A DNA stretch of 64,000 bases. Source: Psococerastis gibbosa (Eukaryota; Arthropoda; Insecta; Psocodea; Psocidae). Shown here piece by piece: positions 1 through 64,000 of the stretch. The stretch's first letter is position 1; each line of letters opens with the position of its first letter. The stretch is from assembly GCA_963971405.1 (NCBI GenBank), contig OZ020492.1, forward strand, positions 2,914,001 to 2,978,000, given 5' to 3'. The position numbers were made by a program, and so were the translations under genes. The notes beneath the pieces are model-generated. The model was not told the origin of the DNA. It was given only the letters and a program-made list of their open reading frames with translations, and ran no database searches.

Positions 1-680
1 AATTATGCGATGGACCACTCCAATCCCCCTGCCAATCTAGCCTGACCAGATGATCGATGTAGGTGCGCACATCATACAAGGTGGTTAATGGCCATGGGTC
101 TGAAATTGCTGTTGTTGCCTCTTTAGCGGCATTGTCTGCTGCCGTATTCCCCGAGATGCCTACATGTGCTGGTACCCAGCAGAATTTCACGACACCTTGT
201 GCATAGATCTGTTTATATGAGCCGTGAATGGCTGAAATAAGGAGAGTGTTTTCAGCGGAACTATTTTTTAGGGCTTCTAGGGCACTAAAACTATCTGTGA
301 AAATAATGGAGAATTCCAAGTGATGCTCATGGATGTATAAAAGAGCCTGTAATATTGCAAATAGTTCAGCTGAATAAACCGTTGTGTATGGTAAGAGAGT
401 GTACATATACTTTTCCTTTCCTATCACAAAGGCTGCACCGACTCTGTCATCTTTTTTGGATCCGTCTGTATATAAATGGGTCCACTTAGGTTCAGGGTGT
501 CCATTTTTAATCTCAGCAAAGTGGGCCAAATATAAGGAAGGATGGGTAGTTTGTTTTGAATGGCTATTTAGGGATAGGTTGATACGCAGCTTTGGCGCAA
601 GCCACGAAGGCGTCCCATCGTTCAGATCAGCGTAAGAGGGCCACAGCGTAAGGCGGGATAAATCTATTCTACTTGCCATG
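1..680 (-). mobile_element. LINE ORF2 C-terminal part with RNase H domain, cut by window edge
   Basis: Reading the minus strand from about 680 down to base 1 gives one uninterrupted frame with no stop. It carries a ribonuclease H domain: HLYTDGSK (first Asp), VYSAELFAILQ (Glu), FTDSFSALEAL (second Asp), WVPAHVGISGN and ADNAAKEA (last Asp). This order is that of the C-terminal RNase H of I/Jockey/R1-type non-LTR retrotransposons. It removes or processes the RNA strand during target-primed reverse transcription. The frame seems to continue rightward beyond 680 in decayed form (to about 735) and leftward out of the window, so neither terminus is seen. Intact catalytic residues suggest a fairly young insertion. 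The clade within the RNase H LINEs is not resolved. Confidence 0.85.
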
Positions 681-689
681 TTGTAGTAC

Positions 690-2424
690 CGTATAGTCGG
701 TGTAGCCGGTGTGACATCGAGAACGTATACCAGCTTGCCAATGGCCAAAAATTCATAGGGAAACAAATAAAGTCCGAAATATGGGATCGTTGGCATTGGA
801 CAAGGGACCTACGGGCCACTATAAGCAGACCTAGGTCTCTAAAAAGCCCTTAAAAAAAATTGATTGGTCTGTAAAGTCGGTTTACAGATGATAGTTTACC
901 GTGACAAGGCCTAAATCAATAAATATTACTTAAAAACAAAATACGTCTGCATTCTGCATGTGTGTGTCGTGAATGGTCGTAGTCCCATATCGTATAGTTG
1001 AAGTAATTTGAATTTTTTAAATAGATAATAACGCGGCCGATAGAGGCCTATTTTTCTTGAAAATCGTGCGCACCCCCTGACGTTTCCATCCCCCAAAGCC
1101 AAAACCCTTGCTTGACCACAAATATAGCATGGCCTGAAAGAAGAAGAATAGACGAAGACATGGGTATAATTTAAATTCAGATTGGCCTTCCACATCAGCT
1201 TTAAACCCGCCCATGGAATTCAAAAGGGATTGCTGGAAATGCGTAATTTTTTTTATTTTTTTTTTTTACAAATTTTGTGTTCCTCTCGTGTTTAAGGGGG
1301 GAAGGGGTGAATTTGAAACTATGTATTTATACTCGTTTGAAACCTTAATTAATGCTTCTAATGAGACATTTAAAATTCATTTCGGTTGAAAATTGCAGGC
1401 TGTGGAATTTTTTTACTCTATGCATGTAATGCTGGTAAAAGTACCCTTTTAACCTGTTTTCCTCCGAAACATGGATGGCTTATACATTCACCTGAGCCTG
1501 AACGAAGAGACGGATAGTAAAACTGAATATATTTCTGGAAAGAGTAAGAAAGGTGGAAAAGAACTAAGGTAATTTGAAGTTTTCAAATGGATATTAACAC
1601 CCCCAAAAGCGCGGCCGAAAAAGGTCTATTTTCATTTAAAATTGGCAAATTTTGGCCAAATTTGGGCGCACCTCCTCACGTTTCCTCCCCCCAAAGTTGA
1701 ACCCTTTGCCCTATCACAACAAGTATAGCATGGCCTGAAAGAGGAAGAATTGACGTAGACATGGGTATAATTTAAATTGAGATAGGCCTTCTACATTGTA
1801 GATAAATTCTTTTTTTTAATATTTTTAATGGCTTTTAGGGACATTGCGGTTGGACCCTTGATTGTGAATGGTGAAATTTTATGTGTTTCTAATCGTTCCA
1901 TAGGGGTTGGAGTGATGTACTTTGACTCAAGCTATGGAGAACAGAATCAGTGCATTTGAAATGTGGGTGTGTAAATGAATGCTGCGCACCCTGAAGAGAT
2001 CGTGTCCCTAATGCTGAGGTCCTGAGGTGAAATGGATGCAGAAGCTTTTATTTACCCCCCCCCCCCCCCCCGTGGATCCGCCATTGAAGCCGAATTGCTG
2101 TTGACTGTTAAGAAACGGGCCCGGGTCCCCCTACTTGGTTAAATGCCACGGCCTACCGGGTCCACGGTATTTTTGTATGATTATATTGATTGATTGGTTG
2201 ATTGATTTATTGATTGATGTCTATACACTTTAACCGTCTAAATGATAGCAGTACGATTTAGTCCGCATATCCGCAAAATATCTGCCTACAGTGGCGGACT
2301 GGGCAGACGGGCATTTGCCCGGTGGGCGGGATCAAAAATAGTTGTTTGGGGCCGGACGTCCAAAGGAAAAAATTGTAACATATTTCATAATAATAGAAAA
2401 TAAAATTTGTGTTCATAACAAGCA
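690..2424. other. Non-coding stretch with diverged repeats
   Basis: No gene is visible. Two diverged copies of one segment occur in direct orientation, near 1020-1200 and 1610-1800; both contain 'agcatggcctgaaaga' and 'gacatgggtataattta'. There is a 17-base C run near 2057 followed by 'gtggatccgccattgaagcc', a phrase that recurs near other poly-C runs in the window, and a GATT-rich tract at 2185-2220. Confidence 0.5.
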
Positions 2425-3815
2425 TAGTTTAGTTTAGTTTAGCCAACGCCCGTCTGTGGCAGTTGGGCCATTAGACGCCGAGCCTCCCAGTAGCGCCTCG
2501 TTGTGTCGGCAGGAAGTAGTTTTAATCTGGAACAGGTCTCCAAGTGAGTGGCCACCATCCTTCCGGACGCGCACAGTGGACAGATGTCGGAGTCAGCAAT
2601 TCCGATGCGGTGAAGGTGGGCTTGGAGTAAGTCGTGTCCGGTAGTTAGGCGGAAACGCGCGACCGCAGCGCTTCTCTCCAAGTTTGACGGGATGTGTCCG
2701 GGGGTGGTGAGTGGCTCCCATTTTTTACCAGTGCTCAGGCTCCGAAGTTGAAGACTAGTGGTCTTGGAGATTTTCGCGGCTATTATGTCCCGTGCTGACT
2801 GGAGGGTTTGTGGAGCTTCGGGTTGGTCTGCTTCCGCTCCCTTTTTTGCCATTTTGTCCGCTATTTCATTTCCTACGAGACCGACGTGGCTTGGGACCCA
2901 CTGAAGCCTGGCATTCCACCCAGCATTGATGAGTTCGGCTAGTTTGTTGCGGCAGTTTGATGTGCGGGGACAGTCAGTGGGCTTGTTGTTACTGAGTGCC
3001 AGAATTGCCGCCTGGGAGTCGATCAGGAACACCAGGTTGCCGGGATTAGTTGTGAGGTTGAGAATTCTGTTGGTAGCTTCGGTAATGGCGACAACTTCAC
3101 CGTCGTAGTTGCTTGTATTCCTTCCTACTGCTGAGTGCTGTTGAAATAAATTACAGAAAGATCCAGCTCCTGTGGAGTTTGATTCAGGGTTGTATGAGCC
3201 GTCGGTATAAACATGGAGCCACTCGGTAGCTGGATATAGATTGTGTATAGTTTCTAGGGCACTTTGTCTGAGTTCAAAAGCGCTTAGGTCTTTCTTGTTA
3301 GTTGCAGTACTTTGTATTTTCAGGTTTATGCTTGGTAACGCTGACACTGTTTTATTGTAACTTTGCAGAGGCGCACGTACGGGCGTCGGAATTTGGTATT
3401 TGTTACGCAGGACTTTGTAGTGGGTTAGAGGTGTTGGTTGCGTCTTCAGTCTCTGAGTTGCTGGTCGGTAGTCGTTCCAGTGCCTTACATCAACCCTTTT
3501 GGTTCTTTCCCAGAAGTTTAGAGTGATTTTGTCTCTGCGTGCTTCAAGTGGTTCAATACCTGTTTGGAGCTGCATTGCCACAATAGGAGTAGATTTTACA
3601 CCACCGGTAATTGTTCTCAGCGCGTTGTTCTGTACTACATCGAATTTTTTTAGATTGGCATCCGCTGACAGCGACGTGACTTCACTGCCATATTCCATCA
3701 CTGGGCGCACATATGTTTTGTAAGCGGTGCACAGTACGTCTTGGTTCGCCCCCCATTTTGTTGTTGCCAGCCTTTTTAGAAGATTGCTTCGTTTCTGTGC
3801 TTTTGCTGCAGTAGT
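2425..3815 (-). mobile_element. 5'-truncated LINE, ORF2 C-terminus with RNase H and zinc knuckle
   Basis: A minus-strand frame (423 aa from its first Met at 3710, stop at 2439) opens with the post-RT region (TYVRPVMEYGSEVTSL). An RNase H domain follows: HVYTDGSYNP, GEVVAITEA, LIDSQAAILAL, WVPSHVGLVGNEIADKMAKK, so the four acidic residues are present. It ends with a C-terminal CPLC...HLETC knuckle and RRYWEARRLMAQLPQTGVG. In-frame sequence extends upstream to about 3815 (AQKRSNLLKRLATTKWG) and then stops abruptly, the usual 5' truncation of a LINE copy. Directly after the stop codon come three tandem TAAAC-like units (about 2426-2440), which look like the short tandem 3' terminus of I-group LINEs. 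The tail at 18330-18577 belongs to a relative. Confidence 0.88.
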
Positions 3816-4089
3816 TGAGATGTGAGTGCATTACAACAGCATTATGAATTACAAATGCAAGCGCGCGTCCGCCTTTTTGACCCAGGAAGAGGCCGCGGTA
3901 TCCGATAATTCCAGGGGCCAATTTCCTGTCCCAGTCCGCCACTGTCTGCCTGTGGGCGCAACAACGCTAAATCGCCTAAATCCGCCATTAAATTGACGTT
4001 TGATGTTTACCTTTAAAGAATACAGATACAATTGAGTTCTGAAGGAAAAAATCCTGGCTACAGCTTTGTTATACGCACTATGCACAATA

Positions 4090-4421
4090 TATGAGGACGT
4101 CAACACGTCAGAGGAAAAAGCGGAAAGGCGATCAAAGTTGATTCTTCAGAAATCGAAGTTTAAAGTATAGCCGTATTCTCCCCGTGTGTACTGTTTTTTC
4201 CCACGCCATTTGTGCAGAAGTTACAGAACCTTAATTGTTTTTCTCCGGGTTTGTAAGCTAATTTAAAACTACGTTAAAAACTGAATGCCAAATTACAAAT
4301 GACAGTAAACGAACTTGACCGAACTATTGAAGTGAAGTCTGAGCTGATTACAACCATTATATCAATTTCGACCAAAAGTGCACCTTTCCAGACTTCCGGT
4401 TTCTCCCCTGACGTCTTCATA
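4090..4421. mobile_element. MITE-like element with about 40 bp imperfect terminal inverted repeats
   Basis: Left end TATGAGGACGTCA and right end TGACGTCTTCATA are inverse copies. The similarity continues inward (GTCAGAGGAAAAAGCGGAA against the reverse of TTCCGGTTTCTCCCCTGAC). TA flanks both ends, fitting a Tc1/mariner-style TA target duplication. There is no coding capacity. Confidence 0.55.
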
Positions 4422-4834
4422 TACTATATAGAATCGGATTTTGCTTAGTCCCGCCTAGTAAAAATTCCTTAAAATATGCTCTGATCTCTGATAAATATTG
4501 CACAAAAAAGTCTGGGTTCGATGAGACGGAGGCCGAGATGCGGCGAACACTAGCTGGCGCCACTTGAAGATATGTTAAATTGCAAATAGGCATAACACAG
4601 TATTAATATTTTGTAGCGAATGTCACGCTCCGAAGAATCAACGATCCACTCCATCCGCTCCCCTCCCTTTCTACACACAATAACCTTGGCTCCATGCCAA
4701 ACCCTTCTATCTCCCATTCAACTTCAGTATTGCTTACAAGTCAGTGATGTAGCGCCATATTTTTCAATAGCAGTATCATTTTCATATTCAGTTCGTAGTT
4801 TTAAACTGTTATAAGCCTGTAGTTGGAAAGCATC

Positions 4835-5633
4835 GCTAATTTTTTAAAAATTGTCCATGATTTTTTTAATTTTTTGCCCCCAGAACCAAAGAATCAAGGG
4901 GCAAGTGACCTATTGGGTTTTGTTAACACTAATTACGACGACAATACATTTGAATTTAAAGATAAATTGTTCGAGCTGTGTAGAACCGAGTAGTTTCCGC
5001 ACAAATCGCCGGACAGACAAACAGACATACATTTCGTAAATACCTTTTTTGGGTTCCTGGGACCTCAAAACGTGTAAATTCGTACGTATAAATAGGAAAA
5101 CAAAAATTGTGCTAGGGTTAAATTTCGGTTACCTCGAGTTTCCTATCACAAAGCACTGAGTTGATCGATGGAACGATCGCATAATCTAGAACGGGGGGGG
5201 GGGGGGAGGATTATTTTTTAGTAACCTTTTATAAAAATTAGAGTTTTATTTATTTTTTGGACAATTTTTAGGGCCCATAACAAAACTAAAAAGGGGCAAG
5301 CGGCCTATTGTGGTTTGTTTACTTTAATAAGTACTACAATATAATGTGCATTTGAAATAAATTGTTGGAGCCGTTTTGAGAAGAAAAACAAAACATTTTT
5401 AACCTTATTTTTTGGAGGGTTACACCTCCCAAAATCGATCCGTTAGAAAAAAAACGTGGTATGATTTTTGTGAACCTACATACCAACTTTCATTCTAATC
5501 CACCGATTGGTTCGCCCACAAATCGCCGAACAGGCGGACAGGCAGATAGACAGACATTTGGTGAAAGCCAAAACGTTTAGACCCACTGAAATCTCGAGAC
5601 CGAAAATTTCGACCATCACAAAGCTTTTAGTTA
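4835..5633 (-). repeat. Two adjacent Rep-1 copies, minus orientation
   Basis: These are diverged copies of the dispersed Rep-1 family, defined by the full copies at 6477-7180 and 39661-40439. Both hold the marker block reading GACAGACAAACAGACA in this orientation, with the flanking 'aatcgccg' and 'gggacctcaaaacg' or equivalents. A G run lies near 5194. The second copy ends in 'gaccatcacaaagcttt', the reverse of the family start. Confidence 0.7.
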
Positions 5634-5838
5634 ATAATAAATAAATAAGGACTTTATGTTGTATTACTAAGCCAACCTAGCGGAGTTAGGCTGTAAAGCC
5701 CTCTCTTACACTCAATTAGGAAGGCCAGGGACCGACTGCTTTACATGCCCTCCGAAGCATGGCCAGAAAATGTAGGACTCGAACCAACAACCTTTCGGGT
5801 GAATGTCAGAGTCCGTACCACTACTCTACATGTCCCGT
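5631..5838 (-). mobile_element. tRNA-derived SINE (family A)
   Basis: Minus-strand copy of the SINE best seen at 18589 and 24062. It includes the internal B box (GGTTCGAGTCC, here in reverse as ggactcgaacc), the body phrase 'ggcttagtaat', and an AT-rich tail of tandem aata at its left end, which is its 3' end. No gene. Confidence 0.8.
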
Positions 5839-6476
5839 CTTGTAGTTACACTACGTGTAAGGAGGAAATCAATAATTCTGGTTCAGAACTAATTCCAACC
5901 AATGGTGGATTCACAGGGGGGTCAACCCCCCCCCCCCCCCCTCCTAAATGAGTAAATTTATATGACTCATATGAATTTTTTTAAAATTAAGTAAAACTCA
6001 AATTTTCAACAACAAAAATACCTTTTAAACTTACATACAACTTGTGACCCCCCCCCCTAAATTTTCCGCTGGATCCGCCCTTGAATCCAACAGTATAATA
6101 TTGTATCATGTAGCCTATGGCCTATGACGGTGGGAGAATGGAATAAGTATGTGTGTGAAAATATTTGAAACGTTTGAAAACACATACAGGTTTATTGCTG
6201 CTTCGTACATAAAAGTTTCTAATCTAATCAATAAGACGTACTCTCGAGTTAATTAAACTTTACTTTGGCTTCAATGTTATGCCATGCATGTGTTGGTTCA
6301 AGACCTTTGCCACCCTACTACATGGCGTCTGGACTAAGCGAGACGAACAGGCTTGATAAAGTGATATGATTATCTACTTCATGTGTTTTAATAAAGCCAT
6401 AAAGTCAGGGTGGTAACGAGTTTATGCAATCACAATTATTTCCAATGCCGCCAACGTACATTTTATCTCGAACCAT
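5839..6476. other. Intergenic stretch with poly-C runs
   Basis: C runs lie near 5927-5942 and 6050-6058, the second followed by 'ccgctggatccgcccttgaatcc', the same phrase seen at 2075. No gene, RNA or clear terminal repeat is seen. Confidence 0.4.
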
Positions 6477-7180
6477 TATTGCTTTCCCATTCATACGTAA
6501 TATAAGGAAAGCTTTGTGATGGCCAAAAATATTCGACTCCGAGATTTCAACGGATTTACCCGTTTTGAGGTCTCTGGAACCCAAAAATTGGTTTTTACGA
6601 AATGTCTGTCTGTCGCTCTGTCTGTTCATCGATTTCTGGGCAAACTACTCGGTCGATTTGTATGAACATTGGCATATAGGTTCACAAAAATCTTACCTCG
6701 GGACCATTTATTTTTATTTTGGGCTAACTCAATTTGGCGGGGGGGGGGGGGTTATTCTCAAATAACTCCAAAAAAACGCCTAAAAAATTATTTCTCCAAA
6801 ACGGCTCCAACGATTTCTTTTAAATTCGCATATATTGTAGTCGTTATTAATGTTAATAAAATGCGGGGGGTCGCTTTTCCCTTGATAGTTTTCTTCTGGG
6901 GGTAAAAAAATTTTAATACGTCAATTTTCAAGAAAAATGACTAAAATATAATTTTTCTGCGAAACCTTTCTATCGATGATTTCTATACCTTCAGGTATGT
7001 TTTAGGTGCTAAATTGAGTAACGAAACTGGACAGGTTGCTTCCCCCCCCCCTCCCCCCCCCCCGAGAGAGATATCCAAAATTTAACCATAGAAAAATTAT
7101 TTACTATGAAATTACTCATTTTCTCTATCTACTAATTGATAAATTGGAAAGCATGTTCGAGTAAACTCGGACCGGTTCTT
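6477..7180 (+). repeat. Rep-1, near-complete copy
   Basis: About 0.7 kb. It begins ATTGCTTTCC with 'ataaggaaagctttgtgatgg', holds the block 'tgtctgtctgtcgctctgtc' near 6602, then G and C homopolymers (6739, 7041). It ends 'aaattggaaagcatgttcga' plus 'gtaaactcggaccggttctt'. The last 25 bases can form a short stem, CGAGT-aa-ACTCG. No protein is encoded. The class is unknown: a non-autonomous DNA element or Helitron-like element is possible. The copy at 39661-40439 shares both ends. Confidence 0.75.
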
Positions 7181-7589
7181 TTTATACTTGATAATTTACG
7201 TAGTACCTACTGTTTGCGTGTCTGCAGCCTGAGTGATGAAACCGGTCACTCTTATAAATATTTTTAGTGTAAATAATAGTCTCCTAGTAACATTATAAAA
7301 CTTGCTGTCATTCATTGTGAAAGAATTACTTTGAATGTTTTACACTTTTACGTTGTAAAATAAAAAACACACAACCGGTTTCGGCTCAAGCCATCGTGTT
7401 TTTTTTATATTTTTATTTTATAACGTAAAACTTTACAAAGTATTTTTTTCACTAAGAGTATATTTTTAGTAATAATTGAATAAGCTACTTTATTTTATTT
7501 TTCTATGACGAAGTATTACAAAGTGAATATGGAAAATAATATTGAAATATTGTATTATGTAATGATATATAAAATAAATTAATAATTGC

Positions 7590-7720
7590 AGATACGTTGC
7601 AAATCGGTTTGGCGTAGATCGTGGGTTCGAATCCCACCAAGCCCAGTTTTTCTATATCCTCTATAATTTCGGTTATAACGAGGAGGTTGCCTCTTTAACC
7701 AAAGTTACTTTAATATCAGT
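7590..7720 (+). mobile_element. SINE-like repeat with tRNA B box (family B)
   Basis: It contains 'gatcgtgggttcgaatccca' (B box GGTTCGAATCC), then a body 'ctataatttcggttataacgaggagg'. The copy at 61572-61725 shares 'agatcgtgggttcgaat' and 'aatttcg...aggagga'. The A-box half is poorly kept here. I read it as a tRNA-derived SINE and not a functional tRNA. Confidence 0.55.
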
Positions 7721-7739
7721 TATATATCATATAATAGAT

Positions 7740-9063
7740 AATACCACATGTACCGGCGCCATTAAATCTAGCCCTATAATGAGTATCTGTGTTGAGGCAA
7801 ACGAGCCACCCCTTGCTGGTAGAAGAAATTTACTAATGCTGAAATTTTGTACAAAAATCATTCATCAACCTAACAGTATCTCATTTCCAGCAGTGACTAC
7901 AGAGCAGCATCACGCGAAGTACCAAAATCGCATCAGGTCGTCAAAACCAGTACACTACCGTAACAAATTGTTGCTGCACTCCCTTAGTCACAAACTTCCT
8001 GATATCCACCAAAAAAGAACCCACACTCAACCGTACTGGCTGATTACCCCTCCAAAAATTTCATATAAGTTGCATAATATGTGTAAAAAAGACACGCCAC
8101 CTCATTTGTACTTAGCAATGTTCAGGGACTTGGTCTTCAACTACCCAAGAGCCTCATGGTATCACATCTACACTGATGGCGCCAAAATGGGTAAGGGCGG
8201 AGGTGTCGGAGCTGCTTACTGCCTAAATGGATCAATCCATATGTTCCCAATGCTGCAGCACTGCTCAGTTTATACAGCAGAACTCTTCGCTTTATATCAA
8301 GCCGTTCTCCGTATCGTCGCGGACAGGTTGCCTCAAGCAGTCATTTTTTCTGACAGCCTTAGTGCTTTACAAACCATCGAATATACAAGCACTATGTGTC
8401 CGCTGGCGAATGCCATATTATCAACGTTAAAAGACTTGCCATCCAACTCCAAAGTGCATTTTCATTGGATACCCTCCCACGTGGGTATACAAGGAAACAG
8501 CACAGCTGATGCGGCAGCTAAAGAGGCGGCAATCATGACTGCCGCCCCTTGGGCCACAACCATTTTACCAGATGTATTCAATATAATCCAAAGGGAAACC
8601 AAAAATGCCTGGCAGGCTGCATGGCGAGACATCATTAACAATAAGTTAAGAAGCATCAAACCAGTTATTGGGGATTGGCAAACCTCATATCGCCTAAATC
8701 GATCAGAAGAGACTGCTCTTGCCAGATTGCGCATAGGGCACACCCGCCTTACCCATCGACATTTGATGTCTGGTGACCAGCCCCCTACATGCAGCAGGTG
8801 CGGAGTCCCACAATCAGTGGAACACATAATTACCGAATGCCCTATATACGCAGCGGGCAGATTTTCGTTACCGAAACCTCACACCCTGCCAAACTTATTA
8901 GGGGACAAGCATGGGCCGGTCACGGCAACGTTAAGCTTTCTAAGCAAGACCGGAGTCATGCCCCACCTGTAGACTGTAGACAAAACCATTCTAAAACACC
9001 CATGACTTCCGCACACACACACACCGACCGGCGCAACAATGTAATTAATTTAATTTAATTTTG
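7740..9063 (+). mobile_element. 5'-truncated LINE with RNase H domain and zinc knuckle
   Basis: A 397-residue open frame (7779-8972), with in-frame LINE-like sequence starting slightly earlier (AIKSSPIMSICVEANEPPLAG). RNase H motifs in order: HIYTDGAKMGKGGGVG, YTAELFALYQAV, IFSDSLSALQT, WIPSHVGIQGNSTADAAAKEA. The C-terminal knuckle is CSRCGVPQSVEHIITECP. The catalytic acids are all kept and there are no internal stops, so the copy is young. It lacks the endonuclease and reverse transcriptase, as 5'-truncated LINE copies do. The 3' end is an aattt tandem tract at 9040-9060, immediately followed by a Rep-1 copy. Its RNase H resembles that at 1-680, so the two may be one family. Confidence 0.88.
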
Positions 9064-9067
9064 ATGT

Positions 9068-9335
9068 TTTGGCAGAACCAAGTTGTAAGAACCGGTCCGA
9101 GTTTAATCGAACATGCTTTCCTATTTATCAATTAGTAGATAGATAATATGATTTTTGTGAACCTACATGCCAAATTTCATCAAAATCCACCAAGTAGTTT
9201 GCCCGTAAATTGATGAACAGACAGACTGACAGACATTTCGTAAAAAACTCTTTTTTTGTTTCCGGGGACCTCAAAACATGTAAATCCGTTGTAATCTCGG
9301 AATCGAAAATTTTGTGTGGGCAAGTGTAAGAACTA
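9068..9335 (-). repeat. Rep-1, internally deleted copy, minus orientation
   Basis: It starts with the reverse of the Rep-1 terminus (aagaaccggtccgagttta), then jumps to 'gatttttgtgaacctacatg' and the 'cagacagactgacagacatt' block, and ends near 'aatcgaaaattttgtg'. The G/C-rich middle is missing. Confidence 0.75.
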
Positions 9336-10477
9336 CAAGCATCTTTAACGGAACGACGTTCATAGGTATAATTTAACATCAGCTACATCTACAGTTCATT
9401 ACATTAAGGATATTCAGCATGTTGGTGTTAAGCAGTTATTCCCAGTTAAGTGTGTTAACTAGTGTTAAGTTAAAACTCGTAGAAACGGAAAACTAAGGTA
9501 ACCAGCGTATTCGCCGTGTTGGCTAAACGCACTTCGGGGTTGGTAAAAGCGAGTTAAAATGCCCCAGCTATATCGATAGTAGAATAGAATCTCAGCCGAC
9601 GCGGTATTTGTTTATTTTTTGTTGTTTGTATTTTAAATTACTGCAAAGTTGTTCTATTATTTTTATTTTTATTTGTAATGTATCACTTCCACGAAGTCAC
9701 TGGAGAAACTCTTACATGGATATTTGTTGATCACGGATAACCTGCAACTCATAACCCTTGTTTTGTAATATTTTGTACAATTCTACTATGTCAGAAGTTG
9801 AAATAAACATAACTAAATAGAAGAGAGTGCTCACTATTGACCATAGGTTCCCTCACGGATTTTAACTCGATAACTTCAACATTGTGAATAGCCTTATTAA
9901 GTTATATTGTTATATGTTATTTGGCTAACTACAGTATTAGGAACTTATGAGTTCAAGAAGCTTACAAGCTGGTCTATAATAAATGTGTATAATTCCAGTA
10001 AGCTTGTTGATACAGACAGTCCACAAAAATGTCACCATCCACCATGCAATACCACTCCTATGTGCCATACAATACGTGTGTAATAATACGTCGACATCAA
10101 TATTCTATTGACCTGTTGGACTTTATACATACATACATACATGCCGTATTATACAGTATATTCCCCATTTAGTATTAAAACGTTTGAATCACTCAGGTAT
10201 ACAGTATTTTAAAATTTCCATTTTACAATTTTAAAATCACCCAAAAGATTCATCAGCTTTAAATTAATGTAGCGTTTGTTTAATTTAAGCATCATGGTAC
10301 CGGTAATTCTATAATGTACCTATCTACTGGCTGTAGAAGCGTATATAGTGTATATATATATGTTTTTATTTATTTTCAAAATATCAAAACTTTGGTGTCC
10401 AGTGACGCCGACTTGTAAGTTGTTTGGTGCCCAGGAGCTCAAGGACCCCCCAACTTTCATTAGAAGGGGGCTGAGCC
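9336..10477. other. Stretch without recognised genes
   Basis: AT-rich sequence with a short acat microsatellite at 10124-10142. I see no homeodomain-coding sequence on the minus strand, although the exon at 12151-12511 predicts one further left. Confidence 0.4.
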
Positions 10478-10716
10478 CAATGGCGGCGCTATGGGGGTGC
10501 CGGAGGGGGCCTCCCCCCCCCCCAACAGTTCCTCCGGCCCCTCCTGGGGCCCCCCCACTTTTGAGATATTTTACATGTTGTTAAATTGTAGAATTATTGA
10601 ACGATATACCTACTACCAATGAAAAATGTTTTGTTTTTTCATTGCCCCCCCCCCCCAGATAGAAGTCATGCCCCCCCCTTATGGCCCCCGCGTTAAAATT
10701 TCTAGCGCCGCCACTG
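10478..10716. mobile_element. MITE-like element with CARTGGCGGCGCTA ends
   Basis: Left end CAATGGCGGCGCTA and right end TAGCGCCGCCACTG are inverse copies about 240 bp apart, enclosing C- and G-rich tracts. A further left end (CAGTGACGGCGCTAG) starts at 63963, at the right edge of the window. Confidence 0.5.
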
Positions 10717-11037
10717 GCCTGAGGCACCCCCTAAATATTTTATAATCTGAATAAAATCAAAGGCGTACTAATGTTATTTAACAGGAGTAATCAGCATTTT
10801 AATATAATGCGTAATGCATGTTTGGTGCAAACACAATAATATGGATTATATTATGCAAACATAACCTACGTTGGCATGGAAAATAGTACATATATACGTA
10901 TGCTAATCAAACGAACTTTTATAAAACTCATCAAAATATGAAATTAGGACGGAACCCTAAGTTGGTTCAAATTATCACACTTGTGACTTGATACATTTAT
11001 TGAACAATCATCTGTAATCATGGTTAATAGTGTAAAG

Positions 11038-11347
11038 CAGAGGTTCCCAATCTGTGGTCCATTGACCACCGGTGGTCCATGGACTTATATCTGGTGGTCC
11101 CCGCGCCAAAGTAAGAAATAAGAAAATGAAACAGCTGAATTATTGGAAATTCGAAATAAAACACAAGTCTTGGAACTGAACTGTAAAATCTGACCTATAC
11201 CAGTATTAAACATTTAATCAGTCATTAGCACGTAATTGTAGGCATAAACTACATGGTCCCAGAATTTTCCTGTCACGGCCATAGTGGTCCACGGAAAAGT
11301 GTAAAATAATCTAGTGGTCCATGGACACAAAAGTTTGGGAACCCCTG
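11038..11347. mobile_element. hAT-type MITE
   Basis: Left end CAGAGGTTCCCAATCTGTGG and right end TTTGGGAACCCCTG are inverted repeats of the hAT type, with several internal 'gtggtcca' units. The flanking octamers gtgtaaag and gtttaaga fit a decayed 8-bp target duplication. It is about 310 bp and non-coding. Confidence 0.75.
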
Positions 11348-12150
11348 GTTTAAGACAAATGGTCCCGGGCCTTCTTAAATCCTAGTTGAGTGTATACGAT
11401 AAAGATAAGATAAAAGACTGTAATACAATCTGAACTATAGTTATGAGACAAGCGGAGGGATAAAAGCCTTATATATAAGTGTAAACATAAAATATCCCAT
11501 AAAATATAAATAGTCCGTAGAGCTGTCAAAAATACCAAATAGAAGAAATAAATCTCAGCATTTTGATGCATACCTTTAACACATTTGGCCACAATTATCG
11601 AATTTGATTTGTATGCAATAAACGATTGGCGTGGTACTCCCGAGGTAGGAATTAAATTACTGTGGCCAATTGGTGTTATTACTCAAAGCCACATGTCATG
11701 CAACGAAATATACCTATAGAGGAAAGAGGAACATTTAGTAATTTGACTGTTATTTTTGGTCGATATTGCTTGTCAAGATCGACTTCACGTAGAGGGGGTA
11801 TTCCAATTTTAATTGACGTGAAATGTGAGAATATTCATTTTCGTCTTACCGTATGTGAACACCACAGTTCAAAATCTCGGTTTCTTTTCCAGAACTCCTT
11901 AGATTTTTTCTGAACTTCTGATCCGGAGAGGGGGGGGGGGATGAGGATGTCGATTGACAAGTCCCCTAGCAATAACTATACATAAATATGATTTGTATAC
12001 AGCAGGCACTACCTTACTTACCGTCAAGATTTTTATACCTATTGTATTTCAAAGCGGACTATACCTTGGATGACTCGCCACACACCTATAGCTCATGTGT
12101 TTTAAGTCTGTTATTTGTTTATTTAGGACAAATTAGCTGATTTTACATAC

Positions 12151-12511
12151 CTGACAAGTCGAAAGGGGACAACGAGGATTCTCTTGCACACACTCCAGGC
12201 ATCCCCAGCAGACCAGACTCCTGGCTTAGGAACAAACTAGCACTTTGGACGTTGTGCAGCCACGAATTGTACAAAAGGGGCCAATTATAGTTAAAATAGG
12301 GCTGTACGCTTGTCAACTTATGTACAACATTCAGGGGTAGTCCTACAGGGCTCACTGGGGGGGTCACTTCACGGGTAAACTGTGCAGAACTGTCCAAAAT
12401 TTCCCCTTCTTCGGGGCTACTTCCTCTGGATATGAGAGATTCTATTGAAAATGGCTTGCTCGGAGGTTTCATTCTGTGAACGATGTGCTGAGGACTTTTG
12501 CTGAGATCCAT
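12151..12511 (-). CDS. First coding exon of a probable eh1-motif (homeobox-type) transcription factor
   Basis: The frame runs from an ATG in good context (gaccATGG, 12511) to a clean donor CAG|GTATGT at 12151. It gives 120 codons plus one base. Near residue 20 is KPFSIESLIS, matching the engrailed-homology-1 (FSIxSLI) motif that binds the Groucho corepressor. In many homeobox genes (EMX, NOT, GBX, VENT and others) this motif lies near the N-terminus on its own first exon. The remainder is Pro/Ser-rich with an acidic patch (SPEEGEILDSS) and an aromatic stretch (YFNYNWPLLYNSWLHN). No homeodomain exon is visible to the left, so it should lie outside the window. What is seen: motif, start and donor. 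Inferred: the homeobox class. Fox and T-box proteins also carry eh1 motifs and cannot be excluded. Confidence 0.5.
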
Positions 12512-12526
12512 GGTCACCCCAATCAC

Positions 12527-13569
12527 TTACATATCAAACCACTGACTGCCGGGCGTCAGAAAGCTCACATGAGACAGTGGGCGGAGCCCGTTGCTTAAAA
12601 ACGTAAAAAGATCTAGCTGACTATAAAAATAACAGGAGAGATATTGTATTTTTAATATGAGGAGTTAAAAATATTTACCGGAAGAATGTGAGCTTTGTGG
12701 CTTAAAAAGCATTGCGGATACCCACTTCTAACGAGAGAATGTAAATAAATTGTGTCATAATGACAGAACGTTACAAGTGCCACAGTTAACATTGGATAGA
12801 TATTGTAATTTGCATTATTAGATTAACCAGCTCCCTCGCCAGAGTAATCTTGCCTTGTTTTCACTTTTGGGTTGGTACTGTTCTAACCCCTTGCCCTGTT
12901 AGCAATCATCTTCGTGAGGCCAAAAACAGGGACGGACCCAGGAATTTCGGCCCGAGGGCAAGTGATTACTAATGACTACTTACCAAAAGTAAAGTTTATT
13001 AGATTTGGCACTCTATACAGTGGCGTAACATTAGATTTTAAAGGGGGGGGGGGTGGCGGTGTATCATCATGTTGATAAAAATGTAGAAAATGGAGAAACC
13101 CACTCTAACACTCATGGACATGCTGCAAACAATGGGGCTTGGGGTAAACCCCCACAGAAACATTTTGAAAATACAGTATAGCCCTGAAATAGAAATAGCG
13201 GGGGTTTACGCAGTTTGATAGCAGTAACGTTTTGATTTTGTTTTTGGGGGGGCTGACCTCGAAGGTCTTTCATGAGGAATATTTTTGAAATAATTGTGAA
13301 ATTTTATCAGTGCCGGATCCAGCTTTTTATTTGAAGGGGGGCATGGCCGAAATTGGCGCCCTTCGCAGCTTCGCTAACGGAGTTAGACCAGTTTACGGTA
13401 GAATATTTTTTATTATTTTTTTTGTAAATTAGACAATATTTCACTTTACTAAATTTGTCATATTTTGGCCACTGGGTTTTACAGACGAAGTACGGTCATT
13501 ATATTTTCGTACCTTACCTAAAACTAAAATACAATTACGCAACATCAACTTAACATCAATTTAATATTA

Positions 13570-13612
<43 letters not shown>

Positions 13613-15100
13613 AAAATAAATAAAAAATAAATAAATAATAAAACTATTGAACTTCCAAGGCATATATCAAAGGGGGGGGGGGGACTCTGACACCCCCAGT
13701 GAGTAAAAACAGGACCCTTCCTTTCGCCACAAGGGGGACCCTGCACTATATTATAGTGTAAGCAGCTTAACAGCGTAAACAAAATAATTTTATCTCAGTT
13801 CCTATAGCATAATTTGGGGTGATTCAAAAGGGAGGGATAGTCTCCCAAGACCTAGACATATCGTCCACTAAATTTGGGAGTTTGGGAGGGGGGGGGGGGC
13901 AAAAACGAGATTGAAGGAAGGAAAATTGTCTTTATTTTCCAAATAGGTGCGTTGACGATTGAGATAAAGCTCAGCCGGCAGCAAGTGTGATATTTCGGTT
14001 TATGCCATCATATATAAATAATATATGCAATATAATTTATAATATAATAATTATTTATTTATTTTTAAGGACTGTTGCGTTACATTTCCGTTTGACTTTG
14101 ACTTGTTTGATTATAATGTTTTCAACATATTCATTAACTTAGTTACCCTTAGTTAGCAGGTCCAAGAAAAGAACCGGTCCGAGTTTACTCGAACATGCTT
14201 TCCAATTTATCAACATTAGTCGAAGCAGAAAATGTAGCAAGTGTGGGACTCGAACCAACAACTATTCGGGTGAACGATATTTTGACGATTTTACTGTATA
14301 CTTTCTCGTCGATTACCTGCTGATTACTTGATTGTATAATTTAACAGATATATATATATATTTATTTATTTATTTATTTATCGGGGGTTTTCCCCCCTCG
14401 CCGTGGGGTCTCACTAACTGTAGCGAGGGGGGGGGGAGGTTGAAACGGTCGAGGAAGGGGGAATCCCACTAGATCGCCAGCAACAAGCGAGACCACCTAC
14501 AATGTAGATTATAAGGTAACGTGTGACCCTACCACAGTGAGCTTCATTTCTGTTCTAACCCGCACCGTGTCCAAGGAGAAATATTCATTATCAAAAGGAC
14601 TTCTCTTCATCCATAATTGTTAATTTTTAATTAAAGAACGACATCAGTATCGAACCTTGATTGAGTGAGCTAGCCTAAGGCAAATAATAAAACTCTTATA
14701 AGTTAGATCTCGACACAGGCCCGTAACCAGGATTTTATATAGCAGAGGGCTGCGATCCTTTAGTATGCACCGAAATGTCGCACGTCTGGAAAGTTCAATT
14801 CTGTATAGGTGTAGGTAGAAAATTTCGGAGGGGGCTACAACCCCCCCCCCCCAGCCCCCCTCGCCAGAGGCGGCCTTAGCCATTGCGAGGCTCCGGGCGA
14901 CAGGTCCCTTTGTCAAGACTTGACGAACGAAATGAAACACGGGGATTCCCCGGGCGATAGGGGAGCAGACGACTCCCGAGATGACCCGAGGTCCCGAGCA
15001 GTGGCTTAACGAAAGGTTTTCGTAGGCCCCCCCCTATTCATAAAAGTATAGAAAAATTGGGAAACCCGTTCTCATGGACGTATGCAGCTTTTAAATTAAT
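12527..15100. other. Repeat-rich stretch without genes
   Basis: It holds an aaat microsatellite (13567-13640), several G or C runs of 9-13 bases (13041, 13673, 13889, 14428, 14841), a terminal Rep-1 fragment in minus orientation (14168-14222) and a SINE A fragment (14229-14275). No coding exon is recognised. Confidence 0.45.
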
Positions 15101-15164
15101 GACGTTGGTGTCCTTTGCGCATGAGACCCGAAAGAGGGGTAAGATGCTTAGAAAAAATATACCG

Positions 15165-15560
15165 AAATAGTGGGATTTTACGCATTTTGATAGCAGTTAG
15201 ATTTTACAGACGATGAATACAATTTGCAAACAAGGGGGGACCTGGGAGTGAATTGTTTTTTAGAAACAGGTCTGAAATTATGGGGGTTTACGCATTTTGA
15301 GAGCAGTAAAAGTTAGATATTCCTCTCGAATGAATGAATATAATTGCAGGGACGGGGGCCCGGGGATCTCCCCCGGGTGAACATTTTTGAAAAATTGGCC
15401 CGAAATAGTAGGGGTTTCCGCATCTTGAAAGAAGTAGCGTTCAGATGTTACAGGCGAAAAATGTAACTGACCACAGGGGGGGCCCGGGGGCGAAAATTTT
15501 TGAAAAATTGGCTTGATAAGTTGGGTTTTAAGCATTTTGAGAGCAGTGGGAGCTAGATTT
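15165..15560 (+). repeat. Tandem repeat, about 110-128 bp unit, about 4 copies
   Basis: The phrase 'acgcattttga(g/t)agcagt' recurs at about 15180, 15290, 15418 and 15530. Each is preceded by 'gaaatagtgggg' or a variant and followed by 'agttagattttacag' and a G-rich block ending 'gaacatttttgaaaaattgg'. A related unit lies near 13190-13290, and two in reverse orientation near 63100-63310. Confidence 0.75.
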
Positions 15561-16645
15561 TATTTGTGTAGTTAATTTTCAATCAGAGAAAGATCTCGCA
15601 CGTATGGCAACGATGATGGAAATGACGTCAAAACATTGATAAACCATAGTTATTTCAGGTTGTTCCTGCCTATAAAAACCCCCAATTCATTGTGTCATAA
15701 TCAAAATCAACAGTTAAAAAAAATTTAGTTACAAAATTCGTTATTTTTTTTAAAATTTGATTGGGTTGCGCGAGACCCCGTGCGCCACCCCCTAAGGGCG
15801 CCTCTGCCCCTCGCCTGATTACGGCTCTGTCCCCACATAATTATTCGATTCGAGAATTTGATCAGTTCAGTTTTGTTTTACGGCTTTCAGAATTTCTGCT
15901 TTTAGCAACCCTGTCAGCCTGGCGGGGGGGGGGGGGGGATTCAGTTTGTTTATAAACTTGAGGCGCCCTAAGGGCAGACTCATTCACCTCGGCGAGAAGG
16001 GGAGTTGACTGACAGGGTTGTCCAGTTAATTATTCTTTAGATGTCTCGGTCACCAAAAAATGTAAACGTATTTTGTAATGGAGAGAGTATTTTTTGATGC
16101 AATTAATTATTTTCTCGTTCACAAAGATGATGAGTGGTTGGGCAAAAAAAAAATACGCACTTGTCTTTCTCACCGAAAATATTATTACTCCACATTACCC
16201 CGAACGAATGAACGGATTTGATCGAATAGCCGTAAATCAGTCGGATAAAAAGACCCTAGTTTGTAGAAGATCCCCCCCCCCCTACGAAAAAAAATTCTAC
16301 GGCTTTAGGCGTTATATCGTACGAATGCCTTAGTAGCTGCAATCTAGGAACAGCAGGACAACCAATTCTTCCTACTACTACTATTTCTGGGAATTGCATA
16401 GAGGTGCAAATGGGTCTTACAAGCTTCTCCTCATGACAGCACGCCACATATTATGCGACCCGTGCCAAGAACAGCGAGTGGTATAGTGAAATAAAGGACA
16501 TTTTCGGAAAAAATTCATGAAAGAAAAATAGGGATCTGAGAAAAGTTTTGTTAACCTGCAAAATAGGGTTGCCAAATTTTGTATTTCTGTCATATAAATA
16601 AGTTAAATAAAGTTACAGCTAGTACTTAGTATTGGTTATTGGTAA

Positions 16646-17032
16646 CAGTGGCGTAATAAATTTTTCAATGTCATTACGTAAGAGAGGTCAGAGCTCCCCC
16701 CCCCCCTAAATGGTTCATTTTATTATAATAAAATCCATCCCATGCATCCTAAATCTTCTATTGGTAGGCCAAAAATTCTGGAGTCTAGAATTTCAGTAGG
16801 TGCTATTATTGTACAACATACTTAGTTAAAATATGTATAACAGAAAGTCCTGAAAAATCATTTCTTTGCCTTTAATAAGTATACATAATTTATTATATAG
16901 CCTAAGAGTAATAGTAATAGGGAATTTTTTTTCAAAAAAAATTTATTATTCATATCTTTCATATTTCTTCTTTTCCGGCAGTCGAGGGTCCTTCCTCAAT
17001 TCGTAACCAGCTTACCGGTAGTTACGCCACAG
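16646..17032. mobile_element. Possible MITE with CAGTGGCGTAA ends
   Basis: Left end CAGTGGCGTAATAAA and right end GGTAGTTACGCCACAG are inverse copies about 390 bp apart. Single ends of the same type occur at 13019, 14998 and 63475. The internal C run lies at 16696. No coding content. Confidence 0.4.
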
Positions 17033-17594
17033 AGTATTAATTTCAAAACACAGACAGGAGGGATTTGCCAAGTCCAAAGTTGCAATCTTCACTGTGGCAT
17101 CTGACACTTACAGGTATGTCATCGCGAAATTGCAAAGATATCATATAGTTAGACGACGTTCAGGTGGCAGCATCTATATAATATTAATAATATGTTATTG
17201 TATATAGTAACCGACTAAACTATAGGTTATAAGACGGTTGGTTTAAGCCACGCACAGCACTGCGTCCCTATGGCTTTACAAAAAGAAAAAAACAATGGAA
17301 TATTTTGGATTGAAGGGTCTATTATGGACGTAGAACCTTGCCCCGCCAACGATCCCATTGGTTTTCGGACATTATTGGTATTGTTTCCGAATGAATTTCT
17401 AGCCGATGGCAAAATGGTTCAATCCTCGATGTCAACCCACACTGACTACACGCGCCAATGGACAAGCTCAGACATGCTTAACATTGACATTGTAACGGGA
17501 GTCAGCTCCATTTAACCAGGTATGGGAACAGGTCAACGTTTTGAGATAAACAAATTAAATACGGTATTGCAATACTCGATACTGTGAACGGCCT

Positions 17595-17830
17595 TACCAT
17601 GTGGAATCCATTAGAGCAGAGCATGTTTCAAACTGCGGCAAACTTGGTAGTGTGCACAGCGTTGGCAGGGGGACCTGGTGGGACATGATAACGCGCTGAG
17701 ACTATACCAGTCAGTCTACGTGCGTGTCGAGTCCTGATCACCTCCGATTTAATCCTGTGACTTTGCCATGTTCCCCAAGTGGTCCGGAATCCACTATAAT
17801 CGGGACGTCCACCCTGTCAGTCAATTCCCC
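17595..17830 (+). repeat. Repeat A, left copy of a mirror-image pair
   Basis: It shares 'ggaatccactataatc', 'acttggt(a/c)gtgtgcacag' and intervening sequence with the reverse complement of 22785-22990. The left copy has an extra insertion of about 50 bp. Function unknown; it may be part of a larger transposon. Confidence 0.65.
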
Positions 17831-18329
17831 ATTACCCGAGGTGAAAGAGTCTGCCGTTAGGGTGCCTCAAGTTAACAAACAGACTCACTCCCCCTGCCAG
17901 GCTGACAGGGCTGCTTAAAGCAGAAATGCTGAAAACGGGCGTTAGAAACAACAACAACAACAATACTCGCTGCTGCATTGAGTCAAGATACAGAATGCAG
18001 ACTGACTGTGTACACGGGTGAACATATTGAGATGGGGCTTGGAGTTTCTAGAGCTTGGGTTAGCTAAATGTGGTCGGCGGCAGCTTTGACTCGCACAGAA
18101 TTTCACGGCCCATCACCTGCGAATGAGCTGAACGGTGGCCCGTTAGTTCCGAATCAAAGAAGCTCTGTCAGGAACACACGCCAGGGCCCGATCCAGGGTA
18201 AACATTTGTAAATATAAACACTACTTCACTATGTTGAGTACTAACTTAGTTCTTGACACGGTTTTGCTACCTTTGGGCCACCCTTATTGATTCGCCAATA
18301 CCCTGATCCCTGCCGAGGGAAGTGAGAGT

Positions 18330-18577
18330 TGATGTCTTCAGGACATCCACCAGCCACGACTGCCGTCTTTCTTGCCTGCATCGCATCGGGGTTCTTGCTT
18401 CGGACATCTGCCCTCTGTGTAACGAAGGCGAGATGAACGCAGAACATCTACCCGAGTGTCCAGCCCAGGTAGAAGACGAGGAAGACCAAACGAACGACAT
18501 CTTCCGGGGGACAGCAAGGAGATATTGGTCAGCGCGTCACCAAATGGCTAACCTGCCAAGGTTGGGCGTTGGCTAGT
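18330..18577 (+). mobile_element. LINE 3' fragment (C-terminal zinc-knuckle region)
   Basis: The frame reads LHRIGVLASDICPLCNEGEM, then NAEHLPECP, and ends RRYWSARHQMANLPRLGVG. It aligns with the C-terminus of the LINE at 2425-3815 (CPLCASGRM, RRYWEARRLMAQLPQTGVG). Only the last 80 or so codons are present. A SINE starts 12 bases after the stop. Confidence 0.8.
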
Positions 18578-18588
18578 AAGTATGTCAG

Positions 18589-18807
18589 GACATGTAGCGT
18601 AGTGGTACGGACTCTGACTTTCACCCGAAAGGTTGTTGGTTCGAGTCCCACACTAGCTACATTTTCTGGCCATGCTTCGATGGCATGTAAAGCAGGCGGT
18701 CCCGGGTCTTCCTAGTTGAGTGTAAGAGAGGGCTTTATAGCCCTAACTCCGCTAGGTTGGCTTAGTAATAGAAACAATTAAAAGTCCTTATTATTATTAT
18801 TATTATG
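18589..18807 (+). mobile_element. tRNA-derived SINE (family A), full-length
   Basis: The head resembles a tRNA: an A-box-like 'tgtagcgtagtgg', then 'gactttcacccgaaagg' (like the anticodon region of tRNA-Glu), then B box 'ggttcgagtccc'. The body is 'tctggccatgcttcg...gtaaagcaggcggtcccggg...gagggctttatagccctaac'. The tail is a tta tandem run. Other copies: 5631-5838 minus, 20657-20892 minus, 24062-24262 plus. Confidence 0.88.
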
Positions 18808-18888
18808 TTATTGACTCTCCGTTTTCTGATTTAATTTTAAAATTTACATTGCTTCAATGCTTTCTTTTTGAAACAAAAGGTTCATCGC

Positions 18889-19045
18889 ATACAAACAATT
18901 TAATTAATTAATCCGATTGACCTCTTCAGTCGCCTCTGCAGGTTAGTATTCGTGTTAAGTTACAACACGTCTCCGATCGCATGGCGTGTAGAGACTCGCA
19001 CAAGTACAGGCACACTACCACCCTACCACCTTGCCATCGAAGCTG
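18889..19045 (+). repeat. Repeat B, left copy of a mirror-image pair
   Basis: It contains 'catcgcatacaaacaattta', 'gattgacctctt', 'cgatcgcatggcgtgtagag' and 'ccttgccatcgaag'. All reappear in reverse orientation at 22543-22712. The two arms are about 155 bp long and 3.5 kb apart. Confidence 0.75.
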
Positions 19046-19148
19046 ATAAATATGAAGCCGTGTATTAAAAATGTGCGTGATAATTGCTATGACCAGTTAT
19101 TATACATTCGAAATGGGCTGCCATAGCCCAGGTCTGTGAAAACGTGTA

Positions 19149-19523
19149 TTGGCGTTTCCACATACGTCAATGGTCAATTAGATATATGAAATTGACGTTT
19201 AAGCAGACATTAAAGACATACTAAAAATGTCTGCTACCACGTCAAAACCATGTAAGGAGCTTGGTTACAAACGTGGCCAACTCCATTTTTTCAAAAAATG
19301 GGGTTTTGATCCGACCTTGCAGAAAATTTTAATGTCCACCTGCACGTTGTAAAATAAAGTAACAAAATCAGCCTGAGAAGTCTAGGAATAGCTATAAACT
19401 TAATGCAATTTTCTACAGTAAATCCGCTCTCCTGAAATATTTTACAACTTGGAGTTGGCCATGTTTGTAAACAGCCTCCTCATATTTCTCATTGACCATT
19501 GACGTATGTAGAAGCCCCGCCAA
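19149..19523. mobile_element. MITE (family M1), interrupted by another MITE
   Basis: The ends TTGGCG...TCCACATACGTCAATGG and CCATTGACGTATGT...CGCCAA are inverted repeats. The left body (gcagacattaaagacata, gtctgctaccacgtcaa) matches the reverse of the M1 copy at 61290-61452, so both belong to one family. The right half is separated from the left by the element at 19255-19480. Confidence 0.75.
19255..19480. mobile_element. Nested MITE inside the M1 copy
   Basis: Left AGGAGCTTGGTTACAAACG with GGCCAACTCC further in, and right GGAGTTGGCC with GTTTGTAAACAGCCTCCT: inverted repeats of about 30 bp. The M1 sequence resumes on its right side, so this insertion is younger than its host. The flanking target duplication is not clear. 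Confidence 0.65.
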
Positions 19524-20161
19524 AGATAAGAATGCAATAGAAGTGTAGGGGCCAGAAACAATAAATAGGAAAGCAATAATAAGGAACCAACTGAATGTTA
19601 ATTAAGAGTATATCTACTTTATCAATATTATTTATTAACTCTAGTCAACGCACGTACGAGTGTGTTTTATTGTACAAATAAAAAAGCACGTCAGTAACCT
19701 ACTACCAGTAATATAATTACTGCATAATTATTTTTGTATGTTCGTTGATAATTTAGTAATTAATTGTAGTTTTGAGTCTTAAAAGGGTAGGTACCCCCTG
19801 CACCACCAATACTAAAATGTTCAGAGTCCAAACTAGGACATGGAGGTTCTACCGTCTCCCGGAACTGCAATGAGTCCGAGGAAACCGCGGAACACGTGGT
19901 TGGCCACTGTACTGTCTTGCACTGCAGCGGGTGCGGTTAGACTGTCTTGGGGCTGCCTACATCGACCAAATCAGATGGTCTTCAATGGCAATGGAAGACC
20001 ATGACTGTCTTTGCTAACAATAATGTTAAGCTGTTGTTTTTCAACAGGAGATTAATTGGTAGTGACCATAGTGAGAATGGTTGCGATACACTGTTGTGAT
20101 CACAATAATTAAGCGGTTCGAAGGATCTCAAGACCTATATCTCAGCTTCAACTCTCTAAAT

Positions 20162-20648
20162 CAGTGGTTCCCAAACTGTGCCCTTTATGTCTGTAGGGCA
20201 CCACGGCGCCATGGCACAAATTTAATTCCATTTTAGAATTTAACATATGTAAACGATAATTTACAACTATTTTTTTTTTCTTAAGATTGAAACTATTTCA
20301 TTTTCCCGCCAAATTTTATATGTTACTTCGGCACCCTTGTCGAGTCAAAAACTAAGCACAGGAATAAGTTGAAGTCGAATATTGATAACCTGTGAATGAG
20401 AAAACAGCCCCATAAATCCTATTAAATTTTTTTTAAATTAAATGGTTTTGTCATTGAAGCACAAGTTCATGATATCGAGGTGTTACAAGTATTTAGGACA
20501 GGTACGAAAAGGTAGGGTAGGTAGGATTTGTTCTTATGTAGACCTGCATGTATAAAACTGAATAATATGCATTCGGGTAATGCTGGGCACCATTTACTAA
20601 ACCCCTGTAAAAAAGGGCACCGCCTCCAAAAACGTTTGAGGACCACTA
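20162..20648. mobile_element. hAT-type MITE with perfect 8-bp target duplication
   Basis: The left end CAGTGGTTCCCAAACTGT and right end ACGTTTGAGGACCACTA are inverted. CTCTAAAT flanks both sides exactly (20154-20161 and 20649-20656), the 8-bp duplication expected of hAT transposition. It is 487 bp and non-coding. A SINE tail abuts the right side. Confidence 0.88.
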
Positions 20649-20656
20649 CTCTAAAT

Positions 20657-20892
20657 AAATAAAATAAATAAATAAATAAATAAGGACTTTTTATTGTTTC
20701 TATTACTAAGCCAACCTAGCGGAGTTAGGGCTATAAAGCCCTCTCTTACACTCAACTAAGAAGGCCCGGGACCGCCTGCTTTACATGCCCTCCGAAGCAT
20801 GGCCAGAAAATGTAGCCAGTGTGGGACTCGAACCAACAACCTTTCGGGTGAAAGTCAGAGTCCGTACCACTATGCTACATGTCTTGACAATA
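20657..20892 (-). mobile_element. tRNA-derived SINE (family A), minus orientation
   Basis: It runs from the tandem aata tail through 'ggactttttattgtttctat' and the body to the B box in reverse (ggactcgaacc) and 'ctacatgtcttga'. It is inserted next to the right target duplication of the hAT MITE. Confidence 0.85.
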
Positions 20893-21830
20893 ATAATAAT
20901 AACAAAGCCTTAGTTCGGCACTGTATATTATGTCAGATGAAGAGTTAGGGGGTATGCCGACAGCACTAAACGTGAAACTAACCGTGAAAGTGTTGGACCG
21001 CTCACTCTACTTCGAGTGTGACTTGTCACTTCCAACCACCGCCCAGACGTAATTACCCAACATTTTTTGTCACCTTCCCACCCAAATTTAGATCAAAGCC
21101 TCTTTTTCGAAATTACATTCTCACTCGAATGACACATCACAGCCCACATCACCGATATCAGAAGCATTCAGGGCCATGTCATACATTAGGCTGATTCGGT
21201 TGCAGCCTTTAGTCACACAGGGCCATACGATTCCATTCGAATTCCTTTCGATTACCGAGTACTTGGCCATCGATTCCGTTATGTTCTGTCAGTACCTATT
21301 GATGCGAGTAACCGTGAATTTCATTGGCTCAAGGCTTAAAAATGAGAATGATACAATTTGTAAATCGTAATTGGTTAGACTTTACGGCACACGGGTCGAT
21401 GGCCAATTTAAATAATTTGGCAAACAACACAATTTGTTGTCATTACGGGTTCGCCTTACTAATTGCTTTCCTAACTGGCTGCACAGCATCAATCACTTTT
21501 AATTCCACGTAATAGACATCCATAAAAATAGTTGAGTGTTGATATGCGGCTAACTACTCCACCCTTTTTCTCGAATTCTTGGCTGTAAGCGCAGTGTTCT
21601 AACGACTCTATATAACGACCCGCTATTGCGCTGTGTTACCTAACATTTTGAGCTTTTTGAGGAATGTCAGGAGCTTTCTATATAGTTTCTGCAGAAGCTT
21701 CGTTTTCATTATTCACTATTCAGCACTATGCATGCAGGATAGGCATCGGAGCTTTTTGCCCCAAAGGTGCGCCAAAGGATATACGAAGGAAATCCTCTAA
21801 TTTCTTTAATGAATTTATTTTTATTGTGCA
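20893..21830. other. Stretch without recognised genes
   Basis: No exon with credible splice sites, no terminal repeats and no RNA gene were recognised. Short open frames here have no recognisable motif. Confidence 0.35.
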
Positions 21831-21837
21831 AAGACAG

Positions 21838-22260
21838 TTTTGGATATTGGGCCGTGCGTAAACGCGAAGAGCAAATGATCCACGTAGCGGTGATGAGGAT
21901 GCTGCGGAGGGCATGTAGCGTAACGCTGAACGACAGGCGCAGAAACGACGACATTCGGGAAGAAATGCGAACAACGGACGTGGTGCAAAAACTAAGAGGG
22001 AAGAGGCTCAGCTGGTGGGGACACGTGCAGAGGAGAGGCATCAGCGCTAATACGCAGAGTGGGAGAGGCGATGGTGCCTGGACGCCGAGCACGTGGACGC
22101 CCAAAGCTCACCCTGGAGAGGAAAATTATAAGCGACCTGCAAGAAACCAGGCTCGCAAGGGAAGACGCGCAAGTCAGAACCGCCGCCGACCCTCCATGAG
22201 GAAATGGTGAGGAAAAATATAAAATATATATGCAGTACATTGTACCAATTCCAATGCACA
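21838..22260 (+). mobile_element. LINE 3' fragment (RT C-terminal tail)
   Basis: The plus strand reads YWAVRKREEQMIHVAVMRML and later LNDRRRNDDIREEMRT and LSWWGHVQRR. This is the tail typical of LINE ORF2 proteins of the type ending in 'M-R-M-L-R-W...RNDDIR...W-x-GHV'. The frame then decays. The last part (cgccgaccctccatgagg) recurs at 43255-43350. Confidence 0.75.
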
Positions 22261-22542
22261 AAATTTATAAATTATAAAATAAGATGCAGTGCCGCATTAC
22301 TTCCTTCTGTTACACGTTAAGTTACACATTAAAATATAAAAATATAATATGTACAAAAAAGGTAAAACATGTGGTATATACACCACTAAATCCGTGAGAG
22401 CTGAGAAGAGGCACTCTGTATGTGGATGGGACACGCTGATCAGACGTGAAATACTCCTTTCACACCATAACAGAAGAAGGCGCCATCATTGAGGGCCCGA
22501 CAAAAAGAAGACGAAAAAGCAGAACAGCTCAAGCATTAAGAA

Positions 22543-22712
22543 ATCGACTTCGATGGCAAGGTGCGCGGTAGCGTGCTTGTACTTGAGCAAGTCTCTACAC
22601 GCCATGCGATCGGAGAAGTGTCGTAACTCAACACGGGTACTAACCTATACAGAGGCGACAGAAGAGGTCAATCGGATACATTTATTAAATTGTTTGTATG
22701 CGATTAACTAAC
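22543..22712 (-). repeat. Repeat B, right copy (inverted)
   Basis: Reverse-oriented partner of 18889-19045, kept over about 155 bp, including 'ctctacacgccatgcgatcg' and 'aaattgtttgtatgcgatta'. Confidence 0.75.
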
Positions 22713-22784
22713 TAGTCTTAGTAGCAGTAGTTTTCGTTGGGTTAATAACGACTTAGGCCTCAAATTTGGGCCCATAGAGCGACC

Positions 22785-22990
22785 CCGACTTGACTGTCCT
22801 ACGCCAGCCCATAGGACAGTGGACCTCCTGATTATAGTGGATTCCGAACCACTTTGGAAACACAGTGAAGCCACACGATTAGTTCGGAGGTGACCAGAAC
22901 AAGTCCTAACATGTTTCCCTACCGGCACTGTGCACACGACCAAGTTATCTGCAGCTTTCAACCTGCTCTGGTCCGCTGGATTCAACTTGG
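22785..22990 (-). repeat. Repeat A, right copy (inverted)
   Basis: Reverse-oriented partner of 17595-17830. It lies 70 bp outside repeat B, so the order A-B...B'-A' is mirror-symmetric about a centre near 20.5 kb. Confidence 0.65.
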
Positions 22991-22999
22991 TATGGCGGC

Positions 23000-24060
23000 C
23001 GGTTGATTAACTAACTAACTAAAAAAATATTTAAAAAAAAAAAATAATAATAATGATAGTCTTCATTGAAAATAATAATATTGTAGAGACAGCCAGATTA
23101 GGGCCCATGGCCCTCTCATACACCTAACTCTACATATATCAACGATAGTTCAAATGAAATATATCAATTTTACCGAATATCAGTCATACCTTCTATACAT
23201 GATAACGGTCATACTATTTCAAATTCGCTACCAATCACGTTCATTTTCTTACACATTCACACGCAGTGGTTTGCTGACTAAGGAAAAACTTGTAATATTT
23301 GTTTTCTAATACGTTGAGAGAAGGAGAGGCACGAATTTCTATGGGCATCGAGTTCCATAGTGTAGAGGAAGAGATGAGAAATGAAGAGAGGAAGATTCGA
23401 GAATGTTAGAAGGAGGTCGTAATGAGATATGACATTTGGAAATCAAGAGAACGAGCCAGAACAGATGAGAAAGGAGAAAAGAAGTCAACGCAGTTACACT
23501 GATGATGTCGACCGCAGATGTTGACGAAACGCTTGGAAGTAGCCTACGCTTTCAGAACGACCACGGCCTATCATCCCGGATTCTACTGCTTCGTCACATA
23601 ACTCCGGCCGTGAAAGCCTTTTTATTTATATAGAATGGAGAAAAATTTGGAAATGTGCAAATAAAAGGTATTTCAGTATGTACTTATAGACTACACTCCA
23701 CTTACCTATAACCTAAACCTATAAAATATAAAAGCAACTATTGACCATATTATGGTATTTATTGTACAGTAGCATTCCCAATCAGCAGTGCCTGCCGGAA
23801 GGGTGAGACGAATGTTCTCTCCCCTCCATACAAAATTTAGGCCAGTGGAGACACAAATAAGACGCGGATCGTAGGGTATATGGGCAACAATTGTGGATAG
23901 GGGGGGGGGGTCCGGAGATTCGTTTATTTAAGGATTTATTTAGCCTCATAATAATATATACGTTTTAGGATCATAAGAGGAATTTAGTTGTCTTGTTGTG
24001 TGGTAAGGAATGAGTGGAGTCTATAAAGATACAGTTACTATAAATTTAAAATTAACATTG
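23000..24060. other. Stretch without recognised genes
   Basis: A-rich and AT-rich sequence with short decayed LINE-like words and a G run at 23889. No gene is supported. Confidence 0.35.
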
Positions 24061-24061
24061 T

Positions 24062-24262
24062 CAAGACATGTAGCGCAGTGGTGCGGACTCTGACTTTCAC
24101 CCGAAAGGTTGTTGGTTCGAGTCCCACACTGACTAAATTTTCTGGCCATGCTTCGGAGGGCATGTAAAGCAGGCGGTCCCGGGTCATCCTAGTTGAGTGT
24201 AAGAGAGGGCTTTATAGCCCTAACTCCGCTAGGTTGGCTTAGTAGAAACAATAAAAAGTTTT
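24062..24262 (+). mobile_element. tRNA-derived SINE (family A)
   Basis: It holds the A-box-like 'tgtagcgcagtgg', B box 'ggttcgagtccc', the body through 'ccgctaggttggcttag' and a short A-rich tail. It is very similar to the copy at 18589, so the family was active recently. Confidence 0.87.
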
Positions 24263-24394
24263 TTTTAAACAATCTTTTATCTTTTAATTAAATTAATGAA
24301 TAATTAATTACAAGGAAAATATAATCGGTAGGCCTACTATGGGTAGAACTAGCGGGCACTAATGTTATACAGTAGTAGGTATAAACCTTTGAGT

Positions 24395-24665
24395 GGGACT
24401 TTGGGAGTCACATGATATTTTCCCAAGAGTGTCAGACGGCCGCATGCCGAAAAAGATGTACAAAGCCAGCATGACAGGATGACGACTGGCCGGACGTCCT
24501 CGAAAACGCTGGAAGGATGAGTTGGAGCGTTGTACAAAACCGAGATGACAGGAGGAGTGTTGTCGAGCAGGCCAAAGCTCATCAAGGACTGTCGGGCCAG
24601 ACGAAGGGGAAGAAGAACCCCAAGGGTGCTGTTGGGCCCTTGCCCTCCTAACTCATTGGCCCTCT
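24395..24665 (+). mobile_element. LINE 3' fragment (RT C-terminal tail)
   Basis: The plus strand reads RMPKKMYKASMTG, stop, then RLAGRPRKRWKDELERC. This is the GRPRKRW tail found at the end of many arthropod LINE ORF2 proteins. Stops interrupt it. Confidence 0.7.
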
Positions 24666-24711
24666 TCTAATTTATAGCGTGTCTCCACTATTCCACACAA
24701 ATCATTTTGTA

Positions 24712-25088
24712 AGGCCCGGTACACAAGTACGTTCGGCATCGGCGCCGACGCTGAGAAATTTGTCACTGGAGCAAATGGGTATGACAATACTTGATAGGAA
24801 ACAAGAATACAGACGTGCTAGCGCGGAGGGCGCACTTCTTTAGTTCTTGTACAAACCGTGAACAAAACGTTGCATAAAGTTAAACTTTTTCTTGTAAAAC
24901 CCTCCAACCTGTGTGAAAACCTCTGTGAAACCCTCAACGAAAAAAAAATAATCTGTCGCGTCCTTGTGTCGCCCGCCGCAACCAGCAGCGTCTTCTACGT
25001 CCGGCGGCCCCGTCGAGCATCAACCTTCACACCAGTGCCGACGCGGCGACGCCGATGTCGAACGTCCGTATGTGATGGAACCGTGCCT
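24712..25088. mobile_element. MITE with long GC-rich terminal inverted repeats
   Basis: Left AGGCCCGGTACACAAGTACG with CGGCATCGGCGCCGACGC inside; right GCCGATGTCGAACGTCCGTA...CGTGCCT. These are imperfect inverses, flanked by TA on both sides (24710-24711, 25089-25090). It is about 377 bp, with no transposase. Confidence 0.65.
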
Positions 25089-25234
25089 TAACCCGTAACC
25101 AAATAGGCCTACATCACCGCTATTGACCTCGTTTGTAGGCATTACTTCAATTTTCCCTGCAAATGATTATGTAATCGAACATAGTGTGCAGTTTCCATTA
25201 TCAAAAATTCGGAAACACTTTTCATCATAATACC

Positions 25235-25945
25235 GCATTAATAACTCAATTTACATGAAAAATGACTAAAAAATATTTTTTCTGTGGAACCTTTCTATCG
25301 ATGATTTATACCTTCAGGCATGTTTTAAGTGTTAAATACCTAGGCTATAGAGTAAAGGAGTCTGCCCACTACACCGTATCATACCATAACCGTAATAGGA
25401 ACGTGTCAGGCAAAAAAATATTCTTTGTATAGAAAAGCATGACACTACCCCACTAGACCGTTCCGTCACCGACCAGTACCGTCGCGTGCCATGCACGAAG
25501 CGTTAATAATTGTCGACGAGAATATTTTGCCGGTGCCGATACCTTCCGCGGGGTAGAAACTGCGTTACCCCCTTGGTGTCATGCGGGCATTAAACGCCGT
25601 CGATTCGTTTCAGTGGGCAAAGCAAGCCGTACAGTATTGCTTTCCGTGCTTGATACGTTCATAGCACGGTCATGGTATAATACGGTGTAGTGGGCAGACT
25701 CCTTAAGAAAACCGAACAGGTTGCTGTCCCAAACAATGATTAATTGGTTTTGTGATAAAAATAATTTTATGAAGAAATTATGGAAATTTCGCGCTCCAAT
25801 TCATTGTATACGCTGCCATTATTACTGTGTTGTAATGTATTGGTCCACCCGTTCTAGAATATGCTATCCCATCGATCAATTCAGTGCTTTGGGATAGGGG
25901 ATATATTGGACCAAAGAAAAATTCAACATAATAAATAACAGGTAG
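25235..25945 (+). repeat. Rep-1 copy split by a MITE
   Basis: Rep-1 words before the break (aaaaatgactaaaaaata, acctttctatcgatgatt, accttcaggcatgtttta) continue after it (aaccgaacaggttgctgtcc, gaagaaattatgga). The insertion is the element at 25356-25703. Confidence 0.75.
25356..25703. mobile_element. MITE with about 30-bp TIRs and TAA target duplication (PIF/Harbinger-like)
   Basis: Left AGGAGTCTGCCCACTACACC and right GGTGTAGTGGGCAGACTCCT are perfect inverses; similarity continues inward (GTATCATACCAT against ATGGTATAATAC). TAA lies on both sides (25353-25355, 25704-25706). The intact Rep-1 copies at 36450 and 40180 read 'gagtaacaaaaccgaa', which is the empty site with a single TAA. A 3-bp TWA duplication is the hallmark of PIF/Harbinger. 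It is 348 bp and non-coding. Confidence 0.88.
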
Positions 25946-25959
25946 TGAAATATGCCTTA

Positions 25960-28380
25960 AACACATTCAACACAATAAAACTTACCAAAGTCTCCTGGAT
26001 CCACCCTTGTTTCACAGACTACAGACAAGCGCTCTGATCCATTTCAGGTGTTCCCCCACTCTGCTGGGCTGTCCACTGGAGGGCGCCTATCGAGTTTCGA
26101 GTCACCAATTGAAGGAGCGGGCTGGCGAGGTGGCAACGGTTGTGGAGTAGAACGGATTCGGGACGCTATACTCACTAGCTCAAGCCCTCTATGAAAGAGA
26201 AGATAAAGTTGGCCCTGGATTCAGTATTGACAGGCCGGAGTCCGATCAGCCACCACGAACACGTTCGTGACCTAGCTGACTTCTCTGACAACTCCGTGAA
26301 CGCTTTTTTACATTGCCCTGTCTGAATAATCGGAGTAGGCCTACATATTTTCTAATGAACGAAATGCAGCATAACAAATCAAAATAGGCTATGTAAAACA
26401 TTTTAATATCTATGTCAAAGATCATTACAATGCGTTTCGTAATGTTCAATGATAGAACAATAATTCGTATTAATACTAAAGTATGTTAAATTCGTTAATT
26501 AACTTAAATACAGTCTGTTGTGCGATATAAACAACGCAATCATATCAGCCTAGGCCTTGTGCGGTGAGCAATATCAAAGTCAGTTATAGTAGCCAGTCCC
26601 ACTGAACTTTAAGAGCAAAGTAGTTAGTTACCTATCTGCTTTTTGTGGGAACTTTCATGCAAGGTTAGACATGTGCACGTAGCAAGTAGCAGTAAAACAA
26701 AGGTTCACATTTAAAAACTAGTTTGAAATCTAGCTCACCGAATTCATGGCCAGTTACTATTTTACAGAATTACAGATGGTAGAAAAAAACTTAATAAAGC
26801 TATATATTAACAGCAACAACCAGTGAGTGCAGTGCGTCTTTAGATTTGTTGCCGTTTTGCCAATGAAAAAATTTGAATGGAATTGGTGGAAAATTTTTTG
26901 AGCTGAATAGAAGTAACATCTCCTTTGGGATATTCCCGATTAATAAACAAAAAATCATTTAAATACAAGATTTCTTAGTACATATTATTCCAATACCACT
27001 GATTCTATATAACAAATACATAATAAAATATAACAAAAACCGATAATAGCATTTAAAAGATATTTATGTTAATACGAGTACAAAACGGCACTCACCGGTC
27101 TTGTGTCACACGGAACTTACAAAAAAATTAAATAATATTGACACAATGCCCATGTTAGATTCTACATAAGCTGAATTACACAGACCAACTAAGTCATTCA
27201 CTGTTGTTACCTGAAATTAACTTGGAACGTCAGGTACACTTTAAAAGCTATAGATATTAATTTATGAAAGGCAACCATAGCGATGAAATGGCTGGGCCTA
27301 TGCAAGCAGCGGGTAAGCAAATTCAAAATATAAAAAAATCCAACACATGTAGGTAAACTAAAACCAACCTTTTCCTTCAAAATTGGTTTTTTTCGGAACG
27401 GAGCCATCAGTCTAAAAACTTAAATAGATCATCGAAAAATTAATGAAAAATTCAATGCCTATTTTAATTAATAATTTTACTCGATGGAAAATGTTGTGAG
27501 TTTCTAAGCGAAAATCAGACAATAATATTAAGTAGTGAGAGTATGAAATGAAAACAACAATGAAAAGACAAGGTAGGTAGCTGCCGCAGCAAACTAGACT
27601 AAATCCTAAAGGCGATTAAAAAAAAACTCGACAAGGCATACGTAAATTATCTCTGACAAGATTCACTACAAACGACACCATAGATAGCAAAATGCGTAGA
27701 AAAATATTTGTAAGACTATTTTAAAACATTACGCGATGTCTAAAAAACAATACCAAAAGCAACTTTTTGTCACATTTTGGGATATTGTGAGACTATCGGA
27801 AAGTCCACTGTTCGTGTTTTAAACAAAGTTAAAATTCTCTGAAATGGTCGTAGAGCCATCAATGATTTTATAAATTGAAAGAAATGTTTCTCTACACTTA
27901 GATTTTAAACAGGATTTCACGGTAGTTTGTGGCCGCGGGTAACACCATCCGGATACAGTTAGGGAAGGCTTCGTTTTGTCACTCCTTCCGTTAATACGGT
28001 CAAATTGAGTAAGTAAAGCCCACATACTATGCATCAAAATGTAAGGGAGAATGTTTATTCTAGTTCGAATGACCTCTGTTTGATAGCTCTACATCAACAA
28101 TCCCTGTAAAATTTTAATAGGTTAAAAATACGTACAGTAGGATGCACTATAGCTTCGTAGATTTCCATAATATGTTTCCAATCAGCTTTGGGCAGTGTGA
28201 TTTGGTTATCTGGACACATTTCGAAAAAAAAAAATAATAATTTGTAGGGTTTCTGAACGATAAGTTTATATATATTGCCGAGCTTCAATGCAAGTGTATG
28301 TATTGGCAGTTTTTTCCGCCTACGAAACAGATTTCGTTGTCTCGTAAAAATGTTTTAAATAGTTGATCATGTAACCAAAC
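25960..28380. other. Stretch without recognised genes
   Basis: AT-rich. A short repeat at 27840-28050 (agagccatcaat...ctctacac, with a partly inverted second half) recurs at 46535-46620. No coding exon is recognised. Confidence 0.35.
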
Positions 28381-28389
28381 TCATTCGAC

Positions 28390-28680
28390 ATGAGTAGTTC
28401 AAAGTATTATAAAAAGCACATTCCCCGGAAATTAACAAAAAGAATCGGTAGAAATATACAGTCAATACAACTAAATCAAAATAAAGACTCCAGCTGTCAA
28501 TTGAGGAACAAGAAGAGTCAGCAAGGCAAGGGGCTAGGAATTGCTTTGACGAGTGACTTGCGTAACCATCGACAGGCGCACTTTGTACCGAAGGTGAATT
28601 ATAACAAGGCTACGTCTCGTATAACCATTAACCAAGACAGTAACCGCAACTTACTGCCCCTTACCCTGCCAGTAAATTGA
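28390..28680 (+). CDS. Short open reading frame, unrecognised
   Basis: A 96-codon frame beginning MSSSKYYKKHIPRKLTK and rich in Lys, Asn, Gln and Ser; strongly basic. No domain, signal peptide or membrane segment is visible and I do not recognise it. It has no obvious splice partners and lies in a repeat-poor patch. It may be a chance frame; I list it only because it is longer and less repetitive than its surroundings. Confidence 0.15.
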   Translation: MSSSKYYKKHIPRKLTKRIGRNIQSIQLNQNKDSSCQLRNKKSQQGKGLGIALTSDLRNHRQAHFVPKVNYNKATSRITINQDSNRNLLPLTLPVN

Positions 28681-28832
28681 ATACGCAACAGCGCTTAGTG
28701 GTTGCCAATGACATTTTCTTATAAAATTACCTTCGGTAAGGAGCAAGCCTGTCGACGGGTGTAGTAACTGTGGGGACTGAACGACCTGGAGTCAGTTATT
28801 GATAAAAGGAAAGCCAAGACAACTAGCTTGGA

Positions 28833-29213
28833 TTATATTATGTTGCGTCCACACTTGTTGAAAGTTTTGATCGTCAAAGGGCATGCATTGAATGACAGGT
28901 ACTCGTAGATGCATCCTGCTTCATTTAACAAGACATGAAATAGACGACCATAACGAGTTAGAATGCATGCTCTAATTATGTAAATGAAGAACAAGTTGAT
29001 AAGCAAGATGAACATGACAGTTATACAAGTTTGGACATAATCAGTGAGTGTCAATGCCATCGACATAACATAATAAGCACCTTTGTGACCACAATATACG
29101 GTACTAAATTCCATTGAGAACGAGCCGTGAAGGATAAGACCAACGACGAGGTGTACGGCGATGTAATATTGTTGTGGAAGGTTAAAAAAAATCAATTCAG
29201 GTCGGCAGGCCAT
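28833..29213 (-). pseudogene. Multi-membrane-segment reading frame, possible chemoreceptor fragment
   Basis: A 126-codon minus-strand frame. It has two or three hydrophobic stretches: around YYIAVHLVVGLILHGSF, YYVMSMALTLTDYV, and CITVMFILLINLFFIYIIRA, the last followed by a basic turn (CILTRYGRLFHVLL). That layout, with a long hydrophobic helix then an R..R...L loop, recalls insect gustatory/odorant receptors, but no diagnostic signature such as the TYhhhhhQF tail is present. A donor-like GA|GTACCT lies within the frame after GCIYE. A LINE tail abuts upstream. It may be a single exon, a relic or chance; the family call is inference only. Confidence 0.28.
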
Positions 29214-29221
29214 GTGGAATG

Positions 29222-29335
29222 AGCGGCGGGTGACAAAGCTCCGAGGAAGACCCAGGTTACGCTGAGAGGATAGGGTACAAGACGCTGTGAATCAGAGAAT
29301 GGCGTCGTTTCACTCGGGAACGTCTCGCATGTTGA
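29222..29335 (+). mobile_element. LINE 3' fragment (RT tail)
   Basis: The plus strand reads TKLRGRPRLR, stop, EDRVQDAVNQRM. This is the GRPRLRW-x-D tail of LINE ORF2 proteins with a stop in place of the Trp. Only about 110 bp remain. Confidence 0.6.
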
Positions 29336-29438
29336 AAAATTGTGACCACGGTCACGTTTTCTAATACTTTACCACTGATGTATTCAAGGCTTATCGTAGG
29401 GCACAATTATATGAGAGGTACCATTACAATTCTGGAGT

Positions 29439-32400
29439 CTATGGGCTTTTCTTCGCCAGCGGCAAGCAGATTTCAACTTCACCGTTTTTATCAGCAGTGC
29501 ATTTCATTTTCCGGAGTTCGTCGATTCTCTTTTTCCGCTCTTTGCTAAGGACTTGACTCTTGGCCGTCGCAGAAGGAGACTTTTGAGCAACTTTCTTTCT
29601 GGTTTTAGACTTGACCACTCGTTCAACTGTAACCTATGAAATAGAAAAGTTCAGAGCCCTGAGAAATATCATTTCGATAACTAGGGAGTCCAGTGTAAGG
29701 ACTTCATAATCTGTAGCCACTCGGTGGTAATGACGGCACCATTCTATATTTAAAAATAGAGGGACAATTTTTCTGTGGGATGTGACCTTATGGATAGTTT
29801 TACGATCGAGGTTTCTTGTGAAATTTGACATTGTATAAAAAAAAAACTGAAACGGGGTTACTCTGACAACCGCTTTGGCTGCAGGATTGACAGCAACATT
29901 TATAAGAGCAGTTTCTCATTTTCCATCACTGGTGGTATGACTCTACTGTAAACGAAGAAGGCTAAAGGCTGCATATTGAACAATTATAAGTTTACGGAGT
30001 AGCTATTAATTTCAAATTGGTGGCTAGCATTAGGTTTTCCTTTTGGTTGGGTATGCTACGTTCACGTAATTTAAATTATAAATATTATTATAAATATATA
30101 TAACCCTTCCATTACATGTCTTACTCTTGCTATACTTGGGCAACAGGAATCCGAAGAAAATTTAGTATTCAGTATCTGACACCAAGTTTCCCTACATATG
30201 GTGGGAGTAGCCCTAAGTAATGTATTACAGTGTAAGACACCATAGTAAGCTATCATTTGGATGTTATTTCAGCGTCTTAAAATGAACATGATCGGAAACC
30301 TCACTACCAGGTTTTTCACAAATTTAAAAATAATGATCTTAGATGCAACAATATAAGATATAAATTAGAAGACATTTTTTCATTTTAATTGTAATACGGC
30401 CACTTGGCTAAGTCAATAGTTGGCCGAGGTACAGTGCAAGCTTAGTCGCACTTAAATTGTGACTACATCAAACAACTCCCATGCAATATTACTGATAATA
30501 CTGATTTATGATATTCAAGGGCCATCGCCATGAAGAAGAGATTTTCATCTGACATATTTCAATATATGTGGCCGTCACTAACACCTTTCGGCCACAGTTA
30601 TGTATGGGGCGAAATTCTTGAATATTCCATGAGACCAAACTGCGTTAGTCACGGCCACTACAATAAATGAAACTGTAGAAGAAAATTTTGACTTATTTAT
30701 ATTGCTCATTGATGGCTCTGCTATCAATATCTCCTTGTAAAATTTGAGCTTATGTAAAAAGTTTTCGATGGTTTCCTAATATGGATATTCTATAGTAGGC
30801 TACGGGTTGTTTGCTATGATTTAATATGTACTTACTGAAACCCAATTATTCTTCTTCAAGTCTTTAATATCACGGAACTCATTGTACACTGAGTGAACTT
30901 CGATCAGTACCATATCCCAAAATCCAGCCAAGTCAACCGGTCCCACCGCGTTACTCCCTGGTGGAGGATGCTAAAACAAACCTTAACGTTTGATTTCAAG
31001 GGGAGCATTGTTCAACATGTTACAAAGTTACCAATACACTCTCTCTCTCTTCTACATACAACGTTGTGGCACGATTACCTATTCAGGGTCCACTCCTAAG
31101 GACTGGTAGAATATTCTCCCTCTTGACCAATGCTTCATTTGGGAAATTGTGGTTGGTAACAACAGATTTACTAGACTCACCAGATTATCTTGGCATAACC
31201 CATCAAACTGAATAAACCTTTCGTTCATGAGCAGCCTTGCTTTTCCCATAGCAGCCCTCAGCCTTCCACTAGCATCGTCAGGCATGTCTACATTTTGTTC
31301 AAGCTCGGCAGATGCTGCAGCGCAAAGTTTGACTAGACGTTCCCTTTGTGTCGCCGCTACCTGAAGCATTAATTATTATTATTAGCTAAATATAGATTAT
31401 TATTAATGATTCTTGTGCACCGGCATATTCCAGTTTGTAAACCATATGCAAAGCTTAGGGGAAACACAGTGCTTTTTGTTGGAACTATTAACTAGCAATG
31501 AATCAATCAATTATAATATGCATATCATATTCCATTACATAACATTCCAATAAAATTACTATCGCTGGGCTTTAGCAGCCCGTACGCGTTCAGGAACTGT
31601 TACATTGTTGTTTCCTTTTTTCTAAAAAAAAATACATATATTTTGTTAAAATAAAAATTAAAAATTATTCAGTACGTGAATTATGTGAATAGGCTATGAG
31701 AGGTCTGAACGCTATGCAACTTATGGCATTACGATGTAATTGATTCAGTGTACCTACAACCAGTCACTTCTAACATTTTTACACATCAAAATAAATTGGT
31801 TGCGTAGAAACGTATTATATTTAATTAACATACCCTTCGGAAAAAGTTGCCATCATGGTCAGGCTTTCCTAGACCTTCAGCCACGGAACGATCTTCCACA
31901 GTACTCAATAACGTATCCACTGCATCTATAAAGTCTTCCATTTTCTTAGGCACTATTTCGGAACTAAAACGAAAACAATCCAGAGCTGAGTGTCAAAAAG
32001 TCATAATCTAACTATAAAAGAAGCAATGTATTTATTTTTATAGTAACATTCAATTCATATTTTTGAATCATATTCCAATGCCTCCACTATTCCAAACGAA
32101 ACATTTCTAAACGTGGTGAGACCGTGCGTATGTGTAAAACCTAATTTAAATAAATTCTATGCATTCGGGCGAAGTTGTGCATCCATACAATCAATCATAC
32201 ATGCATACACGTCGACAATGAATTAGTATATAGTATATAGTAGGATAAATAAGCCAATGAAATAAATATAAATGTTAACAAATTGCCGTTAAAATTAATA
32301 AAAATTGAAAGCACCTGTCTTAGTATGGAACGGGCATTCTTAAAAATGTTAAGTTATTTTGAGAGTGCAAATTAGAAAAAGAACTGTATTTACTCATTTC

Positions 32401-34913
32401 AATGCCATATACCATAGAGTACAATAACAGCAAAGAAGACAGCCACAGAACTCTAAATGTGTAGCCTACATGAATGGAAGGATTCTTGATGACGAATGTA
32501 TCGTAACAATTTGAGACTGCCGCAGAGATGTGCAGGCGTGACCTATTACTCCCACACTTCATCGCATCACTGAGCACACCAAAATGCAATAATTTACAAC
32601 AATACATTGCAACGATAGCTGAGGAAATGAATGTCGGATTGAGAAGCTAATCGGCTCATCTTTTAAACAGTTAAATGTCGATTGCCATTGACATTTATCA
32701 GCCCAGTAAATGTATTTTATTGTTATACTTCCATAATTTCGAAATTTCACAGTACGTACAGTACTTAATAGTGTACAGCCCGTAGGAAATTGGCAACCCG
32801 AAATTTATTATTATTTTTTAATTAACTAAGCATGTTATTAAAGATTTGGCTCATCAAAGTTGTAAAAGACTACTTTATGCATCATATAATAAGGTATTTT
32901 TAGTTTTCGAAATTGTAGTTTTTTTATAAAATCGCTTTTACGTGAAAAGTTATTATTTATAAAATATCTGCATGTTTATGAAAAAACTACAATTTCGAAA
33001 TTAAAAATATCTTATAATATGATGCATGAAGTAGTCTTCTACAACTTTGATGAGCCAAATCTATAATAACATGCTTAGTTAATTAAATAAAAAATAAAAG
33101 GGAATAAATTTCGGGTTGCGAATTTCCTACGGGCTGTACACTCTTAAGGATGAGTTTTCAATAAAAAAATTCCAGACAAGGGCATAGAGACAAAAGCACA
33201 AGAAATATTACCATTTTTAAAAGTGAAATTATAGTTAAAAATATAACGTAATTAAAATGACAAAATACATTAGCGTATAAATTTATATAATACTATTTAA
33301 AAATATGCCGTTTTAAATTATTTTTAAATTATGAATGTGGGGTACATTTGTTATGTTGGCTGTTGATGGCGGCCTGGCCTGGCCGACCTGACCTTCACCG
33401 TGGAAGGCTCGGGCCCCTCGGCAGGGCTCGGTGCACGAGCACCGCACCTCTCATTTCTCTGCCCTCATACCTCAAGTGACTCACACAGGCACTAGGCAGG
33501 AGCGCCGCTATTATTTCTGATACCTCGCGTTTCAACTGACAGGCCCGATTTGGGAATTTCAATTGATTGCTTTCCTATTTATACGTAGTATAAGGAAAGC
33601 TTTGTGATGGCCGAAATTTTCGAATCCGAGATTTCAACGGATTTACACGTTTTGAGGTTCCCAGGAGGACATTCTCAGAGGTATTAATAAACATTTCATT
33701 GTCAGAATTGAACTAATTAAGATTTTTTTTAAGTTTGCTGAGATTTCTAAAACAAATTCATCATTAAATGGAGTTGGTTAGTTGCGTCCCAAACTCATCA
33801 GCCGATATAAACGAATAAATCTCTCTGCCATCGGCGTAATTTATAGCATCTGATGCATTTAAAGAGTTTTTAAAGCAGTTGCTCCTCGACGTCATCATCA
33901 CATAACGGTATAACCCCACATGTTGACCGGGTGTGCTACGTGAGCGCAGGGGATTGAGGGGTTCAAAACGCCTAATGTGGCGATAGTGTCAAATTTTTAG
34001 ATCGGGAAATAATTATTAATAAGGTTATTTGCAAGAGTGAACTTGGCGAGTCGGTGGAGCATAGGGACACTAGTATAATAAATAACTAAAAATTTATTAT
34101 CTATATTGCTATGAAGTGTACGCCGATGACAGCGGTACGCCTCTGGATGGCTCGATCTACTTCGAGCCTGGTGCGTAGAACCTGCTGACGATCGCTGGCT
34201 GACTTACTGTGACAAACAGTCACAGCTTCTTCAATTTCAAAGGCGGTGAAACCAGCAGTAAAATACAAGACACCAGTGTAGTGTGCACCCGGTTCCCATT
34301 AAACTTTGTAGTGCTGCTGCAGTACTTTCAGAACAAACAAACAAACACAAACATAATTCAAGATTACTTACTTAATTCGGGAAACATGATCAGGCACAGC
34401 TTGCACCACGCAGGCATCAGGAACGTCCGCGTCCAAATGGAGCAAGTGCTGCATTTTCTTCCCAACCATCGTCACAGCCTCTGTATCAGGCACTTGCTGT
34501 CCGAGTGCCTGTCCTTGCCCCTCTTTCGCAATCTTTTCAAAAGAACTTATGTTCCTCAAAAAACTGCGACAGTTCCTTTCAGGGCTCTTGAGACTCAACC
34601 CCAGATCTGAATATTTAGAAGGAGTTTTGGGTTTATCAGGTCCCAGCATTGCCAGCGACACGTAAGTAGGTGGCTTCGAATTGTTGCCATTGAGCGGTTT
34701 ACCACTGCCATTTGTTATATTTCCTGACTGATCCATTCTGTGGTCCGCGCCATATAGTAATGAGTTATTATAGCCGCTATTTGTACGTGACACTCCAAGG
34801 TAGCTAGGAGCTGGTCTTCGAGGCGGGGACTTGGTGGGCGATTCTTTCTTTGTGTCATCCATCTTAGCTACAATACTACGAACGTAAGCACCCTCAGGAT
34901 CCTTGTTAGCCAT
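29439..34913 (-). CDS. DLGAP5-like: GKAP/DLGAP-family protein, closest to DLGAP5/HURP; 5 coding exons, 393 aa
   Basis: Coding exons on the minus strand: 34913-34372, 31963-31834, 31360-31181, 30970-30836, 29633-29439 (stop TAG). All junctions are GT-AG and in phase. An in-frame TAA lies four codons before the Met, and an acceptor at 34945 puts a 5'UTR intron upstream. Residues 1-180 are Ser/Pro-rich and disordered-looking (SPTKSPPRRPAPSYLG). The GKAP domain follows from about residue 185: VAATQRERLVKLCAAASAEL, LLMNERFIQFDGLCQDNL, then DLAGFWDMVLIEVHSVYNEF. The tail is Lys-rich. HURP/DLGAP5 and fly Mars bundle spindle microtubules; synaptic DLGAPs bind PSD-95. 'NERFxQFxGL' and the Lys-rich end favour the HURP branch. 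At 393 aa it is far shorter than vertebrate HURP (about 850), lacking the N-terminal coiled-coil region. It diverges from testin. Confidence 0.85.
30566..30660. mobile_element. Very short MITE in DLGAP5-like intron 4
   Basis: GTGGCCGTCACTAAC (30568) and GTTAGTCACGGCCAC are near-perfect inverse copies about 90 bp apart. A single arm recurs at 43143 (tgtggccgtcactaac). Confidence 0.5.
32769..33143. mobile_element. Foldback MITE with about 165-bp arms and TTAA flanks
   Basis: Nearly the whole element is one hairpin. The left arm AGTGTACAGCCCGTAGGAAA...aactaagcatgttatta...tttcgaaattgtagttttt is matched in reverse by aaaaactacaatttcgaaat...taataacatgcttagtt...TTTCCTACGGGCTGTACACT. TTAA flanks both sides (32765-32768, 33144-33147), the duplication used by piggyBac elements, although the tips do not start with the usual CCY. 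It lies in intron 1 of the DLGAP5-like gene, between the exons ending at 34372 and starting at 31963. Confidence 0.85.
33563..33670 (+). repeat. Rep-1 5' fragment
   Basis: It begins 'attgctttcctatttatacg' with 'tataaggaaagctttgtgat' and ends at 'acgttttgaggttccca', keeping only the first 100 bp of the family. Confidence 0.75.
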
Positions 34914-35920
34914 TATGGTTATTTAGACGCTGTCAGAAAATAAAACTGAAAAAGAATACAATATTATAAGACAAAGCTGCATAATGCCGTGTTTTACGCA
35001 GCGATAACGCTGGGAGTCCGCCATTGGAGCAACTGGGCTGGTGAAAAAACATGAGTCTAATTTCGAACTCTGAGTTCAGCATGAGAAATCTTCAGAATCT
35101 TTACAATGATGGTCGGCCAGTGTGATTTCTGTGTAGAAATCATAGGCCATAAGTTGATAGAGAGAACAAAATATAAAAGGGAGTGGGCATAGCCCATCAT
35201 GAAATAGCACGTAAACACCTGAGTAGCCGATGCACCGTTACCGATTGTGACGGCTCAATAATAACAACCTAACGGGGGTTTCAACTCAATCCGTAGCTTT
35301 CTAAAATTGACAATATCATCTTTACAAGCATAATACATTTCATTTCCCAGAATAAACTAGAGTAGTCCTATGCTTATTAAAATACTAAATGGTTTGCCTT
35401 GAAGGTTATGTCAAAGAATTTTAGCTTTACTGATCAACAAACAGGCAAATATACTTACTTTTCCATATTGTGAAGAGATTAAATCAATTATAGTAACACT
35501 TAAATACTAACTGAAATTTACTAACACCACGTCTATTAGATTGGGGGAAAAAAATAATTTTTATTTCACAAAATAGGTTAGCCGTGATGTGTTCGTGTTG
35601 TATGGAGAGATTGAGAGAATGACAAGTGACATGAAAATGTAATAAACATTGCAAATATTTGAGTTTTTCATTCAACAAACTTTTGTAAAAGGGCTAATGG
35701 CGCGCCATCTAAGGGAACTATTTGGAAACAACTGTATTTACATTTTAAAGATGTTGATGTTACAATTCAAAATGGCTTCCATTCTATTATCTGCGGATGG
35801 ATTATCGTTTCGTAATCTTCCCAGATTACTGCGCCCATTTTCAATCGAAATGAGAAATTGTTTGCATAGTGATATGGTCCAAAACCTTATCTGTAATGTA
35901 GGCTGGCAGTCCGCACAGAG
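34914..35920. promoter_or_regulatory. Divergent intergenic region between DLGAP5-like and testin
   Basis: About 1 kb separates the two start codons, which point away from each other. The first 32 bases on the left are DLGAP5-like 5'UTR (acceptor at 34945), so its promoter lies further right. No repeat family is recognised here, unlike almost every other kilobase, which suggests functional constraint. No clear TATA or initiator was picked. A shared promoter is an inference from layout. Confidence 0.45.
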
Positions 35921-38900
35921 ATGTCGGTGGAAGAGAGTGTACCACCTGAGTGGTTGTCGCATTTGGAAAGGCCAAAAGTAAGAAAATTGGCACATGAATT
36001 TGGAGCTGGGTCTCCTTGTAGTGCTTGTACTTTTTGCCCTGGCCTGGAACTTCATTTTTGGAGGTAATATTATCATAGTAATAATTATATGCGTCATAAA
36101 GCGTATGAACAGTACGCCCATCCAGAAAAACCGACTGATAGCTGGCCTAGCTTACATTCTTTGCAACTTAGATTCGAATTTCGGGTGTTGTTTTCAATCC
36201 CTAGTCTTTAGTTTGTTGACCTATAGCTCATTGTTAAAAATACAATGCTGCTTCTAAAGCTACAAATTATGTATACTCCATTGAAGATCGTTAATTTCCC
36301 TCCAACGGCAATTCCGTCCGTCCAACGGTTCAGGATTAAAAAATATTTAAGAAAAAACTCCATTTCCATGAAAAATGGCTTAAAAAAGCATTTTTCTGAG
36401 GAACCTTTCTATCAATGCTTTCTAACTTCAGGTATGTTTTAGGTGTTAATTTGAGTAACAAAACCGAACAAGTTGGTTTCTCAACCAAAGATTTGGTTTT
36501 GAGCAAAAATTATTTCTTGAAGAAATTATGGAAAATTCATGCCCCAATACTTCGCCTATTCTACCATTATTCCTGTGATGTAAACTTGTAATGTATTGGT
36601 CTGCCCGTTGTAGACTATACAATCGTCACATCAAAGCTTTGGTATAGGGGATGTCGAGGGAACCGAAATTTAACCCTAGCGGAAAATTATTTACAATGGC
36701 ATTACTCAAATTATCTATTTTCCAATCAACTTTCAATAATGTATTAAATGTCAGAAACATATTTGGCATACATTACGTCATTTTTTTTTATAAATTATGT
36801 CCTAAGTTAAATATTATAAGCATAAATAGGAAGGCATGTTCGAGTAAATTCGGACCAGTTCTTACTATTCATTTTTTCCCCGTAGGAAAGCGTGCAATTT
36901 ATGTGGCTGTAAACTTGAAGATCACTTAGTTGACGGCGATGATTTTCCTCAATATCGCCTTCTATTTGACCAGAAAAAACTGGATAAGTCTATAGCTGAT
37001 TTTAAGGGAAAGCCTACGGTTTTTGACTGGATACCTATTACAGAAGATCCTTCCCTGGTGGGTAATATTAAATTTCGTTTTAAAATACTTCTTACTTTGG
37101 CCAAGTGGGTTATTACAAAAGCTGTACCTATCACTTATTTTAGCTAAGAATTCACAAGCAACTTTGTAGATAGTACTGCTGAATTTAAAACTGCTATTTA
37201 TGTTTCTTTAACCTGAAGATGGCCTAGTGTCGAAATGGGTCACATAATTTACATTTTAGTAATAATTGACAAAGCTGTGTATTTTATTTGTTTATATTTT
37301 GAAGTAAATATTACTGAAATAGTACAAAATTTCTTTATTTTTAATATCACTACTTAGAAATTTTAATTGAATTATAGGTGGAGGAGTATATGTGCTGCCT
37401 CCCTGAAAATCTTCGTCCCATAACAGGCTCGCGAGGCAGTCAATATCGTCGAAAACAACTGGAGAAGCAATTGCCTCGCTACGATGTCGACCCTACCGCT
37501 TGCTCAGCTCTCACCAGCGACGAAGCTAATGCCCATGCAAAGTATCACTCCATCCTCAAAGAGAATGCTGCAGGCATGGGCACTCTTCACAAAGTCAAGG
37601 AATTCGTGAGTAGTTAATGCGACTTTTGTATTCTCTTGTAGGCCGCTAACCCCCCCCCCCCCCCCCCTTCCCATCTCGGGGCAGTATTACTTTGTAAGTT
37701 TGGGAGAAGACCATGTCATGAGTAGCCCCTAATCACTGTTACAAGTTCAATTTATGGACCTAGTACAGTTATTTGTGTTAATTGTTGTGCTTGATGGTGA
37801 TCCGATACGTCGTCTTCACCTTTGGTACAAAGTAAGTCTTTTTAAGAGACTGATTCGAAGGCTGGGACAGGAGGAACATAGTGAACAAGGTGTAACTACC
37901 ATATTGAAAGAATGTTTAAGCTCCAGAAGAGGGCGATATATGTGTGGTGGCCTGCCTAGAGACGCAGCACGTCCATATTTCGAATGGCTGGGTATTCTAA
38001 CTGAACCCTCTACGTTCTAGAGGCGTGCACTCATGTGAAGATTTGACACCATGCCCAGACTGGGAGACACTCATGCCTATCGTACTAGAGGCAGGGATAA
38101 CTTTGAGACCCCTCAACATAGAACCAGAAAGTATGGGTGTAAGCCAGTCCACGCGGATGCCAGATACTCTCTATAGTTGCCCAGGAGCATGAGATGAGAG
38201 AGATGAAAGGCATATATTAAAATTCAGATTGAAAATATAGCAACATCTTCTAGAAAAATGTGTACGTAGATAGATGGATAGAAAATACGTGAATTTATCA
38301 TAAAGTATGTGGACATGATGCGGAAGTAGGCGATTATTCTGATTTCTGATATTCTTATATTATGCTCCTCGATTCGAATGTACTTATGCGTATTGGGTGC
38401 CCTTAAATACGTATTTTAGATGTAAGTTAGTTGCATTTGTTTTACATACACATTACAACAAAAACACTAGTTTAGTTTAGTTTGTATATTTTGTTGACAT
38501 TGAACCCCTACTGTTTCTTGATGACTCAATACAGATCTTATCTTATACGACACGTTCCCAACTAAAAGTTGTGTTCCAGGAAAATAGCGGTACCTTTAGA
38601 GCCGAGCCCATTTGGATTATAGGTGGCACTACTGTTGAGGATTTGGAACACAAGTCGGAACGAGCTGAGTTGATTGATGGGAAATCCTTTTCACAAGAAA
38701 TGCCTACACATTGCCGGAACTGTGAAGGCGCTTTAGGGGTAAGTGCATTTATCTCAAGTTAGAACCCTCACACGCTCGCCATAAAATGAAAGCCGATCTA
38801 CATTTTTTTTTTTTGAAAGAAACCGAAGGGAGTTGCAAATCATTCTCGGAAATACCACCATAATGCTACTACCAGACCTAGGAGTCCGGTACGTAAAACA

Positions 38901-41900
38901 AGCGAAAACAAGGGGAGCTTTACAGATTTGACTGGAACCAACTTGCCTAACTTGTACTGTGCCTTAACAAAAATGCTGTGTTTAAACAAAAATTGGAATT
39001 GCTTGCATACTTGTGTTTGAAGGGAATGAGGATTTTATTTAATTTATTTATTTAATTTATTTATTTAATTTATTATTTATTGTTAACCTCAAGGAACATA
39101 AGTTTGCAATGACATTTCAAATGCCAGGTTCCTCTTAATACTAAATTTTAGAATGATAAAAATAGATTAACATTAATTTTGTTTGCTAGTATTTTTACAA
39201 CACCCATTTTCATTGTTTCAGAGAGATGATTTGGTTATCCGAGCAGCTCGAGTCGGAAATGCTTTATGGCACCCGCAGTGCTTTCTCTGTGCCACATGCA
39301 ACGAAAGGCTTGTCGATCTTCATTACTTCCATGACAAGGGCAACATTTACTGCGGTCGTGACTTTGCTAAAGTGGTTAATAAACTACGATGTTACGCATG
39401 TGACGAGGTATGTACATAGAATACGCTTTGTCTTTTTTTTTAGGTTAGATCAAAGCGATACGTGATGCCTGTAACAGAGTAACAGGACTATCGGCCTGCC
39501 TGCCAATCACTCAGGCAGAACTTGGCAATGACATCTTTTAGTATTATTATTCTTTTGAATGTTTTTTTATGGACGTTTGTCTCCTTTTAATGGACCATTG
39601 AATTTTGAGTCTGGCACTTTTTACTAGCATCGTTGCTATTTAATTACCGTCCCACGTTTCTTATTGCTTTCCAATTCATACGTATAAGGAAAGTTTTGTG
39701 ATGGTCAAAATTTTCGGTTCCGAGATTTCAACAGATTTACACGTTTTCAGGTCCCAGGAACCCAAAAAAGTGGTTCATACGAAATGTCTGTGTGTCGCTC
39801 TGTCTGTTCATCGATTTCCAGGCAAACTACTCGGTCGATTTTGATGAAATTATGCATGTATGTTTATAAAAATCATACCTCGGGACCTTTTTTTATTTTG
39901 GGGTAATTAAATTTTGGTGGTTTTATTCTCCAAAAACCGTCCAAAAAAAAGATTATTTCTCAAAAACGGCTCCAACGATTTCTTTTAAATTCACATATGT
40001 ATTATTCGTTATTAATTTTAACAAAATGCAGTGGGTCGCTTGCCCCTTGACAGTTTGCTTCTGGGGGTGAAAAAAAAAAGTTAATTTGCATGAAAAATGA
40101 CTAAAAAATAATTTTTCTGCGGAACCATTCTATCGAGGATTTCTACCTTCAGGTATGTTTTAGGTGTTAATTTGAGTAACAAAACCGAAAAACTGGTTTC
40201 CCAACCAAAGATTTGGTTTTGAGCAAAAATTATTTCTTGAAGAAATTATAGAAAATTCACCCTCCAATACATTGCGTGCCGTACACTAGATATTGTTGAA
40301 TGGAGTTTTAAGGATTTATATATATGTAGAGGTTACCTCACCTCCGGTGACGTCAGATGGACCCCCCCCCCCCCCCCCCCCGCGGGATCCGAAATTGATA
40401 AATTGGAAAGCATGTTCGAGTAAACTCGGACCGGTTCTTTGGCAATGCTAACGTGGATGTACACGATCATTTAAATACTTGTCATAACAGAGTGGACATG
40501 GTTCAGTATTGCTCTATGTGGTTGTGAAGGTTCTGAAGCATTGTATACTTCCCACAACCTTCCGCCAATGGCTTCTAAAAATCTTTTTCGCAGTTTTAGT
40601 GCCACCAACAGTTGAGAAAATGTGTCATTGACTGGGGGTTGACCAACAGCTAAGATATAACCTTGTCCTTGTCTGTTTCAGCTTATTTTCGAAAACAATT
40701 ACGCTTGTGGCAATGGTCACTTTTTCCATAGTCGTCACTTTTGCTGCTCCGTCTGTACAAAAAATTTGGGCGGGGAACAGTTTATCTCTAAGAACGAGAA
40801 CATTATGTGCAAGTCTTGCTACCAGAACGAGTTTGACAAGGCATGTAATTATTAGCTGTGTTGTAGGTTTGTTACAAGGGCTGTTCGTAAATTAAGGTCT
40901 CCCATACATTGGAAAAACCAATTATAGATTATGAATCGTCATGATCGATGAATTTTAGAGAAGCTCCGGAAGCGTTTTCATACCCGTTGTGTACTACTCT
41001 CCCACCGACCGTTGTGGTTCAGGCGACATGAGAGTGGTCATATTTACTGTGCAAACCAACTCCCTTTCTCAAAGTCTTGTCCACGCTAGTCTAAGAAACG
41101 GCTCCAATCAATCACACGCCGATCCACAACTTTCGGCACTGTCTCGTCCGTTAATGATGGACGTCCGCACGTCATGCACGTTCTTACGGCCTTCTGTGAA
41201 TTCCTTAGAACACTGACGCACATGTTTTGCGTCCATACGCTTTATCCATACGTATCGACCAACTGGCGAAGGATTTCGAAAGAAGTTAAACCCGCAGATA
41301 TACAATTACAAAATGTGATTCACCCTTGATGGGAGTAGAGTTCTACAGAGGAGAGATGGGACATTCGCTCCCGCCGCGCCACGGATATTTTATTTATATC
41401 TAGGTACACCTAGGTACTTCTTTTTCAACCAATCAGATCACGCATTGGGTAGATTTGCATACAGGAGAGATTTTTTTAATTTCTGGTTCATTCTGCCACG
41501 TCTCCAATCAGAGATTCAGTCAATTGACACTCCTCTCGACCATTCAGAACAAAGTCTTGCAGCTCCGACGGGATTTTATATTCTTTGGAAGTACCCACAG
41601 TGTGCTCAGATTGGTCGAAAAAGACTTGGTAAGTGCCACCAGATTTTCAACAGCTATCCTTGGAGTGGCGAATTCTCCAACACTCCTATATGGAACTCAA
41701 GGCGTTGAGCTACTCTTACACGACGCCTATAGAAAGTAATCCTGATAACTATAATCAGCTCGTTGCCAGGGGACATTAAAATGACTTAGAGGAAATTGTA
41801 TCCGAAAGTGGGAATCAAGAAATGAAACTATACAATGCGGGACTCGTAACCACGATCTCTTTCTGGGACATAGGTTGCCTACACCTTGGTCTTTCTAGTT

Positions 41901-42135
41901 TTTCAAACAATTAATCAGCTTTATTAATTGGAGATTGTTTCATTTTTAGACTTGTGAAACTTGCAAGAAACGGGTTTCTCCTTTTGAAGAGCGGTTGCAA
42001 TTTGGAGGAAAAGTATACCACAAGGAACCGCAATGCTTCGTATGCTCTTCCTGTGGTGATACTTTGCAAGGAAATGGTACCTTTATCCTCCACAACAAAT
42101 TGCTTTGTATGAAACATCGTCAGCCAGTTGTCTAA
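35921..42135 (+). CDS. TES: Testin: PET domain plus three LIM domains; 7 coding exons, 410 aa
   Basis: Exons: 35921-36063, 36886-37057, 37378-37605, 38580-38738, 39222-39407, 40682-40840, 41950-42135. All are in phase. The N-terminus has the testin Cys-rich block (SPCSACTFCPGLELHFWRKA, then CNLCGC). The PET domain lies at about 85-181 (FDWIPITEDPSLVEEYM; RRKQLEKQLPRYDVDP). LIM1: C226, C229, H251, C254, C257, C260, C278, D281. LIM2: C291, C294, H312, H315, C318, C321, C339, C342. LIM3: C351, C354, H373, C378, C381, C384, C402, H405. Human testin is 421 aa with the same order. Testin sits at focal adhesions and stress fibres, binding zyxin, Ena/VASP and actin-related partners, and can fold so that PET contacts its LIM domains. 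Intron 6 uses a GC donor (AAG|GCATGT). Prickle and Limpet share PET-LIM but lack this N-terminal block and three-LIM ending. Confidence 0.95.
36300..36866 (+). repeat. Rep-1 3' portion, in testin intron 1
   Basis: It keeps 'aaaaatggcttaaaaaagca', 'acctttctatcaatgctt', 'aacaaaaccgaacaagttgg' and ends 'ggcatgttcgagtaaattcg' plus 'gaccagttctt'. The family end lies about 20 bases before the acceptor of testin exon 2 (exon starts 36886). Confidence 0.8.
37835..38290 (+). mobile_element. CR1-like LINE 3' fragment in testin intron 3
   Basis: Decayed frames read LPRDAARPYFEWLGILTEPS and, further on, DTHAYRTRGRDNFETPQHRT. This is the post-RT segment seen in CR1-like LINEs, where the R-x-x-FxxLxILxxPS and H-x-YxTR motifs recur. 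The end (gtatgggtgtaagccag) recurs at 62489-62650. Confidence 0.65.
39661..40439 (+). repeat. Rep-1, near-complete copy in testin intron 5
   Basis: About 780 bp. It starts 'ttattgctttccaattcata' with 'cgtataaggaaag', carries 'tgtctgtgtgtcgctctgtc' and a C run of about 20 bases at 40363, and ends 'ggaaagcatgttcgagtaaa' then 'ctcggaccggttctt'. Both termini equal those of 6477-7180, which defines the family limits. Confidence 0.8.
41045..41300 (-). mobile_element. Mariner-like transposase remnant in testin intron 6
   Basis: The minus strand reads RMDAKHVRQCSKEFTEGRKN, then VHDVRTSIINGRDSAES. It resembles the N-terminal helix-turn-helix part of SETMAR/mariner transposases (...F.EGR.NVHDE.RSGRPS.I.D). 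It is broken, with stops following, and covers only a fraction of the gene. Confidence 0.5.
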
Positions 42136-43005
42136 CAAAACATCGTCAGTAGTACAAGGAGTATAACTTGAAAATGAGTTTTTGTTTATTACTGATCCAA
42201 CCTAGATGAGAAAGGACTAAATAGCTCCATCTTAGACTCAACTAGCATGGCCTGAGACCGCCTACTTTACCTGTCCTATTTGGAGAAAGGTGTTACTGAT
42301 CTGTTTCTTCAGCTACATGCACATGAATATCCAAAAATATGATACAATTATAATTTTTTATTTAACAAATACAACAAAACTCTAAAAAATGTATCCCCTA
42401 AAGAAATATAATTAGGTATCAGCTCACTTTGAGAATCGTACCCGCGTTCCCTACTTAACGAAGACAACTAATTCATTGGCATTAATACACATTTCAAAAT
42501 TCTGTTGGCGCCTCCCTCAAAACTCAAGATATTTACATTATTAGGAAGCTGTACCAGAAATTCGGCTAACTGCTTTACCTCCTTAACCCAAGTGTAAAAG
42601 TAATTTCGTTTAGTCCTCGTTCACTTGTTTTCCTTTAAGGCCCCGCCGGACACACCCACTATGCATTTTTTGGACAAAATCAGATTTCACAGGAATCTTT
42701 TTTTCATAAATAAGTTCCTTAACTGTGACAAATCGGTGTCAAAATGTAGAGGAACGCTACTACCTTCAACATATGATTTATAGGTCTAAGTTCCATCTTT
42801 TCTGTGAAATTTTGATTTAGTGCGCCAAAAAGATTTTTCCTCTCCGGTTTTCTCTTAATTTACAATTCGTTAAGAATATCGATTAATAAGTTCAGTTCTG
42901 ATATAGTTGTGCTTACAACTCACTCATAATAATTAAAATATTTTCAATAGAATACGAGAAGACGAGATTAACACAGTATTATGAAGTGGCAAATAGGTAA
43001 TTCTG
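42136..43005. other. Convergent interval between testin and the unnamed minus-strand gene
   Basis: It holds the 3' ends of both genes. A decayed SINE A fragment (minus) lies at 42190-42290, recognisable by 'gactcaactagcatggcctgagaccgcct'-like sequence. Nothing else is seen. Confidence 0.5.
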
Positions 43006-46000
43006 TCAGCTGGTCCATTCTAAAGTCTCTTGCAGTGTCCTTGAGTTTAGCCGCTCTATTTCCTCAAGGAGTTGCTCTGTTTCGTCCACTTCTTCATGCC
43101 TGCAACAACAGCATAATATATATATCTTCATTAGATTTATGTATGTGGCCGTCACTAACTACGATTAGCCCCTATTATGTAAGCCTCACACTATTCGCCT
43201 TTATTCCAACCAAATTCTATAACTGTTCCCATTCGGTGATAGAGACACTACTGTAGTTTGGGGCTCTCTACCGAGGACACACAGAACAGGACTGCGAGGA
43301 AACGCTGCTGTCGTGCCACCGACCCTCCATAAGGATAAGGCGCGGTAAAAGTAAGTATATACATGAACACATGGTTTTTCTAACGTCACAATAGACGTAG
43401 CAATTGATTGCTATCGATATTTCACGTGAATTTAATTTATCTTTCCCCCGGGCTTTACACGAGTGTGACGTATAAAAAAAAATGCAAATTCAAGGGGTTG
43501 AAAATATAGTATTATTGAAAGAAAAAGTAGATTGTTCAAGGTATAAACCAGGCCCGGCGGAAATGTTTTCCTCTTATATCGAGTCTCAAATCTCAACATG
43601 ACGTTTCATGCGAGGAACCGCTGATCCTTTATCTTCTAATTTTAGGGAATTGTTCAGTTAGGCCTTGTAGCCTATTGTACTCCTGAGTACGTATTATTAC
43701 TACTACTTGTTCCTCAAGGCCTTTTCCTTCGTGAAGGGCAAGAAACTGGCGTGAGTTCGAAACTTTTCATGTTACACTTTTCTGCTGAACTAATCCGCGT
43801 ATGATAGATATAGTCTCTAACTAAACACGATCATACAACATACCATTAGACATAGCAGAAATGTGTAATTTGCTTTAAGTCAATATTTTTATCAAGAAGC
43901 ATATATATATATACATAATTATATAGATGCATTCTACAAATGTTAAGCCTGAAGCGAGGGGGAAATTTAAACAAAATGGGGAAACCCTTGTAAGGCCAGC
44001 ACCACGCACAGCCAAGTGTGAGCGATTGCATCCAATAAATACTACAAGGTTTCGCCTACCTTAGAATATTCCCGATTGAACTGAGAGCGGCAAGAAATAT
44101 TACTAACTTCCCTAAATTGCTTAGAGACCATGCATGAGAGAGTTTCTTCAGTGGAAGTGATACATGATAAATATTTAAATAATTTATTTACAATTATTTA
44201 CTTATTTGACTTAGAGTAAGCTTTCTACACTGTCGCAGAGGCACTAACACAATGGGAATGACAGACTAACTGATTTTTGACGATATGATTGTCACTGCGG
44301 CACTAGCACACTGTGACAAAGACAGAACTACCTGATTTTGACGATTTTACCCTTTCTTGTCGATTGATTATTTAATTTGATAATTTAATAGAAATATAAT
44401 TTTTTTTTATTTATGGTGTTTCCGCAAGCTCTGCCACTGGCGTACGCTGATGCCTATACACTGATACTTACATTTGCCCACCATTTGGGTCCCATTCCAG
44501 AGAGTCGCGTGAAGACACCCTAGACCATCCACTGGGGCTGGTACCACTTGCTATTTCTTCAACCCTCTCGCTCAGTCCATGGGCCAACCACCTTTCCCGA
44601 ACCATCTCTGGTAAATGCTCCCACTCCAGTTCCATTGAGTTGGTTGGAGTTGAGTGGACGCTTCGTCCAAAAAGGATTTTTCTAAATAGAGTTTAAAATA
44701 ACTACTTAAAGTTTCGACAATCACAAAGCTTTCCTTATACTACGCATAGGTAAATAGGAAAGCAAAAGGTAGCATGTGGTAATGTTTCATCTCCTCATGT
44801 GGCGCACCTAAAAATGTTTCGCCTTTACCATTGCAGTAGACGTGCCCGTGTAGTGCGCTTTCTCAGCAAATGAATTTTTATTATGCATTGCACCCGGAAC
44901 TATTATTATTTCGTTTTTAATAAAAAGAAAGTGTTACTTTGGAAAAAATTAGCCCGGGGGGGGGGGGGGGCAAAACAAACAAACCAGTTCCAGCACTACT
45001 TTAAGCACAAATTTAGTATTTACCTATCTCACAATCACATAAACATTACAGGAATAATAAAGAACTAATTGATGATCTCAATACATATTTTAATATTTGA
45101 CTCCGTATATTCATTATTTATTTCACTCTAGTCGATGCATGTTTCATTGCTCATATCATTAAAAAATAATTTAATATACGACTAATCTGTTTACCTTACC
45201 GCATAAGTTTTTTAGATTAGTTTTCAGGTTAGTTTATAAATTAGTAATTAATCTTAGGTAAAATCCTAACGGTACCCTTTGAAGCTCCAATGCTAAAACT
45301 GTATGCTTGCATGTAATAAATATTTAATTTAACATACTAATAAATAGGCACTTTCGGCAGTAATGTTCTCAATCCTCGGATAGTTTTGAAGAGGGGGGGG
45401 GGGTTGATTTGAGGTCCACAATGAAATTAAGTATTACCCTCTCATCATTTCAGAGCAGGGGTTGCGGTGTGTGAAGAAGCGGCAGAAGGGTTCTGAGGCC
45501 TTGTGCAAACTTTTAACTGAGATTATTTCTAAAGTTATCTTCATAATGTTGATTATACTAGTTTGTCTAAATGTTTCCAACAACAATAGTTTCTAATATT
45601 TACCTGTTTGGTACAATTTGCGGCATAGGGTAGGATGATTCATTATCGCTGGAGCACCAGGCATCATCAAGAAGTTCTAGTCGCAAGCTGGGGTCCTGAG
45701 ACAAAACAATCAAATGTATTTACATACTTTATTATTAAGGGTAGTAGTACAGAAGTTCAGGGTCTGCCCGAACACTTACTAGTCACCTAAGGTGGCTTAT
45801 ATCAGAATTACGATGATATATTGACTGACACACATCATATTGATTGGTTGGAGGCATTGATGCTGCAGGTCATTAAATAAATCAACGTAGTAGTTTGCTT
45901 TATGACGAGGTCGAGCTGCGTCCATGTATTGCATGGATGCAGATAAAATGACAATACACGATTGATTGATTGATTGATTGAACGCTGTAGTAATAATAAT

Positions 46001-46967
46001 ACTGAAGTCAAATTTTCCATAACACTAACGCTTTGAAGTAAGGAAAGGGGAGGCTACAAATTACAATGCATTTAAAATTTTGTCATGGCTTATTGTGCAC
46101 CTGTGATTTCAGCGATATGATACATAAAAGCTGACACATACCTTCTTGGATCTAAGCCTAGCGAAGTATCCAGAGAGTCTTCGAAAAGCATGAAAGAAGT
46201 TTTAGCATAGCATCATTATCGTACTACTTAACTAATTAGAGAATAAAATTAGGCCATGTAAACAAGCTTTATGTTTGGAATCACTAAATTCTGACTTCGA
46301 TTCAGGCCTACATCATTGGTTGGGGGCGGGGGCGGGGCGTTTTCGTGGGCTGAGGCGCAAGCAGGACTCAGAGCCATAAACATTGGCCCTTTACCCCGGG
46401 GAAGCGGTGGCTACCTATGAACTACAAGCCCTAGACATGCTTGCGAAGTTAAATTATTGGCATGCACTTCAGATTCAGAGAAAATCAGCCACACCCACCC
46501 CCATCAAATGTAAGAAGATATATTGATAGTAGAGCCATCAATAAGACATTATAAAAATAGAAGAAATGCTCCCCTACATTCTGATACATAGTAAGTATGT
46601 GTCCACAGTTTTGGAAAGTGTGAGAAAATCTAAGAGTAGGCTAGGTCCACACCTTTCAAAACGAGGCTAGAGACGGCTATGAACGAATTAAAAGCAGAGG
46701 AACATTTCATCTAATTTATTTCATCTGATTAATGGATCAATATTTCGTGCAAAAATTTATTTTGTACAAAAAACCGAGAGTGAGGTTTTCGATTTGCTCT
46801 TACAACAGTAGAATATTTCATATGAGCAAACGTACTTAACGAAGCCTTGTTTTACACCAGCGCAAAAGCAGTCTTCATTTTTGGTTGTCTCGAAGATGTC
46901 TTCGACATTATCAGTCGACGCTAACCGGACGCGTTTATGGCCATCTTCATCTCTCCAATAGAACCAA
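43006..46967 (-). CDS. Unidentified host gene with LEW-acidic motifs; 5 joined 3' exons
   Basis: Minus-strand exons 46967-46836, 46178-46142, 45695-45604, 44681-44472 and 43099-43006 (stop TGA) join with every phase matching: 2, 2, 0, 2 and 2 in turn. All use AG acceptors and GT donors (GTACGT, GTATGT, GTAAAT, GTAAGT). The 187-residue tail reads WFYWRDEDGHKRV, LSGYFARLRSKK, LLDDAWCSSDNESS, then NSMELEWEHLPEMV, SRDSLEWDPNGGQ, DETEQLLEEIERLNS and ETLEWTS at the end. LEW-D/E is the W-acidic motif that recruits kinesin light chain in proteins such as nesprin-2. The last part looks helical. A Klarsicht/nesprin-type cytoskeletal linker is my best guess, but no KASH segment is seen. Probable upstream exons are listed separately. 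Confidence 0.7.
43255..43350 (+). mobile_element. LINE 3' scrap, same family as 21838-22260
   Basis: It shares 'cgccgaccctccat(a/g)agga' and the preceding Arg-rich coding remnant with the end of the 21838 copy. It lies just upstream of the last exon of the unnamed gene, in its intron. Confidence 0.5.
44700..44767 (-). repeat. Rep-1 terminal fragment
   Basis: 'cacaaagctttccttatact' followed by 'aaataggaaagcaa' is the reverse of the family start. It lies 20 bp from the exon starting at 44681. Confidence 0.6.
45860..45985 (+). mobile_element. CR1-like LINE 3' terminus with hairpin and ATTG tail
   Basis: It holds 'gaggtcgagctgcg', a hairpin at 45916-45942 (CTGCGTCCATG, loop, CATGGATGCAG), then 'ataaaatgacaatacacg' and a tandem GATT tail. 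The same order occurs at the end of the LINE at 47005-50620. It is a solo 3' end from a severely truncated insertion. Confidence 0.7.
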
Positions 46968-47004
46968 CTGCAATCATCAATCGTCCAATACAACATCGGC
47001 ATGG

Positions 47005-48830
47005 TCATAAAACTTTATATATTGGTTGATAAGCTGAACGTTATCTGCGATAAACTTAACAGAGAAGGCAGGATTGGTGTGATCTGTGGGGATTTTAACG
47101 TAGACACAATAATAGATAATAGGCGATCATTTTACTTCTTGGACATGTTTTCCACTAACGGTTTTGGCCCAGCTCTACATGAGCCAACCAGAGTCACCAT
47201 GGAGAGTGCCACCGCGTTCGACAACATTTTCTTGAATATAGATTTTGATAGCAATTTTTCGTTGAGAATCATACCGTATGCTTCTCTGACCACAATTCTC
47301 AGACCCTTACATGTGTCAACGAGTCTCTTTGGCCCAGTCATGGGCATGACCCATCTTTTGCCTATTTCCGGCCTTATAAGACAGCCTCGCTCAACAGATT
47401 CATCTCGTTTCTCTCCACTCACTCTTGGGATTCCCTGTACAGCATACAAGACATAGAGCAGGGTTTTACGCGTTTTCAGGATATACTTCCTTCTTACTAC
47501 GAACTCTCATTTCCCCTCAAACGTGTATTTGTTAATAAAAATATTTCTTAGCGCATGGGTTCAGCTCTGAAATCTAAATTTGATCATCGTATCCGTGATC
47601 TTAAGCTGCTGGCACGCTCGTCAGGGCGTCCGGCTGTGGCTGTGAGATACAAGAACGTCTTAAAAAAATTAAAGAAGGAACTCAACGACTGGGAAAGGGA
47701 CAGGGCTAGCCAAAGGATCAAGGAGTCGGGAAACATTGCAAAAGCGTCGTGGAAAATAATAAATGAGCACAGACCCTTACTAGCTGACAAAAAAAAAATT
47801 AACAAAATTCGAACCCACGACACCGGTTGCATTATTTCTGATTCCCATAAGATAGAGTCTGAGTTTAATAGCTATTTTAATCGTGTCATTACTGATCTAT
47901 TAAAAGACATGCCCAGTAGAAATCCCACAGTCCCAGCCGCCCCTCCCGTAGGTGCCACTATTGAGCCTACATTCGTGCTCACCCCAGCTACCACCGATGA
48001 GGTTAGAGAAGCACTGCGTACCATGAAGCGCACTGCAGCAGCCGGCGTGGATGGGATACCTTGCCGTCTCCTAAAAGACGCCAGAGAAGTCCTCCTCGAG
48101 CCAATCCTACACCTCATCAATAAGTCGCTCCGGGAGGGGGTTGTACCTAACTGTTGCAAACTGGCTATTATAAGGCTTGTGTACAAAAAGGGAGACCGGA
48201 CCAAGTTGTCAAGCTATCGCCCTATAAGTCTTTTGCCAGTCTCTCTAAGATACTTGAAAGGATTGTAAACACGAGGCTGATTGTATATTTAAAACAAAAC
48301 AATTTGCTTGTTAAGGAACAATGCGGTTTTAGACCAAAGCGTTCAACAAGAAATGCACATGTTACATTCCTTGAAAGTATCTTAAATTCTTTTGAGATGC
48401 GGCTTCAAACGCTCGCGATATACTGTGATCTGTCTCACGCTTTTGTTACTTTCGACCATAGTATATTACTTGAAGAACATAAACACCATGGGATAGTAGG
48501 CCCGGCTGCCGACTGGCTCCGCTCCTACCTCAGTGGCAGACGACAGAGGGTATCTGTCAGTTTTGAGGCCCTAAAAGAAGGAGCCCGCAATGGTGACTTT
48601 AGTGTGGCCATTGACGGAGGGGATTGGTTACCTGTAACCACAGGTGTCCCTCAAGGCAGCATTCTCGGTCCCACACTCTTTCTAATATATATATTAATGA
48701 CCTCACTGGTCAGCTGGAATCTGCTCCAGGTGCACCTTGTGCAAGTCTCTATGCAGACGACACAGTGGTTTTTTTTTTGGCGTCGGCGATGGGGAGCCAT
48801 TCAGCCACTAATGTGCGGCAGTCTTAAATA
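47005..48830 (+). mobile_element. CR1-like LINE ORF2: endonuclease C-terminus and reverse transcriptase (first part)
   Basis: Plus-strand frames give the endonuclease end (RIGVICGDFNVDT; TAFDNIFLNID), a linker, then the RT. RT segments: AGVDGIPCRLLKDA, YRPISLLPV, KILERIVNTRL, EQCGFRPKRST, the first catalytic region LAIYCDLSHAF, GVPQGSILGPTLF, and the YADDTVVFF catalytic box. Several frame changes and stops split it, so it is inactive. It is 5'-truncated about 40 bp from the exon at 46967 and lies in an intron of the unnamed gene on the opposite strand. It resumes after a nested LINE at 49670. Confidence 0.88.
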
Positions 48831-49667
48831 ACTTTTTTACTGCTTTTTAAAAAATTATGAAGGGCAAAATATATTGTTGGGCTGGATGTTTCTAAAATTG
48901 AAAGTAGATCGAAAGGTCTGACTATGGAATTTGGGAGGCAATTAAGGAGGACTGTACGTTGTGCTGAGTGTGATGGGCATTCTAATATAATATGCTGTAG
49001 GGTTTCAGTTGACCCCGGACAAGTGTCGCACATGCCACTGGGGTCCCTACCTATCTTCCACAAATACCTCTTCGTGACCCCATGGCCACTTCTCAGTCTT
49101 GTAATGGTCGCATAAAATTTTTTTGTGAGTGGTGACTGGTAACCTTTAAACCACGGAGAAAATGATATTTTTGGGAAGATCTCCTTATACTGAACCCCAG
49201 CTGGGTAAGCGGAGAATAGTCCCTGCCACTTCGCCAACAGTGACTGTCTTATGTGAAAACCCAAGTCGGACGGGGGACATGCCGGGTCCTGCATGTCAAT
49301 GCACCTATGACGGGTAGCTTCCTTGGCCAAAGCGTCTGCCGTCTCGTTTCCTACGATCCCGACATGTGCCTTAATCCAAATAAATTTTACAGGCTAGCTG
49401 TTCGAGAAGGGTCAGTATGTCAATCTCTGGCTTTATAAAATCGGATCTCGGAGAGGTGTTTCTAAATTTCTCCACTAAGCTCAAGGAGTCAGTCAAAAAC
49501 ACCACTTTTTTAATGCGGGCTTCCCTTAATGCTACAATATATTCCATCGCCATCTGAATGGCAATTAATTCCGCGGTGTAAACGGACGCACGACGCAGTG
49601 GTGATACTTGAGGTGAAAAATGAAGGCGTGGCTGAGTCTGATGGTTGCGCCGTAATGTCCATAGCAA
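48831..49667 (-). mobile_element. RNase H-type LINE fragment nested in the CR1-like LINE
   Basis: The minus strand carries YTAELIAIQMAMEY, VVFLTDSLSLVEKF and, in the next frame, the C-terminal part CDTCPGSTETLQHIILECPS with a stop near 48824. So it holds part of an RNase H domain plus knuckle of another LINE lineage. It interrupts the host LINE between YADDTVVFF/NVRQS and AKSYLDNNRLVLNTIKTEY, proving it came later. Confidence 0.82.
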
Positions 49668-50620
49668 AATCTTATCTCGATAACAACCGACTAGTCCTTA
49701 ATACCATCAAAACTGAATACACTGTGTTCGCACCAAAAATTCTAGGAAGCTAACTCCAGTTATCAAAATCGGCGACACGGCTCTCCGTCAGACGCAGTCT
49801 GCAGTGTTCCTGGAGGTGAAATTTGACTCAGACCTGACCTAGCGCCCCCATGTTGCTAGACTCTGCCCAAAATTAGCGTCAGTGGTATATCTTCTCAGAA
49901 ACCTTTCACACTGTGTTGATATACAAACACTAATTACAGCGTATTATGCCTTGTTTGAGAGCAGGCCACGATATGGTGTCGAGTGCTGGGGAGGTCCTAC
50001 CGACGCTACTCGCATCTTTAAGATGCAGAAAAGGGCCATTAGGGCGTTGAATGGGACCTGGGACCAAAGGGTGTCATGCCGTCCCCTTTGTCCATTACTG
50101 GGAAAGAGCTGTACACGCACACCAGTTGCCGTTCCGTCGCAATTGTGACATTCATGAACACGACACGAGGAACAGGGGCAGACTGGTTGTCGAAAGAGGA
50201 TAGTGGCCACAACACGTGGACCAGCACATCTTGGCTCCAAAATGCTGAACAAGCTCCCCTTGGAGATGGTGAGCCTGCCTCATAAGGCATTAAAATCAAG
50301 GCTCAAAAATCTTTTGGTCTCAGTCTGTCCCTATTCCTTTAAAGAGATCATGGAGACCGACCTAGGTAGTCTTACTTCCTAAACCACTCTTCAGGGCTGT
50401 TAGGAATTAAGTTGTTTGTTTGTTGTTTTAGGTATTTGAATTTTATTTTTTGACAATTAGGGCACAAAATGTGCAGTTATATCTGGTGCCCTAATGATGA
50501 CAACGTGAACAGTTAATTATTAATTTATTACGTATGTACTTGCAATTTGTTTTATTACGACGTCGAGCTGCAACCATGGATTGCATGGTTGCAGGCAAAA
50601 TGTCACGAAATACACACGTA
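49668..50620 (+). mobile_element. CR1-like LINE, second part and 3' end
   Basis: The RT thumb and tail continue: AKSYLDNNRLVLNTIKTEYT, then LISAYYALFESRPRYGVE-like sequence and RIFKMQKRAIRALNG. After the tail comes a 3' UTR ending in the hairpin at 50568-50594 (CTGCAACCATG, GATTG loop, CATGGTTGCAG) and 'gcaaaatgtcacgaaatacaca'. Together with 47005-48830 this makes one insertion. Confidence 0.82.
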
Positions 50621-50689
50621 AGCAAATTGTGGTGAGCTGCCCAAAAACTGATTCACTAGCGCTGCGTTCTTTTTTTTAAAAATCAAATG

Positions 50690-50998
50690 CATTATTCGCA
50701 CAGGCTAGGATAGGATTATAAATCAAGGGTTGAGAAGAGAATTCGGCGTAGAAGAACCATTGGCAATGGTTTGGACACTTAAAGCAATCGATAACAGCAG
50801 GTGCGCGAGGAAATGGGTGGAAGAAGAAACATATGGAATACGAAGAAGAGGGCGACCAAGGAAGAGTTACGGGGGAACACCACTTATTAAGCAAAAAGGC
50901 ATTAGATTTTCTGACAAATGTTGCAAATATAAAATAGCTCAGCGTAATCAGGCTTTCATAGAAGTTTGTAGCGACAATAAACAACATAACCTAACATA
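50690..50998 (+). mobile_element. LINE 3' fragment (RT tail)
   Basis: The plus strand reads LAMVWTLKAIDNSRCARKWV, then RRRGRPRKSYGGTPL. This is the W-x-GHLKRMDNSRW...GRPRKSW tail of another LINE family, largely open for 89 codons. Confidence 0.7.
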
Positions 50999-51353
50999 AC
51001 AATTGGACAAATGGACATTGATGCCATACAATACAATATATTTGTCCGTTAAATTATACGATATACAATGCCATGCGGATAACAGAATAGGCTACTACCT
51101 ACCAGAAAACAGAACTAGTGACCAATGCTCAATATTTACGAAGCACTGTAAACATATAGTATATCCTGGTAAAGATTCATATTACTATAGCTAGTCCACT
51201 GTACACGAACTGTGACAAAAATGCATGAGCATTGGAAGGTAAACGTCCCATTTACTTTTGCACGACAATTTACATTTCAAACAAACAATGTTTTATGTGC
51301 ACAATTGCCTCCGACACTTAAAATGCTGACATGCAATAAGTACCCGTACTTAC

Positions 51354-51381
51354 CAATGAAAAAAATTCGACTTAACCTGGA
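51354..51381 (-). CDS. Probable microexon of the unnamed minus-strand gene
   Basis: A strong donor (CATTG|GTAAGTACGGG) at 51354 and an acceptor (gttgctcacag) at 51382 bound 28 bases coding QVKSNFFH. Phase 1 in and phase 2 out fits the exons on both sides, giving SNFFHCWFYWRDEDG across the junction. A second acceptor would extend the exon to 51407. Confidence 0.45.
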
Positions 51382-51829
51382 CTGTGAGCAACAACTCATT
51401 GCCGACCCTTCAATCTCTCAGAAATGAGTTTATTTTAAGCTAAATGAACGATATGTATACACATTTTGTGGTTTGATAAGAGGTAGCAAGTGAGCCTTAA
51501 CTTTAATCCTCTTGACTAAGGTGCTGGCCCACGAAGCTCTATGGATAAACTATTAATTATAGTAACTCTGTCTCAATGGGCAATCATAAGGATGCCACCA
51601 AAATCTTACAAAAACAATGTTGCCGACGATTTAAGAAAATATCTAGGTTTGGCTTATAAATATAAAAGTTTACTCACAAGGCGCCCATGAAAAAAAACCC
51701 TTACCGAGATGCTGAATGGTAGACAAAACAACGCCCTAAGCAACTTCCCATAACATTTCGAATGGCTAACTCAAAAAATATTGAGGCAAAGACAGATAAG
51801 CCGATTCATATTTCAATTGAAGCAAAACT

Positions 51830-51995
51830 CCCTGCCTTATGGCAGCCATATTTATTTTGAGTTGGGTGGGATTGACATTTGACAATGACATCATACTTCA
51901 CAGCAGGGCCCTCGTAGCTCTGATTGGTCGAGTTAAGGTTGGCTATTATGGCAGGATATGAAAGCAACGTTTGTTTAAAAAATGGCGGGAATATG
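51830..51995 (-). promoter_or_regulatory. Candidate promoter-like cluster
   Basis: The minus strand holds TTCCCGCCATTTT (E2F-like), CCAATCAGAG (CCAAT box) and ATGATGTCATTG (CRE-like) within 130 bases. It could drive a shorter form of the unnamed minus-strand gene, whose exons continue downstream. Motif matching only; no transcript start is seen. Confidence 0.3.
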
Positions 51996-52886
51996 AAAAT
52001 TGCCTTTTTTGTTTCTTGACATTTCTTTATGTTTTAGAGTAGTTAAACGGTTCAACTTTAAAATAAAGGAATATTTTCCACCTGTAGTTTTAATCCTTGC
52101 GTTTTTCTAAGCGTGAAGGAGAATCAGTGAAAAAAATGATTTTTATCTTGCTTGCTGGCTACGCAATTATTCTGAAATAATCATTCTAAATCAATCCTAT
52201 TACTGAAACGTGTGCCACGAATTCTAACAAATAGCTGGGCTAGAAAACCATATAAGCCTATCATTTCCGCCCTAGCTATACTATATCAGTAAATGCACAT
52301 TACTTAGTAGCCTAAGCTATATAAAAAATATCGGGAAATTCAGCAATAGCCATGACTTCCATATTACACATCCAGAACAGCTGATCCTTGAGCATTCCTC
52401 AATGTAGATGAAAAAAAACCTAGTTTACTTTAAAATTAGACAACGTGAATCCAGTTAGGCCCTGATTTAAACTCAAAATGTTGATTTTATTGATTTCCGT
52501 TGCTGTCGTGGATTGACGGGATAATTATAAATACTCACATTATTGATTATTTACTTTCGCCACTATTTCTTAACGTAGTCATCTTTCTACTCTTGCACTG
52601 ACTTGACAGTAGTCACTGCCTTTCTGTAGGTCTCTTCTACTGGGTACACAGGCAGTGACATAGAATGCCTTTGATACTAGGATTAGTCTTATTGAATTAT
52701 ATACAGTATATAACAGTTGCCTCCTGTTTATTTTTTGCAATACCATGCGAGATACGAGGCAATGACCACGTTATTGGTTTCAATCCTAGCACGTTCAGTC
52801 GCTCTAAATAAAATGTACAATATTATAAGTTTTTTTATAGAACATATTCATGCAGAAATGTCACATAAAACTTCAGACGAACGTAC

Positions 52887-52950
52887 CTGTTGCTGCTATG
52901 CTTTTACAGGTATATATTTCTTTATCAAAAATACTTCCAGTTGAAGACGT
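52887..52950 (-). CDS. Probable exon of the unnamed minus-strand gene
   Basis: Acceptor ctctgtctag at 52951, donor ACAG|GTACGT at 52887. The 64 bases code TSSTGSIFDKEIYTCKSIAAT, phase 0 in and phase 1 out, with no stop in that frame. It fits the 51381 exon (next) and the 53997 exon (previous). Confidence 0.5.
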
Positions 52951-53996
52951 CTAGACAGAGCGGAAAATGCGTTTCCAGACATCACGATTCCCTTTACCCC
53001 ATAGTGTCTCTACCTAAGTCAACCTGTCAATTCAACGACTATTATACTATGCCATAATAATATCATCATTAAAATATTGATAATGCCAATTATAATCAAT
53101 ACATTTTATTTGATACCTATTTGACAGCATAATAATTTTAAAGAACTCAATGACAAATAAAGCAAAAATGTAAATAATTTTGCAATACCAAATTAAAAAA
53201 ACATATAAGTATCGTAGAATCCTAAGGGACTTATTTTAAAAATATACTACCTTTGCTATTTACAAGTCTACAATCATTTAACTGAGGAAACAAAATGCAA
53301 ACTAAGCTAATAGGGTAGGCTGCCTGGCTCATGAAATAGGTACCTAGCCTAGTATTCTCGTGACGAAATTGCAGAAATGACAAATATGCCAGATATTGGA
53401 AAACCGAAACTGGCTGCAATTTTTTCTAGATGCAGTTTCATAGTTAAGTCTACTTATAGTAGACCACAACATTAGAACAAATGAACGCTGATGTCATTTA
53501 CAGAATTGTGGGAATTTTGCAACTTCTACCCCAACCAAAGGACAAAAGTCATGAGTATATGTAGGCAAGAACCCCACGTCGCCTATATAATATGTGGACA
53601 AATTTCATGCGTTATATTTGAACAATTGCCCTTAACTATTTCTCAACCAAAACATGATTTTGGATAATTTAATGAATCCTACACTGCTCCTCAACTCAAT
53701 GTTGCAGAGTGAATAATCAGTTGAGCTAAAATATGTTAAAAGTTCCCCTACAAGTAATGGTTGCAGCAGTGACATTAAAGTTTACTCACATATTCCTAGT
53801 TCATGATTAGGCCCAAAGCAAGGGAACATTGAACAAGAGATAATTTTAACGTCAATTATGTTGGGGTCTCTTTAAACAGCAAAGAATTAGTTGTATAAAT
53901 AACGATAAAAAAACCCAAATAATTCGAACCTTATGACGTATTAAGGTGGATTCTAGGGAAAAACGTAAGTTAAGTAGAACTGATAACTTAACTCAC

Positions 53997-54073
53997 ACAA
54001 GAAGTGGTTAGGCAAGGCTCTGCAAGTTCATTATCGCTTGACATCGACTGCGATGTGTCAGATTGCCCATGGC
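53997..54073 (-). CDS. Probable exon of the unnamed minus-strand gene
   Basis: Donor TGT|GTGAGT at 53997. Acceptors at 54074 (tatatacag) or at 54048 (acatcgcag). The coded sequence SMSSDNELAEPCLTTSC is acidic and Ser-rich, like the later SSDNESS region. Out-phase 0 fits the next exon. With the inner acceptor it also fits the exon at 54581-54708. Confidence 0.45.
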
Positions 54074-54580
54074 CTGTATATAATATATAGTAGAAGAAAC
54101 AATACCAGTAATGAAAATTGAATGAGGTTGTTGGCAGGGCCAATAAAAAGCCAATCAAAACCACTAAAATAACAGAAATAAAATAAATTTTTATAATTGA
54201 TTGCACGTGGACTGTAAACACATCGCTGTTGAGTTCTATTCAAACTTCATTAAAAATAAGCTAAATATTTTTAACCCTGTCCAGTTCGCCTGTAGCGTTA
54301 ATTACTGATTGTTTACCACGTAATTTCGCCATAATGCAATTATTAGACAAAATCTATGATTCTTTTACTTAGGTGAAACCGCCTTAGCATATGTAACATT
54401 AAGAATATATAGTAACATTCAGGCTTATAACTAATAAATGAAAGGTTCCACTGGGTAACAAGACTCTTTGCAGACATAAGGGACCACAAAATAGGATTAA
54501 TAGTCGCTAAGGCAATTTAGCTAAAAATGGATTTAGTATCTAGACTTTGGCCATCGCTGGTTTGAACCTATTGTTCTTAC

Positions 54581-54708
54581 TTTTGGGGTACGTTTCTTTG
54601 TGCACGCACTTTGTGACTTATTGTGTCCCCTGCTTAGAATTACTACTTCATGTACCCCTAGACCTTCTTCCTTAACGAGGGACGAGGTGCTAGGATCTTG
54701 CAGGAGTT
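54581..54708 (-). CDS. Possible exon of the unnamed minus-strand gene
   Basis: An open stretch of 42 codons (ELLQDPSTSSLVKEEGLGVH, ending CTKKRTPK) is bounded by an acceptor (ttaattcatcag) and donor AAAA|GTAAGA. It lies only 300 bp past the SPPL3 stop codon, so it could instead be SPPL3 3'UTR. This is the least certain exon of the chain. Confidence 0.3.
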
Positions 54709-55005
54709 CTGATGAATTAACTAGTTATCCACATATTGAATGGGATGCATTTTTAACACTTTACATAGTAACTTGGATTAAAAAATAAATGGGTTGACTT
54801 CGAACCAGGGGTGACCAAACTATGCCTTTTTAACATTCATCTTAATAATTCACTGCCTATGAATTCCTAAAATTGAGTTAGGTAAAACGCCATTATGTCT
54901 ACAAGTCTAATCAAAGTCAAGACATTTGCGGATCTGCGTTTTTACACGGACTGGCTCGCTAAAATCACAGGGATACTCGTCATCAGAGTAGCCCAGTGGG
55001 TCTTC

Positions 55006-58000
55006 TCAGATTTCAATTTGTTTCCCAGGGGTCTGACTAATGAATGGCTCACTCCACATCCGTCTTAAATCCCCCTGAAATCAAATAGAAGCACAATATT
55101 ATTATTCTTCAAGGACGAGCAAAAGCAACAGACAGTTTTGCATTAAATATATTAATTAATTGACATTTCTGTTTCCCTTTCAACCCATTCTCCATAAAGG
55201 TACATTATATCAATATTGTATACACAGTAATAATAGCTAAACCTAAACGTAAACAAACAAGACAACAAAAAAATTGGCGCGACTACCCATTGAGGGTGCA
55301 GGCCTGATGACTAGTAGATCTACTTTCTCGCTCTATTTGATATGTTGTGGTCAGCTGGATGTCAAGGTTAGCGGTGAAGGAACGGTATCCATTTCAGACA
55401 GGGGAAAAGTTTTCCACTTATGTGGAGTTTCGAACCTAGCTCTTCCGTTTCATAGATGAGTTTTCCACCAAATGGAGTAATTTTACAAGGTAATAAAAAA
55501 GAAGTAGCTACACTTTCGGGATAAATGGAGTAATTGGTACCGGGAAGCTGCCTGTTAGCAAAATATAGAATGAAATCGCAAAAAACTGTTATGAGGTAGT
55601 TGTAAGACGTGAAAACGTATCTCCCAATTTTTGAACCACCACCCTTTTGGGACAAATTATTTTTCGAGTAGATTTTGCGTTGTTCTTTCTCACCAAATTG
55701 CCACTTACGACTTATTGTTGTCAACTCTTAGTGCTTAGGTTAAATTAATTACAGTAAGTGCAGCTGCACTAATGTCATGTTTGGGGACATTTTGACTAAA
55801 AAAAACTAAAAATTCTTCAGCAACGTTATGAAATCCCAAGAAAGAAGTTATCTTCTTCGTAATTCCATAGAAAAAAACTTCCAACCCGTTATTTTCGGAC
55901 CTAACAAAATGCAAGTTAGGTCTTTCTTCCTACTATCGTGACAGGACTCCAAAACCTAGTATGGGTTCATTTTAAAGCTTATGGAAACCACTAAGAGAAA
56001 ATTCAAGCTCTTATAAGTTATGAAACTACACACACACTGGGTCTTACTCTCTCCATGGGCCACAATATTAAACAATAGCAAATATAACTTTTCCTCTGAT
56101 TGCCCTACCCTCCCAATTACAAATTTTTTTACTTCGACCTGCCACGATTGGCAACTTCGCAATCGGTCTTGAATTAAGAAATATCCCATGGCCACACACA
56201 GCTCGACCTCACTTAGTGGGGCTTTGTCAGGAACACTCTTTTCTACTTATGCCTACATGATCGCTCTACGATCGACATTCCTATGAAATTGGACCTTGGG
56301 TAAAAACGGACGGATAGGTCTCTTAAGGAAGTTGTGGGATTTTTTATTTTATCACGAGCGCGAGCAGTGGCATTGTTAAAACTACACGGTACCAGTTGCG
56401 TAAAACTTCTAAGTGTGCAGTAAGAAAATTAAAATCATACCTTAAGGTAGGCCATGGTAAGTAAGGGCAGTAATGTAAAAGGGACGAGGTATAAAAGAGC
56501 TGGTTGCGCAGCTTTGAACACCTCACTGGACACCGTGGCTGTGACGAGACCCAAGAAATACCCCAGCAGCGAGCAGTGGAAATATGTGATGTTGTTCAAA
56601 TGCTTAGGTGGTGGGATGCCCAGCTCACCGAGGTGGAGAAGTTGAGACTTCTTGTAGGCGTCGTAGCGGAGAACGAAGCATAACAACAGGCCAGGCATTA
56701 CCTGCAACAAAATTCAACATTGGCGGGAATGTTATGGAACGTTATGTTATGGACGGTTATTGAATATCTACGATGCGGGGATGATGGATCCAAGAGTTTT
56801 ACAGACGACAGATGGCGATTCGTTCCCACCAAGAAATTTCCGAACCACTTGACACATCTTCTTTCGACAAAGAGATCACTCCTTGCAGCCACAACGGGAT
56901 TTGTTAGTAGTTTGTAAGTGTCCAAGGGAAGCTTTAAATAGCTGAGGGATGACGTGTCAATTAGCGGAAGCGCTTCAAAAATTCCTTGGTGGGAACGATA
57001 AAGCTTCCCACTGATCCCACTAAAAAATCTTGACCACAAGTACTAGTCATTAGTGGCACAAAAAGCATCAAACACATAGATATTTTTTTTTAAATCAATC
57101 AACATCAGTTTGCTACTAATTAGCTATTCTGTGGCATTGAACTTACAATATCGCCCAGCCCAAGCATGGAAAAGTGACCAGCGTGATTCATACTAGGGAA
57201 CACGAGTTTCCCCGGCAGAGATAACTTAGGAGCGTCCTTGACAACGCCTCCAAGGTGAAGTCGCCGTGCCATCATACCCACTGGATTTTCAGCAGGCCTC
57301 GTGGCTACCTGAAAATAACATGCACAGATCTCACACCTCAACTCTTAAATATAGCTTTCATTTTATGTGTAGGCTCATATAGAATGTGGTTACATTTACA
57401 ATCTTTGTTACTAGAAACTCAAACAATTGGCTTAAAAAAAGGTGTGCTTATGCACCCTCGTGCCATGGTCCAAAAAATTGAAAGCATTCCTAGGCGAATG
57501 GTGGTGCCACTATGCCGAATAAGGGCTGACCAAGGCCACAGCATGCATCAAATTTTTGAAGAGGAATTAGCCCTGTTTGTACATATTGCGCAGAAGGAGA
57601 GAGCAGATTCGAAGGTTTCTCCTGTCCGCACTTTAATATCATCCCCCTAGTGCTTCTTAATACGTAGATCAATCAATCAATATAATATAATCATACTATG
57701 TACATTTGAGAGACAAATTAGGCGTACTATAGCTCTCCTTTCTTACAGGAAACTTGTGAGTTACGTCTCTGTATTCACCATCTTCTATGACTATACCGAC
57801 ACTTACAACTTGACTTCGAACTGGTAGTTGACCCTCATTCCAGGCTAAATGAAGAACAAAGCGACATGAAAGAGTTATGTAGAGCAGGTGATACCAATAG
57901 ACTTGACCGTAGTTGAAATGGTCGAAATGACAATAGACAGTATGTCGATAGCATCCATACCCTTTTCCATCAGTAATAGAATCAGGGGCAACGCACTGAT

Positions 58001-61000
58001 GGCAGACCAGGAATATTGGTGGCAGTAGCGCTTCCCCTACTACAGTCCACTATGCACAGGGACTTAAGAGCTGGCTCCGGCAGAGCAGGAACAATTGACC
58101 TGCAGTTCAGTTCCACGTTCCCCTTCTATCGATGATACTTTTACTATTACAAACGTCCACGCGAATTCAGCATTACATTCACCCTCTAGCTGTTGCGCTA
58201 AACGCGCTTAAGGAAGTTTTCACTTAAACAATTTCTCCATACCTTGACCATAACGTTCGCATTGAAGATGTATGATGAAAAGAAGACCCAAAATACGTCA
58301 TATATTAGTAGGCCAGTTAAAAGTAAAGTTGAGACCTTAAGACTTGGCAGTCGCACAAAAGCAATGAACGCAACGCACAAGCCCATTCCCATGGCTGAAA
58401 CAGAATAAATTATAATTAGGATAGCACATGTAGGTAATTTAGCGGTAAACCCCAAATTAAAGACACGTCTTACGATATGAAATGTTTTCATCAATTTTAT
58501 TTTTCTGTGAACTAATGAATCTGTTTCAGAATCAATTTTCCTGTGTTTGTAGATACATAAAAAACGGGGTTGTGGTCACATTAAGCAAGACGTTTTGTTT
58601 GTCAAAGGATTCTTAACCACATTTATTGTCACACCTTAATATTTTCCTTGGAACCAATATAAAAGCTCAGCTTGAGTGAGAGCCTTGCCATATAGGCATT
58701 TTATATGTTATATATCTGTCCTATGGGCCCACACCGTGGCCTGGGACTGTGTCCAACTATACTACTACTATGTTATATATTATGTGTTTACATCAAGAGG
58801 CCAATTTGAACAATGTACCTCCCGACTGCTAAATAGTGGTTCTAGTGACTTCATATATCCGACTTGGGATTGTTGTAACGTGTACAACCACGTGCGGATC
58901 TGATGAGAGTTGGCAGAAAGGGCAGGGCGCTTATTGAGTAGCTATCAATTACGAGGACAAAAAATTCTATGCCAATCAAACAATAAAAAACTACTCGTTT
59001 GTTTTAATGACGGAAATAGCGCCAAATGCCTGAATAAAAATATGCAAAATTGGGAGCCAAACATATTACGCACCATCCATAAGAATCCAGTGACCTGTCA
59101 GCACCCAGATGCACACTATTAACAAGGCCAGAGAAAATGACAGCAATTCGGCTCCTGTGAACCGACCACACACTCCAAATGAGATCCTGAAATTAAATTC
59201 ACAAGTATCATGTCTCAGATCTAGCATAATGACATCAAAACAATTGGCAAAGGCATGTTTTGGACGAGCCCTGGGTAAGCACGTTGTCCAGTGCACTCCA
59301 GAAAGCACAATCTCACACCATCAACCTCTCAAGCCCCTTGGGACACAATGAAATATGAAATATTAACAGATAAAGGCGAACTGTTTTAGACGGCAACCTC
59401 GTTTTCCAGTGTACTGATAGCAATTTGCCTAACCACACGAATGCCACTCAGTACCATACTATTGAATTGCCATACAAACAGACAACACGTTAGCACCAAA
59501 GGGCGTTGCGTTTTGATTATCAAAAAATAATAATAATAACAGATAAATAAAACATATGACAAATAACATTAATGCAATCAAATATTAAGCACAAATAAAC
59601 GACAATAATAAAAGGTCCGTCCGTTGGTTAGCTAGTAATGCTTACTTTTTTCCGTCAGAGCAAGGGCGTATAATGTATTGACACATGGGCAACAGCAAAA
59701 ACGCTAACGCGACTGTAGCTATAACTGAAACAAAAGAAGTCTAAGTTAAGAATTTTTATCTCGAATAGAAAGGGTTCTAAAGGTGATTTGGGAGCTACCT
59801 GAGATTAATAGCGAACCGGGCACCCCACTATCAGTTTTTTGTACAATTGTGCCATCAGTGAGATGAACTAAATTTGAAGAAGTATTCTTCTGCATTTTAA
59901 CAAGTAGTTTGAGGTCAATAAATTCTTGTGCAGGATTATATTTAATTATAGACATTTAAAGCTTCTGAAGGAACCCTTATTCTCGACGTTGCGATAACGA
60001 AGCAGGGGCAACTAGAAATTTTACCATTACTCACTTGCTGTACAGATGGCGAAGAGCATTTGCATGGAATCGAAGAAGAAGAACATGACCAGAAGCGACA
60101 CGGAAGCCCCTAATGGCAGACACAGTGCTTGCAATGTGTCCAAAGTTTGCACACCTGAAATAAATAATAAGTTTTAGTAGCAAAGTACGAGTAGTTTCAA
60201 CAGCACAAGGGTGTACTGTATAATACCACAGATCCCGTTACGGCCCGGCCTTACAAGTTTCAGGTAGCTAGACTTTTCCGTTTTTTGCCTAATAATTGGT
60301 ACATTAGAAAAGGTTGTGCTCTTCTGATCATCTGGTAAGATGATTGGGTTTACAATGGTAATATTATCACTGATTACGCTTTCGTTGCTTTTAATGGCAC
60401 GAGAGATGATACCCCAATGGCCATGGTCGCAAAGTTTATGCGGGTGACGAGGACGACAACAACTTAGGCTTGAATTGCTTTCTCTAATCCTGACACAAGG
60501 AAGTGCCTCTGCTTGGAGTGATCACTTCCTTGGACCTGGGAGGAAAGATCCAATTAATTTATATACGTTATATGTGAAAGCACCAGTACCCAATGTACTC
60601 CATGGCACTTGTTTGATCTGTTTAATGGGCTAAGGCCTAGTCAGCGAACTAAAATTATATTAATAATATGCTTGAATTCCCCCGTAACCGTTTACGAATT
60701 AGGAAATAAAATTTTTTAGCTAAGAAAAGCATGGGCAAAACACTACCGGCACCTGTTGAAGGCACTTAAGAAAGGATGAGTAGGTAGTAAGACATTTTGC
60801 GAGAAACTGACTTTACTTAATTAGAAACCTAAAACTACACAATATATCTAGAGGGGTGCGCCTGACCATCAATAAGCCAATCAGCGGCCGGCACCTTTCA
60901 TACATACGCGTCACTGAACCTTTTGTAAATTGTTAAAGGCCTCAACAACTGTACAAATGCTTACCTTCTGTATTGGGCTGCGTATTAATTCCAGCCATAG

Positions 61001-61143
61001 TTTTGCTTCTTTCTTTCTCTTTTTCTTTCTCCCTTTCCCTTGCCTCCTGCTCCATGTTCAGTGAACGGAAGCTTCCATACACTATCAGTAGAATTGAGAT
61101 TAGGAACGTTGACACCCGCGAGGAGTCCATAATTGAATACGCC
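55006..61143 (-). CDS. SPPL3: Signal peptide peptidase-like 3 (SPPL3); 8 of 9 coding exons
   Basis: Exons: 61143-60965, 60154-60035, 59724-59646, 59186-59074, 58394-58243, 57308-57147, 56701-56441, 55074-55006 (stop TGA). Phases all match. They encode 377 residues; about 8 N-terminal residues must come from an unseen first exon, since exon 2 opens two bases into a codon and matches from 'AYS' onward. Total length equals human SPPL3 (385). SPPL3 is a nine-helix GxGD aspartyl protease of the Golgi/ER that cleaves type II membrane proteins, notably glycosyltransferases. Seen: catalytic YD in [11 protein letters not shown], catalytic GLGD in [12 protein letters not shown], the PAL motif in [12 protein letters not shown], and [20 protein letters not shown] at the start. 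Between helices 1 and 2 is a charged [10 protein letters not shown] loop. All key residues are intact. The gene reads in the same direction as the unnamed gene to its left. Confidence 0.96.
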
Positions 61144-61289
61144 CTAAAATAAATAAATAAATAATGGCTTTTCTCCACTCATGACCCTAAGTCCTACACT
61201 CAACTAGGACCCTGGACCACAAGCACGTAAGTACAGAGTTCACTAAATCCTCTACTAACATGTTCTCCGCCAAAATTCATAGGCAGGTA

Positions 61290-61452
61290 AGGCGCCATTC
61301 CACATACGTCAATCGTCAATGAAAAATTGAAAAATGACGTCAAAATGACGTAAATTGACGTGGTAGCAGAATTTTTAGTTTGTCTTTAATGTCTGCTAAA
61401 ACGTCATTTTTCAATTTTTCATTGACGATTGACGTATGTGGAATGGGCACCT
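61290..61452. mobile_element. MITE (family M1), complete, in SPPL3 intron 1
   Basis: Inverted ends AGGCGCCATTCCACATACGT and ACGTATGTGGAATGGGCACCT, with the arms continuing (caatcgtcaatgaaaaattg against caatttttcattgacgattg). TA flanks both sides. It is 163 bp. The element at 19149-19523 belongs to the same family. Confidence 0.85.
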
Positions 61453-61571
61453 TAGCACCAGCTACACAACTATCCAACCGAACAGGTTTGTGAGCAAACT
61501 TTATTACATAAAGGCAATGCTTTAATTAGTATTCAGGTAAGTAGATGATTGAGTGAACTCTATACTTCTGG

Positions 61572-61725
61572 GATTGTGGTCTAGCGGTAAAACCGGTGCC
61601 CCGGATAGGCATAGATCGTGGGTTCGAATTCCGACAAGTACAGATTTTATTAAATCATCTAATTTCGTTTATATTAGAGGAGGACCTCTTATACATAAGT
61701 TAATTAATGTCAGTATTATTTACCA
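61572..61725 (+). mobile_element. SINE-like repeat with tRNA promoter boxes (family B)
   Basis: A box TGGTCTAGCGGT and B box GGTTCGAATTCC stand 40 bases apart, followed by 'cagattttattaaatcatct' and 'aggaggacctctta'. The copy at 7590-7720 shares the B box half and body. The terminal stem of a tRNA does not pair, so a working tRNA is unlikely. Confidence 0.6.
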
Positions 61726-62488
61726 TACATTGCTGATATATATTCAATAGTTACAGATTTCCATTCCATTTACTTTATAACCAAGGCTATGTTCTTTACC
61801 GAGCGAGTTACATTTTATTGGCACCTTACGATCGTTCTAACGGACGAAAACCCTCTTTTATTAGCCAGTTCTATTACAAATATAAAAGACTTTTGTTCTA
61901 TTGCTAAGTCAACCTAGTGAACCCGCCCTCAATGTTGCATATTCTAGGCCTAGGCAGAACATTATTTCCTGGGCTCCATCGAACCCAACATAATAAAACT
62001 GTTGAATGTCGTCTGCTTTCGAGTGGTTTTATAATACGGTATTTAAATGGTTTGCTAGGCTTGCTGATGTGCAGATGTCCCTGTATACATCACGCATAAT
62101 ATCCCAATTATAACACTCGAAATACCAACACACTTCCAGTTTCACACTATACAAGAGGCAGTTAAAGGCCAAGGTGTTCTAGACGGTCCCTGGGCAACCT
62201 CACTGCGTAGTTTTCCACTACACGCTAAAAGCAGCTCGGTGGGCGTAAACGCAAGCTGAAGCTAGCAATCACCCTTAAATTATTATTTTTTAAATAAGCT
62301 TTGTCAAAAATGCCTCTGAGGGTCAATCAGTTACACAGGTCGTATTTATTTTGCCTATGTTGCTACCAATTTTGTTTTGCAAAACTAAGCCTATTTGGGC
62401 GGCGAAATGTTTTACTTTCCTTGATGGGTCCCGTTGTGAAAAAATTGGGAGCCATTGGCAATAGCACGAAACAAGGAGAACTTTTAGT
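61726..62488. other. Stretch without recognised genes
   Basis: It should contain or adjoin the first SPPL3 exon if that exon is in the window, but I found no ATG-bearing segment ending in TG|GT that fits. A decayed SINE A end lies near 61895-61925. Confidence 0.35.
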
Positions 62489-62650
62489 GAGGTAGGACAG
62501 TAGGTATGAGTGTAAACCAGGCAAGCGAACGCCAGACACTTTCATGAGTAGCGTAGGGAACAGTAGAGAGTTTTAAATGGAATAATTACAGATGTATAGG
62601 TGTACAGTACGTAAAATCGTTCCCTTGGTATTACTGAAACATACTCAAGA
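62489..62650 (+). mobile_element. CR1-like LINE 3' scrap
   Basis: 'aggtatgagtgtaaaccagg' and 'aacgccagacactttc' match the end of the LINE fragment at 38135-38200. Confidence 0.5.
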
Positions 62651-63059
62651 ACAGTGGTGTAAACAAGGAGACAGGGCGCCCGCCCCCTTTCCCTCCAAAG
62701 TGGGAAAATGTAAGACGAAATTAACTAATGTGAGTTGTTGAAAATGCATTATTTGCCAAGTCTAGTATATATTCATAAAAAAATAAACATATGTTTCTTT
62801 TAAATTATACAATCAAGTAATCGACAAGATAGTATAAAGTAAAATCGTCAAAGAATTCAGGGCAACAGTGAGCGGTTTGCTTTTGATAGAATTCAACATC
62901 GTCTCAGGCCCTTACCCGCGGCAAGAAGTTGCCGTAAAAGTTGAACTAAAAACAGAACAGTATGCAAGATAAAACACATTGTTAAGATACGCAGAGCATA
63001 GCATATAGTAAACAATAACAAACTAATTTATTCACAATGAGGGACAGCAAGTGTTACGA

Positions 63060-63640
63060 AGGCAGGCGCGGATCTAAGGATGGGGGGGCTATACCCCTCC
63101 CCATTAGGTTCCTAAAAATGCGTAAAACCCCCCACTATTTCTGTCCTATTTTTCACAAATTTTCTCCCGGGGGAGACCCCCGGCCCCTCCCCCCTTCTAC
63201 TCAATTATATTAATTACCTACAATAAAGAACCCTTATTGCTCTAAAAATGCGAAAAACCCCAATATTTCAGCCCTATTTTTCAAAAAATTTCACCCGGGG
63301 GCGACCCCCGAGCCCCCTACATACTTCCGAACCCTCTGGTTTATGCACAAAGGACACTAAGGTCAAAAGCTGTGTCCATGCGTCCATGAGAACGGCTTTC
63401 CCCATTTTATACACTTTTATGAAAATGGTTGGAGGGGCACCAAATTATACGCCGCCCCCTACGAAAACCTATCGTTACGCCACTGACAAGTGCCTCCCTC
63501 TTTTAAGAGGTCTAGGACCACCTCTGATTACATTGGTAATTTTTTGCAATTCATCTTTTTTATTCGTATTTAATCTTAGCCCCCTCCTTGGTCTCATTCT
63601 AGATCCGCGTCTGTACGAAGGAGACAATTATGTTTAGTAA
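63060..63640 (-). repeat. G/C-run repeat related to the 15.2 kb tandem array
   Basis: Two reverse-oriented units start at about 63110 and 63242 (aaaaatgcg(t/a)aaaacccc), about 130 bp apart, each followed by 'cctatttttcaaaaaattt' or similar and 'cccggggg(c/a)gacccccg'. 'gttacgccactgac' near 63475 is a CAGTGGCGTAAC end in reverse. Confidence 0.6.
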
Positions 63641-64000
63641 TCCTCACTCGAGTATACAGGGTTAACACGATCACTGATCTTAGCAACAGGGTGTACAATG
63701 TATAAGGAATGTTCTCTGACACTCTATTTCAGGGATCCCAACAAAATGTTTCCAATGACCCTCTCGTCGATATGATGACAAGGATCCCCAATAATTCCTA
63801 AACAACCTAAAGTTGACCATTTATTCGCTCCCACTACCCCCCCCCCTCCTGTCTAAGCTAATATAATATATACTAAGTACTTGGCTGGTACTACCTTGCC
63901 ATTGTTATTGTTCGAAATATGTGAAAAATAAGTAAAAAATATTAGGTATATTAGGTAGTTCCAGTGACGGCGCTAGTGCACTAATATTAGTTGCCGGATG

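Follow-up and report, generated by a model that had tools for sequence, protein, structure and literature searches.

W-acidic motifs, as defined in the passages of PMC5450233 drawn on here, centre on a tryptophan with aspartate or glutamate as neighbours, in many cases have leucine or methionine at position W-2, and bind the TPR domain of kinesin light chain (KLC); the carriers named in those passages are SKIP/PLEKHM2, calsyntenin-1, nesprin-2, gadkin and BNIP-H, with nesprin-2 also appearing as a carrier in the excerpt of PMC13078783 used. The locus compared with these adaptors lies on the minus strand of a 64-kb window (C20:2914001-2978000, the whole stretch of DNA analysed) from a genome of 409 Mb in 68 contigs, by eye that of an animal and probably of an arthropod. 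Three putative terminal exons, E3-E5, are located there, in the roughly 12.9 kb that separate the ends of two genes (55006 to 42117), as follows:

45604..45695, minus strand: E3, 92 nt, DPSLRLELLDDAWCSSDNESSYPMPQIVPN; acceptor 9.1, coding 7.1 and donor 9.1 bits; first exon of the three-exon chain scoring 66.0
44472..44681, minus strand: E4, 210 nt, with MELEWEH and SLEWDP; acceptor 4.9, coding 11.3 and donor 8.1 bits
43006..43099, minus strand: E5, 94 nt, terminal, ending ETLEWTS-stop; acceptor 7.2 and coding 9.2 bits
55006..55074, minus strand: SPPL3-type last coding exon, assigned by eye and belonging to an in-phase chain
37375-37584, plus strand: PET domain of the convergent gene, downstream of E3-E5, computed from the domain match
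39249-39371, 40685-40834 and 41953-42117, plus strand: LIM domains of this PET/LIM gene, computed from the domain matches
31375-31181, minus strand: GKAP (DLGAP-type) gene, further downstream, computed from the domain match

The upstream neighbour on the minus strand is a signal peptide peptidase gene with Peptidase_A22B in its upstream exons (best E 5.2e-27, Pfam), which we take to be SPPL3 from its C-terminus, and the convergent PET/LIM gene is presumably Testin-like, judged from its PET-LIM domain order. Between SPPL3 and the PET/LIM gene, E3-E5 are a probable gene end. A donor-like GTGAGC within the last SPPL3 exon, in phase with a candidate exon at 54708-54664, raised an alternative SPPL3 3' end, which was dropped because the target exon is repeat.

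E3-E5 encode an acidic tail of 131 residues (27 D/E against 11 K/R, net charge -16) that is probably disordered. The three motifs reported for this tail, MELEWEH, SLEWDP and ETLEWTS, are present, with LEW beginning at joined-frame residues 176, 219 and 254, that is, within 81 residues and within 100 joined codons of E4+E5. The initial annotation called all three W-acidic, and by the definition in the cited passages of PMC5450233 (tryptophan flanked by D/E, L/M at W-2) two of the three sites, LEWE and LEWD, fit, whereas the C-terminal LEWT fails on its C-terminal side; with the adaptors described there the tail shares the acid-flanked tryptophan and the leucine at W-2, and with SKIP the presence of two W-acidic motifs. 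Unlike these adaptors, the tail has a third LEW at its very C-terminus, and neither the supported exons nor the joined chain gave a Pfam domain match. AP1AR (gadkin) has a pair of LEWE motifs separated by some tens of residues, a pairing that would resemble that of the tail.

The reading we prefer, at about even chances, is that 45695-43006 on the minus strand is the 3' end of a real, apparently single-copy gene whose tail would most likely bind kinesin light chain. Judged from its motifs, the E3-E5 tail would likeliest be a KLC ligand: by motif likeness, LEWE and LEWD would bind the TPR groove, kinesin-1 would thereby be recruited to whatever the N-terminal part is attached to, and transport of that cargo by kinesin-1 may follow. 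Only tentatively do we entertain the idea that the gene is single-copy and restricted in distribution, and that it encodes a kinesin-1 adaptor whose final 83 residues, with LEW three times, would form a multivalent KLC tail unrelated to known adaptor families.

The recurrence of LEW is the main reason for believing in the gene. Across the six frames of the window LEW occurs seven times, three times in E4/E5 in the frame required by splicing and four times elsewhere; the background of 70 other loci holds 17 LEW in 466,484 codons, and therefore about 0.0035 would be expected in the 100 joined codons. LEW was picked after the fact, hence a control in which all tripeptides of three different residues recurring three times within 101 codons were counted. 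In 608,252 background codons 655 such triples were found (48 stop-free, mostly simple sequence), just two of which contained tryptophan. Neither of these tryptophan-containing triples in the 608,252 codons is stop-free; the initial annotation had called three such motifs in fewer than 100 residues unusual. The codons of the three LEWs differ synonymously (CTGGAGTGG, CTGGAATGG and TTAGAATGG), which speaks for protein constraint and against a DNA repeat. A single site of the form L[ED]W[DE] means nothing, because two other loci contain the same pattern by chance, in one case on the strand opposite the KASH frame of locus L003.

The rival that survives best, one we nevertheless find doubtful, holds that there is no gene, E3-E5 and the other proposed exons being segments that are open by chance and happen to adjoin splice-like dinucleotides in intergenic DNA rich in repeats. 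Short segments are often open by accident, so splice-bounded open segments were scored by codon preferences and splice matrices. Codon choice was learned from 7198 codons in the kinase and WD40 matches of this genome (59 of 60 loci) and was the only component trained on it, the splice weights and amino-acid frequencies being generic values. All 36 overlapping 12-kb stretches (18 per strand) yielded an in-phase chain, with open-start scores of 10.2-90.7, so that joining in phase carries no weight of its own, a point in favour of chance; the best chain in the stretch of E3-E5 scores 48.1 and crosses retroelement sequence, then E3, E4 and E5. As a three-exon terminal chain, E3-E4-E5 (66.0) is sixth best on the minus strand, behind a retroelement (102.2), GKAP (87.2 and 70.3), a second retroelement (67.9) and the last three exons of SPPL3 (67.7), and two plus-strand chains also exceed it (76.1 and 74.6, the latter the PET/LIM gene), all these gene and retroelement labels being our own assignments. 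Forty first-order Markov shuffles of the 64 kb gave at best 57.5 and never reached 66.0, which argues for a gene, whereas the reversed sequence, both strands (128 kb), contained two chains that match the E3-E5 score (67.5 and 66.5), which argues for chance. Because of these reversed chains and the two plus-strand chains, E3-E5 do not reach significance by splice and codon signals alone. Among 6968 terminal candidates, 141 score as high as E5, E5 included, while E3 and E4 are equalled by 0.16 and 0.17 segments per kb strand in the window, densities to which real genes, retroelements and these candidates also contribute. E3 is supported jointly with E4 and E5, and the support of these three beyond chance comes mainly from LEW recurring in the splice-demanded frame with synonymous codon differences, not from splice and codon signals alone.

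The initial annotation had placed E3-E5 at the end of a single gene of nine exons, with lengths, 5' to 3', of 45, 77, 64, 28, 132, 37, 92, 210 and 94 nt. The borders given for it (46836/46178, 46142/45695, 45604/44681 and 44472/43099, with the stop at 43006) are exact, AG or GT is found at every internal border, and the nine exons join in phase into a single reading frame that stays open for 258 codons up to the stop. No start codon was identified for the proposed gene, and the nearest AATAAA lies 643 nt beyond the stop codon. The six candidates upstream of E3 are:

46836..46967, minus strand: E1, 132 nt, candidate exon; coding 9.1 bits, weak acceptor (2.1) and donor (4.4)
46142..46178, minus strand: E2, 37 nt, candidate exon; coding 2.4 bits, a low value
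51354..51381, minus strand: 51.35-kb exon, 28 nt; coding -1.0 bits; within a dispersed repeat
52887..52950, minus strand: 52.9-kb exon; coding -2.0 bits
53997..54073, minus strand: 54.0-kb exon; coding 5.3 bits, one codon being left uncounted; outside the listed repeats
54664..54708, minus strand: 54.6-kb exon; donor 1.1 bits; within a dispersed repeat

Two of the nine proposed exons are thus repeat, which also favours the absence of a gene, and we reject both as exons. The 54664..54708 exon lies within a repeat (54709-54571) with at least two other copies, both spanning the exon, and the 51354..51381 exon within one with at least 16 matches between 51510 and 51333, six of those listed spanning the whole exon and four part of it (40 of 43 candidates scored for the two exons). 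The remaining upstream exons score at chance density: equally good non-overlapping segments occur in the window at 0.95 per kb strand for E1, 0.73 for E2, 1.08 for the 52.9-kb and 0.93 for the 54.0-kb exon, as against 2.21 and 1.69 for the two repeat exons at 51.35 and 54.6 kb, counts that again take in real genes, retroelements and the candidates. Summed exon scores minus penalties amount to 23.5 for the last three exons, 23.1 for four, 21.7 for five and 9.3 for all nine, the chain score falling with each exon added upstream of 45695. E1 and E2 are unproven as exons, the 54.0-kb exon is weak and the 52.9-kb exon not supported; most upstream exons look like chance or repeat DNA, and the nine-exon chain was abandoned as one gene. 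A gene overlooked by ORF calling, as had been proposed, is likely with the last three exons supported, and the support is restricted to those three.

E1 is flanked by a repeat (46700-46813) and by the edge of a LINE at 47013. That E1 is part of this LINE was rejected, since the other two LINE copies among those listed begin at 47013 and 47020, beyond E1; the translation of E1 has one place in the genome by protein search. The two main repeat features near the exons are:

43912..44414, minus strand: dispersed repeat in the E4-E5 intron; at least 85 matches with the window included, one elsewhere (44765-44708); 40 of 4387 candidates scored
47013..48831, plus strand: LINE fragment with endonuclease and reverse transcriptase frames, from ORFs; right edge from the ORF, named by eye; at least two other copies, on C12, beginning at 47013 and 47020

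Among the matches listed, the repeats around E3-E5 (44765-44708, 44414-43912, 45989-45886 and 45160-44994) are all intronic, a point against the absence of a gene, and E3 is free of overlap with repeats among the matches listed (40 of 891 candidates scored); the DNA-level comparisons covering E2-E4, in which 40 candidates each were scored out of 4387 and 891 respectively, leave room for a weak repeat there. Pfam hits to RNase_H and zf-RVT in raw frames, below the cut-off, were read as retroelement.

The exons may also be real with LEW serving another partner, for instance as an LC3-interacting region (LIR), and having no kinesin role, which we regard as rather improbable. The LIR core is W-x-x-L, and an LIR-like pattern fits LEW site 1 (ELEWEHL) but not sites 2 and 3. 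The poor W-acidic fit of site 3 (LEWT) favours another partner as well; against it stand the common core LEW and the acid that follows the tryptophan in two of three sites, as in the KLC ligands covered by the cited passages of PMC5450233.

Very unlikely, in our judgement, is that the locus is a degenerating copy of a gene that was formerly functional, as might be thought of an upstream part that cannot be placed and of a region filled with repeats and a LINE. E3-E5 are without frame break, and an intact parent copy of E4/E5 was not found in the genome. The E5 translation has one place in the genome by protein search, and a search with joined E4+E5 (five candidates scored) returned its own two exons and two others at E above 2. 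Protein searches of this genome thus found no second place for E4/E5 above noise, and a paralog or repeat origin of these exons was rejected on that result.

Family identity was sought for the joined protein and its parts, relatives being searched in this one eukaryote genome. Pfam gave no match at E<=10, also with regard to the Klarsicht, nesprin and adaptor families against which a profile search had been proposed, and no credible PDB match was obtained, the best (E 0.84 and 1.9) being dismissed as noise; DUF1414 (E 0.065) and CarbpepA_inh (E 0.14) in raw frames fell below the cut-off and were ignored. Of 32 stretches in viral contigs that matched a pattern, none is a relative. SKIP, calsyntenin and BNIP2/caytaxin have RUN/PH, cadherin and CRAL-TRIO domains, none of which was matched by Pfam when the supported exons and the joined chain were searched. 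Kinship with AP1AR/gadkin cannot be claimed, because its profile PF15745 has no match at E<=10 in this genome, and was set aside, the joined protein likewise lacking a Pfam match. A Klarsicht/nesprin-type KASH adaptor, as guessed in the initial annotation, is scarcely credible and kinship unsupported: the tail is like nesprin-2 in its W-acidic motif (cited passages of PMC5450233 and PMC13078783), but Pfam found no KASH or spectrin in the joined chain, which ends in ETLEWTS and not in a C-terminal KASH domain, or in the three minus-strand frames of 42998-62700, where short exons can escape and beyond which spectrin repeats may lie, and of the 11 KASH matches at E<=10 in the genome none lies in the window, the two over the cut-off falling elsewhere (C1:37.98 Mb and C2:28.16 Mb).

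At present the kinesin-ligand reading of E3-E5 is mainly a lead for gene annotation, as the W-acidic motif class is already well known. If true, it would add a further adaptor joining a cargo to kinesin-1, and would show that ORF calling misses short-exon genes of this type.

The two KASH-domain C-termini found elsewhere in the genome (loci L002 and L003, at 37.98 Mb of contig C1 and 28.16 Mb of contig C2) both terminate in PPPV and were judged by eye to be nesprin-like and Klarsicht-like. The window itself holds the following features:

2439-3830, minus strand: reading frame of a retroelement that includes RNase H-like sequence, identified by eye
29439-34867, minus strand: exons of a GKAP/DLGAP-type gene (PF03359 match, E 1.5e-14), the outer ones placed by eye
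36886-42117, plus strand: gene encoding a PET domain and three LIM domains, each on its own exon
47013-48831, plus strand: LINE fragment

The PET/LIM gene, which we take to be Testin-like, and the minus-strand candidate gene lie tail to tail. On the minus strand, an open stretch read by eye at 55005-54946, EDPLGYSDDEYPCDFSEPVR, continues in frame immediately 3' of the stop codon (TGA) in the last exon of the SPPL3-type gene and, though coding-looking, is most likely 3' UTR. Two partial copies of the LINE fragment, 97 and 98% identical to it, lie on contig C12, a pattern that would fit recent low-copy activity.
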